Source: an uncultured Pelagibacteraceae bacterium
Lineage (GTDB): Bacteria > Pseudomonadota > Alphaproteobacteria > Pelagibacterales > Pelagibacteraceae
Direction of reading: 5' to 3'
NCBI GenBank assembly: GCA_902570125.1
Contig: CACFXK010000005.1
Span: 1 to 64,000 of the forward strand
DNA length: 64,000 nt
Every line of letters starts with the position of its first letter. The first letter of the stretch is position 1. Under the pieces are notes generated by a model. It was given only the letters and a program-made list of their open reading frames with translations, did no database searches and had not been told where the DNA came from. A program made the position numbers and the translations under genes. This document shows, one piece after another, positions 1-64,000 of this stretch.

Positions 1-1005
1 ATGCCAGATACAAGCATTGGTTCAAGGCAGCATTTTAAAAACATGCTTGAAGAATGTGTAACTGCTGAAAAACTTGGTTATACAACAGTATCAATACCAG
101 AGCATCATTTAATTAACTTACTAATGATGCCATCACCATTACAGATGGCTGTAAAGATTGCATCAGTTACAAAAAATATTAAAATAACAACAGGTATAGT
201 TGTTTTGCCTCTTCACGATATGAGAACATATGCTGGTGAAGTAGCTACTGCTGATATATTAACTGATGGAAGATTAATCTTAGGTGTAGGAAGAGGAGCA
301 TTTCCGTGGGAAATGAAAAGACTAGGCACACCAATAGAACAATCAAAAGAAAAATTTGTAGAGTCTTTAGAGGTTCTACAATTATTATTAAAAAATAAAG
401 AAGTTTCGTATAAAGGCAAATACTATGACTTCGAACCATTAACTATAATGCCTCGACCCATAAGTAATCCAATACCAATGATGGTTGCCGCAATGAATTT
501 AGAAAGTATAAAAGATGCAGCTTCAAGAGGATTTCATGTTCAATCAACAGTATTATCAGGAACAAAAGATCTTTTGTTAAGTAGAGTTAATGCATTCAAA
601 GAGGGTTGCATTCAACTAGGTGAAAAAGGTAAATTACTCAAACTTTCAATGCAACGAATGGCTTACTTAGCAAAAGATGAAAATGAAGCTAGAGAGAAAA
701 CAAAACTTGCTTACGAATATTACAAAAGATTTGACAATATGTTTACAGGACCAGGGAAAGTAAAAGAAGGGAATATAGAAGCTTTGCCAAGAAAACAAAC
801 TTTAGAAGAATTAAAAGAAAATCTTTTAATTTGCCCTTTAAATGAAATGATCGATAAACTTAGCGTTTATGCTGAAGCAGGAGTTGACGAGGTAATTCTT
901 AGTTCAAGTTTTGGACAATCTCAAGAAGACCTAATAGAGTCAATGTATAGAATTGGTGAAAATGTAATCCCATATTTCAAAAAATCTAATATACAAGTAG
1001 CTTAA
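1..1005 (+). CDS. LLM-class (luciferase-like) flavin-dependent monooxygenase, probably 5'-truncated by the window edge
   Basis: Bacterial luciferase-like motifs (VSIPEHH, TGIVVLPLHDMRTYAGEVATADILTDGRLILGVGRG). The usual N-terminal first beta strand is missing, so the Met at base 1 is likely internal. Confidence 0.85.
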   Translation: MPDTSIGSRQHFKNMLEECVTAEKLGYTTVSIPEHHLINLLMMPSPLQMAVKIASVTKNIKITTGIVVLPLHDMRTYAGEVATADILTDGRLILGVGRGAFPWEMKRLGTPIEQSKEKFVESLEVLQLLLKNKEVSYKGKYYDFEPLTIMPRPISNPIPMMVAAMNLESIKDAASRGFHVQSTVLSGTKDLLLSRVNAFKEGCIQLGEKGKLLKLSMQRMAYLAKDENEAREKTKLAYEYYKRFDNMFTGPGKVKEGNIEALPRKQTLEELKENLLICPLNEMIDKLSVYAEAGVDEVILSSSFGQSQEDLIESMYRIGENVIPYFKKSNIQVA

Positions 1006-1011
1006 ATATCT

Positions 1012-1782
1012 ATGAGCATCATAGATTGCAATTACTCAGTCACAGGATCAGGGCCTGCAATATTTTTAACTCATGGAGTAGGAGGAGCAGAAGATGCATG
1101 GAGGTTCATAGTTCCAAAACTTAAAGATAAATTCACAGTTGTAACATATGATTTAAGAGGCCATGGAAAATCACCAGTAGATAATAAAGATTTTAATTTA
1201 GATGATCTTGTTTTAGATCTTGAAAGAGTAAGAGAAAAGGCAAACATCGAAAAAGCCCATTTTATGGGGCATTCTTTAGGAGGAATGATTGCGCCTGCTT
1301 ATGCTAAAAAGTTTCCTGAAAGAGTTTTGTCAGTTGGCTTATTATCAACAGTTGCAGGAAGATCCGATGAAGATAAGCAAAAAGTTTGGAATGTAATTTC
1401 AGATCTAAGAGATAAGGGTGTTGAACAAACATTAAAAAATCTCACTAACAGATGGTTTACAGACAATTTTATTGAAAAAAATCCAGACCTGGTATCTAGG
1501 AGATTAAAACAGGTAATAGATACTGATAAAGATGTATTCATAAATGTTTTTAAAATTTATGCGGAAACCGAGATGATCTCTTGGTTAAAAGATATAAAAA
1601 ATCCCTGCCTATTTATGACAGGTGAAAATGATGGTGGATGCACTCCTTCTCACAATAAAAAAATGTCAAACGAGGTTAAAGATTCTAAATTAGTTATTAT
1701 ACCAGAGGTAAAACACTCTTTTTTGATAGAGGCTCCTGAGCAAATAGCAAATAACTTAATAGAATTTATTGAAAATATTTAA
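1012..1782 (+). CDS. alpha/beta hydrolase
   Basis: LTHGVGGAEDAWRF oxyanion region, GHSLGG nucleophile elbow, C-terminal VKHSFLIEAPEQ. Confidence 0.85.
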   Translation: MSIIDCNYSVTGSGPAIFLTHGVGGAEDAWRFIVPKLKDKFTVVTYDLRGHGKSPVDNKDFNLDDLVLDLERVREKANIEKAHFMGHSLGGMIAPAYAKKFPERVLSVGLLSTVAGRSDEDKQKVWNVISDLRDKGVEQTLKNLTNRWFTDNFIEKNPDLVSRRLKQVIDTDKDVFINVFKIYAETEMISWLKDIKNPCLFMTGENDGGCTPSHNKKMSNEVKDSKLVIIPEVKHSFLIEAPEQIANNLIEFIENI

Positions 1783-1786
1783 AGTT

Positions 1787-2572
1787 CTAATGCATTCTTA
1801 AGGTGTTACCATCAACGCCAACTACTTGACCAGAAATTCTAGAAGACTCATCGGAAATTAAATAACAACACATTTTACCAATATCTTTCTCGTAAACCCA
1901 AGTATTAAGAGAAGTCATAGAGACAAATTCACTTTCCACAGCTTTTTTTGAGATCTTCAAAAATTTAGCTTTGTCTCTAATAACTCTTCCCATTCTATCT
2001 CCTTTTACAGTTCCTGGACAAATTGCGTTTACTCTGATTTTAAACTTTCCTAATTCCATTGCTAAAGTTTTTGTCATTCCAACTACCGCCCATTTACTTG
2101 CTGAGTACGGAGACCTTAGTGGAAATCCAAATATACCTGCTGTAGAGGATAGATTAACTATGGAGCCGCCTTTGTTTTTTTTTAACATTGGGATTGCTAA
2201 TTTTGAAAAAATAAAATGACTAATTACATTTATCTTTAAAGTTTGTTCCCAATCTTTTGTTTTAAGTTTGTCCATAGTTCCTGTTGGGCCTGCAACCCCA
2301 ACATTATTAATTAGTGCATCAATCTTTTGTGTTTTTTTTTTAATTTCTTTAAAGAAATTTATTACATCGTTTTCATTTGAGGCATCACAATGAAAAGAAA
2401 ATAATCTTTTATTATTTAAAGGATTTTTCTTTAATTTATTTATAGATTTTTTATCAACATCACAAACGAATACCTTTGCACCTTTTTCAAGACATTCTTT
2501 TGCTGTTGCCCAACCAATTCCTGATGCCCCAGCAGAGATAATTATTTTTTTATTTTTGAAATTGTATGACAT
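1787..2572 (-). CDS. SDR-family NAD(P)-dependent oxidoreductase
   Basis: Rossmann motif GASGIG, NNVG, catalytic YSASK. Confidence 0.85.
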   Translation of the reverse strand: MSYNFKNKKIIISAGASGIGWATAKECLEKGAKVFVCDVDKKSINKLKKNPLNNKRLFSFHCDASNENDVINFFKEIKKKTQKIDALINNVGVAGPTGTMDKLKTKDWEQTLKINVISHFIFSKLAIPMLKKNKGGSIVNLSSTAGIFGFPLRSPYSASKWAVVGMTKTLAMELGKFKIRVNAICPGTVKGDRMGRVIRDKAKFLKISKKAVESEFVSMTSLNTWVYEKDIGKMCCYLISDESSRISGQVVGVDGNTLRMH

Positions 2573-3423
2573 TAATCTGTTAATCCATCGGATCTAACTT
2601 TATTTCTTTCTAAATGTATGGGCAATACTTTTCCGTAAATTGCTTTTGAATGTTCAGGTGTATTTACTCTCCAGGGATCCAATACATACGCAGGTATGCA
2701 CATAAAACGTGATGTTTTTCCTATAACTTTAGTTACTCTATGCATAGTAAATCTACCTTTAAATATTTGTAAATCACCTGGTTCAAGTTCAAGTCGTTTT
2801 ACTCTTGTTCGATCTCCATCTAGTACTTTTTTAACATCGTCAAATTTTTCGTTACCTGGTTCTCTTATGTTAGGACAATATTCAAATATTCCTCCCTCTT
2901 CTGGTTTTTGGATCATTAAACTTAACGTAAATTCACAACTATCAAAATGCCAAGGTAATATTCCATCAGTTTCCATAACGTTATATGCATGACAGGCTAA
3001 AGGATCAGCCCATCTATATATAGGAGAAATCCCTAAGCAAGCAGATACAAATTTTAATAATTCCTCAGTTTCATAAAGAAATTTCATCTCTGAATTTTTT
3101 GCAAAACAGTCAGAATTTAAATATCCATTAAATCTATCCATAAATATTCTTTTTGGGTGATCTTTAGGAAGAGTAGGGTCATCTTTTGCATAAAGATATG
3201 CGTTGATACTTTCTTTAGACATATAAACTTCATTAAGCTGTTGCTCTAATTCTTTTTTCATTACATTTAAAGAATTTGGTAAAATAAAATTAGGAATCAC
3301 CGAACAACTATCGCTATCTAATTCAGTTTTACATTTTTCAATTACTTTCTTGATCTTTGGTGATTGTAAATCATGAATTGGGTATTTAACTAAATCAACA
3401 ATGTTACTTAAACTTTTTTTCAT
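2572..3423 (-). CDS. Fe(II)/2-oxoglutarate-dependent oxygenase, HalD/BesD-like family
   Basis: WHFDSCEFTLSLMIQKPEEGGIFEYCPNIR (HxD), then PGDLQIFKGRFTMHRV (distal His) and an Arg. Family recognised from motif pattern only. Confidence 0.65.
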   Translation of the reverse strand: MKKSLSNIVDLVKYPIHDLQSPKIKKVIEKCKTELDSDSCSVIPNFILPNSLNVMKKELEQQLNEVYMSKESINAYLYAKDDPTLPKDHPKRIFMDRFNGYLNSDCFAKNSEMKFLYETEELLKFVSACLGISPIYRWADPLACHAYNVMETDGILPWHFDSCEFTLSLMIQKPEEGGIFEYCPNIREPGNEKFDDVKKVLDGDRTRVKRLELEPGDLQIFKGRFTMHRVTKVIGKTSRFMCIPAYVLDPWRVNTPEHSKAIYGKVLPIHLERNKVRSDGLTD

Positions 3424-3438
3424 AACTATTTAATCTAA

Positions 3439-4464
3439 TTATGAGTTTGAAAGTGATTCTTGCAATTCTTTGTTAGATATATAGCCTTTAGCATTTCCTT
3501 GTTTATCAACTACCTCACAATTAGAGTTACTACAAACAACTTGAGGTAGAAATTCCTCTATAAATTGATCTTCCTCTACTTTTATCAAGTTTGATTTGTC
3601 AATATCATCTGATTGATTTACAGGTTTCATTATAATTTTTGCTTTTATAACTTTCGTTCTATTTACGTCTTTAACAAATGCCTCAACGTATTCATCAGCA
3701 GGGTTCATTATAATTTCTACAGGTGTTCCTACTTGAACAAGTTTTCCTGCATTCAAAATTCCAATATGATCTCCTAACCTTAATGACTCATCAAGATCAT
3801 GAGTAATAAATACTATCGTCTTTTTTAATTCTGATTGTAGGTCTATAAGTTGTTTCTGCATATCACTTCTAATTAAAGGATCTAATGCAGAAAAAGCTTC
3901 GTCCATTAACATAATGTCCGTGTCAGTAGCTAAGGCTCTTGCAAGACCTACTCGCTGTTGCATACCTCCAGAAAGTTGTGCAGGATATTGATTTTCAAAT
4001 CCAGTCAAACCGACAGACTCGATTTTTTCCATTGCAACAGAATTTCTTTTTTCAATCTCCATACCTTGCATTTCGAGTCCGTAACCAACATTTTGTAAAA
4101 CTGTTTTGTGTGGGAACAGCCCAAATCGTTGAAATACCATACTCATTTTTTGTCTTCTAAATTCAATTAATTGTTCTTTGTTTAGAGTGGTAACATCTTT
4201 ACCTTCTACTAGAATTTCTCCAGAGGTTGGGTCTATTAATCTATTTAAGTGTCTAATTAGTGTTGATTTTCCTGATCCAGACAAACCCATACAAACAAAT
4301 GTTTCTCCCTCTTCAATTTTTAAGGATACATTATCTAAACCAACCGTATGTCCAGTTTTTTCTAGAACATCTTCTTTTGTAGCTCCTTCTTGAACCATTT
4401 TAAGAACGCTATCAGGTTTTGGACCGAAAATTTTGTATACGTTATTGATTTCGATTTTAGACAT
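3439..4464 (-). CDS. proV: glycine betaine/proline ABC transporter ATP-binding protein (ProV/OpuAA type)
   Basis: Walker A GLSGSGKST, signature LSGGMQQRVGLARALA, Walker B IMLMDEAFSALDP, C-terminal CBS-like extension. Confidence 0.85.
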   Translation of the reverse strand: MSKIEINNVYKIFGPKPDSVLKMVQEGATKEDVLEKTGHTVGLDNVSLKIEEGETFVCMGLSGSGKSTLIRHLNRLIDPTSGEILVEGKDVTTLNKEQLIEFRRQKMSMVFQRFGLFPHKTVLQNVGYGLEMQGMEIEKRNSVAMEKIESVGLTGFENQYPAQLSGGMQQRVGLARALATDTDIMLMDEAFSALDPLIRSDMQKQLIDLQSELKKTIVFITHDLDESLRLGDHIGILNAGKLVQVGTPVEIIMNPADEYVEAFVKDVNRTKVIKAKIIMKPVNQSDDIDKSNLIKVEEDQFIEEFLPQVVCSNSNCEVVDKQGNAKGYISNKELQESLSNS

Positions 4465-4578
4465 TTATTTAAAGTTTAGTTCTTTTAGTACATCAAAGCA
4501 AATCAACAATAAAATAACTTTATTAAATTCAACTATTAATTGAATTGAAATTTTTTTGATTTTATATAATTATTTATT

Positions 4579-5712
4579 ATGAATTCTATTTCTAAAATCG
4601 CAAAAAATAGCACTTATTTACAAATTACTTGGAACGATGGTGAAGAAAGTAAATTTAATTACATGTGGTTAAGAGATAATTGTCCTACTGCACATGATAA
4701 AGATTCAAGACATAGAATGTTTAATATCTTAGATGTATCAAAAGAAATAAATCCCAAAAAATATTCTTTAAATGGTGATGGTAAATTAGAAATAGAGTGG
4801 AGTGAGGGTGACCACACAAGTTATTATGATCCTAAGTGGTTGAGAGAAAATTGTTATACTATTAAAAATAAACAAGAATATGTCTCACCTTATCATCTTT
4901 GGGATAATAATTTGGAAAACGAATTTTCGTCGATATGTATTGAACATGATGAAGTAATTAATTCTGATGAAGGATTAATAAAGTGGTTAGAACTATTACA
5001 TCATAAAGGTATAGCAATAGTAAAAAATTCACCGACAGAAAAAAAATCAGGTTTTGATATTCTTCATAGAATAAGTCACGTAAGAGAAACCTTTTTTAAA
5101 ACCCCCTTTGAAGTAATCAATATTCCAAAACCAAATAATTCTGCTTACACAGCTCATGCTTTAAGAAACCACATGGATTTACCTTGGTTTGAATTACCAC
5201 CTGGTTATCAGTTTTTACACTGTTTAGTAAATGATGCAAAGGGTGGCGACTCTTCTGCAATTGATGGCTTTGCAGTTGCTGATTATTTGAGAAAAAATGA
5301 AAAAGATATTTTTGAAACATTAGTCTCTGTACCTCTAAAGTTTAGAGATAAAGATTATACTCAAGAATCTCACCGAAGCTTCCATGCCCCAGCAATTAGT
5401 TTAACAAAAGATAAAGATTTTCATGATATTAGATTTAGTGTTGCAACTATGGATGCATTAGACTGCCATCCAGACCAAATGGACAAAGTTTATAAAGCTC
5501 ACCACAGATTTGGTAATCTTTTACATGATGACAAATTTCAAATTAAATTTCGACTAGGACCAGGAGACATATTTTCTTTTAACAATAGACGTGTTTTGCA
5601 TGGTAGAACAGCCTTTGATCCAAATTCTGGTCATCGTCATCTTCAAGGCTATTATCTAGATAGAGATGAGATAATTGGTAGATTAGAATACCTTAAAAAA
5701 TATAAATCATAA
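4579..5712 (+). CDS. gamma-butyrobetaine/trimethyllysine hydroxylase-like TauD-family dioxygenase
   Basis: N-terminal BBOX-type domain (YMWLRDNC...WLRENC) followed by TauD fold (NHMDLPWFELPPGYQFLHCL; FNNRRVLHGRTAF). Confidence 0.75.
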   Translation: MNSISKIAKNSTYLQITWNDGEESKFNYMWLRDNCPTAHDKDSRHRMFNILDVSKEINPKKYSLNGDGKLEIEWSEGDHTSYYDPKWLRENCYTIKNKQEYVSPYHLWDNNLENEFSSICIEHDEVINSDEGLIKWLELLHHKGIAIVKNSPTEKKSGFDILHRISHVRETFFKTPFEVINIPKPNNSAYTAHALRNHMDLPWFELPPGYQFLHCLVNDAKGGDSSAIDGFAVADYLRKNEKDIFETLVSVPLKFRDKDYTQESHRSFHAPAISLTKDKDFHDIRFSVATMDALDCHPDQMDKVYKAHHRFGNLLHDDKFQIKFRLGPGDIFSFNNRRVLHGRTAFDPNSGHRHLQGYYLDRDEIIGRLEYLKKYKS

Positions 5713-6345
5713 GTTTTCAAATATAAGATTGTTATTTTTATTATATTTCAAAAACTCCCTTTTACTTTTAATTGTGTAATAATATTTTTCTTTATTAATC
5801 ATTTGTATTTTTCCGTTTTTTAAAAATTTTTTATCTAATATTAGATATTTTATTCCTTTATTTAGGCTACTTTTCAAAATAGATTTTACGCTAGATTTGT
5901 TGGAAAATGATAAACCCACTGATAGCTTTGAATTAATTTTAAGAAGATTATAGATATTTTCATGCTTAAAAGAGATAAATATACATTTTTTGAAACCTCT
6001 AGTTTCTTTAATCAAATTAGATAAAAGTTTTTTACTAAATAATGGCTTTATTTCAATAAAGACAGGAAATTTTTTTTTTGAGATTTTTAGAACCTCTTTC
6101 AATTGTGGTATTTGAAATTTTTTATTTTTAATCTCTTTTAGATCTTCATAATTAATATTTTTGATACTTTTATTTATTTTAAAAATTCTCTTTAAAGTAA
6201 AATCATGAAAACATACAAACTTTTTATCTTTGGTTGAATGAATATCTGTTTCAATACCAAATTTTTTTTTAAATGATTCTCGAAACGACTTTAGGCAGTT
6301 TTCTTTGTAACTCTTATTTACAATTCCTCTGTGTATTATATGCAT
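5707..6345 (-). CDS. glycerophosphodiester phosphodiesterase; start revised from 6372 to 6345
   Basis: HRG...FKKKFGIETDIHSTKDKKFVCFHDFTLKRI and VFIEIKP match GDPD motifs. The first nine ORF-track residues (MWKQSPFFY) are encoded inside a terminator hairpin, so MHIIHRG is the better start. Confidence 0.75.
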   Translation of the reverse strand: MHIIHRGIVNKSYKENCLKSFRESFKKKFGIETDIHSTKDKKFVCFHDFTLKRIFKINKSIKNINYEDLKEIKNKKFQIPQLKEVLKISKKKFPVFIEIKPLFSKKLLSNLIKETRGFKKCIFISFKHENIYNLLKINSKLSVGLSFSNKSSVKSILKSSLNKGIKYLILDKKFLKNGKIQMINKEKYYYTIKSKREFLKYNKNNNLIFENL

Positions 6346-6347
6346 GT

Positions 6348-6379
6348 AAAAAAAAGGGCTTTGTTTCCACAAAGCCCTT
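6348..6379 (-). terminator. rho-independent terminator after proX-like gene
   Basis: Minus strand AAGGGCTTTGT-GGAA-ACAAAGCCCTT followed by a run of T. Perfect 11-bp stem. Confidence 0.85.
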
Positions 6380-6402
6380 AATTATTTTTTGAAGTTTAGT
6401 TA

Positions 6403-7413
6403 TTAGTTAGGTAACCAACTTTTCCATTTATCTGGATTATTATCTAACCACTCATTTACAACTTCTTTAACGTCTCTTTTTTTGATGTCAACTTCAACAA
6501 GCATCTTAGCTTGGTCTAAGTTTTCTAACTTCATTCTTTCAAAAAAAGCTTTTGCTTTAGCATGTTCTGGTTTAGCAAATGTGTCAGGATTTCCATAATT
6601 CATAGTGTAATCTTTATCCCAACCAGTTGCTGGCCATCCATCTGTACCACAAGTTTTCCAGTTGTTTGCTTCAGTAAATGTGTCTCCTGCACAAGTTTTG
6701 TACTCAGGAAGTTGAACTCCAACCATGTCAAACTCGCCAAAGAACCAGTGTGGTGACCATAAGTATAACAAGAACGGCTCTTTTCTCATGTAAGCAGCTT
6801 TTGCTTCTGCAATTGCAGCCGCTTCAGTTCCCAGCTCATCTGCTTGGAAATCAATTCCTAAAAGATCAAGTCTTTTTTGGTCATGACAGTTCCAACCAGC
6901 TACAGGACATCCAATTAATCTTCCTTTACCCCCTGTTTCAATAGTTGCAAATTTAGCTTTATGTTTGTTTAGGTCTCTCCAAGTTTTAATGCCCATTTCA
7001 TCTGCAGCATATTTAGGTATCCAGTAATCTGACATACCGATGATTCCAGTAGTTCCTAAAAGATCAACTGTTCCATCTCCTTTATAAGACTTTACTACTT
7101 TGCCGTCATAAATTAAATCTTCATTAAACATTACATCGTCCGCCTCTGCATAACTTGGCCAACTCTCGCAAGCGAAATCAAGTTCTCCAGCTGCAATTGC
7201 TTCCCATAATCCAGTACCAGAAGGGAAAACTGTTTGTTTAATTTTATAGCCCATTTCTCTTTCAAGAATTGCTACTGCAACTTCACAAGTAATTATTCCA
7301 CCTGTCCAGTCAGCAATAGCAGCATGTAATCTTTTTGCATTTGCCTGAGTAAGACTTGCTAATAAAATTACGAAAGATAAAAATAGAGCTGATATTGTTT
7401 TTGATAACCTCAT
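6403..7413 (-). CDS. proX: glycine betaine/proline-type ABC transporter substrate-binding protein (ProX/OpuAC)
   Basis: Signal peptide, ADWTGGIITCEVAVAILEREMGYK, CESWPSY, WSPHWFFGEFDMVGVQLPEY. Confidence 0.8.
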   Translation of the reverse strand: MRLSKTISALFLSFVILLASLTQANAKRLHAAIADWTGGIITCEVAVAILEREMGYKIKQTVFPSGTGLWEAIAAGELDFACESWPSYAEADDVMFNEDLIYDGKVVKSYKGDGTVDLLGTTGIIGMSDYWIPKYAADEMGIKTWRDLNKHKAKFATIETGGKGRLIGCPVAGWNCHDQKRLDLLGIDFQADELGTEAAAIAEAKAAYMRKEPFLLYLWSPHWFFGEFDMVGVQLPEYKTCAGDTFTEANNWKTCGTDGWPATGWDKDYTMNYGNPDTFAKPEHAKAKAFFERMKLENLDQAKMLVEVDIKKRDVKEVVNEWLDNNPDKWKSWLPN

Positions 7414-7502
7414 TTATTTCCTCTCATTTAATTAATTAAAGACTTATCTTAAAACAAAAAATACTAGTTTGTAAACTGTGAATAATGATGCTTTTACTTG
7501 AC

Positions 7503-9620
7503 TTATAAGCCTAAAGCTTCTCTCTGCTTTTTGGTCCAAGCAAGCGATATTCGGTCTATAATTATTGCCAATAATACAATTCCTATACCGGCTGCTAATC
7601 CTCTACCAGTATCTGATCTTGCCAATCCATTAAATACTTCTAAACCTAATCCTTTTCCTCCAATTAAAGGTGTAACAATCTGCATAGCAAAAGCCATAAT
7701 AACTGTTTGATTAAATCCAATAACTAAACTTGGAATAGCTAATGGAAATTTAATTTTATTTAGAGTTTGTAATAAAGTACCACCAAATGAACGTGAAACC
7801 TCAGAGTAAGTTCCAGATACTTGAGTTAAACCTAAAGATGTTAATCGAATGATGGGTGGTATGGAGTATATTACTGTTGCCAGTACAGCAGATACTATTC
7901 CTCCCCCAAAGAACATCAAAACAGGAATTAAATAACAGAAGTAGGGCAATGTCTGCATTGCATCTAAAACTACATTTTGAACATTTCTAAATCTTTCATT
8001 GTAAGACGCAATTATTCCAAGCGGAACTCCAATTATAAAACATAAAGCTACGGAGACCAAAACAGATGATAATGTAATCATTGATTGAGGCCATATCCCA
8101 CAAGCTCCAATAAAAAGTAATAATATTGCTGTAATAATTGCAAATCTGATGCCAACAGTAAAATATCCAATTGCTGCAAATACCCCTAGTGTATACCACC
8201 ACGGCACATGAGTTAGGAACATATCAAGTGGTCTTAAAAGTTTAAGATATACAAATCCTCTAAGAGCTTTTGTAAATGCAATAAAACTAGGATTAACAGT
8301 TAAAGACTCTACACTATTAGAAATTGGTTGTCTTATTGATAATCTCCACTCTTCTGGAAATGATCCTATACTTATCATATAAGAATCAACGAATGATATA
8401 GTCAGAACAAGTAAAAAAGATGGGATGATATAATATCTTCTAGAAATTATTTCACCAATATCTCTTGCTGTTTGTCTATTTGCTAACGAAATACAAAATT
8501 CAAATACATATGCAATAAATTTTGTCAAATTTGTACAAACAAAATTAATTAAACCACCTAAAAATTCTAAAGGCTTTTCTATAATTCTTGCGATAGTAAA
8601 TTTTTCCCAAGATTGAGGAAGTAAATAAAATTTTTGAACGTTAGATGGAAGTATTTGTTTTGATTTACTAAATGACATACTAAATCTATCAAACATTATT
8701 GCCATGAAGAGAATACAGAGTCCTCCTTCCATTGCCCATCCAACATCAAGTCTTCTAATTGCTTGCCAGACTTGACCACCAATTCCTTCAGCTCCAATAA
8801 AACATGCCAAAACCACAAGCGCTAAAGCCATCATTATCACCTGATTAATTCCCATCATTATACTTGGAAGTGAAAGTGGAATTTTAATTTTAAATAGAAG
8901 TTGTAACTTACTTGATCCAAAAGAGGTTGCAGACTCTATTGTTTCTGCTGAAACTTGTCTTATACCAGTATTTGTTAATCTTATTATCGGAGGCATCGAG
9001 TAAATCATTGTGGCTAATATTGCTGGAGCCCCTCCAATTCCAAAAAAGAAAAGAGCTGGAAAAAGATAAACAAACGCAGGCATTACTTGCATTGTATCTA
9101 AAATAGGCTTCATAAAATTTTCAAATCTATCACTTTGTGAGCAAAGCACACCTAGGGTAACTCCAACTACTACACATAGTAAAACAGATAAACCCATCAA
9201 CGCCACTGTTTGAAGAGATGGTTCCCACATTCCTGTTGCACCCCAAAAATAAATGACGAACAAAGAGTACAATCCTAATCTTAAACCACCTGCAATCAGA
9301 CAAGGTAAAAATATTAATGCTGCAATTAATAGCCAAGGCGAGTCGATAAGAAAATCTTCAACAAAGTAATATACATTTTTAATATAACTGGCTATTATTT
9401 TGGTAATCCATCTATAATTTTTCTTTAAATAATCTTCACCTTCGTTTACCCATGCTGTAAATGTAAATTGGTCAGTGACAACCTTCGGCATTTTTGAGGG
9501 ACCATCGCTTTGAAAAGATAACCACAGTGCAACTAAAAATGTTATTAAGATTACAGAATATGTAATAATATTTTTTGAGAAATTTTGCTTTCCTTGAATA
9601 CTTGCTACTTCAGATGACAT
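7503..9620 (-). CDS. proW: glycine betaine/proline ABC permease, two ProW-type domains fused in tandem
   Basis: 705 aa with two copies of the BPD_transp_1 pattern (DTMQVMPAFVYLFPALFFFGIGGAPAILATMIYSMPPIIRLTNTGIRQV and DAMQTLPYFCYLIPVLMFFGGGIVSAVLATVIYSIPPIIRLTSLGLTQV). Confidence 0.85.
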   Translation of the reverse strand: MSSEVASIQGKQNFSKNIITYSVILITFLVALWLSFQSDGPSKMPKVVTDQFTFTAWVNEGEDYLKKNYRWITKIIASYIKNVYYFVEDFLIDSPWLLIAALIFLPCLIAGGLRLGLYSLFVIYFWGATGMWEPSLQTVALMGLSVLLCVVVGVTLGVLCSQSDRFENFMKPILDTMQVMPAFVYLFPALFFFGIGGAPAILATMIYSMPPIIRLTNTGIRQVSAETIESATSFGSSKLQLLFKIKIPLSLPSIMMGINQVIMMALALVVLACFIGAEGIGGQVWQAIRRLDVGWAMEGGLCILFMAIMFDRFSMSFSKSKQILPSNVQKFYLLPQSWEKFTIARIIEKPLEFLGGLINFVCTNLTKFIAYVFEFCISLANRQTARDIGEIISRRYYIIPSFLLVLTISFVDSYMISIGSFPEEWRLSIRQPISNSVESLTVNPSFIAFTKALRGFVYLKLLRPLDMFLTHVPWWYTLGVFAAIGYFTVGIRFAIITAILLLFIGACGIWPQSMITLSSVLVSVALCFIIGVPLGIIASYNERFRNVQNVVLDAMQTLPYFCYLIPVLMFFGGGIVSAVLATVIYSIPPIIRLTSLGLTQVSGTYSEVSRSFGGTLLQTLNKIKFPLAIPSLVIGFNQTVIMAFAMQIVTPLIGGKGLGLEVFNGLARSDTGRGLAAGIGIVLLAIIIDRISLAWTKKQREALGL

Positions 9621-9699
9621 ATTATCTAAAATTTAAAATAAATAATTTTACTTTTAAAGAAAAATATTGTCTATTTTTATGTTATTAAAATAACAAATT

Positions 9700-10746
9700 A
9701 TGAATAATCAACCAAAAATAACATGTTCAAATGTTTGGAAATTATTTGGTTCTGATGAACAAAGAATAATAAAAGACTTAGATAAAAGCTTATCAATAAA
9801 AGAAGTTCAGGAAAAGACAGGACATGTAGTTGCAGTAAAAGATGTAAGCTTTTCAATTGAGAAAGGCGAGACCTTTGTAGTAATGGGTCTATCTGGTAGT
9901 GGAAAATCTACTTTAGTTAGATGTATTTCTAGATTAATTGAACCAACTTCTGGAACAGTTAAAATGGATGATGTTGATGTAACGAAAATGAGTGGAAGAG
10001 ATTTGTTAGATTTAAGAAGAAATAAGATGAGTATGGTTTTCCAACATTTTGGTTTGTTTCCGCATAGAACTGTTATTGAAAATATTGGTTATGGTTTAGA
10101 GATTAGAGGAAATAAAAAAAATGATAGAGTAGAAAAATCAATGGAAGTTTTAAAAATGGTTGGTTTAGAAGGTTGGCACAACAATTACCCAAGAGAGTTA
10201 TCTGGAGGTATGCAACAAAGAGTGGGTCTAGCTCGTGCACTTGCAGTTGATCCAGAAATTTTAATTTTTGATGAACCTTTTTCAGCATTAGATCCATTAA
10301 TTAGAAGAGAAATGCAGGACGAATTATTAAAAATTCAAGAAAAATTACAAAAGACAATGGTATTTATTACTCATGATTTTTTAGAGGCAATAAAAATGGG
10401 AGATCATATCGCCATTATGAAAGATGGAGAAGTTTCTCAAGTCGGAACACCAGAGGAAATTGTTGCAAATCCCAAAGACCAATATGTAAAAGATTTTTGT
10501 GAAGATGTTCCAAAATATAAAGTATTAAGTGCAAGTAAAGTAATGAGGGAGGAATGTTGCGATGACACAAAAAAATTATTTGAAAATGGATCTAATAATA
10601 TTCCACACGACTCAAAAATTGAGACATTGATTGATAAATTAGTAGATACAGATCAAAAATTTCCAGTTGTAGATACAAAAACTGGAAAATTGATTGGTGA
10701 AATAGACAGGGCGATAGTAATGAAATCTATGAAGTCTGCTAGTTAA
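9700..10746 (+). CDS. proV: second glycine betaine/proline ABC transporter ATP-binding protein (ProV type)
   Basis: GLSGSGKST, LSGGMQQRVGLARALA, ILIFDEPFSALDP. Close paralog of 3439-4464. Confidence 0.85.
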   Translation: MNNQPKITCSNVWKLFGSDEQRIIKDLDKSLSIKEVQEKTGHVVAVKDVSFSIEKGETFVVMGLSGSGKSTLVRCISRLIEPTSGTVKMDDVDVTKMSGRDLLDLRRNKMSMVFQHFGLFPHRTVIENIGYGLEIRGNKKNDRVEKSMEVLKMVGLEGWHNNYPRELSGGMQQRVGLARALAVDPEILIFDEPFSALDPLIRREMQDELLKIQEKLQKTMVFITHDFLEAIKMGDHIAIMKDGEVSQVGTPEEIVANPKDQYVKDFCEDVPKYKVLSASKVMREECCDDTKKLFENGSNNIPHDSKIETLIDKLVDTDQKFPVVDTKTGKLIGEIDRAIVMKSMKSAS

Positions 10747-11671
10747 TCTCTCTACTAACTTTTGTACTTTTTGTTTTTATTTTATCTCTCCAAATTATAA
10801 TCATTCCAGCAAATACTATTACAAATACACCTGGGAATAATTGTTCCCAAGGCGCTTCGTTAAAAAATAACCACCCTAAAATAAAAGAGGATGGAATACC
10901 AAAGTATTCAAAAGATGCCATCTTGCTTGCAGAAATTAATCTATAAGCATAAATAAAAAGTATTGCAGCGGTTCCTCCAAGTATTCCAGTCAATGTCATT
11001 AAAAAAAAATCCTGGTTACCTTTTATTTCTGTATGCCCAGTAGTAATAAAAAATAATATTACTCCACCAATTACATTAAAGATTAAAGTATAAAGTTGTA
11101 TTTTTGCCGTTGAGTGTCCATCAGGTATAAATTTTAAAATTATTACTGTAAAAGCCCAAGCAATCGCAGTTAATATTGGAAAAATTGAATAAAAACTAAA
11201 TATATCGCTACCTGGTTGAACAATTAAAACAACTCCAAAAAATCCAATAAAAATTGCTGACCATCTATAAATACCTACTTTATCATTTAAAAAAATTATA
11301 GATAAAATTACTATGAAAAACGGTGATGAAAAAGTAAGAACCATTGCAGTTGCAAATTCAAGGTTAATTACTGAAATAAATATAAAGATATTCATCGACA
11401 AGAATGCCAGACCTCTTAAAAAGCTTAAAAATATAAATTTTTTGTTTAAATTTTTGAAAATTGAAAAATATTCTTTTGTAAATAGAATTAAAACAAAAAG
11501 CGGAATAATACCTGCAATATTTCTAAAAACAGCAAGCTGAATTACCGAATACTCATTTCCCAAAAACTTAATTACAACCATATACATATCTACGCATAGA
11601 ATTGCTAAGAGCATTGTAACTATTGCTAAATAAGTATTTTTTAAATCTGTTTTTTCGGACGAAATATTCAT
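10739..11671 (-). CDS. DMT-superfamily (EamA) transporter
   Basis: Ten-TM hydrophobic pattern with EamA repeats. Confidence 0.8.
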   Translation of the reverse strand: MNISSEKTDLKNTYLAIVTMLLAILCVDMYMVVIKFLGNEYSVIQLAVFRNIAGIIPLFVLILFTKEYFSIFKNLNKKFIFLSFLRGLAFLSMNIFIFISVINLEFATAMVLTFSSPFFIVILSIIFLNDKVGIYRWSAIFIGFFGVVLIVQPGSDIFSFYSIFPILTAIAWAFTVIILKFIPDGHSTAKIQLYTLIFNVIGGVILFFITTGHTEIKGNQDFFLMTLTGILGGTAAILFIYAYRLISASKMASFEYFGIPSSFILGWLFFNEAPWEQLFPGVFVIVFAGMIIIWRDKIKTKSTKVSREIN

Positions 11672-11707
11672 TTATAATTTTTTAAAATTGTATACTTTAT
11701 CTACGAT

Positions 11708-12898
11708 ATGCAAAGTTTTAAACTTAATGAAACAGATATTCTATCCAATCAAGACTGGACATTTCCTACTAACATTGCTTATGGTCCTGGTAGATTAAAA
11801 GAAATAGGAAGAATCTGTAATAATTTAAATATTAAAAATCCGTTAATAGTAACAGATAAAGGAAGTCCAAAATTACCTTTTATCATTAATTTACAAAACT
11901 ATTTAGCCAGCTCAAATATTAAATCAGATTTATTTTTTGATATATCTCCAAATCCTCGAGAGGATGAAGTTTCAAATGGTGTCAGTAAATTTAAAGATGG
12001 TAACCATGACGCTATAATTGCAATCGGTGGAGGTAGTGCAATGGATGGTGGTAAATTAATATGTCTTACAGCAAACAATGACGTACCACTTAGAGATTTT
12101 GAGTTTGAATTAACCCCTCCTATAATTAGTAAAGATAATCCTTTTCCAAAAATCATAACCATTCCTACTACCGCAGGCACTGGTGCTGAAACAGAAATTT
12201 CAGCTATGGTTACTTATTTAAAAGAAGGCATGAAATTTTGTATGTGGCATCCAGATGTTAGACCTTCCTTAGCATTGTTAGATCCAGAACTAACTATTGG
12301 ATTGCCAGCAAATTTAACGGCATGGACTGGTGCAGATGCTTTAATCCATGGCATAGAAGGTTATTGTGTTCCTGGTTTTAATCCAATGTGTGATGGTGCT
12401 GCTTTAGAAGGTTTATCTTTAATATCAAAATCTTTAGTCACAGCTGTAGAAGATCCAAGCAATATAGTTGCAAGAGGTGGAATGCATGTCGGATCTTGTT
12501 TAGCAGGAATTTCTTTTTTAAAAGGTTTAGGATTAGTACATGCTATAGCTCATATGGTTGGAGCCGAATATAATACTCATCACGGTCTAACCAATGCAAT
12601 AATATTGCCTGTAGTTTTAAAATATAATCTTCCAGGCATGGAAGAAAAAGTTAAAAGAATGTCAGAGGCTATGCAATTTAAAGATCATTCTGTAGATGCG
12701 TTTATATCAAACATTGAAAACATTCTTGATAGAATTAAAATTCCAAAAAGTTTGAGCGAAATTGGAGTCCCCGAGGATTGTGTTGATAGAATTGCTGAAA
12801 AATCAATGAAAGATCAAGCCTATGGACAAAATCCTAGAAAAGCAACTTTAGAAGAAATAAAGGAAATTACTCTAGCATCCATTAAAAAAGCTAGGTAA
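11708..12898 (+). CDS. iron-containing alcohol dehydrogenase
   Basis: AIGGGSAMDGGK, TIPTTAGTGAETE, HAIAHMVGAEYNTHHGLTNA metal site. Confidence 0.85.
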   Translation: MQSFKLNETDILSNQDWTFPTNIAYGPGRLKEIGRICNNLNIKNPLIVTDKGSPKLPFIINLQNYLASSNIKSDLFFDISPNPREDEVSNGVSKFKDGNHDAIIAIGGGSAMDGGKLICLTANNDVPLRDFEFELTPPIISKDNPFPKIITIPTTAGTGAETEISAMVTYLKEGMKFCMWHPDVRPSLALLDPELTIGLPANLTAWTGADALIHGIEGYCVPGFNPMCDGAALEGLSLISKSLVTAVEDPSNIVARGGMHVGSCLAGISFLKGLGLVHAIAHMVGAEYNTHHGLTNAIILPVVLKYNLPGMEEKVKRMSEAMQFKDHSVDAFISNIENILDRIKIPKSLSEIGVPEDCVDRIAEKSMKDQAYGQNPRKATLEEIKEITLASIKKAR

Positions 12899-12910
12899 TA
12901 GTAAATTCTC

Positions 12911-14341
12911 ATGCTTGAAAATAAATCGGTTAAAGAAATTATTTCTTTAATCAAAACAAAAGAAGCCTCCATAAAAGAAGTTGTCATTTTTTATTTAGAA
13001 AGAATAAAAAAATATAACCCATCTTTAAATGCTATAGTCTCAATTAAAGAAGAAGAGCAAATTATAAATGAAGCTAAACACAAAGATGAAAAATTTGATG
13101 AAAGTAAACCGTTGTTTGGTCTACCTTTGGCATCAAAAGATTTATTAGATGTAGTTGGTTTTCCAACTACATGTGGCTTTCCTGGATATAAAGATTACTT
13201 CCCAAAAAAAAATTCTATAATTGTTGATCGTCAAATAGATGCTGGTGGAATAATGATAGGAAAAACAAATACTGCAGAACTAGGTGTAGGTGCACATACA
13301 GCAAACAGACTATTTGGAATAACACCTAATGTATATGGTAATACTCAATCATCAGGAGGATCAAGTGGTGGAGCCGGTGTGGCTGTTGCGGCTGAGTTAC
13401 TACCCTTTGCAGATGGAACAGATATGATGGGTTCTTGCAGAACTCCTGCAGCATATGCTAATGTCTATGGTTTTAGACCAACACCAGGACTTCTGCCTGA
13501 CTATCGGACAAATGATAAGAAAAAGAATCTCCCAATTATCTCAACGCCCGGATGTCTTGCAAGAACACCAGATGATATGGCAATTCTTTTAGATGTAATA
13601 GCTGGAGAACATAAAGAAGATCCAATTTCTTTTAGTTTAAAAAACTCATTTAAAGATACCAATATAAGTGATCAAGAATTTTCTAAAATCAAGATAGGGT
13701 GGTTATCTGACATGAATGGTAATTATCAATATGATCCTGATTTAGTTGAAATGTGTAATAAACAATTAAACAGTCTTGAAAAAAATAAAGTTGTAATTGA
13801 ACACTTAAAACCAAATGTAGATGCTCATAAGTTATGGAATTGCTGGGGAACATTAAGAGCTAAAAGTATTTATGAGGATATTAATGAGGAAATTATTGCA
13901 ATGAATATTAAAGATGTTAATCAAATGACCCCACAGGCTTTATGGGAATACAATAAGGGCATTAAGCTAACAGAAGACGATGTAAAATTAGCTCTAGATT
14001 CAAGAATTGAACTATCAAATGATGTAAATAGTTTATTCGGTAGCTTTGATTTTTTAGCTCTACCATCTCAACAATCATTCCCTTTTGATAAAAATTTAAG
14101 AAATCCTGAAAAAATTAATGATCAAATAATGGATACTTACCATAGATGGATCGAAATCCATATATTTGCTAGTCTTTTTTACTTACCATCGATTTCATTA
14201 CCTATTGGGTTTAACAAAGATGGATTTCCAATTGGCATACAAATTATTGCAAAAACAAAAGAAGATTTAAAAGTGATGTCTTTTGCAAAAAAATATGAGG
14301 AAATTTTTAATTTTTCAAATCATAAACCAAATCTAAATTAA
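12911..14341 (+). CDS. amidase (amidase signature family)
   Basis: GLPLASKDLLDV (Lys), QSSGGSSGGAGVAVAA, DGTDMMGSCRTPAAYANVYGFRPT. Confidence 0.85.
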   Translation: MLENKSVKEIISLIKTKEASIKEVVIFYLERIKKYNPSLNAIVSIKEEEQIINEAKHKDEKFDESKPLFGLPLASKDLLDVVGFPTTCGFPGYKDYFPKKNSIIVDRQIDAGGIMIGKTNTAELGVGAHTANRLFGITPNVYGNTQSSGGSSGGAGVAVAAELLPFADGTDMMGSCRTPAAYANVYGFRPTPGLLPDYRTNDKKKNLPIISTPGCLARTPDDMAILLDVIAGEHKEDPISFSLKNSFKDTNISDQEFSKIKIGWLSDMNGNYQYDPDLVEMCNKQLNSLEKNKVVIEHLKPNVDAHKLWNCWGTLRAKSIYEDINEEIIAMNIKDVNQMTPQALWEYNKGIKLTEDDVKLALDSRIELSNDVNSLFGSFDFLALPSQQSFPFDKNLRNPEKINDQIMDTYHRWIEIHIFASLFYLPSISLPIGFNKDGFPIGIQIIAKTKEDLKVMSFAKKYEEIFNFSNHKPNLN

Positions 14342-15234
14342 TGGTCAGACATAAACATCACTTTAAAATAGCTTTTGCATTAGCCATAGCTGCCGGATCA
14401 TGGGGAGTTTATTGGCTTCCTCAAAGAATTTTAGAGGATGGTGGTCTTACTGGAGGTTGGGGAACTATTTCTCAAATGATGATTGGTATTATATTGCTTA
14501 CGCCTTTATCTTTGTGGAGAAAATTTAAAGGTCGAACATCAGGATTAGAAATTCCATTTGTTGGTTTTTTAACTGGTAGTGGATTTATTTGTTACGCTTT
14601 AAGTTTTTTATTAACAGACGTCGTTCGTGCATTGATCATGTTTTACATGATACCTATTTGGACAACTATTTTTGAAATATATTTCTTAAAGAAAAGACCT
14701 GGTTTAGAGAGGGTTTTAACTCTAAGTTTAGCGCTTGGAGGTTTGTGGGTTGTTTTCAGTCAATCTAATATTATACCATTACCACAAAATGCAGGTGATT
14801 GGTTGGCACTTGTGGGAGGTGTGCTTTTTGGAGCTGGCTTAGTCCGTTTGGAAATTACAAAAACAGATGGTGTTTTTCCTGTAATATTCTCATTTTTCGT
14901 TTATGGAACAATATTTAATATTTTTGCTGGCTTTATTTTAAAAGATTATCTGGGGCCCATGCCACCCATTGAAGCTTTTACATCAATGTTTACTTTTTTA
15001 GTTCTTATTTCAGTATTTTATTTTATTCCAACAGGGGTAGTTATCATGTGGTCACCTTCAGTTTTAGGAGCAGGTCTTTGTGCAATATTATATTTAAGTG
15101 AAATAGTTGTTGGAGTTATTTCTGCTGGTATTTTAACAGACGAAACATTTGGTTGGCGAGAAGTTGTAGGAAGTACAATGATTGTTTTAGGAGGAGTATT
15201 AGCCGTAGTGCTTGCACCAAAAGACGAAAAATAA
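14341..15234 (+). CDS. DMT-superfamily (EamA-like) transporter
   Basis: Multi-TM EamA-like protein; ATG shares its first base with the amidase stop (TAATG). Confidence 0.75.
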   Translation: MVRHKHHFKIAFALAIAAGSWGVYWLPQRILEDGGLTGGWGTISQMMIGIILLTPLSLWRKFKGRTSGLEIPFVGFLTGSGFICYALSFLLTDVVRALIMFYMIPIWTTIFEIYFLKKRPGLERVLTLSLALGGLWVVFSQSNIIPLPQNAGDWLALVGGVLFGAGLVRLEITKTDGVFPVIFSFFVYGTIFNIFAGFILKDYLGPMPPIEAFTSMFTFLVLISVFYFIPTGVVIMWSPSVLGAGLCAILYLSEIVVGVISAGILTDETFGWREVVGSTMIVLGGVLAVVLAPKDEK

Positions 15235-16224
15235 ATGCTTTTTAAAGAAAAGTTAAAATCAAATTCAAAAATATTCTTAGACGGTGGAAACGGTTCAGAA
15301 ATTGCAAAATTGGGAGGTGAAATGTCTCCAGCTTTTTCTGCCTTAGCCTCAATAACATCTCCAGAAATAGTAATTAAGGTTCATGAAAAGTTTATTGATG
15401 TTGGTTGTGATCTAATTACTGCAAATACTTTTAGTTCAACCAGACATAATCTTGAAAGTATAAATCGTGGAGCAGAAGTTAAAGAATTTATTATTCAATC
15501 AATAAAATTATCCAGACAAGCAATTAAAAATAAAGATAAAGAAAGTAAAATTGGAATTGCTGGAAGTTTATCAAATTTTTTTTCATTAAAGGAAAATGAA
15601 TTTGTGCCAAATCCTAAGTACATACCTTCTTTTAAGCAGGAGGAGCAAAATTATAAAGAAGCTGCAAAAATTCTGAAAGAGGAAGGGGTAGATATTTTAA
15701 TTTTAGAAATGTTACTTGATATTGATCATTCAAGAATTTTATTGAATGCTGCTTTAGAAACTGATTTGCCCGTTTGGGTTGGATTAAGTTCTTGTATAAG
15801 CAAATTTGATAATAGTGTTATTGGCAGAAATTTTAGCGCAGAAAAAGAAACTTCGTTAATTTACGATGAAACCAAATATAAAGAGCAACCAAAATTTATT
15901 CCTGATGATAAAATTGTTCTGCTAAATGACATTGTAAAATCCCTTACAAATATGGGAGGAGATGTTTATGGTATCATGCATACCTGGTTCGTAGATGCTT
16001 TTGAAGGATTGAGTGTAATTAAAAATAATTGGAATGGTCCGATGATGTTTTATCCTGAGATACATAAGTTTGATACAAAGTCCCATAAAGCTATTGTGAC
16101 TTCTACAGAGGAAGAATTCGCTAATGAATGTGAAAAGTTAATTGATAACCAAATTCAAATTATTGGCGGATGCTGTGGTGTTACAGACAAACATCTAAAA
16201 AAATTAATTGAGAGATATTCTTAA
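15235..16224 (+). CDS. homocysteine S-methyltransferase family protein
   Basis: LDGGNGSEIAKLGGE, TANTFSSTRHNL, LEMLLD, GLSSCIS, C-terminal zinc motif IIGGCCGVT. Confidence 0.85.
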   Translation: MLFKEKLKSNSKIFLDGGNGSEIAKLGGEMSPAFSALASITSPEIVIKVHEKFIDVGCDLITANTFSSTRHNLESINRGAEVKEFIIQSIKLSRQAIKNKDKESKIGIAGSLSNFFSLKENEFVPNPKYIPSFKQEEQNYKEAAKILKEEGVDILILEMLLDIDHSRILLNAALETDLPVWVGLSSCISKFDNSVIGRNFSAEKETSLIYDETKYKEQPKFIPDDKIVLLNDIVKSLTNMGGDVYGIMHTWFVDAFEGLSVIKNNWNGPMMFYPEIHKFDTKSHKAIVTSTEEEFANECEKLIDNQIQIIGGCCGVTDKHLKKLIERYS

Positions 16225-16225
16225 T

Positions 16226-17389
16226 TTAATATTTTTTATTAACTAAATCTATCAGCATATTGATCATATCAGTTTTATAACTTTCTTTTGTTGCTGATTT
16301 CGTTTCTAGAACAGAAAAAAAAGCGGCTACATTCCCAGTTTTAAAATTAGTTGCAAGAAACTGACCACCATACCCTGAGTGCCCAATCATGTTGCCTGAA
16401 ACCATTGTGGAATTTGAATAATATAAATATTTGTCTTTTGATAAATTCATATATTTGGGTCCTACATTAAAAATTGTTTTGTCTAAAAATGATGAAGATC
16501 CAACTTTTCTATTCTCAACACCCATTCCTTTTCTTGCGAAAAGTAATCCCATTCGTAAAAAGTCTCTTGTAATTAAGCAACCACCTCCAGACATCCAAGG
16601 CATACCATATCTATCTGATGCAATATATAACCCATCTTCAAATCCTGCAGCCTCAACCACAGATAAAACCCAATCTCTTAAAGTTCTACCACTAACTTTT
16701 TCAATTATAAGTCCTACTACATCAGTATTTGCAGATTTATAAAAAGCATATTCAGAATTATTAATTAAACTTTTATTTTTTGATTTTTTAATTGTATTTA
16801 AATATTCTTCCTGGCTAAGATGATTTTTAAGATTTTTAGGCAGCCTCCATCCTCCGACAGGTTCATGCATAAAGGAAGACGAGTATGCCTTAGTATAATC
16901 TTCAGTATAAGAGTTTATAACATTCATGTTTAAGACATCTTGGATCTTTGCATTTGCATATCCGCTTCCAATTTTTGGCAAATAGTGAGAAACTTTTTTA
17001 TTAAGATCTATTAATCTGTTCGTAACCAATTCTCCAATAAATAAATTAACGAACATTTTTGTAATGGACATAATTGTTTGAGGCTGATTTTTTTTAAAAT
17101 CTTTGGCATATTTTTCAAATAAAATATTTTGACGGTTGCCAACAATTAATGAACAAAAAGATTTATTTTTAGTCATCTTCTTTACTAAAGGAAACTTAGC
17201 GATAGTTTTATTTGGTTTAGAGTTTAATTTTAATATTAAATCAGATCTTAAAAAAATACTGTATCTATTGATTTTATGTAAATTTCTATAACCAAACCTT
17301 CTTGTTTTAGGAAGGTTCCATGAAGCTTTATTATCTTTAAGTGTGGTTAATTCTGGGTTTCTAACAGAGACTAATTTTTTTTTCTTCAA
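16226..17389 (-). CDS. serine hydrolase (beta-lactamase/class C type)
   Basis: SxxK motif SITK, YKSAN, GHSGYGGQ near the C terminus. Confidence 0.75.
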   Translation of the reverse strand: MKKKKLVSVRNPELTTLKDNKASWNLPKTRRFGYRNLHKINRYSIFLRSDLILKLNSKPNKTIAKFPLVKKMTKNKSFCSLIVGNRQNILFEKYAKDFKKNQPQTIMSITKMFVNLFIGELVTNRLIDLNKKVSHYLPKIGSGYANAKIQDVLNMNVINSYTEDYTKAYSSSFMHEPVGGWRLPKNLKNHLSQEEYLNTIKKSKNKSLINNSEYAFYKSANTDVVGLIIEKVSGRTLRDWVLSVVEAAGFEDGLYIASDRYGMPWMSGGGCLITRDFLRMGLLFARKGMGVENRKVGSSSFLDKTIFNVGPKYMNLSKDKYLYYSNSTMVSGNMIGHSGYGGQFLATNFKTGNVAAFFSVLETKSATKESYKTDMINMLIDLVNKKY

Positions 17390-17838
17390 TATTTTAATGA
17401 TTTTTTTTGTTCGTATTTTTGATGATAAGCCTCTGCTTTGCAGTAATTTTTTTCTTTTGATACCTTAGTTGAAACTTTTCCATCTAATTTACTGTTAACT
17501 TCGTTTAAAACTTTTTCTGCAATCTGTCTTTCTTCATCAGTGTTATAAAATATTTCTGAACGGTATTGAATTCCCACATATGTACCTTGTCGATTTACTT
17601 GAGTTGAGTCGTGTAATTCAAAAAATAAATTGACCATGTCCTCGTATGACTTTTCTTTTTCATCATACTCAACTTTGACCACTTCTATATGTCCTGTATC
17701 TCCACCACAAACTGCCTTGTATGTAACATTTGGCTCATCTCCACCACAGTAACCACATTCTGTAGATATTATACCTTTGATGCCCTCGTACTTTTTTTCG
17801 TCCCAAAAACAGCCAATACCGCCAATAAATGTTTTCAT
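17386..17838 (-). CDS. msrA: peptide-methionine (S)-S-oxide reductase MsrA
   Basis: GCFW active-site motif, ECGYCGG, HDSTQVNRQGTYVGIQYRSEIF, AEAYHQKY. Confidence 0.9.
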   Translation of the reverse strand: MKTFIGGIGCFWDEKKYEGIKGIISTECGYCGGDEPNVTYKAVCGGDTGHIEVVKVEYDEKEKSYEDMVNLFFELHDSTQVNRQGTYVGIQYRSEIFYNTDEERQIAEKVLNEVNSKLDGKVSTKVSKEKNYCKAEAYHQKYEQKKSLKY

Positions 17839-17854
17839 TATTTTTAAATATACT

Positions 17855-18769
17855 TTAGTTTTTTAAAATTGAAATTGCTTTTATTTCGTCTACTCCGATC
17901 CCACAACATCCACCAATAATCTGAGCTCCATTTTTAATCCATGACTTAACTTCATTTAAATATCCATCTGGCGTCATGTCATCTACAAATCTCCAGTGTG
18001 GTTTTTCATAATAACCTTTATTTGGATATGCTCCTAATATTCCATCATAATTCTTCCTTGCAGTTTCAATTGCTTTTCCTGTAATATTTATATCTGAATG
18101 AGCAACCAATATTGGCCCACTGTGTAAATTTTTAAAATTATTTATGGATGTCTCAAAGTTTTCATAGACATGTGTATCAGAGTCAATTGTATCATTATAT
18201 CCAAGCATTATATTTTTTTGATCATCCATTACGCATGATACAGATAACCAAACAGGTATATTTACTTTTGTGGAACAATTTAGCATTGTTTCAACTATGT
18301 CAGCTTGTGAAGACATTGCTTCTAAAATAATTAAGTCTACTCCAGCGTCAGATAAAATTTTTAGTTGTTCATGAAAACCAGGTATCATTGCTTTGATACC
18401 AAGTTTATAAAAGTTTCCAAAAGTTGATACACTTCCAGCTAATGCAGTTTTGTTATTAGTATTTTCTATTGCTTCTCTTGCAACCTTAACACTTTTTTGA
18501 TTAAATTTTTCTATAAGGTTTTCATAACCATATTGTCTCATTGATATTGGAGTAGTGCTATAAGTATTAGTTGTAATTACATCGGCTCCAGCATTTATAT
18601 AATCCTCATGCACTTTTCTAACTAATTCAGGATGATCAACAGAACACTTCCCACACCACATATGCTTATCCATCTCAGCACCATTTTTTTCTAGTTCTGC
18701 GCCCATACCTCCATCTAAAATAATGATTTTATTGTTTTCTAATTTTGTCTTGATTGGGTCGTATGACAT
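17855..18769 (-). CDS. homocysteine S-methyltransferase family protein (second copy); start revised from 18814
   Basis: ILDGGMGAELEKNGAEMD, TTNTYSTTP, LEAMSS, GGCCGIG zinc motif. The internal Met (MSYDPIK) avoids a 41-nt overlap with the upstream VOC gene. Confidence 0.85.
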   Translation of the reverse strand: MSYDPIKTKLENNKIIILDGGMGAELEKNGAEMDKHMWCGKCSVDHPELVRKVHEDYINAGADVITTNTYSTTPISMRQYGYENLIEKFNQKSVKVAREAIENTNNKTALAGSVSTFGNFYKLGIKAMIPGFHEQLKILSDAGVDLIILEAMSSQADIVETMLNCSTKVNIPVWLSVSCVMDDQKNIMLGYNDTIDSDTHVYENFETSINNFKNLHSGPILVAHSDINITGKAIETARKNYDGILGAYPNKGYYEKPHWRFVDDMTPDGYLNEVKSWIKNGAQIIGGCCGIGVDEIKAISILKN

Positions 18770-18773
18770 AAAT

Positions 18774-19160
18774 TTATTCTTTACTATTTGTAAAGGCGCA
18801 AATTTTATTTCCATCTAAATCACGAAGATAAGAATAATAAACTCCTGAGCCTTCTGGTCTTTCACCACCAGATCCCTCACTAGTTCCACCAGCTTTTAAA
18901 CCTACCTCATGAAATTTATCTACATGAGATCTTGATGAAGTTAAAAATGTGATTTGTGTTCCATTTCCAAAGGTAGCATCTTTTTTATTGAAAGGTTTAG
19001 TGACGTAAAACTCAATATCTTTGGTACCTTTTGCTCCATATGCAGCATAATCATCTTCTATTGTCTCGTTTCTATCTAAACCAATTACTTCTAAAACTTT
19101 GTCGTAAAATGTAATAGCATCATTTAAATTATTAGTACCTACCATCACATAACCAATCAT
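18774..19160 (-). CDS. VOC-family (glyoxalase/dioxygenase superfamily) protein
   Basis: Short VOC pattern: VMVGTNNLNDAITFYDKVL ... YLRDLDGNKICAF. Confidence 0.8.
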   Translation of the reverse strand: MIGYVMVGTNNLNDAITFYDKVLEVIGLDRNETIEDDYAAYGAKGTKDIEFYVTKPFNKKDATFGNGTQITFLTSSRSHVDKFHEVGLKAGGTSEGSGGERPEGSGVYYSYLRDLDGNKICAFTNSKE

Positions 19161-19204
19161 ATAAACCCCTATTAACTAATTCTGATTATAAGTTATTTAA
19201 GCTA

Positions 19205-20635
19205 TTAATTCCAACCGGTAATTGCTTTAACTTCTAAAAATTCAGTGAACCCCCAGACACCACCTTCACGACCATTACCAGATTGTTTATAACCACCAAA
19301 AGGCATTCCAGTATCAGTGGCTTGACCATTTATATAAACTGTCCCAGCTCTAACTTTTCTAGCAACTCTTTTAGCTTTTTCTTTATCTTCAGTCTGTAAG
19401 TAATTACCAAGTCCATAAGATGTATCATTTGTAATTGCTATTGCTTCTTCCTCAGTTTCAAATGGTATAATTGAAAGCACAGGTCCAAAAATTTCAGTTC
19501 TTGCAATTTTCATATCATTATTTACATCTGAAAAAATTGTTGGTTTAACAAAATAACCTTTGTTAAGTCCATTTGGCAAATCTGGTCCACCCGCAGCTAA
19601 CGTTGCACCTTCTTTAATTCCTTCATTAATAAGATTAACAACTTTATCGTATTGCACTTTTGAAACTACTGGTCCAATGTGATCACCTTTTTTAGATGCA
19701 AGATCAACTTTAATTTTGTTTGCCTCATCAACAGCTTCTTTAACAGCTCTTTCATAAATTGGTTTTTCTACTAACATTCTTGTTGGAGCATCACATGACT
19801 GTCCAGAGTTACTCATTATATTTCTTACACCATCTCTAACAGCATTAGGGTATGAATCTGCAAAAACTATATTTCCACCTTTACCACCCAATTCAAGAGT
19901 CACTTTTTTTATGGTATCAGCTGCATTTTTCTGAATTAGTTTTCCAGCTCTTGTTGATCCTGTGAATGAGATCATATCAATGTCAGGATGACCAGACATA
20001 TGATTTCCAACAACTTCTCCATTTCCATTCACTAAATTAAAAACTCCAGCAGGAAAGCCAGCTTCATCAATCATTTCAGCAAACAATACTGCTGATACCG
20101 GAGCAATTTCAGACGGTTTTAAAATCATTGTACATCCAGCAGCTAAAGCTGGAATAACTTTTAAAATAATTTGGTTCATTGGATAATTCCAAGGTGTAAT
20201 TAATCCACAAACACCAATTGGTTCATATCTAATGTGGTTATTAGATTTAGGATCAAATTGATGTTCAAAATTAAAATCTTTTAAAATCTCAATGTTATTT
20301 CTACAAATATCAGCTCCCATTTTAGTATGAGTTTCTGATGCAAAATCTAGTGGTGCTCCCATTTCTTTAGACTGAGCCCCAACCATTTCGTCCCATCTTC
20401 TTTTATAAATTTCTTCAAACTTTTCAAGTAAAGCTAATCTTTCCTCTTTTGTAGTTTCTCTCCAGGTCTCAAATGCAATATTCGCTGCTTTTATTGCTTT
20501 ATCTGCGTCTTCTGCAGAGCCTAAAGATATTATTGCAAAAGCTTCTTCAGTTGAGGGATTAATTACCTCAAAATCATTTGGCGTAGTAGGTGAAACCCAC
20601 TTTCCATTTATATAAAAATTTTTCTTTTCAATCAT
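19205..20635 (-). CDS. NAD(P)-dependent aldehyde dehydrogenase
   Basis: ITPWNYPMNQ, FTGSTRAGK, LELGGKGGNIVF, NSGQSCDAPTR catalytic Cys, EIFGPVLSI. Confidence 0.9.
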   Translation of the reverse strand: MIEKKNFYINGKWVSPTTPNDFEVINPSTEEAFAIISLGSAEDADKAIKAANIAFETWRETTKEERLALLEKFEEIYKRRWDEMVGAQSKEMGAPLDFASETHTKMGADICRNNIEILKDFNFEHQFDPKSNNHIRYEPIGVCGLITPWNYPMNQIILKVIPALAAGCTMILKPSEIAPVSAVLFAEMIDEAGFPAGVFNLVNGNGEVVGNHMSGHPDIDMISFTGSTRAGKLIQKNAADTIKKVTLELGGKGGNIVFADSYPNAVRDGVRNIMSNSGQSCDAPTRMLVEKPIYERAVKEAVDEANKIKVDLASKKGDHIGPVVSKVQYDKVVNLINEGIKEGATLAAGGPDLPNGLNKGYFVKPTIFSDVNNDMKIARTEIFGPVLSIIPFETEEEAIAITNDTSYGLGNYLQTEDKEKAKRVARKVRAGTVYINGQATDTGMPFGGYKQSGNGREGGVWGFTEFLEVKAITGWN

Positions 20636-20655
20636 AAATTATTGTAGCATAAAAT

Positions 20656-21597
20656 TTAAATTTCATAACCTTTTTCTTCAGGCTCAATATCAGTTAACTC
20701 CTCGGGAAACCCTTCAGCTCTAAAATCAATTTTATTTAAATCTTCCATTCTTTTTACTATCATCGAGGACCAAGCTCTTGATCCATATTTTTTTTGACCA
20801 TCCTTAAATATGTCAACAATTTTTGGAGAAATTTCTAAAGGTGCATTTAATTTTTTTGCTAGCTCATCAAATAGACCTGTATCCTTTAAAACAAGATCCA
20901 TTGTAAAATTTATATTATAAGAGCCATTTAAAATAACTTGGCTCTCAGTTTCATGAACAAATGAATTACCTGAAGAAACTGCAATTCCTTTATATGTTTT
21001 TACTAGATCTAGTTTTGACTTTTTGGCTACTGTCCATGCCTCCCCGAGGGCAACCAAATGTGCAGAGGCTAAATAATTTGTAATTACTTTAAGAACAGAA
21101 GCAGTACCTAATTCTCCTGTATGTAATATTTTTCGCCCCATTACAGTTAAAGCAGGTAAAATCTTTTCAAATGCCTCCCTTTCTCCACCAACAAATATTG
21201 CTATATTTCCAGATGCTGCTCTATGGCATCCACCACTTACTGGACCATCTAAGGGTATTGCCTTTTTTTCAATTACTTTTTTCCCAATCCTTTTTACCTC
21301 TGCCTCATCAGTAGTACTCATTTCCAACCATATTTTATTTTCAGAAATACCTTCTAGAATTCCGTTTTTCCCCTCCATCACTTCTGCACAAATTTCAGGA
21401 GAAGGAAGACAAGTTATTATTAAATCAACTTCCTCAGCCAGTTCTTTAGCAGAGTTTGCAATTTTAGCCCCAGAGTCTTTAAACTGTTTTGTTAAATTTT
21501 TATCTAAATCTCTAACTGTTAAATTAAATTTATTCCTTAATAAACTCCCAGCTAGTTTTCCTCCAACATTTCCCAAGCCAATAAATCCTACATTCAT
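20656..21597 (-). CDS. NAD(P)-dependent oxidoreductase, 3-hydroxyisobutyrate dehydrogenase family
   Basis: GFIGLGNVGGKLAGSL, DGPVSGGCHRAASGNIAIFVGG, LKVITNYLASAH. Confidence 0.85.
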   Translation of the reverse strand: MNVGFIGLGNVGGKLAGSLLRNKFNLTVRDLDKNLTKQFKDSGAKIANSAKELAEEVDLIITCLPSPEICAEVMEGKNGILEGISENKIWLEMSTTDEAEVKRIGKKVIEKKAIPLDGPVSGGCHRAASGNIAIFVGGEREAFEKILPALTVMGRKILHTGELGTASVLKVITNYLASAHLVALGEAWTVAKKSKLDLVKTYKGIAVSSGNSFVHETESQVILNGSYNINFTMDLVLKDTGLFDELAKKLNAPLEISPKIVDIFKDGQKKYGSRAWSSMIVKRMEDLNKIDFRAEGFPEELTDIEPEEKGYEI

Positions 21598-22460
21598 TAA
21601 TTTACCTCCTCTTTCTTTTTATACAATATCATTATGACACCAAATATTATTACTACTCCTCCAATAAATAATTCACTTGTTGGTTTTTCACCTAATAAAA
21701 ATATTGCAGCAAGCAACCCAGTGGGTGGTATACCCATAGTCACTATTGGTAATACTTTATATAATGGATTATTTTTTAGAACATAATAAAAACAACCATA
21801 AGTAATTGGCTGCATAATAAATCCTATATAAAATGCAATTAACCAGTGATTAAATTTAGCAGTTGATAAATATGATATGGTATCACCTTCAATTACCGCA
21901 GAAATTAAAATTAAATTGGGTCCAGAAAATAATGCAAGCCACGCAACTAAAGCTAAAGGATTAATTTCTTTACTCAAAGGTTTAACAATTACTTGGCCAA
22001 GTGCCCATATTGCTGAACCTAAAATTGTTAGAGCGATCCCAAATATTTTTCCATCTAAATTAGGTGAGCCAGTTAAAATATAAACTCCCACAAATGCAAT
22101 TCCTATCCCAATCAAAGCTCTTAAAGTTGGTTTCTCTTTCAACATGAAAAAAGCAAATATTACTCCAAATGGAACTTCTGTTTGTACTAATAATACCGCT
22201 GCAGATGCATCAATAAAATTTAAACCAGTATAGGTAATACTGTATTGCAATGTGTTTGCTATAAACGATGCGATAAAAATTTTTTTTAAAAAACCTTTTG
22301 GTATAGGAAACCACCAAATTAAAACAGAAGCAGCAAAAATAAATCTTAATCCCATTAGAAGTATTGGAGGAAAAGATTCAAAAGCAGGTTTGGCAATTAC
22401 AAAACCAAAACCTAAAAAGATAGGAACAAGTGATGCAACTAGAGTGTCTTTAAAATTCAT
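21597..22460 (-). CDS. DMT-superfamily (EamA) transporter
   Basis: Two EamA repeats, multi-TM. ATG overlaps the stop of the neighbouring oxidoreductase region. Confidence 0.8.
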   Translation of the reverse strand: MNFKDTLVASLVPIFLGFGFVIAKPAFESFPPILLMGLRFIFAASVLIWWFPIPKGFLKKIFIASFIANTLQYSITYTGLNFIDASAAVLLVQTEVPFGVIFAFFMLKEKPTLRALIGIGIAFVGVYILTGSPNLDGKIFGIALTILGSAIWALGQVIVKPLSKEINPLALVAWLALFSGPNLILISAVIEGDTISYLSTAKFNHWLIAFYIGFIMQPITYGCFYYVLKNNPLYKVLPIVTMGIPPTGLLAAIFLLGEKPTSELFIGGVVIIFGVIMILYKKKEEVN

Positions 22461-22520
22461 TCAATTCATTTAATATTAATGATTATTTAAGAACTTATGA
22501 TATATTCACTTTTTTAAAAT

Positions 22521-23261
22521 ATGAATTCAACAAAAATAGAACCAAAATACATAAGTAAATCAAATCCACGAGTTGGCCTTATTGCTCTTGCAAGTGATTT
22601 TATGATTGAGAGAGATTTTATTAATGTAATTAAGGATAGAGAAATAGATTTTTTTGTTAATAGAATAGAGTGTTATAATCCTTTAACTAAAGAAAATCTG
22701 ATTAAAATGTCTGATAAAGTAACCAGTGTAACAAAAGATATTTTACCAGATCAAGATATTGATTGCGTAGTCTACGGATGTACTTCTGGAACTATTGCAG
22801 CAGGCTATAACTCTATTAAGCAAAAGGTAAAAGCGGCAAAACCAATGGCCCAGGTTACGACGCCAAGCACAGCTGCAATAAAAGCATTAAAAAAGTTAAA
22901 TATTAAAAAACTTTCGCTATTTACTCCCTACAGCAAAAAACTTAATGACGAGGTTATGGAATATTTTAAGTCAGAGGGATTTGAGATAACATCCAATTCA
23001 TACTTTGATATAGAGGCAGATTATGACATAGGCAAAGTAGACCAAAATTATTTGTATGATGTCTTGTCTAAAATAGATTTAAATGGAGCAGACGCATTAT
23101 TTGTATCTTGTACAGCTCTTCCTGTATTACCAATAATCGATAAACTTGAAAAAAAACTTAACACGATTGTTTTATCAAGCAATCAGGCATTAATTTGGGA
23201 TACTCTTGTCCAAATTAATAAAAATAACCTAGTAGAAGGTTTTGGCAAATTATTCAGATAG
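22521..23261 (+). CDS. Asp/Glu racemase/maleate isomerase-family protein, EutA-like
   Basis: VVYGCTSGTIAAG (first Cys), TTPSTAAIKALKKLNIKKLSLFTPY, ALFVSCTALPVLPII (second Cys). Confidence 0.7.
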   Translation: MNSTKIEPKYISKSNPRVGLIALASDFMIERDFINVIKDREIDFFVNRIECYNPLTKENLIKMSDKVTSVTKDILPDQDIDCVVYGCTSGTIAAGYNSIKQKVKAAKPMAQVTTPSTAAIKALKKLNIKKLSLFTPYSKKLNDEVMEYFKSEGFEITSNSYFDIEADYDIGKVDQNYLYDVLSKIDLNGADALFVSCTALPVLPIIDKLEKKLNTIVLSSNQALIWDTLVQINKNNLVEGFGKLFR

Positions 23262-23267
23262 AAATTT

Positions 23268-24437
23268 ATGTCATTTACTAAAGAAGAATACAAACAAAGA
23301 TTAAAAAAAGTTCAATCGATGATGCAGGATAAAGGTATCGAACTATTGATTTCTCACGATACTAATAACATGAATTATTTAACTGGTTATGACGCCTGGT
23401 CTTTTTATTATGCACAGTGTGCAATTGTTCATATTAACGCTGATGAACCTTTATGTTTTGTAAGAGCTCAAGATTCAGGAGGTGCGTATATAAAAACGTA
23501 TCTCAAAGATGAAAATATAATTGTGTATGATGAAAATTATATTCATGCATGGCCAAAACATCCTTACGATTATCTAGTACAAATTATTAAAGACAGAAAT
23601 TGGGATAAGCTTTCAATTGGAGTTGAGATGGATGCTCATTACTTCACTGCTTTTTGTTATGAAAAGATAAAACAAGGTTTACCTAATGCAAAAATAAAAG
23701 ATTCCGAAAGATTAGTAAATTGGGCAAGATTTGCAAAATCTGATGCAGAAATCAATTATATGAAAACTGCCGCACTAATTTCAGAAAAAGGAATGAGGAC
23801 TGCAATGGAGGTAATAAAACCAGGAGTAAGACAATGCGATGCAGTCGGAGAAATACAAAAAACTTTATTTTATGGGACACCCGAGTTTGGTGGAGAGTAT
23901 TCTAGTATCGCTACACTTTTACCAACAGGCAAAGGAACATCTGCTTCTCATTTAACAGCAACGCAGGACAAGTTTGTTGAAGGCGAAGCGACGATTATTG
24001 AGTTATCTGGAGTTTATAAAAGATATCATGCGCCGATGGCCAGAACAGTCTTACTTGGTAAATCGGATCAATTAAAAATAGACACGATGAACAAAACTAT
24101 CGAAGCTCTTCAAGCTGGAATTGATGCTACAAAACCTGGGAACACAGCAAATGATGTAGCTCAAGCTTTTTGGGGTATTTTAGATAAATATGGAATAGAG
24201 AAAAAGTCAAGAACTGGCTACTCAATTGGAATAGGTTACCCACCAGATTGGGGCGAGCATACTCTTAATATATATAAAGGAGAAATGACTGAACTAGTAC
24301 CGAATGCGTGTTTTCACATGATAGCTGTAATGCAATTTGGTGATTGGGGAGTTGAAGCATCTGAAGCTTTAAGAGTTACAGATAAAGGGTGTGAATTATT
24401 TTGTAATTTTTCAAAAGAGTTACATATTAAGAGCTAA
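23268..24437 (+). CDS. M24-family hydrolase, ectoine hydrolase (DoeA/EutD)-like
   Basis: Pita-bread fold motifs; SHDTNNMNYLTGYDAWSFYYAQ, GKGTSASHLTATQDKFVEGEATIIELSGVYKRYHAPMARTV. Adjacent to an EutA-like gene. Confidence 0.6.
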   Translation: MSFTKEEYKQRLKKVQSMMQDKGIELLISHDTNNMNYLTGYDAWSFYYAQCAIVHINADEPLCFVRAQDSGGAYIKTYLKDENIIVYDENYIHAWPKHPYDYLVQIIKDRNWDKLSIGVEMDAHYFTAFCYEKIKQGLPNAKIKDSERLVNWARFAKSDAEINYMKTAALISEKGMRTAMEVIKPGVRQCDAVGEIQKTLFYGTPEFGGEYSSIATLLPTGKGTSASHLTATQDKFVEGEATIIELSGVYKRYHAPMARTVLLGKSDQLKIDTMNKTIEALQAGIDATKPGNTANDVAQAFWGILDKYGIEKKSRTGYSIGIGYPPDWGEHTLNIYKGEMTELVPNACFHMIAVMQFGDWGVEASEALRVTDKGCELFCNFSKELHIKS

Positions 24438-24482
24438 TTAAGTGTTGCAAACAACTTAACTAAATGTTTTAAAAACTAACTT

Positions 24483-25568
24483 ATGTCAAAAAAAGAAGAT
24501 TTCGTAAAATTTGATAAAGTCGATAAAAGCTACGATGGAAAAGTATTAGTAGTTAAAGATTTGAATTTAGATATCGAAGAAGGTGAGTTTGTCACAATGC
24601 TCGGACCCTCTGGTTCAGGAAAAACTACATGTTTAATGATGCTTGCTGGTTTTGAAACACCGACTAATGGAGAAATTTATTTAGATAAAAATCCAATTTC
24701 AAATATTCCTCCACATAAAAGAGGTATTGGAATGGTTTTTCAAAATTATGCTCTGTTTCCTCATATGACAGTTTTTGAAAATTTAGCTTTTCCTTTAAGG
24801 GTAAGAAAAATTTCAAAAGAAGATATTGATAAAAAAGTTGATAAAGCTTTATCAATGGTTTCATTGTCAGAATTTGGAAATCGTATGCCAGGACAACTAT
24901 CTGGCGGTCAACAACAGAGAGTAGCAGTAGCAAGAGCATTGGTATTTGATCCATCTGTAGTTTTAATGGACGAACCTTTAGGTGCTTTAGATAAAAATTT
25001 AAGAGAGAGTATGCAGTACGAAATTAAACATATCCATGAGAGTATTGGTGTAACAGTTGTGTATGTTACTCACGATCAAGGTGAAGCATTAACAATGTCA
25101 AACAGAATAGCAGTATTCAATGATGGTAAAGTTCAGCAACTTTCAAGTCCAGATAAGTTATATGAAGAACCTGTAAATTCTTTCGTCGCAGAGTTTATTG
25201 GAGAGAATAATACTTTCGCTGGAGAAATTTCAGATATATCAAATGGATCCTGTAAAGTTAAACTAGACAAAGGTGAAATAATCGCAAATCCAATTTCAGT
25301 TAAATCTGTTGGTGAAAAAACTACAGTTTCAATTAGACCTGAAAGAGCATTGATTAATCCTAAAGATAAAATGGATAACAATCAAAAAGGTAAAATAGAA
25401 GAGGTTATATACCATGGTGACCACACAAGAGTGAGACTTAACTTGCTTGGAAATTCAGAATTTATCTTAAAAGTTCCAAACAGTTCTCAAAATTTAGATA
25501 TTAAACTTGGAAATGAGATTAATATTGGTTGGAATAGTCATGACGCTAGAGCTTTAGACCCAAAATAA
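24483..25568 (+). CDS. potA: spermidine/putrescine-type ABC transporter ATP-binding protein
   Basis: GPSGSGKTT, LSGGQQQRVAVARAL, VLMDEPLGALD, TOBE-like C terminus. Confidence 0.85.
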   Translation: MSKKEDFVKFDKVDKSYDGKVLVVKDLNLDIEEGEFVTMLGPSGSGKTTCLMMLAGFETPTNGEIYLDKNPISNIPPHKRGIGMVFQNYALFPHMTVFENLAFPLRVRKISKEDIDKKVDKALSMVSLSEFGNRMPGQLSGGQQQRVAVARALVFDPSVVLMDEPLGALDKNLRESMQYEIKHIHESIGVTVVYVTHDQGEALTMSNRIAVFNDGKVQQLSSPDKLYEEPVNSFVAEFIGENNTFAGEISDISNGSCKVKLDKGEIIANPISVKSVGEKTTVSIRPERALINPKDKMDNNQKGKIEEVIYHGDHTRVRLNLLGNSEFILKVPNSSQNLDIKLGNEINIGWNSHDARALDPK

Positions 25569-25601
25569 GCCAAAAAGTTCAATAATAACCTAAATCCCCT
25601 G

Positions 25602-25630
25602 TTGACTCTCTATTCCTATGTTGCTGTACT
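25602..25630 (+). promoter_or_regulatory. possible sigma70-type promoter for potD (TTGACT-N17-TGTACT)
   Basis: -35-like TTGACT at 25602-25607, 17-nt spacer, weak -10-like TGTACT at 25625-25630. It sits in the 99-nt potA-potD gap. Confidence 0.3.
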
Positions 25631-25667
25631 TCGTTTTTTATAAAAAAAACGTTTAAACGGAGGATAA

Positions 25668-26789
25668 ATGAAAAAATTAAGTAAATTATTACTTGCCGTA
25701 ACTTTTGCTATTTCAGTATCTTCATCAGCTTTTGCAGTAGTTGTTGCATCATGGGGTGGAGCTTATACAGAAAGTCAAAAGCTAGGATATGGTGATCCGA
25801 CTGCAAAAGCATTGGGTATACCAATCGAATGGGTAGATTATTCTGGTGGATTATCAGAAATCAAAGCCCAAAAAGAAGCAGGAGCGATTACATGGGATAT
25901 TATAGATGTATTTGCATATGACACTATCAATGGTTGTGACGAAGGTATTTTTGTTGAATTTGATTTTGATAAAGACTTTCCACCAGCTCCAGATGGTACA
26001 CCTGCAAGTGAAGACTTCTTTACAGACATGCCTAGTAAATGTGCAGTAGGGAATATCTTATATTCTTGGAACTATGCTTACAACAGCGACCTGTTAAAAA
26101 GTACACCAAAAACTATTAAAGATTTCTTTAATACACAAAGATTTCCTGGAAAAAGAGCTATATACAAAAGTGCTCTTACAAACCTAGAAATTGCTTTAGC
26201 AGCTGACGGTGTAAAAATGGGTAAAGGTGGAGAATTCATATATGAAAGACTTGAGGACCCAGCATACGTAACAAGAGCAATGAACAAAATCAAAGCACTA
26301 TGTGAAGATCCAAAAGGCGGATGTGTATTTTGGTCAGCAGGTGCTCAACCACCAGAACTATTAATGAGTGGTGAAGTTGTAATGGCAACTGGTTGGAATG
26401 GTAGATTTTTCAATGCAGCAGTAGGAGAAGGTGCTCCAATAGTTCAAGTTTGGGACGGACAAGGTCTTGACTACGAATATTTTGCATTAGTTAAAGGTGG
26501 ACCAAACCAAGCTGACGCTATGAAAGCTTTAGCTATGATGACAAATACTGAAATGTTAGCAGGAAGTGCAAAATATATTGCATATGCTCCATGGAGAAAA
26601 TCATCAATAGCAGTTATGGAAGCAGGAGAGCCTTGGTATAAAGATGGAAAAACGAACATGGTTCCACATATGCCAACAGCACCAGCTAACCTTAAAAAAT
26701 ACTTCTTAGTGAACGCAGAGTACTGGGCTGATAATGGTACAGAGCTTGGTGAACAATGGGAAGCTATGAAAGCTAGTATTAATAATTAA
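25668..26789 (+). CDS. potD: spermidine/putrescine-type ABC transporter substrate-binding protein
   Basis: Signal peptide, VVASWGGAYTESQKLG, WNYAYNSDLL..PKTIKDFFNTQRFPGKRAIYK, good RBS (GGAGG). Confidence 0.85.
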   Translation: MKKLSKLLLAVTFAISVSSSAFAVVVASWGGAYTESQKLGYGDPTAKALGIPIEWVDYSGGLSEIKAQKEAGAITWDIIDVFAYDTINGCDEGIFVEFDFDKDFPPAPDGTPASEDFFTDMPSKCAVGNILYSWNYAYNSDLLKSTPKTIKDFFNTQRFPGKRAIYKSALTNLEIALAADGVKMGKGGEFIYERLEDPAYVTRAMNKIKALCEDPKGGCVFWSAGAQPPELLMSGEVVMATGWNGRFFNAAVGEGAPIVQVWDGQGLDYEYFALVKGGPNQADAMKALAMMTNTEMLAGSAKYIAYAPWRKSSIAVMEAGEPWYKDGKTNMVPHMPTAPANLKKYFLVNAEYWADNGTELGEQWEAMKASINN

Positions 26790-26820
26790 AGTTTTAAACA
26801 CTTTAATTTTATATTATATT

Positions 26821-26850
26821 AAGGGCGGTTATTTTAACCGCCCTTTTTTT
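26821..26850 (+). terminator. rho-independent terminator between potD and potB
   Basis: AAGGGCGGTTA-TTT-TAACCGCCCTT followed by T tract (7 T at 26844-26850). The potB ATG is at 26851. Confidence 0.9.
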
Positions 26851-28104
26851 ATGAGCTCAGAAATACAAAAAATACTATCAACCGATGGAATTCCTTTAGA
26901 GGAAAGTCTTAAAAAAGCAGAAAAAAAAAATAAAATAAAAGCATTTCTTTTAGTTACCCCACTTCTCTTATTTCTTATTATAACTTACATAATTCCAATT
27001 GCGGATATGTTTTCGAGAAGTATTGACGACAAGATGGTTACTAACATGTTGCCTAAAACATATAAAGCTATGGAGCAGTGGGATGGAAAAGAACTTCCAC
27101 CAGAAGAAGTATTCGAGGCTTTTTATCTGGATTACAAGATTTTAGTAGAAAATAAGACTGCTGGAAAATTACAAACGCAGCTAAATTATGAAAAAAATGG
27201 CTTTAAAAGTGTTTTGAAAAAATTAGCAAGAAAGCAAAAGAAATTTGAAGATGGAAATTATAAAGAGCAAATAATGAAAGTACATAAAAGATGGAGAAAT
27301 GTTGAATATTGGAGGGCAATTAAAAGAAGAGCTCCAGCTTACACTTACTCTAAATATTTAAAGGGTGTTGATATGTATTCAAACGAGGATGGCAAAATAG
27401 TTCAGGTAGCTGAAGATAGAAGAATTCATAGAATTTTATGGTCAAGAACTTTAGAAGTTGCATTTTTTGTAACTCTTTTTTGTTTTTTAATGGCCTATCC
27501 AATTGCACATTTATTAGCAACGCTTCCCATGAAGTATAGCAATTTGCTAATGATTTGTGTGCTGTTGCCTTTTTGGACCTCATTACTTGTACGAACAGCC
27601 AGTTGGATGATTTTGTTACAGCAACAAGGAATTGTTAATGACTTTTTTGTTTGGATTGGTCTTGTGACCGACGATAACAGACCTGAGATGATGTATAACA
27701 AGACAGGGACTTATGTTGCAATGACACAAATACTTTTACCGTTTATGGTATTACCTTTGTACAGTGTTATGAAAACAATTTCTCCAAGTCTTATGAGAGC
27801 AGGTAAGTCTTTAGGAGCTACTCCAGCAGTAGCTTTTTTTAAAGTTTATTTCCCGCTAACAATCCCAGGTATTGGGGCAGGTTGCTTATTAGTATTTATT
27901 CTTGCAATTGGATATTACATTACTCCAGCTTTAGTTGGTGGAGCTTCTGGAACACTTATCAGTAACCAAATAGCTTATCACATGAAGAGTACTTTAGATT
28001 GGAGTTTTGCATCTGCAATGGGTTTAATGCTTTTGACAGGAGTACTTGTTATCTATTGGATTTATAACAAACTTGTAGGAGTTGATAATATTAAACTAGG
28101 ATAA
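26851..28104 (+). CDS. potB: polyamine-type ABC transporter permease, with a long soluble/periplasmic insert after TM1
   Basis: FLLVTPLLLFLIITYIIPIADMFSRS, C-terminal permease domain with GKSLGATPAVAFFKVYFPLTIPG EAA-like loop. Confidence 0.85.
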   Translation: MSSEIQKILSTDGIPLEESLKKAEKKNKIKAFLLVTPLLLFLIITYIIPIADMFSRSIDDKMVTNMLPKTYKAMEQWDGKELPPEEVFEAFYLDYKILVENKTAGKLQTQLNYEKNGFKSVLKKLARKQKKFEDGNYKEQIMKVHKRWRNVEYWRAIKRRAPAYTYSKYLKGVDMYSNEDGKIVQVAEDRRIHRILWSRTLEVAFFVTLFCFLMAYPIAHLLATLPMKYSNLLMICVLLPFWTSLLVRTASWMILLQQQGIVNDFFVWIGLVTDDNRPEMMYNKTGTYVAMTQILLPFMVLPLYSVMKTISPSLMRAGKSLGATPAVAFFKVYFPLTIPGIGAGCLLVFILAIGYYITPALVGGASGTLISNQIAYHMKSTLDWSFASAMGLMLLTGVLVIYWIYNKLVGVDNIKLG

Positions 28105-28106
28105 TT

Positions 28107-28961
28107 ATGGCTTTACCAAAATATACAGAACCTCATTATAGAATTTGGCATTATTTTTATCTTTTTGTTTGTGGATGTGTTTTCTTTTTTTTAATTGCAC
28201 CTTTATTTGTAATTTTTCCATTATCATTTAATGCAGAGGAATTTTTAGTCTTTACAGATGGAATGAAGAGACTTGATCCAGATGCTTTTTCTACAAGATG
28301 GTACAAAGATATGGTCTACGGAACAAAAAATCCATGGGGATTAGCTGCAAAGAATAGTTTTATCATTGCTATATTTGCAACGATAGGATCAATTATACTT
28401 GGAACATTAGCTGCTCTTGGTTTAAGTAGTAGACATATGCCATACAAAGGTCTGATTATGGCAACTTTAATATCTCCAATGATTGTTCCTCTAATTATTT
28501 CTGGAGTTGCAATTTTCTTTTTCATGGCAAAAGTAGGTTTAGCTGCAACACATTTAGGGATAATTTTAGCGCATATTATTTTAGGAACTCCATTTGTAGT
28601 AATAACAGTAACAGCGACGCTTTCTGGATTTGATCATAGTATTACCAGAGCAGCTTCTAGCTTAGGTAGCAATCCATTTAATACTTTTATGAAAATAACT
28701 TTACCGTTAATACTTCCTGGCGTTATTTCTGGAGGATTGTTTGCTTTTGTTACATCATTTGATGAGGTTGTAGTCGTGTTATTCTTAGCAGGTTTAGATA
28801 ATACTACAATTCCAATTCAAATGTGGACAGGTCTTAGAGAGCAGCTTAGTCCTACAATCTTAGCTGTAGCAACTTGCTTAATAGTTTTATCAGTATTAAT
28901 TTTAGTCACAGCAGAGCTTTTAAGAAGAAGATCTGAGAGATTAAGAGGAATAAATAGATAA
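28107..28961 (+). CDS. potC: polyamine-type ABC transporter permease
   Basis: Permease with EAA-like loop RAASSLGSNPFNTFMKITLPLILPGVISG. Confidence 0.85.
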   Translation: MALPKYTEPHYRIWHYFYLFVCGCVFFFLIAPLFVIFPLSFNAEEFLVFTDGMKRLDPDAFSTRWYKDMVYGTKNPWGLAAKNSFIIAIFATIGSIILGTLAALGLSSRHMPYKGLIMATLISPMIVPLIISGVAIFFFMAKVGLAATHLGIILAHIILGTPFVVITVTATLSGFDHSITRAASSLGSNPFNTFMKITLPLILPGVISGGLFAFVTSFDEVVVVLFLAGLDNTTIPIQMWTGLREQLSPTILAVATCLIVLSVLILVTAELLRRRSERLRGINR

Positions 28962-28962
28962 A

Positions 28963-30087
28963 TTAGTTTACAGATTCAATCACTGTAGCAATTCCCATAC
29001 CCAAACCAATACACTGAGTTGAAAGTGCATATTTTTTATTTTCTCTCTTAAGTAATTCAGCAGCTTTGCCTGTAATTCTTGCGCCTGTTGCTCCAAGAGG
29101 ATGTCCAAGGGCAAGCGCTCCACCATCTAAATTAACTTTATCTTTATCTATACCTAAATCTTTAATACACGCTAAGGATTGCGACGCGAAAGCCTCATTC
29201 AATTCAACAATATCAATTTTATCTGCTGACAAATTAGCCCTTTCCAAAGCTTTTTTTGATGCTCCAATTGGACCTAATCCCATATAGTCAGGGTCACAAC
29301 CTTGTACTGCTGTAGATACAATTCTTCCCAAAATATTTAAATTGTTTTCTTTTGCATAACTTTCTTCACAAATTAATGTTGCAGCTGCACCATCGGTTAA
29401 AGGTGATGAAGTGGCTGCTGTAACAGTACCATTTTCATCGAATGCGAGTTTTAATCCATCCAACTTTTCCATTGTGCTGCCTGGTCTAATATTTCCATCG
29501 GTATCACAATCTCCGATTGATACAATTTCATTTTTAAAATTACCTTTTGTTTGTGCTTCATGCGCTTTTTGATGACTTGAGATTGCAAATTCCTGCTGTT
29601 CATGTCTTGAGATATTATATTTTTTAGCAACATTTTCAGCAGTAGTTCCCATTGAAAAATAAACGTGAGGATTATCATTTTTATTTTCAGGATAAGGTAT
29701 TGGATCAAAACCTGTATTAACTCTAGTCATACTTTCAACACCTCCACATATAAATACTTTCCCTGCTCCTAACGAAATTTTACCTGCAGCAATATGAATA
29801 GCTTCCATTGAGGAACCACACCATCTATCAACTGTCATTCCAGAAGTTTTAACATCCATATTAGTTAAAAATGTTGTTAACTTTCCAATATTAAATGACT
29901 GCTCTCCAGTTTGAAATGCACAACCAACAACAATATCCTCAATATCCTCTTTTTTAACATTGGATTTAGCAACTAAATTTTTAATCACTTCCGCTAGTAA
30001 ATTTACCGGCTTTGTATCTACGAGCGCACCTTTTCTCGCCATTGTGAAAGGTGATCTTGAGAAGCCAGCAATTACAGGTTTAAGCAT
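28963..30087 (-). CDS. thiolase (acetyl-CoA C-acyltransferase)
   Basis: VDRWCGSSMEAIH (acylated Cys), NEAFASQSL, GGALALGHPLGATGAR, STQCIGLGMG. Confidence 0.9.
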   Translation of the reverse strand: MLKPVIAGFSRSPFTMARKGALVDTKPVNLLAEVIKNLVAKSNVKKEDIEDIVVGCAFQTGEQSFNIGKLTTFLTNMDVKTSGMTVDRWCGSSMEAIHIAAGKISLGAGKVFICGGVESMTRVNTGFDPIPYPENKNDNPHVYFSMGTTAENVAKKYNISRHEQQEFAISSHQKAHEAQTKGNFKNEIVSIGDCDTDGNIRPGSTMEKLDGLKLAFDENGTVTAATSSPLTDGAAATLICEESYAKENNLNILGRIVSTAVQGCDPDYMGLGPIGASKKALERANLSADKIDIVELNEAFASQSLACIKDLGIDKDKVNLDGGALALGHPLGATGARITGKAAELLKRENKKYALSTQCIGLGMGIATVIESVN

Positions 30088-30103
30088 ATTAATAAATATA
30101 AGG

Positions 30104-31270
30104 TTAATCTGGAAATGGTAAAGAAGTTATAATGCCTTTTCTATTTTTTCCATTGAAAGTATTCACAAAAACCTCATTACCAATTTCCCAATAATCTTTT
30201 AAAATCATAGATAGGCCAATATTCTTTCTAAATCCTGGAGAATATATTCCTGATGCAATTTGCCCAATTTTTGCATTATCTTTTGAGTATACTGGTAAAG
30301 GTACACCGGTTGGCTTACACGGATCTCCATCAAACAAAATTCCTCTCATTCTTTGTACAATTCCATCAGATTGGATCTTTCTTAAAGCCTCTTTACCTAT
30401 AAAATCATGATCATCCTCTTGTTTGCAGTATTTTTCAAGATTACACTCAAGAGGATTATTTTCTCTTGTAAAGTCATTTCCATAAGACATTAACCCAGCC
30501 TCAATTCTATCAATTAAATTTGGGCATCCTGGTGAAATTTTAAATTTTTGTCCGCTTTCCCATATAGTATCCCAAAGTTTTTCTCCGAGTTCTATCTCAT
30601 TAAAATGTGTTTCAAATCCTTTAAAATATATTTCAAAACCATCTTGTTTACTGTAACCAGATCTTGCAATAATTTGTTTGGTTCCTAAAAAATCAAACAC
30701 TTTAAAATTAAAAAATTTCAACTTTTTTATATCCTCACCAAAAATTGAAATTAGTAGATCCTCAGATTTCGGACCTTGAATAGCTAATGGATATACATCT
30801 GGTTCGATAATTTCTACGTTTAATTTTGATCCTAAAGCAATTCCTTTTGCCCAAAGTAAAATATCAGAATCTGCAATAGAAATCCAAAACATATCATCGT
30901 CTAGTTTTAATAAAACTGGATCATTAATCATCCCAGCTGTGTCGTCAATTATTGGAATATAAAAACATTTACCGGTCTCCATTTTTTTTATGGATCGGGG
31001 TGTCATTTTTTGAACCAATTTTTCAGCATCAGGCCCTGTAATTTGTACTTGTCTCTGGCAAGACACATCCCACACTTGAACCTGCTCTCTTAAATGCCAG
31101 TAGTCTTCTTCTACAGTATTTTTAAAACCTTTTGGTAGTAGCATGTGATTAACAACAGTAAAATCAGATACTCCACATTCCTCTACTTTATTTGTAAATG
31201 GAGTTCGTCTTATACGCCTAGACATATTTAATTTTATATTTTTTTGTGTAATTAAATTTTCTTTACTCAT
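30104..31270 (-). CDS. GcvT-family methyltransferase, DMSP demethylase (DmdA)-like
   Basis: SRRIRRTPFTNKVEECGVSDFTVVNHMLLP, VQVWDVSCQRQVQITG, GMINDPVLLKL, SPGCPNLIDRIEAGLMSYGNDF. Resembles DmdA more than canonical GcvT, whose motif is around IDDL. Confidence 0.65.
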   Translation of the reverse strand: MSKENLITQKNIKLNMSRRIRRTPFTNKVEECGVSDFTVVNHMLLPKGFKNTVEEDYWHLREQVQVWDVSCQRQVQITGPDAEKLVQKMTPRSIKKMETGKCFYIPIIDDTAGMINDPVLLKLDDDMFWISIADSDILLWAKGIALGSKLNVEIIEPDVYPLAIQGPKSEDLLISIFGEDIKKLKFFNFKVFDFLGTKQIIARSGYSKQDGFEIYFKGFETHFNEIELGEKLWDTIWESGQKFKISPGCPNLIDRIEAGLMSYGNDFTRENNPLECNLEKYCKQEDDHDFIGKEALRKIQSDGIVQRMRGILFDGDPCKPTGVPLPVYSKDNAKIGQIASGIYSPGFRKNIGLSMILKDYWEIGNEVFVNTFNGKNRKGIITSLPFPD

Positions 31271-31271
31271 T

Positions 31272-31607
31272 TTATTTTGACCACCACACTGTGTAGCTAT
31301 TTTTAGAAATTATTATTGGAATATGATATTTTTTATTTTGATCTTCCATTTGAAATTTAATGTTAATTTCTGAAACTATTTTTTTTTCTGAAAAATAATT
31401 GCCAGTTTTACAAACCATTTCATACTCACACTTACAGTCATCTTTACTTAATTCAAATTCATGGATTATTCGTCCACCTTCATCAGATTTAGTCTCACAG
31501 AAAACTTTCTTTTTTCCATTTTCATTAATTTGATAAATAATTACTTCAACATTTGCAGCGTGCGAGCCATTTGTTGCATCCAATAAGTGAGAAGAGAAAG
31601 TTGCCAC
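31272..31607 (-). CDS. transthyretin-like / 5-hydroxyisourate hydrolase-like protein with altered C-terminal signature
   Basis: FSSHLLDATNGSHAANVEV (His), GGRIIHEF (Arg), KKYHIPIIIS (His). C terminus is YTVWWSK instead of YRGS. Confidence 0.7.
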   Translation of the reverse strand: MATFSSHLLDATNGSHAANVEVIIYQINENGKKKVFCETKSDEGGRIIHEFELSKDDCKCEYEMVCKTGNYFSEKKIVSEINIKFQMEDQNKKYHIPIIISKNSYTVWWSK

Positions 31608-31609
31608 AA

Positions 31610-33352
31610 TTATTCTATTGAGGATTTCTCTCTTTTACTTGCAACTGCAGAGACTATTGGGCTTAACACAGGTTTTGCTTTAACATTTACACATGCGGGT
31701 TTCCCACTTTTCATTGCTCTTTTAAGTGCAGGACCAAGTTCTTCTCTTTTATTAACTAATTCTCCATGTCCTCCAAAACCCTCAAATATCTTGTGAAATG
31801 GTATATCACGAAAATCAGTTCCCACACTTTTTCCACTTTTAAATAACCTCTCTTGTTGCTGACCAATTGAGGCAAGACCTCCGTTATTATCAATTACAAC
31901 AGTAATAGGTTTTTTTTCATAAAATACACTTTCGATAGACATACCTCCTGATAAAAACGCACCATCACCACTAATCAAAACTACATTTGAATCTGGATTA
32001 TGATTTTTAGCAGATAGAGCGAATGAAACTCCAACACCTAACATGCTAAAAGTTCCAGGATGCAATATACCTTTTAATTTTTTCCCTTTGGCACCTGCGA
32101 TGTTGATTGCAATTTCTGACCAAAAATGAGTATTGCCTCCATCTATAACAAGCCAATCATTTTCATTCATTGCATCTTGAACATCCAATGAAAGTTGTAG
32201 AGGGTGAATTTTTCCTCCATTTTTTTTAGATGCTTCAGCTTCAATTTCTAAATCTTTCAAAGATTTATCTACCCACTCTTTCTTCTTTTTTTTATTTTCC
32301 TCAAACCAATTTGTATCTAAAAACCATTTATTATTTTTTTTTAGGTTGGATAATGTATCTAAAAAAACACCAGGATCGCTTAGTAAACTTAAATCTGCAG
32401 CTCTATTAAGTTCTAATTCTTCATGTGAACCATTTACACAAACTAATTTTGTTGATTCTGGTATAAATGGTGGATTTCCAAAATTTAATTGATTATCTAA
32501 TCTAGCTCCAACGACAAGAACCAGATCTGAATTTTGTAATGCAAATTCTGAGGGAGGGTATTGATGTATATCAGCCAACCCCATGTAAGCGTTAGCTTCC
32601 TCTCCTAATAATTTTTGATGATAAGGAACATTAAAAATTGGTATTTTTAAATTATTACCAGCTGCTTCAAGATTTTTTTCTGAATGTGACCACCAAACAC
32701 CGTGTCCGCCAATGATGACTGGTTTTTTTGAATTACAAGCAAGTTCTAAGACTTTAGAGAGTGAATTTGGATCTGGCCACGCTTTAGCTATAGGTTTTGC
32801 TTTTTGAGAATACGGTCTTTCTTCTAAGCCAACTTCCTCAGCAAAAGATGAAAACATAATATCAACTGGAAGACTAAGATGTACAGCACCTGGATATCCG
32901 TTAGTTGCAATATGATATGCTTTGTCTACAAATTCTCTTATTCTAGTTCCATCTGTAATACTTGCACTATATTTGGTTAAGGGGGCTGCAATTGAAACAT
33001 CGTCAATTTCTTTAAAACCACCTGAACCTTGTCTTTTAAGACTGCTAGATCCTGTGATGTAAATAATGGGACTTCTTTCACCCCAAGCTTCCATCATTGA
33101 AGGTACAGCATTAGTAAATCCTTCAGGTCCAACTAAACAGACTGACGGTTTACGAGTAATTCTTGTATTGCCGTCTGCTAAATGTCCAGCAATCTGTTCA
33201 TGAGGAGTGTTTATGACTTCAATTTGGCATTCAGCAAAACCTTCAATTGCTGGATTACAAAACCCCCCCGAAAGAGTGAAAACTTTCCTAATTCCTTTGT
33301 CTTTTAGAGCCCTTGCTAGTAATGCTCCACCTCTAATTTTATTTTCACTCAT
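31610..33352 (-). CDS. thiamine-pyrophosphate-dependent enzyme, acetolactate-synthase/2-hydroxyacyl-CoA lyase-like
   Basis: NTPHEQIAGHLADG (catalytic Glu), GDGAFLSGGMSIESVFYEKKPITVVIDNNG TPP motif. Confidence 0.8.
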   Translation of the reverse strand: MSENKIRGGALLARALKDKGIRKVFTLSGGFCNPAIEGFAECQIEVINTPHEQIAGHLADGNTRITRKPSVCLVGPEGFTNAVPSMMEAWGERSPIIYITGSSSLKRQGSGGFKEIDDVSIAAPLTKYSASITDGTRIREFVDKAYHIATNGYPGAVHLSLPVDIMFSSFAEEVGLEERPYSQKAKPIAKAWPDPNSLSKVLELACNSKKPVIIGGHGVWWSHSEKNLEAAGNNLKIPIFNVPYHQKLLGEEANAYMGLADIHQYPPSEFALQNSDLVLVVGARLDNQLNFGNPPFIPESTKLVCVNGSHEELELNRAADLSLLSDPGVFLDTLSNLKKNNKWFLDTNWFEENKKKKKEWVDKSLKDLEIEAEASKKNGGKIHPLQLSLDVQDAMNENDWLVIDGGNTHFWSEIAINIAGAKGKKLKGILHPGTFSMLGVGVSFALSAKNHNPDSNVVLISGDGAFLSGGMSIESVFYEKKPITVVIDNNGGLASIGQQQERLFKSGKSVGTDFRDIPFHKIFEGFGGHGELVNKREELGPALKRAMKSGKPACVNVKAKPVLSPIVSAVASKREKSSIE

Positions 33353-34516
33353 TTAGTAATCTACCTTATTTATAGTATTATCTATTACTATATTAGAAGT
33401 TACATCATTAATATCATTTAATCCTACTAACCCGAGTGTAGTGCTAGCTTCTTCTTTAATTATTTCCACAATTCTCCTTAATCCTTTTCTTCCATCAGCG
33501 CCCATCGCATACATTACAGGCCTACCAATCATTGCATAATCGGCACCAAATGCAAGCGCTCTCACGATATCACTTCCACTCCTTATTCCGCTATCGAAGA
33601 TTAAAGGAAAATCACTTCCTACTGATTTTCTGATTATTGGAAGCATATTTATTGCTGCTGTAGCACTATCTAATTGTCTGCCTCCATGATTTGAGACTTG
33701 AATTGCATCAGCACCAGCTTCCTTTATTTGTGTTGCATCGTCAGGAGACATTACTCCTTTGATTATCAATTTACCTTTCCATTTATCTCTTACTCTCTTT
33801 AAAGTATCCCAATCTGTAGAACCTCTACTTTCTTTTCTTTTAAAAATACCGTCTCCACTTTTAGATGTTACATAGTTCATTGGTTTGGGAATGCCACTGA
33901 GTAAAGTAGAAAGAGACCAAGTAGGGTGAGTTGCAAAATCAAAAAATTGTTTTGGACCTATTTTAAAAGGATAAGAGAAACCATTTTTATCATCTCTAGT
34001 TCGTCTGGATAGTACTGGAACATCTACGGTTAATATTGCAACTTCGTATCCAGTATTCTTAGCTCTATCCAAAAGTTCCATAACAAAATTTTCATCCTGA
34101 AATATATATAGCTGCATCCAGGAGTGACCTTCTGAAAGTTCATACATTTTTTCTAAAGTTGTAGTAGAAGCCATAGAAACACAAGTAGGTATATTATTCC
34201 TCGCACTTTCAGCAGCTAACATAGAGTCTGCTCCAGGCCATGATAAATTAGTCATTCCCATTGGAGCAAACCCAAATGGAAAATCAAATTCATAACCTAA
34301 TACTTTTTTCTTAAGAGATCTTTTCTCAACATTTCTTAAAACTTTAGGTTCAAGTCTAATCTGATCTAATGCTTTGCTATTTATTTCTGCTAATTTTTCG
34401 TCTCCAGATGCTCCATCAATAAAATCAAAAACTAATTTAGGTAGACGTTTTCTTGACAATTCTCTTGCATCTTTAATACTAAAAATTTTTTGACTTGGTA
34501 AAATATTATCACTCAT
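33353..34516 (-). CDS. FMN-dependent alpha-hydroxy-acid oxidase/dehydrogenase (LldD/glycolate oxidase family)
   Basis: FDFIDGASGDE, FGFAPMGMTNLSWPGADSMLA, QLYIFQD, KGVMSPDDA, VSNHGGRQLDSA, DSGIRSGSDIVRALAFGADYAMIGRP. Confidence 0.9.
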   Translation of the reverse strand: MSDNILPSQKIFSIKDARELSRKRLPKLVFDFIDGASGDEKLAEINSKALDQIRLEPKVLRNVEKRSLKKKVLGYEFDFPFGFAPMGMTNLSWPGADSMLAAESARNNIPTCVSMASTTTLEKMYELSEGHSWMQLYIFQDENFVMELLDRAKNTGYEVAILTVDVPVLSRRTRDDKNGFSYPFKIGPKQFFDFATHPTWSLSTLLSGIPKPMNYVTSKSGDGIFKRKESRGSTDWDTLKRVRDKWKGKLIIKGVMSPDDATQIKEAGADAIQVSNHGGRQLDSATAAINMLPIIRKSVGSDFPLIFDSGIRSGSDIVRALAFGADYAMIGRPVMYAMGADGRKGLRRIVEIIKEEASTTLGLVGLNDINDVTSNIVIDNTINKVDY

Positions 34517-35201
34517 TATTAATTTTAATATATTCTTTTAAATTAAGTTGTTTATTTTGATCAACAAAATAAGCATTATGACTTTCTCTTGAAGAATAAA
34601 CCTCAGTTGGTTTTCCGTCAATAAAAAGTACCGCAACTCCATCATCAACAGCTATACCATTTGGTAAATTTTTGTTTTTTATACTTTGTCTATATTTATC
34701 TGCTCTTTTTGCATCTGAATAATGGGGAGTAAAGCTTCCAGATATAAGTCCAACACCGTTTAATGTTTTAAAACCAGGCCCATCTGAATCTGTAAGAAAA
34801 TAATCAAACCAACATGCAGCCCCAGCACTTACACCAGAAAGAATTATTCCTGAGTTATAAACTTCTTTAAAAATTCCAAATAAATTATTTCTTTTCCATA
34901 AGTCGAGCATAAATTTAGTATTACCTCCACCAACATAAATAGCATCTAAATTTGAAATCCAGTTTTCAAAACCCTTAACATTTGAGACAAGATTGAAATG
35001 AGAAACTTTAAAATTAGTATTTTTAAATCTTTCATAGAATAGCTCAGTTTTTTTTACGTCATCATTACTAGCAGTTGGTAAAAACCCTATAGAGCATTTT
35101 TTTTTACTTATTTGATCTAAAAAAAATTGATCTAAATCGCTATCTTCATCATGAGTGAAACCCCCACCTCCAACTGCTATTATTTGATTTTTACCCTTCA
35201 C
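34509..35201 (-). CDS. peptidase S51 / class I glutamine-amidotransferase-like protein
   Basis: AVGGGGFTHDED, IYVGGGNTKFML, LSGVSAGAACWFD (nucleophile Ser). Confidence 0.8.
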   Translation of the reverse strand: MKGKNQIIAVGGGGFTHDEDSDLDQFFLDQISKKKCSIGFLPTASNDDVKKTELFYERFKNTNFKVSHFNLVSNVKGFENWISNLDAIYVGGGNTKFMLDLWKRNNLFGIFKEVYNSGIILSGVSAGAACWFDYFLTDSDGPGFKTLNGVGLISGSFTPHYSDAKRADKYRQSIKNKNLPNGIAVDDGVAVLFIDGKPTEVYSSRESHNAYFVDQNKQLNLKEYIKINNE

Positions 35202-35214
35202 TAAATAAATTTTT

Positions 35215-36444
35215 TTAATTTGTGGTTTTAATACCAGGCCAAGGATTAGGTGCTTTAGGAATATTTCTATTTAGACCTCTAACAATTTCTCCTTTTGCAT
35301 CATACATTGGCAGTTTACAAATTTCTCCTTTATGTACTTTTCCATCAGTGCATTTAACATCAACAACATCTCCTGGTCCATTTTCATTATTATCGAGGTG
35401 CACAATACCAACTCCACAAATTTGATATGGCGACCAAGTACTAGAAGTTATTTTACCAATATTTTTTTCATTTATTTTAATACTTTCACCTTTAATAGCA
35501 GTTCCCTCTGCAACTCTAATCCCCCATGTTTTACATTTTTTATCTGATGTCATGAGAGCTTCTTTTCCAATAAAATCTTCTTTATCAAAATTAATAAAAC
35601 GCCCAAGACCGACCGAAAATGGATTTGTTTTTTTTGTAAAATCTTGTCCTGCAGATAGTAGACCTGCCTCAATTCTTCTACATCTAAAACCTGGAGTGGC
35701 AACTAAAATCATACCTAATTTTTCTCCTTCTTCAAGAATGTAGTCTCCTATTTTTTCAGTTTCATTTTCAGGTCGAAAATAAATTTCCCAACCTAACTCA
35801 TTTGTAAAACCACTTCGGCTTACAATTACTTTTTGATCTAAGATTTGTAATTCTTTCCAATCAAAATATTTCCAGTCATTTTCAGAAAATCCATCTGCTA
35901 TATTTTCTAAAAGTTTCATTGATAAAGGACCCTGTATTTGACTTACCCATACCTCAGGGTCTTTTATTTCAACATCCATATTTTTTGAGTGAGCTTTATA
36001 CCAAGAAAAAAGATCCCCATCTGCTTGAGCAAACCAATATTTATCTTCTTCAATTTTTAATAGAACTCCATCAGTAATCATTCCTCCATCGTGATAGCAA
36101 GCGAACTGGTACGAGCATCTACCTTTCGATATTTTTGATACATCTCTTGGAAATATATTTTGTAATAGCTTTAATGAATCCGGACCAGATATTTCAAATG
36201 GATGTTCGCCAGTATGTCTAAATATTATTTCTTGCCGTCCTTTCCAATACATTTCTTCAGGACTTACATTAGATAATTTCTCAAGTGTTAATCTTCCAGC
36301 ATAATTAGAATACTCAGGATCATATGGTAGCTCTTGGTAGGTTAATGGATGAACCTGAATTGATCTTGCAAGCTCCAAAGAGTTAGAATTTTCAAGGTTT
36401 ACAGGCTTTACTGTAAACCTATATTTATTGATTAAATCTTTCAT
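35215..36444 (-). CDS. GcvT/aminomethyltransferase-family protein, diverged second copy
   Basis: HPFEISGPDSLKLLQNIFPRDVSKISKGRCSYQFACYHDGGMITDGVLLKI, SRSGFTNELGWEIYF, RRIEAGLLSAGQDF, FIGKEAL. Confidence 0.8.
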   Translation of the reverse strand: MKDLINKYRFTVKPVNLENSNSLELARSIQVHPLTYQELPYDPEYSNYAGRLTLEKLSNVSPEEMYWKGRQEIIFRHTGEHPFEISGPDSLKLLQNIFPRDVSKISKGRCSYQFACYHDGGMITDGVLLKIEEDKYWFAQADGDLFSWYKAHSKNMDVEIKDPEVWVSQIQGPLSMKLLENIADGFSENDWKYFDWKELQILDQKVIVSRSGFTNELGWEIYFRPENETEKIGDYILEEGEKLGMILVATPGFRCRRIEAGLLSAGQDFTKKTNPFSVGLGRFINFDKEDFIGKEALMTSDKKCKTWGIRVAEGTAIKGESIKINEKNIGKITSSTWSPYQICGVGIVHLDNNENGPGDVVDVKCTDGKVHKGEICKLPMYDAKGEIVRGLNRNIPKAPNPWPGIKTTN

Positions 36445-36559
36445 TACTTCTTTTTAAATAATCAAAATACATCAATAAAACAAATAAAAAAGAACCATTT
36501 TCACTGTTGCTATATAAGTTGCTAATTGTTACCTTTTATTTTTTTAAAGAGAGGAAATT

Positions 36560-38047
36560 ATGAAAAACATTTTTAAATTGATATCAGTTTCATTGGTATC
36601 ACTATTTGTAACGTTTTCTTTAGCTAATGCATCAAGTGGAGTTTTTAAATTATCTCATGATGTTGGTTTTGGAAAAGATACAAATTTAGACGCAATTACT
36701 AAAGGACGACTGTTTCAGGTAGTAATAATGACACAGAACCGTCTTGTTAGAAAAGATCTTAAAGGGGTTACATCTCCTGAGCTAGCAACAGACTGGTCAG
36801 GAAATGCTGATGCAACAGAATGGACTTTTAATTTAAGAAAAGGTGTTAAATTCCATGATGGATCTGAGTTTGATGCAGAGGATGTAAAATACTCTTTGAT
36901 GAGAGTTAAAGATCCTGAAATTGGTTCACCTGCTAAGAAAAGTATGAGTGCAGTAACAGATATTGAAGTTGTAGACTCACACACAGTTAAAATGAAGTTG
37001 AATACATCTTTTGCAGATTTTCCACTTTTATTAACTGACTATAGATTAAGAATGATACCTAGCGGATCAGGAGATACTATTGGAAAAACAGGTATTGGAA
37101 CTGGACCCTTTATAGTAGAAAAGTTTGATGCTGAAGGAACAACAATTCTTAAAGCAAACCCAGATTATTGGGAAGGAGCACCTAAACTTGCTGAAGTACA
37201 TGTAATAGCTATCCCAGATGGTCAAGCTAGAATTCAAGCTCTACTAACAGGTCAAATTGATATGAATAGATATGTTCCATTCAATCAGAAAAAAATATTT
37301 GATAATAATTCAAAGTTTAACGTTTCAGTTATACCTACAGGAAACTGGAGAGGTATGGTGATGAGAACAGACGTTGCACCATTTGATGACGTGAGAGTAA
37401 GAAAGGCTGTCAGAATAGCTGTAGATAGACAAGAATTAGTTGATCTTGTTATGGCTGGAGCAGCAACAGTGTCATGTGATACTCCAGTTGCACCTTCAGA
37501 TCAATATAGAATGAATAAGAAATGTCCACCTCAACCAGCAACTGCAAAAAAATTACTTGCTGAAGCAGGTTATCCAGATGGGATTGATATGACAATTCAC
37601 GTTTCTACAAAAGAACCAACGTGGCCAACTATTGCTGAGGTTTTACAACAACAATTTGCAAAAGCTAACATTAGAGCAGACATTCAAATGACACCTTCAA
37701 AAAGTTATTGGAATGAAACTTGGATGAAAAAGGCTGTAGCAATGACGCGTTGGAATGAGAGACCTGCGGACAGTATTTTGCATGAAGCTTACCATAGTGA
37801 AGCAAAATGGAACGAGTCTTTCTATAAAAGTGCTTCTTTTGACAAAAATTTAGCTGAAGCTAGAGGAGAGTTAAAATTTAGCAAACGAAAAGCAGCATAC
37901 ATCAATGCTCAGAAAACTCTATGGGAAGAGTCTGGAACAATGATTCCTTACCACGTATCTAGACTGGTTGTCACATCTTCTAAAGTGAAAAACCTCGACG
38001 AAGTTGAGTATTTTTCAATTAGATGGCACACAGTTAGCGTTCAATAA
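36560..38047 (+). CDS. ABC transporter substrate-binding protein, family 5 (dipeptide/oligopeptide type)
   Basis: Signal peptide; ATDWSGNADATEWTFNLRKGVKFHDGSEFDAEDVKYSL; RKAVRIAVDRQELVDLV. Confidence 0.9.
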   Translation: MKNIFKLISVSLVSLFVTFSLANASSGVFKLSHDVGFGKDTNLDAITKGRLFQVVIMTQNRLVRKDLKGVTSPELATDWSGNADATEWTFNLRKGVKFHDGSEFDAEDVKYSLMRVKDPEIGSPAKKSMSAVTDIEVVDSHTVKMKLNTSFADFPLLLTDYRLRMIPSGSGDTIGKTGIGTGPFIVEKFDAEGTTILKANPDYWEGAPKLAEVHVIAIPDGQARIQALLTGQIDMNRYVPFNQKKIFDNNSKFNVSVIPTGNWRGMVMRTDVAPFDDVRVRKAVRIAVDRQELVDLVMAGAATVSCDTPVAPSDQYRMNKKCPPQPATAKKLLAEAGYPDGIDMTIHVSTKEPTWPTIAEVLQQQFAKANIRADIQMTPSKSYWNETWMKKAVAMTRWNERPADSILHEAYHSEAKWNESFYKSASFDKNLAEARGELKFSKRKAAYINAQKTLWEESGTMIPYHVSRLVVTSSKVKNLDEVEYFSIRWHTVSVQ

Positions 38048-38055
38048 TAATTTTG

Positions 38056-38085
38056 TTTTACAGGCCTTTAAGTAGGCCTGTAAAA
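38056..38085 (+). terminator. intercistronic hairpin between the SBP and permease genes (terminator or mRNA 3'-end stabiliser)
   Basis: TTTTACAGGCCT-TTAAGT-AGGCCTGTAAAA, perfect 12-bp stem with a weak U-rich tail (CCTCTTTCATTT). Confidence 0.7.
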
Positions 38086-38129
38086 CCTCTTTCATTTCTA
38101 AATAAATAATTTAAAATTTAAGTATTCTT

Positions 38130-39086
38130 ATGCTTTTTTTAATTATAAAAAGAATACTATTAGGTTTAATAACTTTATTTATTGTATCTTTAATCACTTT
38201 TGTTGGAACAGAAATTTTACCTGGTGATGCTTGTACAACGTATCTTGAAAGACAAGCATTTGGAGAGCAATTAGAAGCTTGTTATAGAAGATTAGGCTTG
38301 AATGTTCCTGCATATGAGAGATATGTATCCTGGGCAGTAAATGCTATTCAAGGAGACTTCGGTTATTCATTGAGTGGAGAAATGCCAATCAAAGAGGTTC
38401 TAGGGCCACGTATAAAAAATTCATTAGTTCTAGCCTCAGCTGCTATTTTTATTGGTATACCAATTGCTTTAATACTTGGAATTGTAACTGCTCTTTGGAG
38501 GGATAAATTGCCTGACGTTGCAATTTCAACAGTAACTATATTTGCTATGACTATTCCAGAGTTTATCAGCGCTACTTTATTAATCTTAATAATCGCAATA
38601 TGGCTAGAGTGGTTACCAGGAATTGTAATTGTTCCAACTGATGTTTCATTCTTAGAACTATTACCCAATATAATTTTACCAGTCATAGCAATTGCAATGA
38701 TTATGACCGCTCACATGGCACGGATGGTGAGATCAAGCGTCATCCAAGTTATGGCAAGTGAATATGTACAAATGGCAATATTAAAAGGTGTTCCATATTG
38801 GAAAATGGTTTTTAAACATGTTTTACCAAATGCATTGTTGCCAGCTATTAACGTTGTAGCTTTAACAATTGCATGGTTGTTAGGTGGTGTTGTTGTAACT
38901 GAAGTTGTATTTAATTACCCAGGTCTTGGAAGATTGGTTATTGAGTCGATTTCAAATAGAGATTTACCTACAGTTCAAGCATTAGCAATAATTCTTGCAT
39001 CTATATATGTTAGTATAAATCTTTTAGCAGATCTAATGACTTTGATGCTCAATCCAAGATTAAAAACTTTACAGATTAGAAAATAA
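38130..39086 (+). CDS. dipeptide-type ABC transporter permease (DppB-like)
   Basis: IKRILLGLITLFIVSLITFVGTEILPGDAC, permease loop SEYVQMAILKGVPYWKMVFKHVLPNAL. Confidence 0.9.
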   Translation: MLFLIIKRILLGLITLFIVSLITFVGTEILPGDACTTYLERQAFGEQLEACYRRLGLNVPAYERYVSWAVNAIQGDFGYSLSGEMPIKEVLGPRIKNSLVLASAAIFIGIPIALILGIVTALWRDKLPDVAISTVTIFAMTIPEFISATLLILIIAIWLEWLPGIVIVPTDVSFLELLPNIILPVIAIAMIMTAHMARMVRSSVIQVMASEYVQMAILKGVPYWKMVFKHVLPNALLPAINVVALTIAWLLGGVVVTEVVFNYPGLGRLVIESISNRDLPTVQALAIILASIYVSINLLADLMTLMLNPRLKTLQIRK

Positions 39087-39087
39087 T

Positions 39088-39981
39088 ATGAAATTAGATA
39101 ATATTTATCAGGAAGAAAAGAAAAGTAATTTCGCAAAGGTCTCGGAGATAATAATTACAATGGCCTCACGACCGTCAGGATTTATTGGGTTAAGTATATT
39201 GATTTTCCACGTAATTCTTGCATTTATTAGTCCTTATATTGCGCCATATGATTTTAAAGCAATAAACCCCACTTTAATGTTACAGGCTCCTTCGGCTGAG
39301 TATTGGTTTGGAACTGATGATCTTGGAAGAGATGTTTTTACCAGAACAATTTTAGGTGGAAGAACAGCTTTAACAATTACTTTCTTTGGATCTTTAATAG
39401 CACTACTTTGGGGTGGTCTATTAGGAATTTTTTGTGGACTGGTTGGTGGAAAAACTGACGATATAGTGATGAGAATTGTTGATGCATTTTTATCTATACC
39501 GTGGATATTAGCAATGTTGTTAATTGTATCTTTGTTGGGTACATCAACTGAAGTATTGATACCTGCTTTAGGTTTTTTTTATGGTAAAGGAATTGTAAGA
39601 GTAGCAAGAGCTGCAACCCATGATGTTATTGCAAAAGACTTTATTGTGTCCGCTAGAGCAAGAGGTCATAGTAATTTTTCAATAATATGGAATGAGATAA
39701 TTCCAAATGTAAGAGATGCAATTTTAGTGGAAGGTGCAATGAGATGGTCATGGATGCTACTTGGCTTTAGTTCTTTGTCATTTCTAGGTTTTGGTGTTAG
39801 TCCTCCAACTCCAGATTGGGGATTGATGATATCAAATGCGAGAGGCTTAATGTCTTTTGCTTATTGGTCAGTTATAGCTCCAATTGTTGGTTTAAGCAGC
39901 TTAATAATTGGCATCAATTTGACAGCTGATGCTTTTGCTAAAGCATTAGGTATAGATAGATCAACAAAAGCGCCTGTTTAA
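39088..39981 (+). CDS. dipeptide-type ABC transporter permease (DppC-like)
   Basis: YWFGTDDLGRDVFTRTILGGRTAL, SARARGHSNFSIIWNEIIPN. Confidence 0.9.
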   Translation: MKLDNIYQEEKKSNFAKVSEIIITMASRPSGFIGLSILIFHVILAFISPYIAPYDFKAINPTLMLQAPSAEYWFGTDDLGRDVFTRTILGGRTALTITFFGSLIALLWGGLLGIFCGLVGGKTDDIVMRIVDAFLSIPWILAMLLIVSLLGTSTEVLIPALGFFYGKGIVRVARAATHDVIAKDFIVSARARGHSNFSIIWNEIIPNVRDAILVEGAMRWSWMLLGFSSLSFLGFGVSPPTPDWGLMISNARGLMSFAYWSVIAPIVGLSSLIIGINLTADAFAKALGIDRSTKAPV

Positions 39982-39982
39982 A

Positions 39983-42010
39983 ATGACTGAAATAATTCAA
40001 AAAGTAAAAAATTTATCTATTGGATTTAAAAGTAAAAAAGGAGAGGAAATTTTAATATTAAGAAACATTACCACAAATATTAAAAAAGGTGAAACCGTTG
40101 GTATTGTTGGAGAGTCTGGATCTGGAAAAAGTACTCTTGCACTAGCAATGATGGGATATGTTAAGCATGGACTCTATACAATTGGAGGAGAATGTGAATT
40201 CAATTCATCAAATCTTTTAAAAATGAAAAATAGAGATTTGGAAAAAATCAGAGGTAGAAAAATTGCAATGATACCTCAAAATGCAGGGCAGGCATTGACA
40301 CCAAATTTAAAAATTGGTTACCAAATTGATGAGGCATTACAGTTGCATTCTGATTTAAAGGAGGAGGAAAGAGAGCAAAAAATCTCTGAATTGTTGAATA
40401 AAGTAAGACTTCCTTCACCAGAAACAATTGCTCTTCGATATCCTCATGAACTTTCAGGGGGACAACAACAAAGAGTTGCTGTTGCAATGGCATTAGCTGG
40501 AACTCCTGACCTTTTACTATTGGATGAACCTACTACTGGCTTAGATGTAACAACACAAGCTCACGTCTTAGAACTGCTAAATTTCATTGCTAAAGACACT
40601 GGAACATCAATGGTTTATGTGAGCCATGACTTAGGAGCAATAGCTCAAGTAAGTGACCGTATTATTGTAATGTACTCCGGTGAAATAGTTTTAGAGGGAC
40701 CCTCAAGAGATATTCTTAAAAAACCAATTCATCCGTATACCTATGGTTTGCTTAAATCTATACCAAAATTATCACTAGCAGGACTTCCGCAATCAATGCC
40801 TGGTAGCCAACCTCAACCTGGAACAATGCATAGAGGCTGTAGTTTCTTTGATAGGTGCGATTTTTCAGAGGAAAAATGTAAAAATAACTCTCCTCAACTT
40901 GAGTACTTAAAAGAATTAAATACTAGTGTGAGGTGTTTTAATCATAAGAGTTTAATGAATGACAGTCACGTTAATCAAACCGTTAACAAAATTAAGACGA
41001 GTTTTCTGGATAAAGAAATATTAAACCTTTCAGAAGTTTCAATAAGTTACGCTAAGCAAAAAATTTTAGATCAAGTGCTAAATAGAATTTCTGACGACAA
41101 CCCAACTGTTAAAGATATAAATATTAATATTAAGAAGGGTGAAACTATAGCTCTTGTTGGAGAGTCAGGTAGTGGAAAGTCAACAATTCTTAAATCCATT
41201 GCTGGGTTACTCAGAACCAAGGAGGGAATAATAAAATTTGACCAAGATAGAAATTTATCGTCTGACCTTAAAGAGAGAGATCCCAATGACTTAAGAATTA
41301 TTCAATTAATTTTTCAAAATCCTGATGAGTCTTTAAATCCAAACCATACTGTTGAAGAAATAATAGCACAACCATTAAAGTTATATTTTGGTTTAAAGGG
41401 TGAAGAATTAAAAAAAAATATTATAGACTTATTGGAAAAAGTAAGACTTGGAGAGTTTTATACATCCAGATACCCTAGACAATTGTCTGGTGGTGAAAAA
41501 CAGAGAGTTGCAGTAGCAAGAGCTTTTGCAGCTAAACCAGATATTATATTATGCGATGAGGTGACATCTGCATTAGATGTTTCAGTTCAAGCGGCCGTTT
41601 TAAATTTGTTACAGCAACTTAAAGAAGATTTTGGGACTACATATATTTTTGTTTCACATGATTTAGCTGTCGTAAGAGCTATAAGTGATAGAGTTGCTGT
41701 TCTTTATCAAGGAAGATTGTGTGAAGTGGGACCATCAAAAGATGTTTATAAATTTCCATCACACCCCTATACAGAGGTTTTATTAGGAGCAGTTCTAGAA
41801 CCAGACCCAGATATCAAGCCAAAATTAGTTGCTGAGGACATTGTAGAAGAAAAGCCACCTCAAAAAGGGTGTAGTTTTCAAGGTAGATGTTCAAGAATAT
41901 TAGGTGATATTTGCAAAAATGAGGTACCACCTTGGCAAATAACTAATAATGGGAACTCTATAAGATGTCATATACCATTAGAAGAATTACAAAAAGACCA
42001 GATTAATTAA
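39983..42010 (+). CDS. dipeptide-type ABC transporter ATPase, DppD-DppF fusion
   Basis: Two complete ABC domains: GESGSGKST twice, LSGGQQQRVAVAMALA and LSGGEKQRVAVARAFA, two oligopeptide-transporter C-terminal Cys-rich segments. Confidence 0.9.
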   Translation: MTEIIQKVKNLSIGFKSKKGEEILILRNITTNIKKGETVGIVGESGSGKSTLALAMMGYVKHGLYTIGGECEFNSSNLLKMKNRDLEKIRGRKIAMIPQNAGQALTPNLKIGYQIDEALQLHSDLKEEEREQKISELLNKVRLPSPETIALRYPHELSGGQQQRVAVAMALAGTPDLLLLDEPTTGLDVTTQAHVLELLNFIAKDTGTSMVYVSHDLGAIAQVSDRIIVMYSGEIVLEGPSRDILKKPIHPYTYGLLKSIPKLSLAGLPQSMPGSQPQPGTMHRGCSFFDRCDFSEEKCKNNSPQLEYLKELNTSVRCFNHKSLMNDSHVNQTVNKIKTSFLDKEILNLSEVSISYAKQKILDQVLNRISDDNPTVKDININIKKGETIALVGESGSGKSTILKSIAGLLRTKEGIIKFDQDRNLSSDLKERDPNDLRIIQLIFQNPDESLNPNHTVEEIIAQPLKLYFGLKGEELKKNIIDLLEKVRLGEFYTSRYPRQLSGGEKQRVAVARAFAAKPDIILCDEVTSALDVSVQAAVLNLLQQLKEDFGTTYIFVSHDLAVVRAISDRVAVLYQGRLCEVGPSKDVYKFPSHPYTEVLLGAVLEPDPDIKPKLVAEDIVEEKPPQKGCSFQGRCSRILGDICKNEVPPWQITNNGNSIRCHIPLEELQKDQIN

Positions 42011-42064
42011 AGTTATATTTATTATTTTAAATTTCCATTTAAGTATGTTTAAATACCTATTAGG

Positions 42065-42628
42065 ATGAAAAACAATTCTACATTGATTAAGAGTTTATTA
42101 TCTGATTTTAGAATAAATATTTATTTTCAGAACATTTCTTTAATGTTAATAGGAACACTTATCTTAGCTTTTTCTTCAAAAATTCAAGTTCCATTTTGGC
42201 CAGTTCCAATGACTATGCAAACTTTTGCAGTTTTTATAATTGGAATGACATTCGGTTCAAAGTTAGCGTTTTTTACACTTTTATTATATCTTTTCGAAGG
42301 AGCTATTGGGCTGCCAGTTTTTGCAAAAGGTGGCGGATTACTTTATTTAACTGGTCCAACAGCTGGATATCTTTATGGAATGACGATCGCAGCTGGAGTT
42401 GTTGGGTATTTAGCTGAAAGAAATTTTAACGATTCTTATATCAAAAGTTTATTTTCTCTTTTGATAGCAACTTCTATTATTTTCATTGTTGGAGTGGGAT
42501 ATTTGGGCTCAGTTATCGGTTATGAAAAGGCTTTAGTTGGTGGTCTTTATCCTTTTTTACCAAGTGAATTATTCAAAATTGCTCTAGCAGTGGCAATAAT
42601 TCCATCGATTACAAAAATAATTAAATAA
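42065..42628 (+). CDS. bioY: BioY-family biotin transporter S component
   Basis: SKIQVPFWPVPMTMQTFAVFIIGMTFG, GLPVFAKGGGLLYLTGPTAGYLYG. Confidence 0.9.
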   Translation: MKNNSTLIKSLLSDFRINIYFQNISLMLIGTLILAFSSKIQVPFWPVPMTMQTFAVFIIGMTFGSKLAFFTLLLYLFEGAIGLPVFAKGGGLLYLTGPTAGYLYGMTIAAGVVGYLAERNFNDSYIKSLFSLLIATSIIFIVGVGYLGSVIGYEKALVGGLYPFLPSELFKIALAVAIIPSITKIIK

Positions 42629-42699
42629 TAATACTAAAATATTTAGTGGCTTTAAGTTGCTCTTGAATAAGATATTCATTATAAACTTTTATTCTCATT

Positions 42700-44922
42700 A
42701 TGAAAATTAATAAAGTAGTAGTCATAGGATCAGGTACAATGGGTAGTGGAATAGCTGCTCAATTATGTAATGCAAATATTCCAGTAACATTGTTAGACTT
42801 AACCACTGAAATTTCTGAAAAAGCTAGAGAAAGAATTTTAAAGTCTAGACCTCCTTTGTTAATAGATAAGTCTAAAATAAATAATATTAATGTTGGAAAT
42901 ATAAATGATAATTTCAATGAAGTTGGTGAAGCAGACTGGATAGTTGAAGCTGTCGTTGAGAGAATTGATATTAAACACAATATTTATGAAAAAATTTTTA
43001 AAGCAAGAAAGAAAGGATCAATAGTATCTTCAAATACATCTTCTATTCCAATTAAAGTTCTTTCAGAAAAACTTTCAGATGAAGAAAAAAAAGATTTTTG
43101 TATAACTCACTTCTTCAATCCAGTCAGATATATGGATTTGTTAGAAATTGTAAAAAATGAAAATAATGATTTAGATCAAATAAACTCACTTAAAAGTTTT
43201 TGTGAAAAAGATTTAGGAAAAGGAGCATTAATTTGTAATGATACTCCAGGATTTTTAGGAAATAGAATTGGTGTCTACGCTATGCAAGTGGCTATGACTG
43301 AAGCTTTTAAAATGAAATTAACAATTGAAGAAGCTGATGCTGTTTTTGGAAGACCAATGGGAATACCAAAAACAGGTGTTTTTGGACTTTATGATTTAAT
43401 TGGAATTGATTTAATGGCTGATGTTTTGAAAAGTTTTATAAAAGAACTTCCAGAAACTGATGACTTTCAAATTGTAGCTAAAGAAATACCATTAGTTAAA
43501 AAACTTATAGAAACTGGGTACACTGGAAGAAAAGGAAAAGGTGGTTTCTATAGAATGAATAAGTCAGATAATAAAAAAATTCTAGAAGGTATTAGCTTAG
43601 AAACAGGTGAATATTCGCTATCAAAAAAGTTCAATTTAGGATCAGAAAAAATGGATATTGTTGGTCTTATAAACAGAAAAGATAAATATGGTGAATATGC
43701 TTGGTCTGTAATTTCAAAAATCATTAAATATGCATCATCTTTAGTTCCAGGTATTACAGATAAATTTAATGATATCGATGAAGCAATGAGACTAGGGTTT
43801 AACTGGTCAAAGGGACCTTTTGAAATGTTAAAAGAAATTGGTGTTAATGATTTTTTTGAAAGAATAGATACATTTGAAAACAATAAGTTTCTTGAAAATT
43901 TATCTCAAAGTAAAGACGAAAACTTTTATGGTGAAAGACAACAATATACTGATTTAGAAACTTTAGGAAAAATAAAACCAAAGGCAATTAAATTAGATAA
44001 AAATAACTCTGCAGAAACCTATAGATTTGACGATTTCAATATTGTTGAATTCACAACTAAGGCTAACGCTTTAGATTACGATTCGATGGATAGCTTAAAA
44101 AATGCAACAGACAAACCTTTGATAATAATAAATGAAGCAATGCAATTTTCAGCAGGTGTAAATTTGTCTTACACTATGAATTTTGCAGACAAAGGAGATT
44201 TTAAATCTATTGAAAAGTTTGTTAAATATTTTCAAGAGACCTGTAAACATTTAAAATATTCTAAATATCCAGTTGTATCAGCACCATCAGGATTGGCATT
44301 AGGTGGTGGTTTTGAAGTTTTATGTCAAAGTAACTTTGTTGCATCCCATACCAATATTGTAGTTGGTTTAGTTGAGACTATGGTTGGATTAATTCCAGCA
44401 GGTGGAGGATGTAAAGAAATGCTTTGGAGATGGTCTCAAACAGAAGAGGCTAAAAATGATCCTGATTATGCTTCTTTAAAAGTATTTGATATTATCGGAT
44501 ATGCTAAAACTGCAACATCACCAATTGAAGCTGAACCATTAAAATATTTAAGAGCAGAGGATAAAAAAATAATGAGTAGAAATAGTTTATTACAGGTTTC
44601 TAAAGAGATAATTCAAAATAATAAAGATTTTTTTCCTCCAGAGGAGTGTACATTTAATCTATCAGGAAAAAGCGTTTATGACAAAATGTTAAAAATGTTA
44701 GAAAAATTATACAATGAAAAAATTATTCTTGATCATGGAATGGAAGTTGGAAAAGAACTAGCAAAAGTTTTAAGTGGCGGAGATACTACTTTAGAAAAAA
44801 CTTTATCAGAGGATGATTTATATAAATTAGAGTTAGATGCATTTATGAAGCTAATTGAGACAGAAAAAACTCAAGAAAGAATTAAACATACATTGAAAAC
44901 TGGCAAACCTCTGGTAAACTAA
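42700..44922 (+). CDS. bifunctional 3-hydroxyacyl-CoA dehydrogenase / enoyl-CoA hydratase, HAD-first domain order (FadN-like)
   Basis: N-terminal VVVIGSGTMGSGIAAQL and THFFNPVRYMDLLEIV; C-terminal crotonase region GLALGGGFEVLCQSNFVASHTNIVVGLVETMVGLIPAGGG. Confidence 0.85.
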   Translation: MKINKVVVIGSGTMGSGIAAQLCNANIPVTLLDLTTEISEKARERILKSRPPLLIDKSKINNINVGNINDNFNEVGEADWIVEAVVERIDIKHNIYEKIFKARKKGSIVSSNTSSIPIKVLSEKLSDEEKKDFCITHFFNPVRYMDLLEIVKNENNDLDQINSLKSFCEKDLGKGALICNDTPGFLGNRIGVYAMQVAMTEAFKMKLTIEEADAVFGRPMGIPKTGVFGLYDLIGIDLMADVLKSFIKELPETDDFQIVAKEIPLVKKLIETGYTGRKGKGGFYRMNKSDNKKILEGISLETGEYSLSKKFNLGSEKMDIVGLINRKDKYGEYAWSVISKIIKYASSLVPGITDKFNDIDEAMRLGFNWSKGPFEMLKEIGVNDFFERIDTFENNKFLENLSQSKDENFYGERQQYTDLETLGKIKPKAIKLDKNNSAETYRFDDFNIVEFTTKANALDYDSMDSLKNATDKPLIIINEAMQFSAGVNLSYTMNFADKGDFKSIEKFVKYFQETCKHLKYSKYPVVSAPSGLALGGGFEVLCQSNFVASHTNIVVGLVETMVGLIPAGGGCKEMLWRWSQTEEAKNDPDYASLKVFDIIGYAKTATSPIEAEPLKYLRAEDKKIMSRNSLLQVSKEIIQNNKDFFPPEECTFNLSGKSVYDKMLKMLEKLYNEKIILDHGMEVGKELAKVLSGGDTTLEKTLSEDDLYKLELDAFMKLIETEKTQERIKHTLKTGKPLVN

Positions 44923-44926
44923 TATC

Positions 44927-45148
44927 ATGTCAAATAGACCAACAAAAAAACAAGTAGACAACGCAACAAAAATTCTAATTTCTTGGAAGAAAAAAATGCC
45001 TTTTTATTATGCTGCAGCTATTATAATTGCTTTAATAATAATTCTAGTTTCTTCAAATTCGAATAAAGAGCTTTCTATGTATCAAAAAAATATCATTGAT
45101 TTTAAAAAAGCAGCTGAATTTATTCACAAAAATAGCTCTAAAAATTGA
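44927..45148 (+). CDS. small single-TM protein of unknown function
   Basis: 73 aa, one hydrophobic helix (FYYAAAIIIALIIILVSS), inside a same-strand gene run. Confidence 0.5.
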   Translation: MSNRPTKKQVDNATKILISWKKKMPFYYAAAIIIALIIILVSSNSNKELSMYQKNIIDFKKAAEFIHKNSSKN

Positions 45149-46101
45149 AAGATAAAAATAAAAAACCAATCCAACCAGTAAGTGGAACAAAAGTACCAAG
45201 ATATGCGGGACCATCAACCTTTGCTAGATTACCAGAATTAAGAGATGTTGAAAGTTGTGATGTCGCAATAGTAGGAGTTCCTTTTGACTCTGGAACTAGT
45301 TATAGACCTGGAGCACGATTTGGGCCTCAGAGCATAAGACAAGCTTCAAGACATTTAAGAACGAATTATCATCCAAGTTACGACGTCGAACCATTTAAAG
45401 TGCAACAAGTTGCTGATGCAGGAGATATTGCATGTAATCCATTTAATATTGATGAAGCTATAAAACAAATAGAAGTTGGTGCTTCAGATCTTTTAAATAA
45501 AGTTGGAGGGATTATTAGTCTTGGTGGTGATCATACAATAGCTGTTCCATTGCTTAGAGCAATTAATAAAAAAAATAAAGGTCCAGTTTCATTAGTCCAT
45601 TTCGATGCTCATCTAGATACTTGGGATACTTATTTTGGAGCACCTTACACACACGGTACACCATTCAGGAGAGCAAGAGAGGAAAATTTATTTTTAGATG
45701 ATGCATCAATGCATGTTGGAATTAGAGGTCCACTCTATAGCAGGGACGATATTAAGAACGATGAAAGTTTTGGTTTTAAAATAATTCATTGCGATGAATT
45801 TCAAACAGAAGGTATAGATAAAATAGTTGAGAGAATTAGAAACAGAGTAGGAGACAATGCTTTATATCTATCGATAGATATTGATGTTCTAGACCCAGCT
45901 TTTGCTCCTGGGACTGGTACACCTGAGATAGCAGGTATGACTACAAGAGAAATTGTAAATGTTATAAGAGGATTGTCAGGGCTAAACTTAGTTTCAGCAG
46001 ATGTAGTTGAGGTAGCACCAGCATATGATCATGCAGAAGTAACTTCTTTAGCAGCTGCAACAATTGTTTATGAATTAACAAATTTGTTTGCAAAAGCCTA
46101 A
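45145..46101 (+). CDS. agmatinase/ureohydrolase (arginase family)
   Basis: GGDHTIA, HFDAHLDTW, SIDIDVLDPAFAPGTGTPE manganese motifs. TTG start overlaps the upstream TGA stop. Confidence 0.9.
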   Translation: MKDKNKKPIQPVSGTKVPRYAGPSTFARLPELRDVESCDVAIVGVPFDSGTSYRPGARFGPQSIRQASRHLRTNYHPSYDVEPFKVQQVADAGDIACNPFNIDEAIKQIEVGASDLLNKVGGIISLGGDHTIAVPLLRAINKKNKGPVSLVHFDAHLDTWDTYFGAPYTHGTPFRRAREENLFLDDASMHVGIRGPLYSRDDIKNDESFGFKIIHCDEFQTEGIDKIVERIRNRVGDNALYLSIDIDVLDPAFAPGTGTPEIAGMTTREIVNVIRGLSGLNLVSADVVEVAPAYDHAEVTSLAAATIVYELTNLFAKA

Positions 46102-46120
46102 AGAATAGATAGCTTAATAT

Positions 46121-47554
46121 ATGTTAGAAAAAAGAAACTTTTATATAAATGGTAAATGGGTAGAACCAAAAAATTCTAAAGACATTCAAGTAATAAATCC
46201 TGCCACAGAAAAAAGTTGCGCAGTTATTTCACTGGGTGGAAAAGAAGATGTTGACGATGCAGTATCAGCTGCAAAAACTGCTTTCCAAACATGGGGTTTC
46301 ACAAAAAAAGATGAGAGAATTAAACTATTAGAAAAGTTCTATGAGCTATATAAAAAAAGATGGAATGACACTACAGAGGCAATAATGATGGAAATGGGTG
46401 CTCCCAAAGATTTTGCATCGAAACTTCAGACTGGTACAGGAGCCAGTCATACGAAATCATTCATAAAGTATCTTAAAGCTTTTGATTTTGAAAAACCTTT
46501 AGGAGATCATGCACAAGATCAGAGAATTATTTATGAACCCAAAGGAGTTTGCGTATTAATAACACCGTGGAATTGGCCAATGAATCAAGTTTGTTTAAAA
46601 GTAATCCCAGCTTTAGCAGCAGGATGTACTATGATCTTAAAACCTTCTGAGCTAGCGCCTTTATCATCAATGATACTTGCAGAACTTATTGATCAGGCAG
46701 GTTTTCCAAAAGGTGTATTTAATTTAGTTAATGGAGATGGGGAAACTACAGGTAATGCACTGACCAGTCATAAAGATGTAAATATGATATCTTTTACAGG
46801 TTCAACAAGAGCAGGAGCTCTAATTTCTCAAAACGCAGCAAAAGATTTTAAAAGGGTAAGTCTTGAATTAGGTGGAAAAGGAGCAAATATTATTTTTAAA
46901 GATGCAGATTCTGAGGCAATTGAAAGAGGAGCCGCACGATGTTTTAGAAATTCAGGCCAATCATGTAATGCACCCACAAGAATGCTTGTAGAAAAATCAA
47001 TCTATCATGATGCAGTTAACAGATTAAAAAAATTTGCTAATGAATATAAAGTTGATATCCCCCAAAAAGAAGGAGATCACATTGGCCCGGTAATATCAGA
47101 AACACAATATAATAAAATTCAAGGTTTAATTAAAAAGGGTATAGATGAAGGCGCTAATTTAATAGCTGGGGGACCTGGAAAACCTGATGGTTTGAAAGAT
47201 GGTTATTATGTAAAGCCAACTGTTTTTGCTGATGTAAATAATAATATGGAAATCGCCAGAACTGAGATTTTTGGTCCAGTATTATCAGTAATTCCATTTG
47301 AAACAGAAGAGGAGGCAATAGAAATTGCAAATGATACTCCATATGGTTTGACAAATTATATTCAAACTGAAGATCAAGAAAAAGTTAAAAGAGTTGCAAG
47401 AAAGCTTAGATCTGGGATGATAGTTGCTAATACAGCTTCACTAGCTGTAGATGCTCCATTTGGAGGATTTAAACACTCTGGAATAGGAAGAGAAGGTGGA
47501 AAAGAAGGTTTATTAGAATTTTTAGAAGTAAAATCTATTGGTGGTTGGAATTAA
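46121..47554 (+). CDS. NAD(P)-dependent aldehyde dehydrogenase
   Basis: ITPWNWPMNQ, LELGGKGANIIF, NSGQSCNAPTR, EIFGPVLSV. Close paralog of 19205-20635. Confidence 0.9.
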   Translation: MLEKRNFYINGKWVEPKNSKDIQVINPATEKSCAVISLGGKEDVDDAVSAAKTAFQTWGFTKKDERIKLLEKFYELYKKRWNDTTEAIMMEMGAPKDFASKLQTGTGASHTKSFIKYLKAFDFEKPLGDHAQDQRIIYEPKGVCVLITPWNWPMNQVCLKVIPALAAGCTMILKPSELAPLSSMILAELIDQAGFPKGVFNLVNGDGETTGNALTSHKDVNMISFTGSTRAGALISQNAAKDFKRVSLELGGKGANIIFKDADSEAIERGAARCFRNSGQSCNAPTRMLVEKSIYHDAVNRLKKFANEYKVDIPQKEGDHIGPVISETQYNKIQGLIKKGIDEGANLIAGGPGKPDGLKDGYYVKPTVFADVNNNMEIARTEIFGPVLSVIPFETEEEAIEIANDTPYGLTNYIQTEDQEKVKRVARKLRSGMIVANTASLAVDAPFGGFKHSGIGREGGKEGLLEFLEVKSIGGWN

Positions 47555-48738
47555 TTTAAAGATTTATTTTTAATACCATCTAAAAAACTAATACATTTTT
47601 TAATTTCAGATAGTTTTATAAATTCATCAATCTTATGAGCTTGCTTTATAGATCCTGGTCCACATACAACTGTACTAATTCCAATCTCCTGAAATAGTCC
47701 TGCTTCTGTTCCGAAAGAAACTACATCTCTAGAATTATCTCCAGTTATACTCGAAACAAACTCGCATGCTTCTGAGTTAGGGACTCTATCGAAACCAGTA
47801 ATTTCACCAATTATAGTTTTGTTTATGGAAGATTTTGGATAAATTTTTTGCATTTCTGGTAAAAGAATTTCGTTTGTAAATTTATCTATTTCGTTATTTA
47901 AGAAAATTCCATCTTCTTTAACTACAGGTCTTGTCTCCCAGTTTACATGGCATTTATCAGCAATGACGTTGTGTGCTATGCCACCAAAAATTCCACCAAT
48001 TTGTAAAGTTGAGTAAGGTGGTTCAAAGATTGAGTCTTTTAGTTGTCTAGATTTAAGATTTTCTTTTAATTCTAATAGTTTATTCACATATCTTGCAGCA
48101 AATTCAACTGCACTCACACCTTTTTCTGGTTGTGAACTATGCCCTGCAAGACCTTCAAAATATGTTGTATATTCATAACATCCTTTGTGTGCATCTATTA
48201 TTTTCATATTGGTTGGTTCACCCACTATGCAAATACAATCATGAATATCTCTTTTTTTTAATTCTTTAATTAATATAGGGGCGCCTATGCAAGCAGTTTC
48301 CTCGTCAAACGTAAATGAAAAATGAATATCTCTGTCTAAATTTGAAGAAGAGAAAATAGGTGCGTATGCTAATGCACATGCTATAAATCCTTTCATATCA
48401 CATGAGCCTCTACCAAATAATTTGTCATCTTTGATTGTTGCATCAAAGGGATCTGTTGCCCATCCTTTAGAAACTGGAACTACATCAGTATGTCCAGATA
48501 AAATTATTGGTTTTTTTTTACTCTTTTTTTTAGCTTTTATAGTTGAAAATAGATTTACTCTTTTTTCTTCTTCATCATATGTTCTAAAGGATACCGCACC
48601 CAATGAATTTAAAATATTATCGCAATAGTCAATTAGTTGAGTATTGTTTTCACCAGAAACAGTTTTAAAAGCAATTAAATCTTTTAGTATCTTAATAGAA
48701 TTACTATATATTTCTTCTAAATTATTTCCTGTACTCAT
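47551..48738 (-). CDS. M20-family deacylase, acetylornithine deacetylase (ArgE)-like
   Basis: LSGHTDVVPV, GRGSCDMKGFIA, FTFDEETACIGA, GHSSQPEKG. Confidence 0.85.
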   Translation of the reverse strand: MSTGNNLEEIYSNSIKILKDLIAFKTVSGENNTQLIDYCDNILNSLGAVSFRTYDEEEKRVNLFSTIKAKKKSKKKPIILSGHTDVVPVSKGWATDPFDATIKDDKLFGRGSCDMKGFIACALAYAPIFSSSNLDRDIHFSFTFDEETACIGAPILIKELKKRDIHDCICIVGEPTNMKIIDAHKGCYEYTTYFEGLAGHSSQPEKGVSAVEFAARYVNKLLELKENLKSRQLKDSIFEPPYSTLQIGGIFGGIAHNVIADKCHVNWETRPVVKEDGIFLNNEIDKFTNEILLPEMQKIYPKSSINKTIIGEITGFDRVPNSEACEFVSSITGDNSRDVVSFGTEAGLFQEIGISTVVCGPGSIKQAHKIDEFIKLSEIKKCISFLDGIKNKSLN

Positions 48739-48763
48739 TTATTTTTAATTATATATTAAATTT

Positions 48764-49105
48764 ATGAAAGAACAAATAACCTACGACATTTATGACAAAG
48801 TAGATATCAGAGTAGGAACAGTAATATCGGTAAAAAAAAATGAAAAAGCAAGGAAACCATCTCTTGTTGTTGAGGTTGACTTTGGGAAAGATATAGGAAT
48901 TAAGCAATCATCAGCACAGATAACTCATTATTATAATGAGGAAAATCTAGTCGGAAAACAAGTCATTGGCATATGTAACTTTCCTGAAAAAAATATAGCA
49001 GGTATTATCTCTCAGGTTTTAATACTTGGTTCTATAGATGAGGAAGGCAAAGTTGTTCTTGTTCACCCATCCCAAAAAGTAGAAAATGGTTTGCCTGTAG
49101 CATAA
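48764..49105 (+). CDS. csaA: tRNA-binding-domain protein CsaA
   Basis: YDKVDIRVGTVISV ... KQSSAQITHYY ... GKQVIGICNFPEKNIAGIISQVLILG. Confidence 0.85.
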   Translation: MKEQITYDIYDKVDIRVGTVISVKKNEKARKPSLVVEVDFGKDIGIKQSSAQITHYYNEENLVGKQVIGICNFPEKNIAGIISQVLILGSIDEEGKVVLVHPSQKVENGLPVA

Positions 49106-49107
49106 AC

Positions 49108-49698
49108 ATGCACCCCGAATTACTGTCTCTATGTTTGTTTATGTTTGTTACAAGCTGTTCTCCAGGACCAAATAATATTGTTGCCTCTCACTCTGGATTT
49201 AATCACGGTTTTAAAAAAACTATTCCCTTAATGTTGGGAGTAATTTTTGGATTTACATTTATGTTAGCAGTAATTAACTTTGGTTTAATAAATATATTTA
49301 AGCTTTATCCAATAATCCAAAAAGTTTTAATAATAACGGGTACAATCTTTTTAATATATTTGTCTTATAAAATATCATTTTCAAAATCATCAAATGAAAG
49401 TGATAATTTAAAACCAGTAAATTTTGTTGAAACATTTCTATATCAATTTCTAAACCCTAAAGGAGTAATTGTTGCTATAATTGCAGTTTCTACCTATGTA
49501 GAATCTGGTGGTAACTTTATTTCATATTCAATTTGGTTATTAAGCATTGCCTTTTTGTTTGCAGTTATTAGTATTATTTTTTGGACTATAATTGGAAAAT
49601 TTATGAGGAAATTCGCGACAAATGAGAAATTTATTAAATGGTTTAATTATGTTATGTCGGCACTCTTATTAAGCTGTATAGCAACTTTTTATTACTAA
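49108..49698 (+). CDS. LysE/RhtB-family transporter
   Basis: SPGPNNIVASHSGFNHGFKKTIPLMLGV, FLYQFLNPKG. Confidence 0.85.
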   Translation: MHPELLSLCLFMFVTSCSPGPNNIVASHSGFNHGFKKTIPLMLGVIFGFTFMLAVINFGLINIFKLYPIIQKVLIITGTIFLIYLSYKISFSKSSNESDNLKPVNFVETFLYQFLNPKGVIVAIIAVSTYVESGGNFISYSIWLLSIAFLFAVISIIFWTIIGKFMRKFATNEKFIKWFNYVMSALLLSCIATFYY

Positions 49699-49703
49699 AA
49701 AAT

Positions 49704-52379
49704 ATGAAACCAGGAAATCAAAATTCATTTAAATGTCTAAAAGAAATATCAGTAAATGGAAAAAATTTTTCATATTACTCACTAAAAGAAGCAGAGAAAA
49801 ATGGTTTGGAAGGCATAAATAAATTACCAAAATCAATAAAAGTCTTACTTGAAAATCTTCTTAGATATGAAGACAATGTGACAGTTAATAGAGAACAAAT
49901 TTTGGCGATTAAAGAGTGGTTAAATTCAAAAAAATCCAAAACAGAAATTGCATATAGACCTGCAAGAGTACTTTTGCAAGATTATACAGGTATACCAGCC
50001 GTAGCTGATCTTGCTGCAATGAGGGATACAGTTAAGGAAAAGAATAAAGATCCAAATACTATTAACCCTCTTTCTTCGGTTGATCTAGTGATCGACCATT
50101 CAGTACAAGTGGATAAGTTTGCAACAAAGAATTCATTAAAAGAGAATGTTGATATTGAGTTTGACAGAAACTTTGAGAGATATTCTTTTTTAAAATGGGG
50201 ACAGCAAGCTTTTAATAATTTTAGAATTGTTCCTCCAGGTACAGGAATTTGTCACCAGGTAAATTTAGAATACTTATCAAAAGTAGTTTGGAATGAAAAA
50301 TTTGAGGATAAAGAGTACTTATTTCCAGATACGTTAGTTGGTACTGATAGCCATACTACAATGGTTAATGGGTTATCAGTATTAGGTTGGGGTGTTGGAG
50401 GAATTGAGGCAGAAGCTGGTATGCTAGGACAACCTATATCAATGTTGATACCAGAAGTAGTTGGATTCGAAATGAAAAATAAGCTACCCGAAGGTACAAC
50501 TGCCACCGATCTAGTTTTAACAGTAGTTAAAATGTTAAGAGATAAAGGTGTTGTTGGTAAATTTGTTGAATTTTATGGAGAAGGTCTAAAAAATCTAACA
50601 CTTGCTGACAGAGCAACTATTGCAAACATGGCACCTGAGTATGGCGCTACATGTGGATTTTTCCCAATAGATGATGAAACTTTAAAATATTTAGAATTTT
50701 CAGGAAGATCAAATGAAAATATTCAAATCGTAGAAAAATATGCAAAAGAACAAAATTTATGGGCAAGTGATGATCTTGTATTCACTGATACTTTATCTCT
50801 AGATATGTCTACAGTAGTTCCAACAATTTCTGGACCAAAAAGACCTCAAGATAAAGTTCTTTTAACAGAAGCATCAAAAAATTTTATAAAAGTTTTTGAA
50901 GATGTTTGTAAAAAAACTGAGCCAACAATAGCAAAAGTTAAAGATACAGATTTTGAGATAAAAGATGGAGATATATTAATAGCAGCTATTACGTCATGCA
51001 CAAATACTTCCAATCCAAATGTATTAATTGGTGCAGGACTGTTAGCCAAAAATGCAATCGAAAAAGGTTTAACTGTCAAACCTTGGGTTAAAACCTCATT
51101 AGCACCTGGATCACAAGTTGTTACTGACTATTTAGATAAAGCTGGTTTAAGCAAATATTTAGATGAATTAGGTTTTAATTTAGTTGGTTATGGTTGTACT
51201 ACTTGTATTGGTAACTCTGGGCCCTTGCCAGATAATATTACTGATGCTGTCAAAGAAAATAATTTATACGCAGTTTCAGTTTTGTCTGGAAATAGAAACT
51301 TTGAAGGAAGAATTTCTCCTTTAGTAAAAGCAAATTATTTAGCTTCACCTCCTCTAGTAGTAGCTTATGCAATCGCAGGATCTATGAGAATGGATTTATA
51401 TAAAGATCCATTAGGAAAAGATAACAAAGGACAGGATGTTTACCTAAAAGACATTTGGCCTTCAAATAAAGAGATTGAAGATACTCTTAAACAATCTTTA
51501 AACCCAGAAATGTTTGTGAACAGATATTCAAATGTCTCTGAAGGACCGGAACAATGGCAAAAAATTAAAGTGGACAAAGGAAGTATTTATAATTGGGAAG
51601 AAAATTCTACCTATGTAAAAAAACCACCATTTTTTGAAAATTTACCTGATGAACCAGAAGGTTTTAAGGAAATAAAAGATGCAAGACCATTACTAATTTT
51701 AGGGGATATGGTAACAACAGACCATATATCGCCAGCTGGAAGTATTCAGAAAGAAAGCCCAACAGGAAACTATTTTATGAAGCATCAAATTTTACCCAAA
51801 GATTATAATTCTTATGGTGCAAGAAGAGGAAATCATGAGGTTATGATGAGAGGAACATTTGCCAATATTAGAATTAAAAATGAAATGGCTCCAGGTACAG
51901 AGGGAGGTTTCACTAAATTATATCCTGAAGAAAAAGTAATGCCTATTTATGATGCTGTTGTTGAATACAAAAGAAGAGGAACAGATTTAGTAGTATTTGG
52001 TGGAAAAGAATATGGAACTGGTTCTTCAAGAGATTGGGCTGCAAAAGGAACAAAATTATTAGGTATAAAAGCTGTGATTGCAGAAAGTTTTGAAAGAATA
52101 CACAGATCTAATCTTATAGGTATGGGAGTTTTACCTTTGCAGTTTGTAGAAAATATGAATAGACAGAATTTAAATCTAAAAGGGTCAGAATTAATTTCAG
52201 TATTAGGTCTTGAAAAAGGAATTAATCCTGGCGATCATTTAGAAGTTGAAATTAAATATGCAACAGGTGACATTAAAAAAATTAAAATGTTATGCAGAAT
52301 AGACACTAAAAATGAATTAGAATACTACAAGAACGGTGGTATTCTACAATATGTTCTAAGGAATATGATTAATGGATGA
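49704..52379 (+). CDS. acnA: aconitate hydratase A
   Basis: 891 aa; VGTDSHTTMVNGLSVLGWGVGGIEAEA, TSCTNTSNP, GYGCTTCIGNSGPL, GKEYGTGSSRDWAAKG. Confidence 0.95.
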   Translation: MKPGNQNSFKCLKEISVNGKNFSYYSLKEAEKNGLEGINKLPKSIKVLLENLLRYEDNVTVNREQILAIKEWLNSKKSKTEIAYRPARVLLQDYTGIPAVADLAAMRDTVKEKNKDPNTINPLSSVDLVIDHSVQVDKFATKNSLKENVDIEFDRNFERYSFLKWGQQAFNNFRIVPPGTGICHQVNLEYLSKVVWNEKFEDKEYLFPDTLVGTDSHTTMVNGLSVLGWGVGGIEAEAGMLGQPISMLIPEVVGFEMKNKLPEGTTATDLVLTVVKMLRDKGVVGKFVEFYGEGLKNLTLADRATIANMAPEYGATCGFFPIDDETLKYLEFSGRSNENIQIVEKYAKEQNLWASDDLVFTDTLSLDMSTVVPTISGPKRPQDKVLLTEASKNFIKVFEDVCKKTEPTIAKVKDTDFEIKDGDILIAAITSCTNTSNPNVLIGAGLLAKNAIEKGLTVKPWVKTSLAPGSQVVTDYLDKAGLSKYLDELGFNLVGYGCTTCIGNSGPLPDNITDAVKENNLYAVSVLSGNRNFEGRISPLVKANYLASPPLVVAYAIAGSMRMDLYKDPLGKDNKGQDVYLKDIWPSNKEIEDTLKQSLNPEMFVNRYSNVSEGPEQWQKIKVDKGSIYNWEENSTYVKKPPFFENLPDEPEGFKEIKDARPLLILGDMVTTDHISPAGSIQKESPTGNYFMKHQILPKDYNSYGARRGNHEVMMRGTFANIRIKNEMAPGTEGGFTKLYPEEKVMPIYDAVVEYKRRGTDLVVFGGKEYGTGSSRDWAAKGTKLLGIKAVIAESFERIHRSNLIGMGVLPLQFVENMNRQNLNLKGSELISVLGLEKGINPGDHLEVEIKYATGDIKKIKMLCRIDTKNELEYYKNGGILQYVLRNMING

Positions 52380-53016
52380 AGAAATAGAAATTATTAATAC
52401 AAATACAAGAGTAGAAAAATTAAAAAACTTTTTAATTTCAAAAAGAAAACAATTAATAACTTTGTTAATATTAATTATTTTGATATTGATCACCTTTTTT
52501 GGCTATCAAGAGTTCAAGTCTAGTAGTAAAGAAAAGTTAGCAAATAAATTCAATTCAATTGTTACAAATTTTGAGACAGGCAAAAAAGATAATATAAATA
52601 ATAATTTGATAAAAATCATAAATGCTAAAGATAAAACCTATTCTCCATTAGCTTTCTTTTTCTTATTAGATAATGATTTAATAACTTCTAGTGATGAAAT
52701 AAATTCATATTTTGATCTTCTTATAAATGATGTATCACTTGAGAAAGAAATTAAAAACTTAACCATATACAAAAAAGGTCTATTTAATTCAGACTTTGCA
52801 AAAGAAAATGAATTATTAGATATACTTAATCCAGTAATAAAATCTGACAGTCTCTGGAAACCACAAGCATTATATCTTATGGCTGAGTATTATTTATCAA
52901 AAAATCAAAAGCAGAAATCAAAAGAATTCTTTAATCAAATAGCAGAAATGGAAAATGTTAGTCCAAAAGTTAAATTAGAAGTCCAAAGAAGGTTACGATC
53001 AGATTTCAGTGAATAA
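52372..53016 (+). CDS. TM-anchored TPR-like protein (YfgM-like)
   Basis: N-terminal TM anchor then helical region with YLMAEYYLSKNQKQKSKEFFNQIAEM, directly upstream of a BamB-like gene. Confidence 0.6.
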   Translation: MDEEIEIINTNTRVEKLKNFLISKRKQLITLLILIILILITFFGYQEFKSSSKEKLANKFNSIVTNFETGKKDNINNNLIKIINAKDKTYSPLAFFFLLDNDLITSSDEINSYFDLLINDVSLEKEIKNLTIYKKGLFNSDFAKENELLDILNPVIKSDSLWKPQALYLMAEYYLSKNQKQKSKEFFNQIAEMENVSPKVKLEVQRRLRSDFSE

Positions 53017-54280
53017 AGCTATTAAATATATAATTATTTTAATATTTTTATCAAATTGTAGTTTCTCAAAAAAGGACGCAGTCGACAATGAGAAATTAAT
53101 AGATATTTTTAAAAAAAATGAACCCATTGAAAAAGAATTCAATCAACAATTAAAGATTAAGAAATTAAATACTTTTAAAACAAAACCTTTTCAAAAAAAT
53201 AACAGCAATAGTAATGGAAATATTAATTTTGACTCTAATTTTGATAAATTTTTAACATACAAAATAAATAAAATTAAAAAATTTGACTCAAATCAGCCTG
53301 AATTATTTTTTACAGAGAACGAAAATGTTATTTTTTTCAATGGAAAAGGTTCAGTTATCAAGTTAAGTGAAGACCTTAAGAAAATATGGGAGATTAATAA
53401 TTATAATAAAAAAGAAAAGAAACTTAATCCTATTTTATATTTTGCTCAAGCTGATAATCGTTTGATTGTAAATGATAATTTGTCAAAAATGTATTCAATT
53501 GATTTAAATGATGGAAAAGTAATTTGGTCAAAATATAGTTCATCATCTTTTAATTCTGATATCAAAGTTTATAAAGATAAATTTTTAACAATAGATTTCG
53601 ATAACATTATTAGAGCTATATCTACTAAGGATGGAAAGGAATTATGGAATTTTAAAACAGATAATTCTTTTATAAAATCACAAAAAAAACTCTCAATAAT
53701 TTTAAAGGATGAAATTGTTTTTTTTATAAATAACTTAGGAGATGTAACAGCGCTAGATGTAAATAATGGAAGTTTAGTTTGGCAAACACCAACACAAAGT
53801 AGTTTAATATATCAAGACGCATTTAGCTTAGAAAATTCAGACTTAGTTTTTGAAAATAATACAATCTATTTTTCAAATAACAAAAATGAGTTTTTTGCAA
53901 TAGATGCAAGAACAGGAATAATTAAATGGACGCAATCGATAAATTCCAGTTTAAGACCAACTATAATCGAAAGTTTAATCTTTACAGTTTCTAATGAAGG
54001 GTACCTTTTTGTGATAGATGATAGAACTGGCAATATTTTAAGAATTACAGATATCTTGACAAATTTTAAAAATAGAAGGGATATAAAACCAACAGGATTT
54101 ATACACGGAAAATACAAGTTATTTGTCTCATTAAATAATGGACGATTATTAACAATTAATTCAATAACTGGTTTACAAGAAAAGATTACAAAAATACATG
54201 GATCAAAAATTTCAAGACCCTATGTATTTAAGAGCAGTATGTATTTAATAAAAGACAATGCTATAGCCAGAACAAAATAA
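53009..54280 (+). CDS. PQQ-like beta-propeller protein, BamB-like
   Basis: Lipobox-like LSNCS; repeated propeller blades (NDGKVIWSKYSSS, KDGKELWNFKTD, NNGSLVWQTPTQ, RTGIIKWTQSI). Confidence 0.75.
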   Translation: MNKAIKYIIILIFLSNCSFSKKDAVDNEKLIDIFKKNEPIEKEFNQQLKIKKLNTFKTKPFQKNNSNSNGNINFDSNFDKFLTYKINKIKKFDSNQPELFFTENENVIFFNGKGSVIKLSEDLKKIWEINNYNKKEKKLNPILYFAQADNRLIVNDNLSKMYSIDLNDGKVIWSKYSSSSFNSDIKVYKDKFLTIDFDNIIRAISTKDGKELWNFKTDNSFIKSQKKLSIILKDEIVFFINNLGDVTALDVNNGSLVWQTPTQSSLIYQDAFSLENSDLVFENNTIYFSNNKNEFFAIDARTGIIKWTQSINSSLRPTIIESLIFTVSNEGYLFVIDDRTGNILRITDILTNFKNRRDIKPTGFIHGKYKLFVSLNNGRLLTINSITGLQEKITKIHGSKISRPYVFKSSMYLIKDNAIARTK

Positions 54281-54708
54281 TGTTTTTAAAGATTTTAGAA
54301 AAACTTGGTAGAAAAAAAGTAGTATTTGACCGAGGTCCATCACACCCAGAATTCCAAAAAGCAAAACCTTGGATGAATAGGTACTATGTTCTATTCAGAC
54401 ATAGACCAAAGTGGTTTCCATTTAACATACTAATCCATGAAATGTTAGACGATGATCATGGTGATGGTGTCCACAATCATTTATTTCCTTACATCACAAT
54501 CATTTTAAGAGGAGGATATTGGGAAACATTAAAAACAGGAAAAGTGTGGCGAGCACCAGGATATATAGGGTTTAGATCTGCTAATAATTTTCACAGAGTA
54601 GACTTAGAACCAGGAACTAAACCAATGACAATTTTTTTAGCAGGCCCATATGGATTGAGAAAAGGACCAAGATCGGAATATGGAATAGATTTTAAAACAA
54701 AAAAATGA
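54280..54708 (+). CDS. small cupin-like protein, function unknown
   Basis: HNHLFPYITIILRGGYWETLKTGKVWRAPGYIGFRSANNFHRVDLEPG. Confidence 0.6.
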   Translation: MFLKILEKLGRKKVVFDRGPSHPEFQKAKPWMNRYYVLFRHRPKWFPFNILIHEMLDDDHGDGVHNHLFPYITIILRGGYWETLKTGKVWRAPGYIGFRSANNFHRVDLEPGTKPMTIFLAGPYGLRKGPRSEYGIDFKTKK

Positions 54709-55757
54709 GTTTGAAAAAATCTTATCTTAAACACTGCAAAGATAAGGACTTAGAAATAAATGAAAATCAAATAAAAATAGTCCAAAAATTAAGTGAATAT
54801 TACAATCTTAACTTCGGTCAGTCATTTATTAAAAAACTATTCAAAGATAAAAAAAATAAATTAGGCTTTTATTTAGTTGGCGATGTAGGTGTCGGGAAAA
54901 CTATGATTTTAAATTTTTTTTTTGAAAGTTTAAAAGAAAAAAAATCAAGATTACACTTTAATGAGTTTATGGTTGGACTTCATGATTTTATATTTGAAAA
55001 TAAAAAAAAAGGAAATGACAAAGGGTTAGAAAAATTTGTTAAAAATTTAAGTGACAAAACAAAAATATTATATTTTGATGAATTTCAAGTAACAAATATT
55101 GTTGATGCCATGATCTTAGGTAAATTATTTGAAAGAATATTTAATGAAAATATAAAAGTTATTTTTTCCTCAAATATAAAAATTAAAGATTTATATAAAA
55201 ATGGATTACAGAGAGATCAATTCATCCCTTTTTTAAATATTTTAAAAAATAATTGCTCTGAATTAGAACTTAATATTGAGGAAGATTACAGAGCTACAAA
55301 CAATACAAATTTAAGTCGATTTTTATCACCAATAGATAATTCATCTAATTTTAAGTTTAATAAATCTTTTAGAAAAGCCACAAAGAATAAAAAACAAACG
55401 ACTAAGATATTAGATGTGAAGGGTCGTAAATTAGTATTTGATAACTTTCATGAAGGAGTTCTTAAGGTTTCTTTTGACGAAATTTGTAATAGAAATCTTG
55501 GATCCGAGGACTACATTAAAATTGCTAACGAGAGCGACTTTATTTTTATTGAAAATCTACCTAACTTTAATGAAAGTAATTCTAACCAACAACAAAGGTT
55601 TATTACTTTTATCGATATTATTTATGAAAAAAAAATACCATTGATGATCAAATCAGAAGTTGAATTAAATTCACTCGAATCCACTTATAGTATGAAAAAG
55701 CCTTTCAAAAGAACAGTTAGTCGATTGCATGAACTAACATCACAAAACTTTAATTAA
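54705..55757 (+). CDS. zapE: AFG1/ZapE-like ATPase
   Basis: GFYLVGDVGVGKTMILNFFFE, RLHFNEFM, LYFDEFQVTNIVDAMILGKLFE. Confidence 0.85.
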   Translation: MSLKKSYLKHCKDKDLEINENQIKIVQKLSEYYNLNFGQSFIKKLFKDKKNKLGFYLVGDVGVGKTMILNFFFESLKEKKSRLHFNEFMVGLHDFIFENKKKGNDKGLEKFVKNLSDKTKILYFDEFQVTNIVDAMILGKLFERIFNENIKVIFSSNIKIKDLYKNGLQRDQFIPFLNILKNNCSELELNIEEDYRATNNTNLSRFLSPIDNSSNFKFNKSFRKATKNKKQTTKILDVKGRKLVFDNFHEGVLKVSFDEICNRNLGSEDYIKIANESDFIFIENLPNFNESNSNQQQRFITFIDIIYEKKIPLMIKSEVELNSLESTYSMKKPFKRTVSRLHELTSQNFN

Positions 55758-55760
55758 TGT

Positions 55761-56180
55761 ATGAAACAAGAATTTTACAATCTAGAAATTAATACAAATG
55801 GTCAAAAACTTTATGAGTTTACTGATAAAACAATTGAATGGATTAATAATAATAACTTTAAAAATGGAATCATTAATCTCAGCATCCAACACACTAGTGC
55901 CTCACTAATTGTCCAAGAAAATGCTGACCCAGATGTACAAAAAGATTTAATTAATTATTTTGATAAATTGGTACCCATGGACAACAAGTTGTATGTTCAT
56001 ACAACTGAGGGAAAGGATGATATGCCAGCCCATATCAAATCTGCATTAACCAATAATCAAATCTCCTTAAGTATAAAAGATAGTGAATTACTCCTAGGAA
56101 CTTGGCAAGGTATATATTTGTTCGAACACAGGTTAGATACAACAACAAGAACTGTAATTCATCATTATATTGGAGACTAA
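55761..56180 (+). CDS. YjbQ/UPF0047 family protein
   Basis: INLSIQHTSASLIVQENADPDVQKDL, HTTEGKDDMPAHIKSAL, GTWQGIYLFEHR. Confidence 0.9.
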   Translation: MKQEFYNLEINTNGQKLYEFTDKTIEWINNNNFKNGIINLSIQHTSASLIVQENADPDVQKDLINYFDKLVPMDNKLYVHTTEGKDDMPAHIKSALTNNQISLSIKDSELLLGTWQGIYLFEHRLDTTTRTVIHHYIGD

Positions 56181-57601
56181 TTTTTTTTCTTAATCGATTG
56201 AAAAGCACTCAAAGCGTCAGCCCTAGCTTTCTCATGAATAACAATTGGCATTGGATAGCTCGAGCCTATGATAGTATTAATTGCTTCTTGATATTTTTTT
56301 TCCATTTCCCATGGTTTATGAATAAATTTTGGAGGAACTTTTGATAATTCAGGAACCCATTTTTTTACATAATCTCCCTGTTTATCAAATTTTTCACCCT
56401 GTAAAATAGGGTTGAAAATTCTAAAATATGGTGCCGCATCTGCACCACATCCAGCTACCCATTGCCATTGTGCAACATTGTTTGCTTCATTGAAATCAAG
56501 AAGACAATTTCTGAAATATTTTTCTCCTTCTTTCCAGTTAATTCTTAAATGCTTAACTAGAAAAGATCCAACGACCATTCTAATCCTATTATGCATCCAT
56601 CCTGTTTCGTACAATTCTCTCATTCCAGCATCAACAATTGGATATCCTGTCATACCTTTTTTCCATGCATTTAAAAATTTAGAATTATTTACCCATGGAA
56701 ACTTATCAAATTCTTTTCTTAAGTTTCCTTTAAGCATTTGTGGAAAGTAATTTATAAGACTATGTGAAAACTCTCTCCAACCAATTTCATTAGTGTATTT
56801 TTTTATACTCACATTATTTGATTTTAGTTTTTTGCATTTTTGCCAAATATCTCCAACATTTATTTGTCCATTTCTAATATATGGAGAAAGTAATGAAGTG
56901 CCTTTAATTGATGGAAAGTCACGATCAACACCATAATTAAGTATGCTTTTGTTGACAAAATTATCTAAATTTTCATGGGCTTTTTGCTCTGAAGGTTCCC
57001 AATATTTTTCAAATTTCTTATACCAATCAGATTTAGGTAAAATATCCTCAGATTTTATTTGATTTTTGAACAATGTGTTTACCTTTTTACACTTCTTAAC
57101 TTTGTTTATTTTATCAGGCAGTCTTTCTAAATAAAATTGCTCTGCATTTCTCCAAAAAGGACTGTAGACTTTAAAAGGTGTCCCATCATTCTTCGTAATT
57201 TTATTATATTCATTAAGAACATTTCCTTTAAAAAATTTAAAATCAATATTTTTTTTTGAAAAATCAGTACCAATTTTTTTATCTTTTTCTAATTCATTAG
57301 GTTCATAAACCTTATTCCAATAAACAGATATTTTACTATTAGATTTTATTTTAGAAAAAAAATTTATTTCATCATCTTTAATTATTTCCAATCCAATATT
57401 TAATTTTTTTAAATCAGATTTAAAATTTTCTAGAGATTTACTTACCCACCATTTTTGAGCCTCTCTTTTATGATCGAAAATATTACTATTAAAAATAAAT
57501 ACTGCGGTAACAGCATCATGTTGATTTGTAGCATAAGTTAGCGCATCATTATTTTGTATTCGAAAATCATCTCTTATCCAAACGAGTGCTGTATTAGCCA
57601 T
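56177..57601 (-). CDS. phrB: deoxyribodipyrimidine photolyase (class I)
   Basis: ALVWIRDDFRIQNNDAL, YPIVDAGMRELYETGWMHNRIRMVVGSFLVKHLRINWKEGEKYF, NVAQWQWVAGCGADAAPYFRIFNP. Confidence 0.95.
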   Translation of the reverse strand: MANTALVWIRDDFRIQNNDALTYATNQHDAVTAVFIFNSNIFDHKREAQKWWVSKSLENFKSDLKKLNIGLEIIKDDEINFFSKIKSNSKISVYWNKVYEPNELEKDKKIGTDFSKKNIDFKFFKGNVLNEYNKITKNDGTPFKVYSPFWRNAEQFYLERLPDKINKVKKCKKVNTLFKNQIKSEDILPKSDWYKKFEKYWEPSEQKAHENLDNFVNKSILNYGVDRDFPSIKGTSLLSPYIRNGQINVGDIWQKCKKLKSNNVSIKKYTNEIGWREFSHSLINYFPQMLKGNLRKEFDKFPWVNNSKFLNAWKKGMTGYPIVDAGMRELYETGWMHNRIRMVVGSFLVKHLRINWKEGEKYFRNCLLDFNEANNVAQWQWVAGCGADAAPYFRIFNPILQGEKFDKQGDYVKKWVPELSKVPPKFIHKPWEMEKKYQEAINTIIGSSYPMPIVIHEKARADALSAFQSIKKKN

Positions 57602-58739
57602 TTGATAACTGTTCTGATCCTTTAGACAGAAGTTCGTTATAAAGTTTTACATCTGTATCACCTTCACATCCAATTAATAAAACGTTCGAATTCATATCTA
57701 ACTCAAGATCCTTTTTAATTTGTTCGTTATTACAACTAACATTTATACTTATTAGAGCAGGTGCTGAGCATTCTCCTGCAACAATGTTATCGTCACCAAA
57801 GTAACCCTTAGCTAACATTGCAACTGATAATGGTATGTCAGCATCTGGAATACTTAGACAATTATTTACTGAGTTTTTAAGAATTTGCCATGGGACTAAT
57901 GATACATCTCCACATGACATTCCCCCCATAATGCTCTCTTTTTCTATTTCAACTCTAGTAAGTTTTCCTGCATCAATACTTTTTAAGACACAGTCTGCAT
58001 TTTTTGGTTCAACAATAATAATTTTTGGAATTCTTTTAAAATACCGGGCAACTCCAGCTATTACACCAGAGGCCATTCCTCCTACACCTGCCTGTAAAAA
58101 TATGTGTGTTATATAATGATCAGTTTGTTTGGAGATTTCTTCTATCATAACTGAATATCCAGCCATGGTTAGTTTTGGTACTTTTTGATAATCTTCCCAG
58201 GCAACATCTTGTACAATTTCCCAACCATTTTGCTTTGATTGCCTTATGCATTCATTTAAAGAATTTTCGTAATTGCCTTTTACTCTTGTCACCTCTGCTC
58301 CAAGTTTTCGCATCTCGTCAGCTCTTGTCTCAGTAACAAATTCACTTATGAAAATTTTACATTCAATTCCTAGTCTTTTTGCTCCCCAGGCAACGGATTT
58401 TCCATGATTTCCTGCTGTTGCTGTAGCAACAACTACATTTTTTCTTCCCGCCGAAACCTCCGCTACCGCATAAGCACCACCAAGAGCTTTAAAAGATTTA
58501 AGTCCAAATCTTTTTGATTCATCCTTGTAAAAAATATTTTTAAGGCCAAGATCTTTTGAAAGTTTATTTAAATTAAGTAGGGGAGTAGGTTCATAATTTT
58601 CCCAACCAGACAAAGAATTAAATGCTTTATCAATAGTTTCTTTATTTAATACACTTAATATTTCTTCTCTACTGAATGAATAATTTTTATTTTTAATAAA
58701 TGATGAAAATTTATTAATATGACTATAATCAATAGACAT
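57594..58739 (-). CDS. PLP-dependent ammonia-lyase, diaminopropionate ammonia-lyase-like
   Basis: YKDESKRFGLKSFKALGGAYAV (PLP Lys), ATAGNHGKSVAWGAK, QAGVGGMASGVIAG. Confidence 0.75.
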   Translation of the reverse strand: MSIDYSHINKFSSFIKNKNYSFSREEILSVLNKETIDKAFNSLSGWENYEPTPLLNLNKLSKDLGLKNIFYKDESKRFGLKSFKALGGAYAVAEVSAGRKNVVVATATAGNHGKSVAWGAKRLGIECKIFISEFVTETRADEMRKLGAEVTRVKGNYENSLNECIRQSKQNGWEIVQDVAWEDYQKVPKLTMAGYSVMIEEISKQTDHYITHIFLQAGVGGMASGVIAGVARYFKRIPKIIIVEPKNADCVLKSIDAGKLTRVEIEKESIMGGMSCGDVSLVPWQILKNSVNNCLSIPDADIPLSVAMLAKGYFGDDNIVAGECSAPALISINVSCNNEQIKKDLELDMNSNVLLIGCEGDTDVKLYNELLSKGSEQLSNG

Positions 58740-58742
58740 ATT

Positions 58743-60068
58743 CTAGCAATCCAAAGTATTAGATCTTTCCCACTTTGTAATAGGTTTTAATTTATCAAAT
58801 TTTTCTTTTGACTTGAAACTTTCAATTTCGGATTTTTTTAATTTGATATAACTGTTTAAAACATTTTTTCCAAAAGCATTTTTCATTACTGTATTAATAT
58901 TTAACATTTCTAAGGAATCTTCTAATGTATTTGGTAATTTTGGTAGGTTGGGATATTTTTTGTGATCAGTATACATATTACAAAATAATGGTTTTCCAGG
59001 ATTAACTCTTTTTCTAATCCCATTTATACCTGCTGCTAAAACTCCTGCTTGTAGCAAATATGGATTTGCTGATCCATCCATTAATCTTAGTTCAAACCTT
59101 CCTGGATCTGGAACTCTAATCATATGTGTTCGATTATTTCCTGTGTAAGAAATACTACTTGGTGACCATGTTGCACCAGACTTTGTCGGTGGCGCATTTA
59201 TTCTTCTATAACTATTTAAAGTTGGATTAAAAAATGCTGATAATGAACCTGCATTCTTAATAACTCCACCCAAAAAATTATATGCTAATTTACTAAGCCC
59301 AAGTTTATCGTTTTTATCTAAAAATTTATTTTTTTTCTTATCCCATAGAGAAATATGTGCATGACATCCATTACCCGTCAGTTGTTCAAATGGTTTAGGC
59401 ATAAATGTTGCTCTTAATCCATGCTTTTCTGCTATAGACTTAACCATAAATTTAAAAAATGTATGTCTATCTGCTGTTGTTAAGCAGTCAGTGTAGTCCC
59501 AATTCATTTCAAACTGGCCATTAGCATCTTCATGATCATTTTGATATGGGTTCCATCCCATTGTAATCATGCAATCACATATCTCTTTTATTAAATCATA
59601 TTGCCTCATTAAAGCTGACTGGTCATAACAAGGTTTAGATTGAGTATCCCTTGAGTCTGCAATAGAACTACCATCAGTTGATATAAGGAAATATTCACAC
59701 TCAACACCCGATTTCATTGTGTAACCTTCATTTGATAGTGATTTTATTTGGTTTTTTAACATCACTCTTGGTGATGCCTCAACAGGTTTGCCATTCATCC
59801 ATAGGTCTGAAGCAAGCCAACCTACTTCTTTATTCCAAGGTAATTGAATTAAACTATTTGGATCTGGTACAGCAAACATATCAGAGTCTGCTGGTGACAT
59901 ATCAAGCCAAGCTGCAAATCCAGCAAATCCTGCACCATTTTTTTGCATCTCTTTGATAGCTTGTGCGGGTACTAATTTAGATCTTAATACACCAAACAAA
60001 TCAACGAAACTTATTAAAAAATATTTTATTTTTTTTGATTTTGCAATTTTATATAAGTCTTTTGCCAC
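58743..60068 (-). CDS. glutamine synthetase-family ligase (GlnT or gamma-glutamylmethylamide synthetase GmaS)
   Basis: GVECEYFLIS, ANGQFEMNWDYTDCLTTADRHTFFKFMVK, TGNGCHAHISLWD, PGRFELRLMDGSANPYLLQAG. Confidence 0.8.
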   Translation of the reverse strand: MAKDLYKIAKSKKIKYFLISFVDLFGVLRSKLVPAQAIKEMQKNGAGFAGFAAWLDMSPADSDMFAVPDPNSLIQLPWNKEVGWLASDLWMNGKPVEASPRVMLKNQIKSLSNEGYTMKSGVECEYFLISTDGSSIADSRDTQSKPCYDQSALMRQYDLIKEICDCMITMGWNPYQNDHEDANGQFEMNWDYTDCLTTADRHTFFKFMVKSIAEKHGLRATFMPKPFEQLTGNGCHAHISLWDKKKNKFLDKNDKLGLSKLAYNFLGGVIKNAGSLSAFFNPTLNSYRRINAPPTKSGATWSPSSISYTGNNRTHMIRVPDPGRFELRLMDGSANPYLLQAGVLAAGINGIRKRVNPGKPLFCNMYTDHKKYPNLPKLPNTLEDSLEMLNINTVMKNAFGKNVLNSYIKLKKSEIESFKSKEKFDKLKPITKWERSNTLDC

Positions 60069-60089
60069 TCAATCTTCTTATCATACTTT

Positions 60090-60248
60090 TTAAAAAAATG
60101 ATAAAAAGAAATCTTTATAGTAAATTATATTTACAACAATAATAATTAATATAGCTAGTACCAATCCATATTTTGCCTTTGGCCATGCTAATCTTGCCAT
60201 TTTGCTTGGAGTTTTATTTGATTCCTCTTTTTTATTTTGCTCGTCCAT
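60090..60248 (-). CDS. small single-TM protein, 52 aa, not in the supplied ORF track
   Basis: Hand translation: MDEQNKKEESNKTPSKMARLAWPKAKYGLVLAILIIIVVNIIYYKDFFLSFF. Charged N terminus then TM helix. Confidence 0.5.
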   Translation of the reverse strand: MDEQNKKEESNKTPSKMARLAWPKAKYGLVLAILIIIVVNIIYYKDFFLSFF

Positions 60249-60258
60249 TTTAATTTAA

Positions 60259-60282
60259 GGGCGCAATTAAAATTTTGCGCCC
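60259..60282 (-). terminator. GC-rich hairpin (terminator-like, poor T tract)
   Basis: Minus strand GGGCGCAA-AATTTTAA-TTGCGCCC, 8-bp perfect stem between two small ORFs. Confidence 0.55.
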
Positions 60283-60296
60283 CTATTACTATTTAT

Positions 60297-60524
60297 TTAT
60301 CCGTCAGTTATATTACTTTTCCATGCATTTGAGTTTGGTCTTTTTCTTGCAAGCTTAGAAAGTTTATCACTTTCTTGTTTTGAGCTTACAACAGTCCAAC
60401 CTATCCAAATAATTGCAAGTATAAGGACCAATATACCTTCTGATCCTACTCCAGGATAAATAGCACCTACAACATCTTCTGCAGGTTTATTTAAGTGATC
60501 TATCCAATTAGATACTGTAGCCAT
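60297..60524 (-). CDS. small single-TM protein next to the ammonium transporter
   Basis: 75 aa: ATG 11 nt after the amt stop with an RBS-like GGAGG upstream; TM segment EGILVLILAIIWIGWTVV. Confidence 0.6.
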   Translation of the reverse strand: MATVSNWIDHLNKPAEDVVGAIYPGVGSEGILVLILAIIWIGWTVVSSKQESDKLSKLARKRPNSNAWKSNITDG

Positions 60525-60535
60525 AATATCCTCCT

Positions 60536-61936
60536 TTAACTACTTGAAGAAGCAACAGTGCGTTCATCTTCTTTTGCTTCCTCCATTATTTGATAGTCTA
60601 AACCAGCTAACTCAACTTCTCTTGGGATTCTGAGTTTGCCAATACCATTTAAGACTCTAGCTATAATATAGCCTGGGATCATTCCAAGAACAAAGAACAT
60701 GATTATTGCACCTATGAACATTCCTAAAGGATTTATTGCAGCGTATGTAGTTCCATCCCACATAGCACCAACACTGTATCCTGAAGAAGGGTATCCATTT
60801 AATACAAAACCGCATATCACAAGTCCTGCAAACCCAGCGTAACCATGAACTGCCACTGCTCCAACTGCATCATCAATTTTGAACCTACGTTCAACCCAGT
60901 AATGCATTTTGTAAGCTATAACGACACCAATCATTCCAATTATCAAAGATTGTATTGGATGATATAAGTCATTTCCTGCAGAGGCACAGATTATTCCAGC
61001 TAAACCACTTGAGTAAGTCCAGAAAGGATCACCTTTGGAAACAACATAACCTGCTAACAATCCTCCTGAGAGAGACATTAAAAAGTTCATTGTTATTCCA
61101 CTAAGTGTGGTTGGCGTTACATAAATTGTGGTTGCGGTAAAGTAGGTTACACCTTCCATGCCATACTCAGGTCCAAGATCGTAAATTGGAATATTACAAG
61201 CCGCATAAAATCCCCAAAAACCAGTATAAATTAAGAATAATCCAACAGTTACTAACCAAGGATTTCTTGGTCCTATGTTTCTAGGTTCACCACTTGATGA
61301 AAATTTTCCAATTCTTGGTCCCAAAACAGCAAGTACACCTAAAGCAAATCCACCTGCTACTGCGTGAATTACTCCTGAGGCATAAGCATCATGGTAACCT
61401 AGTATCTTCAACATCCATCCGTCAAAGTGCCATCCCCATGCAGCATCTATGCTCCAAAATACAGATCCAATTGCAATCGCAAGAATTCCAAAAGCAAAAG
61501 TAGTAATTCTTTCAATTACAGCACCTGATACAATGGATGCAGCTGTCCATGAGAAAAGTAAAAATGCAGCCCAAAATACTCCACTAATATGATCTCCTAA
61601 GTTTACTGCCATCAATTCACTATTTGGCAGATACCACTTAGCACTAAAAGCTGAGTCATCTGTAATTAGCGCTGCGCTTTCATTCATTATTGATGGTGCA
61701 AGACCTGGCCCAGTTGGAAATGCCCAATAAATCCACCAACCAAATAAAAACCAAGTTACTGTTACTAAAGGTATCAGCATTGTGTTTTTCATTAATGTAT
61801 GTTGATGATGTTTGTATCGGGAAGCTCCAACTTCATACATACAGAATCCCACGTGGATAAGAAACATTAGTACTACTGTTATCCAATAGTAAAATTCTGT
61901 GAATATGGTTGTCAATGCACCTAGTTCGTCAGTCAT
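60536..61936 (-). CDS. amt: ammonium transporter (Amt family)
   Basis: GASRYKHHQHTLMKNTML, SIDAAWGWHFDGWMLKILGYHDAYASGVIHAVAGGFALGVLAVLGPRIGKF, DDAVGAVAVHGYAGFAGLVICG. Confidence 0.9.
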   Translation of the reverse strand: MTDELGALTTIFTEFYYWITVVLMFLIHVGFCMYEVGASRYKHHQHTLMKNTMLIPLVTVTWFLFGWWIYWAFPTGPGLAPSIMNESAALITDDSAFSAKWYLPNSELMAVNLGDHISGVFWAAFLLFSWTAASIVSGAVIERITTFAFGILAIAIGSVFWSIDAAWGWHFDGWMLKILGYHDAYASGVIHAVAGGFALGVLAVLGPRIGKFSSSGEPRNIGPRNPWLVTVGLFLIYTGFWGFYAACNIPIYDLGPEYGMEGVTYFTATTIYVTPTTLSGITMNFLMSLSGGLLAGYVVSKGDPFWTYSSGLAGIICASAGNDLYHPIQSLIIGMIGVVIAYKMHYWVERRFKIDDAVGAVAVHGYAGFAGLVICGFVLNGYPSSGYSVGAMWDGTTYAAINPLGMFIGAIIMFFVLGMIPGYIIARVLNGIGKLRIPREVELAGLDYQIMEEAKEDERTVASSSS

Positions 61937-62070
61937 TTAACCTCCAATTGTTTAAACAAATTATTTTAATATTATTATTTCGAATTATCGGATCAATCTT
62001 AAATAAAACAATTGTATCAATAAAAATTTATAATATTACAACTATAGGTATATATAAATTGTTGGTGATT

Positions 62071-62478
62071 CTAAAATTTTCGATAAGCTTTTTTTAAATC
62101 TACTAATGGGTGATTTGGAGACATTTGAAATTTTACCAATAGTTCTCTTGCTATCATGTCTCTATCTTGTTGGTTATTTGGTAATTTAATTTTTTTCGGA
62201 ATAGTTACCCAACCATTTGCGTTTCTATCAAAAACTGCAGGTCTATCTTCTTCATATCCCATGTGAACATCTTCCAACCAATTTAAATCATCCCAACCCA
62301 TTGCTTCGATATATTTTTTTAGGAAAGGAGTTATTCTTGAATAGTCTGGCAATAAATTCACATCATATCTATAACCAATAGTTTGGCCTATCATCTTTTC
62401 TCGAGCAGTCTCTTTCTTTTTACCTAACTGACCTTTAACCTTTTTTTTGCTCGATTTTTTAGTTTTTTTCTTTGGCAT
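62071..62478 (-). CDS. uncharacterised protein with lysine-rich N-terminal tail
   Basis: 135 aa; starts 2 nt after the glxD-like stop; MPKKKTKKSSKKKVKGQLGKKKE then an ordered-looking region. Confidence 0.7.
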   Translation of the reverse strand: MPKKKTKKSSKKKVKGQLGKKKETAREKMIGQTIGYRYDVNLLPDYSRITPFLKKYIEAMGWDDLNWLEDVHMGYEEDRPAVFDRNANGWVTIPKKIKLPNNQQDRDMIARELLVKFQMSPNHPLVDLKKAYRKF

Positions 62479-62480
62479 AA

Positions 62481-63875
62481 TTATATTTTATGAAAATCGT
62501 CAACTCCTACTGTGTGATTTGTTCCAGAAAGTGGTACTTTTGCTAAAGCAGAAGCTTCCATTGTTAAAGCTGCCATATCTTCTGGCTCTAATGAATGGAT
62601 ATTTGTTTTACCACAAGCTCTTGCTAATAATTGTGCTTCTAAAGTCATAGTGTGTAAGTAATTATATACTCTAAGAGCTGCCTCATCTGGATTTAGTCTT
62701 TTTCTCAATTTAGGATCCTGAGTAGCAACACCAACTGGGCAACGACCAGTATGACAGTGATAACAATGTCCTGCTGGTACTCCCATTTCTTTTTCAAAAT
62801 TAGACTCAGGAATTTCTTTATTACAATTAAGTGCAATCATAGCCCCAGTACCTATAGCAATAGCATCTGCTCCAAGAGCTAATGCTTTTGCCATGTCAGC
62901 TCCATCTCTAACACCACCTGCATAAATAAGAGTAACTTTTCCAGTTTTTCCAACATCATCTATTGCTCTTCTTGCTTCTCTAATTGCAGCTATTCCAGGT
63001 ATACCTGTGTTTGCTGCTGCGATGTGTGGTCCAGCGCCTGTTGAACCTTCCATACCATCTAGATAAATAGAGTCAGGATCACATTTTGCTGCCATACGAA
63101 CATCATCATAAACTTTTGCTGCACCAAGTTTTAATTGTATTGGAACTTTATTTTTGGTTAACTCTCTTAGCTCTTGAACTTTTAAAGCTAAATCATCTGG
63201 TCCTAACCAATCAGGATGTCTAGCAGGAGACCTTTGATCAATACCAGCTGGTAATGATCTCATCTCTGCTACTTGGTCAGTAACTTTTTGACCCATCAAG
63301 TGACCACCCATTCCAACTTTTTGTCCTTGACCAATGAACACTTCAATTCCATCAGCAAGTTGAGCATGATGCGGATTAAATCCATATCTTGATTGAATAC
63401 ATTGATAGTACCATTTTTCTGAATATCTTCTTTCATCAGGTATCATTCCACCTTCACCTGAACATGTCGCGCTACCCGCCATTGTCGCTCCTCTTGCAAG
63501 CGCTGTTTTAGCTTCATAAGATAAAGCTCCAAAACTCATACCTGTAATATAAACCGGTATATCTAATTCTACTGGGTTTTCACATCTTGGACCAATTATA
63601 GTTTTTGTTTCACATTTTTCTCTGTAACCTTCGATTACAAATCTTGTAAGAGTTCCAGGTAAAAAAACTAAATCGTCAAATGTAGGAATTTTTTTCATCA
63701 GAGCCATACCTCTCATTCGGTATCTTCCTAACTGAGCCTTTATGTGAATGTCATCAATTACCTCAGGTGTAAATATAGCGTTATAACCTAGTAAACTTTT
63801 ATTTCTTTTTGAAAATTCACTACCACCATTCCCATTTGAATGACCATTTGATTTTCCATTTTTTTTCTTTGCCAT
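62481..63875 (-). CDS. FMN-binding glutamate synthase-like protein (GlxD / MgsC-like)
   Basis: QLKLGAAKVYDDVRMAAKCDPDSIYLDGMEGSTGAGP, IYAGGVRDGADMAKALALGADAIAIGTGAMIAL, CYHCHTGRCPVGVATQDP Fe-S motif. Confidence 0.85.
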   Translation of the reverse strand: MAKKKNGKSNGHSNGNGGSEFSKRNKSLLGYNAIFTPEVIDDIHIKAQLGRYRMRGMALMKKIPTFDDLVFLPGTLTRFVIEGYREKCETKTIIGPRCENPVELDIPVYITGMSFGALSYEAKTALARGATMAGSATCSGEGGMIPDERRYSEKWYYQCIQSRYGFNPHHAQLADGIEVFIGQGQKVGMGGHLMGQKVTDQVAEMRSLPAGIDQRSPARHPDWLGPDDLALKVQELRELTKNKVPIQLKLGAAKVYDDVRMAAKCDPDSIYLDGMEGSTGAGPHIAAANTGIPGIAAIREARRAIDDVGKTGKVTLIYAGGVRDGADMAKALALGADAIAIGTGAMIALNCNKEIPESNFEKEMGVPAGHCYHCHTGRCPVGVATQDPKLRKRLNPDEAALRVYNYLHTMTLEAQLLARACGKTNIHSLEPEDMAALTMEASALAKVPLSGTNHTVGVDDFHKI

Positions 63876-64000
63876 TAAATTGCTCCTTTTTTCTCAGTTG
63901 GTTCTAAAGCGTCGTAATTCCAAAGTTTTTTACCTGCAACCACTTTTGTCATTTTTGAAACATCAAAATTTTCGCCAATTTCTGCTACTTTAAGTTTTCT
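63875..64000 (-). CDS. partial CDS (3' end), probably GXGXG-domain glutamate synthase-like protein (GlxC / MgsB-like)
   Basis: Hand-translated C terminus RKLKVAEIGENFDVSKMTKVVAGKKLWNYDALEPTEKKGAI*. The stop overlaps the glxD-like ATG by 1 nt (TAATG). Confidence 0.5.
   Translation of the reverse strand, partial: RKLKVAEIGENFDVSKMTKVVAGKKLWNYDALEPTEKKGAI

Follow-up and report, generated by a model that had tools for sequence, protein, structure and literature searches.

The window analysed here, a 64,000-nt stretch of DNA from an uncultured Pelagibacteraceae bacterium, contains seven open reading frames on the minus strand within positions 28963-36444. Profile searches assigned them, from the lowest to the highest coordinate, to the thiolase, GCV_T, HIUase/transthyretin, TPP enzyme, FMN_dh, Peptidase_S51 and GCV_T families, which upheld the gene identities proposed in a previous sequence-only reading of this DNA. 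That reading had also described a co-directional seven-gene operon, and an ORF check of the window reproduced its coordinates, strand and junctions, namely a 13-nt gap (35201/35215), an 8-nt overlap (34509/34516), direct abutment (0 nt; 33352/33353) and gaps of 2 nt (31607/31610), 1 nt (31270/31272) and 16 nt (30087/30104). The SBP gene that it had placed upstream, in divergent orientation, was found to start at 36560 on the plus strand, 115 nt from the operon. It is the first gene of a Dpp-type ABC importer (SBP_bac_5, DppB, DppC and DppDF; 36560..42010, plus strand), whose synteny with the operon is maintained in both SAR11 and SAR116. The 115-nt divergent intergenic region (36445..36559) is the presumed site of both promoters; promoter and terminator scans gave no signal above shuffled sequences. 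Conservation of synteny had been put forward as a check, and the complete gene order was indeed found again in 9 other Pelagibacteraceae genomes (L026-L034; 1 cut at a contig end), as well as in additional SAR11 single cells. Given this recurrence, and given that purifying selection acts on each of the seven genes (dN/dS 0.03-0.35), the arrangement is more than chance.

The second gene (30104..31270, minus strand) encodes a THF demethylase of the DmdA type, belonging to a divergent 'type II' (dmdA subclade C/2-B/3 type). Its earlier label, 'GcvT/DmdA-type', named the right family but understated the match, as the protein scored 528.5 bits against the DmdA equivalog NF009133 (cut-off 410), with 514-633 bits for its orthologs, and could be aligned over its full length with the DmdA of P. 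ubique (3TFH, 386 bits). In our trees the operon DmdAs formed a clade of their own. Two substitutions are fixed in this type: the Val40 codon (31151..31153, minus strand) occupies the position of Tyr32 in 3TFH (Y32V), and the Gln72 codon (31055..31057, minus strand) that of Glu63 (E63Q). Position 32 was V in 56/56 operon copies versus Y in 18/18 other DmdAs, with the same result in the SAR116 set, and position 63 was Q in 56/56 operon copies versus E in 17 of the 18 others. The DmdA type thus followed genomic context, with V32/Q63 in the operon and Y32/E63 beside a dmdB-type (MMPA-CoA) ligase gene. The THF-contact residues S122, E204 and Y206 (3TFH numbering) were invariant in operon and other DmdAs alike; they have been listed as 99S, 178E and 180Y in alignment numbering (PMC7487153), and their mapping onto 3TFH is ours. 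Trp197 was rejected as a discriminating residue, since it is Tyr in annotated roseobacter DmdAs beside dmdB/dmdD or acuI-like genes. An assignment as glycine cleavage T protein was also discarded (141.5 and 114.7 bits against a gcvT cut-off of 235.85; gcvH and gcvP absent from the operon).

Among the SAR11 genomes that carry the operon, all those searched with the DmdA model had a separate ordinary DmdA as well, and in the genome of the window this ordinary DmdA adjoins dmdB- and dmdC-like genes. At the level of sequence, the operon protein is of the DmdA type but not the same as the genome's ordinary DmdA. Like the DmdA of dmdABC clusters (SAR11 clade D, roseobacter clade A), it combines the GcvT fold and an above-cut-off DmdA score with the THF residues, and its hosts are marine alphaproteobacteria. 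It differs, however, in Y32V and E63Q, in its company of 2-hydroxyacid dehydrogenase and TPP genes, in its coexistence with an ordinary DmdA in SAR11 and in having no dmdB or dmdC neighbour; indeed, none of dmdB, dmdC and dmdD occurred in the operon copies examined. The other GCV_T gene (35215..36444, minus strand) encodes a GcvT-like THF enzyme (GCV_T, 138 bits) that passes no curated NCBIfam model and forms its own clade (support 100/99) with sequences from roseobacters and other alphaproteobacteria. On roseobacter plasmids its orthologs belong to another gene cluster, and it therefore does not define the module.

Between the DmdA-type and TPP genes lies a short gene (31272..31607, minus strand) for a transthyretin/5-hydroxyisourate-hydrolase (HIUase)-like protein (PF00576, 72 bits). 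It shares the fold family and the catalytic His/Arg/His set (His7, Arg46 and His95 in the alignment) with the PucM/HpxT family, but falls below the TIGR02962 cut-off (72.8 versus 87.45 bits) and carries a C-terminal Trp-Trp-Ser-Lys (31275..31286, minus strand) in place of the HIUase Tyr-Arg-Gly-Ser. This C-terminus was W-(W/L)-S in all eight operon-lineage sequences aligned across lineages versus YRGS in true SAR11 HIUases, to which the protein is 26-28% identical. Since it lacks YRGS, and the true SAR11 HIUases lie in separate clusters of other genomes, a purine/urate pathway was rejected; the operon contains no urate genes. At the level of sequence, active-site residues are retained in both the DmdA-type and the HIUase-like protein.

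The TPP-dependent enzyme (31610..33352, minus strand; TPP_N/M/C domains) belongs to a rare, separate subfamily. It had been read as a HACL/ALS-type lyase, a name that we could not maintain for either 2-hydroxyacyl-CoA lyase or acetolactate synthase, as every curated NCBIfam cut-off was missed (best PRK05858, 280 bits versus 587; HACL, 245 versus 600). Identity across the alpha- and gammaproteobacterial operons was 60-79%. Outside the window genome, relatives occurred in 3 of 337 Alphaproteobacteria; no close relative was found on plasmids (best 29.5%), and a search of 299 Pseudomonadota added none. Its closest solved structures are of the 2-hydroxyacyl-CoA lyase/oxalyl-CoA decarboxylase group (8VZC, 199 bits), from which it differs by an FKEIDD motif (32999..33016, minus strand) with Lys where the OXC/HACL relatives have Gln, and by the lack of a CoA ligase in the operon. 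The motif was conserved in 8/8 sequences aligned, while 8VZC has 'AFQE'. Neither an aldehyde dehydrogenase nor a CoA ligase is among the seven genes.

The next gene (33353..34516, minus strand) encodes an FMN-dependent 2-hydroxyacid dehydrogenase similar to mandelate dehydrogenase, LldD and SlcD (FMN_dh, 397 bits). The proposal of an LldD-family oxidase holds as far as the FMN_dh 2-hydroxyacid family is concerned, but the protein may be closer to a membrane (quinone) dehydrogenase than to an oxidase. Its best single-copy PDB chain was (S)-mandelate dehydrogenase 6BFG (252 bits), and 1HUV, which we take to be a chimera with the membrane-insertion loop replaced, scored 217 bits. Its nearest plasmid relatives, at 49% identity, were alpha-hydroxyacid oxidase genes adjoining comDE. 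The S51 serine hydrolase of the aspartyl dipeptidase/cyanophycinase superfamily (34509..35201, minus strand; PF03575, 130.8 bits versus 23.9) carries the GVSAGA and PHY motifs with the Ser and His residues of S51 and weakly matches structures 7C9B and 7UQV. The remaining gene (28963..30087, minus strand) encodes a thiolase of the acetyl-CoA C-acyltransferase family (TIGR01930, 419 bits; cut-off 240). A thiolase had been suggested as the end of the pathway, but this gene, found in complete SAR11 operon copies, is absent from SAR116, other alphaproteobacterial and gammaproteobacterial versions and is thus the SAR11-specific member among the loci compared.

The core order FMN-TPP-TTR-DmdA was common to SAR11, SAR116, the uncultured AG-892/G306 alphaproteobacterial lineage and one gammaproteobacterium. 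In 19 SAR116 genomes a single contig carried both the TPP gene and a DmdA scoring above the cut-off; the two lay 387-549 bp apart in 19/19, which is the space filled by the TTR gene. The smallest pair shared across loci was TPP+TTR, which occurred without an adjacent DmdA in Granulosicoccaceae and Gemmobacter; the Granulosicoccaceae cluster also contains GGT-like and C-N hydrolase genes. The S51 gene was absent from the AG-892 and gammaproteobacterial loci and kept with the Dpp importer in SAR11 and SAR116. A homocysteine S-methyltransferase gene lay beside the module in two lineages (L069, L086). An MTTB-family gene was part of an IMCC1322-like SAR116 operon (L090) but not of L085, the second SAR116 locus examined; an MTTB-like ORF was also spotted by eye near the gammaproteobacterial locus. 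An AG-892 crotonase was, at 23% identity, rejected as a close homolog of DmdD.

The previously claimed logic of THF-dependent demethylation, 2-hydroxyacid oxidation and a TPP step is supported. We propose, with the balance evenly poised, that the seven-gene operon serves the catabolism of a methylated 2-hydroxy acid, or of a conjugate that releases one, most likely a DMSP-related sulfonium compound; for the substrate class taken separately, a methylated 2-hydroxy acid, our confidence is about the same. The Dpp importer would take up the compound, which the S51 hydrolase may release from an amide conjugate. Methyl transfer to THF would fall to the DmdA-type enzyme (and the second GcvT-like protein), the FMN dehydrogenase would convert the 2-hydroxyl to a 2-oxo acid with electrons passing to quinone, the TPP enzyme would decarboxylate or cleave this 2-oxo acid, and the HIUase-like protein may hydrolyse an intermediate. 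The lead candidate is 4-dimethylsulfonio-2-hydroxybutyrate (DMSHB), an algal precursor of DMSP, although DMSHB itself is a rather unlikely guess; it would be either demethylated first, or turned into DMSP and demethylated afterwards. The DMSHB scheme does not account for what the HIUase-like and S51 proteins do. The lack of aldehyde dehydrogenase and CoA ligase genes, and the TPP+TTR pairs of Granulosicoccaceae and Gemmobacter that have no DmdA beside them, also count against the proposal.

The plasmid relatives of the FMN gene lie beside comDE, which encodes a TPP-dependent sulfopyruvate decarboxylase, and this pairing shares the '2-hydroxyacid to 2-oxoacid to aldehyde' logic of our proposal. 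Sulfolactate/DHPS degradation in roseobacters (SlcD + ComDE) likewise pairs an FMN 2-hydroxyacid dehydrogenase with a TPP-dependent 2-oxoacid decarboxylase, but the operon has a single-chain ALS/HACL-like TPP enzyme instead of ComDE and lacks xsc and HpsNOP. The mandelate pathway also couples a membrane-type FMN dehydrogenase ((S)-mandelate dehydrogenase) to a TPP enzyme (benzoylformate decarboxylase), whereas here methyltransferases, TTR-like and S51 proteins are added and the hosts are marine oligotrophs. The previous reading had not recognised this exact gene set as a described pathway; we likewise found none in the literature searched, and a search pairing DmdA with hydroxyisourate or TPP returned nothing relevant.

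The operon enzyme may instead be a genuine DMSP demethylase of clades B/C, as annotated, with neighbours that provide or consume metabolites of the DMSP pathway or are co-regulated. We regard this as possible but less probable than a separate pathway. Apart from the equivalog score, which reaches 633 bits in SAR116, and the conserved THF residues, it is in line with the tree, where roseobacter clade A and the operon type lie about equally far from clade D, and with most operon-bearing SAR116 genomes, where no DmdA other than that of the operon passes the cut-off. Surveys, too, treat this DmdA type as dmdA (PMC10076866, PMC13360808). Against it stand the two fixed substitutions at positions where dmdB-linked DmdAs are conserved, the operon's lack of dmdB/C/D, the redundancy of a second DmdA in streamlined SAR11 genomes, and FMN, TPP and TTR proteins without a known DMSP-pathway role. 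The recurring methyl-transfer genes (homocysteine S-methyltransferase, MTTB) were counted in favour of a methylated substrate, but the MTTB gene of one SAR116 operon would instead suit a quaternary amine as substrate, with the operon catabolizing a betaine hydroxy acid or conjugate and both THF enzymes shifted to N- or O-methyl donors. This we consider improbable, even with the MTTB-like ORF near the gammaproteobacterial locus and the homocysteine S-methyltransferase genes of two lineages in its favour, as MTTB is missing from L085 and no THF enzyme of the DmdA/GcvT family is known to us to act on a quaternary amine unless a dehydrogenase assists it. A peptide/amide or ureide route, in which the central reactions, on a cyclic amide, are those of the HIUase-like and S51 proteins and methyl transfer is secondary, would suit the joint retention of importer and S51 gene, the Granulosicoccaceae hydrolase genes and the minimal TPP+TTR pair, but is very improbable given the replacement of YRGS in every aligned lineage, the missing urate genes and the loci lacking S51.

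The preferred reading of a separate pathway for a methylated 2-hydroxy acid bears on the dmdA subclades C/2 and B/3, which surveys count as DMSP demethylation potential. Published dmdA C/2 qPCR primers matched the operon copies of sister SAR11 genomes with 0 mismatches in both primers (L030, L032, L033, L034, L059-L061 and L063-L065; product about 192 bp). The window copy, with 7 and 4 mismatches, is on this comparison related to C/2 and at most a putative member. The SAR116 subclade B/3 appears to be of the operon DmdA type as well; it is represented by IMCC1322, whose likely genome has no above-cut-off DmdA outside the operon. According to two recent papers, C/2 and D/1 are the most prevalent dmdA subclades (PMC10076866, PMC13360808), and no paper in the literature searched gives the operon context of C/2 or B/3 dmdA. 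We tentatively suggest, at somewhat less than even confidence, that C/2 and B/3 do not demethylate DMSP and instead provide the THF methyltransferase for a catabolic pathway, so far undescribed, that acts on a different methylated compound.

Marine organic sulfur turnover is regarded as dominated by DMSP demethylation, which is quantified via dmdA genes, and SAR11 are among the commonest ocean bacteria. If the suggestion is true, part of the ocean's inferred DMSP-demethylation potential would be misassigned, and dmdA-based estimates, together with the DMSP role assigned to many SAR116, would need revising. A route for a further methylated acid, conserved between SAR11 and SAR116, would moreover indicate a dissolved compound that deserves to be measured.

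The seven genes lie at 28963-36444 on the minus strand, with junctions from an 8-nt overlap to a 16-nt gap, just as the sequence-only reading had described them. Its gene families also held against Pfam and NCBIfam models: a thiolase, a GcvT protein, a HIUase/transthyretin (TTR)-like protein, a TPP enzyme, an FMN-dependent 2-hydroxyacid dehydrogenase, an S51 hydrolase and a second GcvT protein. The divergent SBP gene upstream belongs to a complete Dpp-type ABC importer, 115 nt from the operon. Elsewhere in the window, genes for methylated compounds are grouped at 4579-19160; named by eye, these are a butyrobetaine-hydroxylase-like gene, ProXWV-type importers and two homocysteine S-methyltransferase-like genes (15235-16224 and 17855-18814). 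The 1.27-Mb Pelagibacteraceae (SAR11) genome, 86% complete, holds twelve GcvT-domain matches, of which roughly half lie in long open frames that resemble dehydrogenase fusions.

With the 111-aa TTR-like protein as query, nine other Pelagibacteraceae genomes proved to hold close copies; the remaining matches were true HIUases at 26-31% identity. The seven-gene order and the divergent importer were common to all nine relatives, barring contig ends, so that the proposed synteny is indeed conserved; one copy (locus L029) carries one additional ORF. By this search, the operon occurs in about 8 of 53 near-complete Pelagibacteraceae genomes. Nei-Gojobori dN/dS values against three relatives were 0.03-0.35 and therefore indicate that all seven genes are kept by selection. 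In most SAR11 copies the thiolase end adjoins a block, here at 22521-28961, of PotABCD-type importer, M24 peptidase/creatinase-like and Asp/Glu-racemase-like genes.

When whole genomes were scanned with the TPP protein, its subfamily also appeared, at 60-79% identity, in SAR116, the uncultured alphaproteobacterial lineage AG-892/G306, a gammaproteobacterium, a Granulosicoccaceae MAG and Gemmobacter megaterium. The order FMN-TPP-TTR-DmdA is present in the first three, and two SAR116 loci (L085 and L090) retain the S51 gene and importer. The TPP gene was found in 22 of 61 SAR116-family genomes. In 19 of these its contig also carries a DmdA above the cut-off, in every case at a distance of 387-549 bp from the TPP gene, which is the room that the TTR gene takes up. 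In the Granulosicoccaceae MAG the FMN gene is divergent to TPP-TTR, with homocysteine S-methyltransferase, C-N hydrolase and GGT-like genes alongside, and in Gemmobacter TPP-TTR adjoins a TctC/TctA-type transporter. The thiolase turned up in SAR11 operons only, and the second GcvT-like protein in SAR11 and AG-892/G306. Relatives of the latter protein occur near or beside a BisC-family molybdopterin S/N-oxide reductase on Phaeobacter and Tritonibacter plasmids (L038:14992-29580 and L039), with CoA ligase, crotonase and TRAP transporter genes also nearby, and at L095:9358-12899; these may possibly demethylate oxidised methyl compounds, for instance DMSOP or N-oxides. Separately, an uncultured alphaproteobacterium (L069:12042-14445) and Loktanella (L133:7971-12118) share a gene order of DmdA-like protein, OsmC and PRK08139-type enoyl-CoA hydratase, the two hydratases being 51% identical.

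The first GcvT protein scored 528 bits against the DmdA model (cut-off 410) and could be aligned with P. ubique DmdA 3TFH over the full length (386 bits). A second, ordinary DmdA (571 bits) lies beside dmdB- and dmdC-like genes in the same genome, and both types occur together in all operon-bearing SAR11 genomes searched and likewise in G306, the AG-892 genomes and the gammaproteobacterium. The suggested phylogeny, built from GcvT-family proteins, placed the operon DmdAs in a single group (support 97/92), sister to clade A + D DmdAs; in a larger tree with SAR116 copies, the non-operon SAR116 sequences L164 and L171 fell within or next to this group. Comparing 56 operon DmdAs with 18 others (3TFH numbering), we observed consistent differences (Y32V, E63Q, A39K, I297F and C325I), E63 being kept in 17 of the 18, while the THF residues S122, E204 and Y206 were invariant. 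Trp197 was dropped as a type marker because roseobacter DmdAs (L130, L131 and L132) carry Tyr there; a Trp has been called key for DMSP interaction (PMC7487153), and its mapping to Trp197 is our own. SAR116 gives the cleanest test of DmdA type against genomic context: DmdAs in the TPP operon are V32/Q63, whereas those without it and with a dmdB-type ligase neighbour (called, as in the gammaproteobacterium, by resemblance to the SAR11 ligase) are Y32/E63. L170 and L173, both at contig ends, are V32/Q63 with partial context, a TPP fragment adjoining L170; L164 and L171 have Y32 with Q or E63 and other neighbours. That the operon type is nevertheless a true DMSP demethylase is a tentative possibility, favoured by its above-cut-off score, the retained THF site and the many SAR116 genomes without any other above-cut-off DmdA.

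The closed genome G357 (2,753,527 bp), which we take to be that of IMCC1322, has an operon copy as its sole above-cut-off DmdA. IMCC1322 represents dmdA subclade B/3 (PMC6309047); putative B/3 primer sequences gave no close match to any dmdA copy tested and are given no weight here. The C/2 qPCR primers, as printed in PMC10076866, matched the operon dmdA in several SAR11 genomes, with 0 mismatches in both primers and a product of about 192 bp (tabulated there as 191 bp). They had 4-9 mismatches to ordinary SAR11 dmdAs, and 7 and 4 to the window's operon copy, which is therefore a C/2 relative and no perfect primer target. D/1 primers matched one ordinary SAR11 dmdA (L105) with 0 and 1 mismatches. 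C/2 and D/1 have been named the most prevalent subclades (PMC10076866, PMC13360808).

Regarding the chemistry, the presence of two THF enzymes in one operon would mean that an activated methyl group is transferred. Known methyl donors of standalone GcvT-family members are sulfonium or aryl-methyl-ether compounds. By analogy with sulfolactate-type clusters, the FMN and TPP enzymes would together take a 2-hydroxy acid through a 2-oxo acid to an aldehyde. The best single-copy PDB match of the FMN protein is (S)-mandelate dehydrogenase, and the relatives nearest to it on plasmids are alpha-hydroxyacid oxidases adjoining comDE (TPP-dependent sulfopyruvate decarboxylase), in clusters that also hold histidinol-dehydrogenase-like and TRAP genes. 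These look like DHPS/sulfolactate catabolism clusters and pair an FMN oxidase with a TPP decarboxylase, as the operon pairs FMN and TPP enzymes. The TPP subfamily has Lys in an FKE motif where relatives have Gln, which suggests a substrate probably unlike theirs. Across the aligned lineages, the HIUase-like protein retains His/Arg/His with WWS instead of YRGS, and is thus probably a hydrolase of a substrate other than that of HIUase.

A betaine substrate appears unlikely: one SAR116 operon holds an MTTB-family gene (trimethylamine/betaine corrinoid methyltransferase-like; L090:5743-7368, between S51 and LysR), but the other operons give no such hint. A ureide or peptide route, to which S51, GGT and C-N hydrolase genes might point, is very improbable. 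DsyD, a bacterial decarboxylase domain for 4-dimethylsulfonio-2-hydroxybutyrate (DMSHB), resembles ureidoglycolate lyase, and a ureide-pathway fold beside sulfonium chemistry would be no more than suggestive here. DMSHB would be the best-fitting candidate substrate of the operon, because it is both a sulfonium compound and a 2-hydroxy acid, and one from which algae make DMSP (PMC5395565, PMC11306096).
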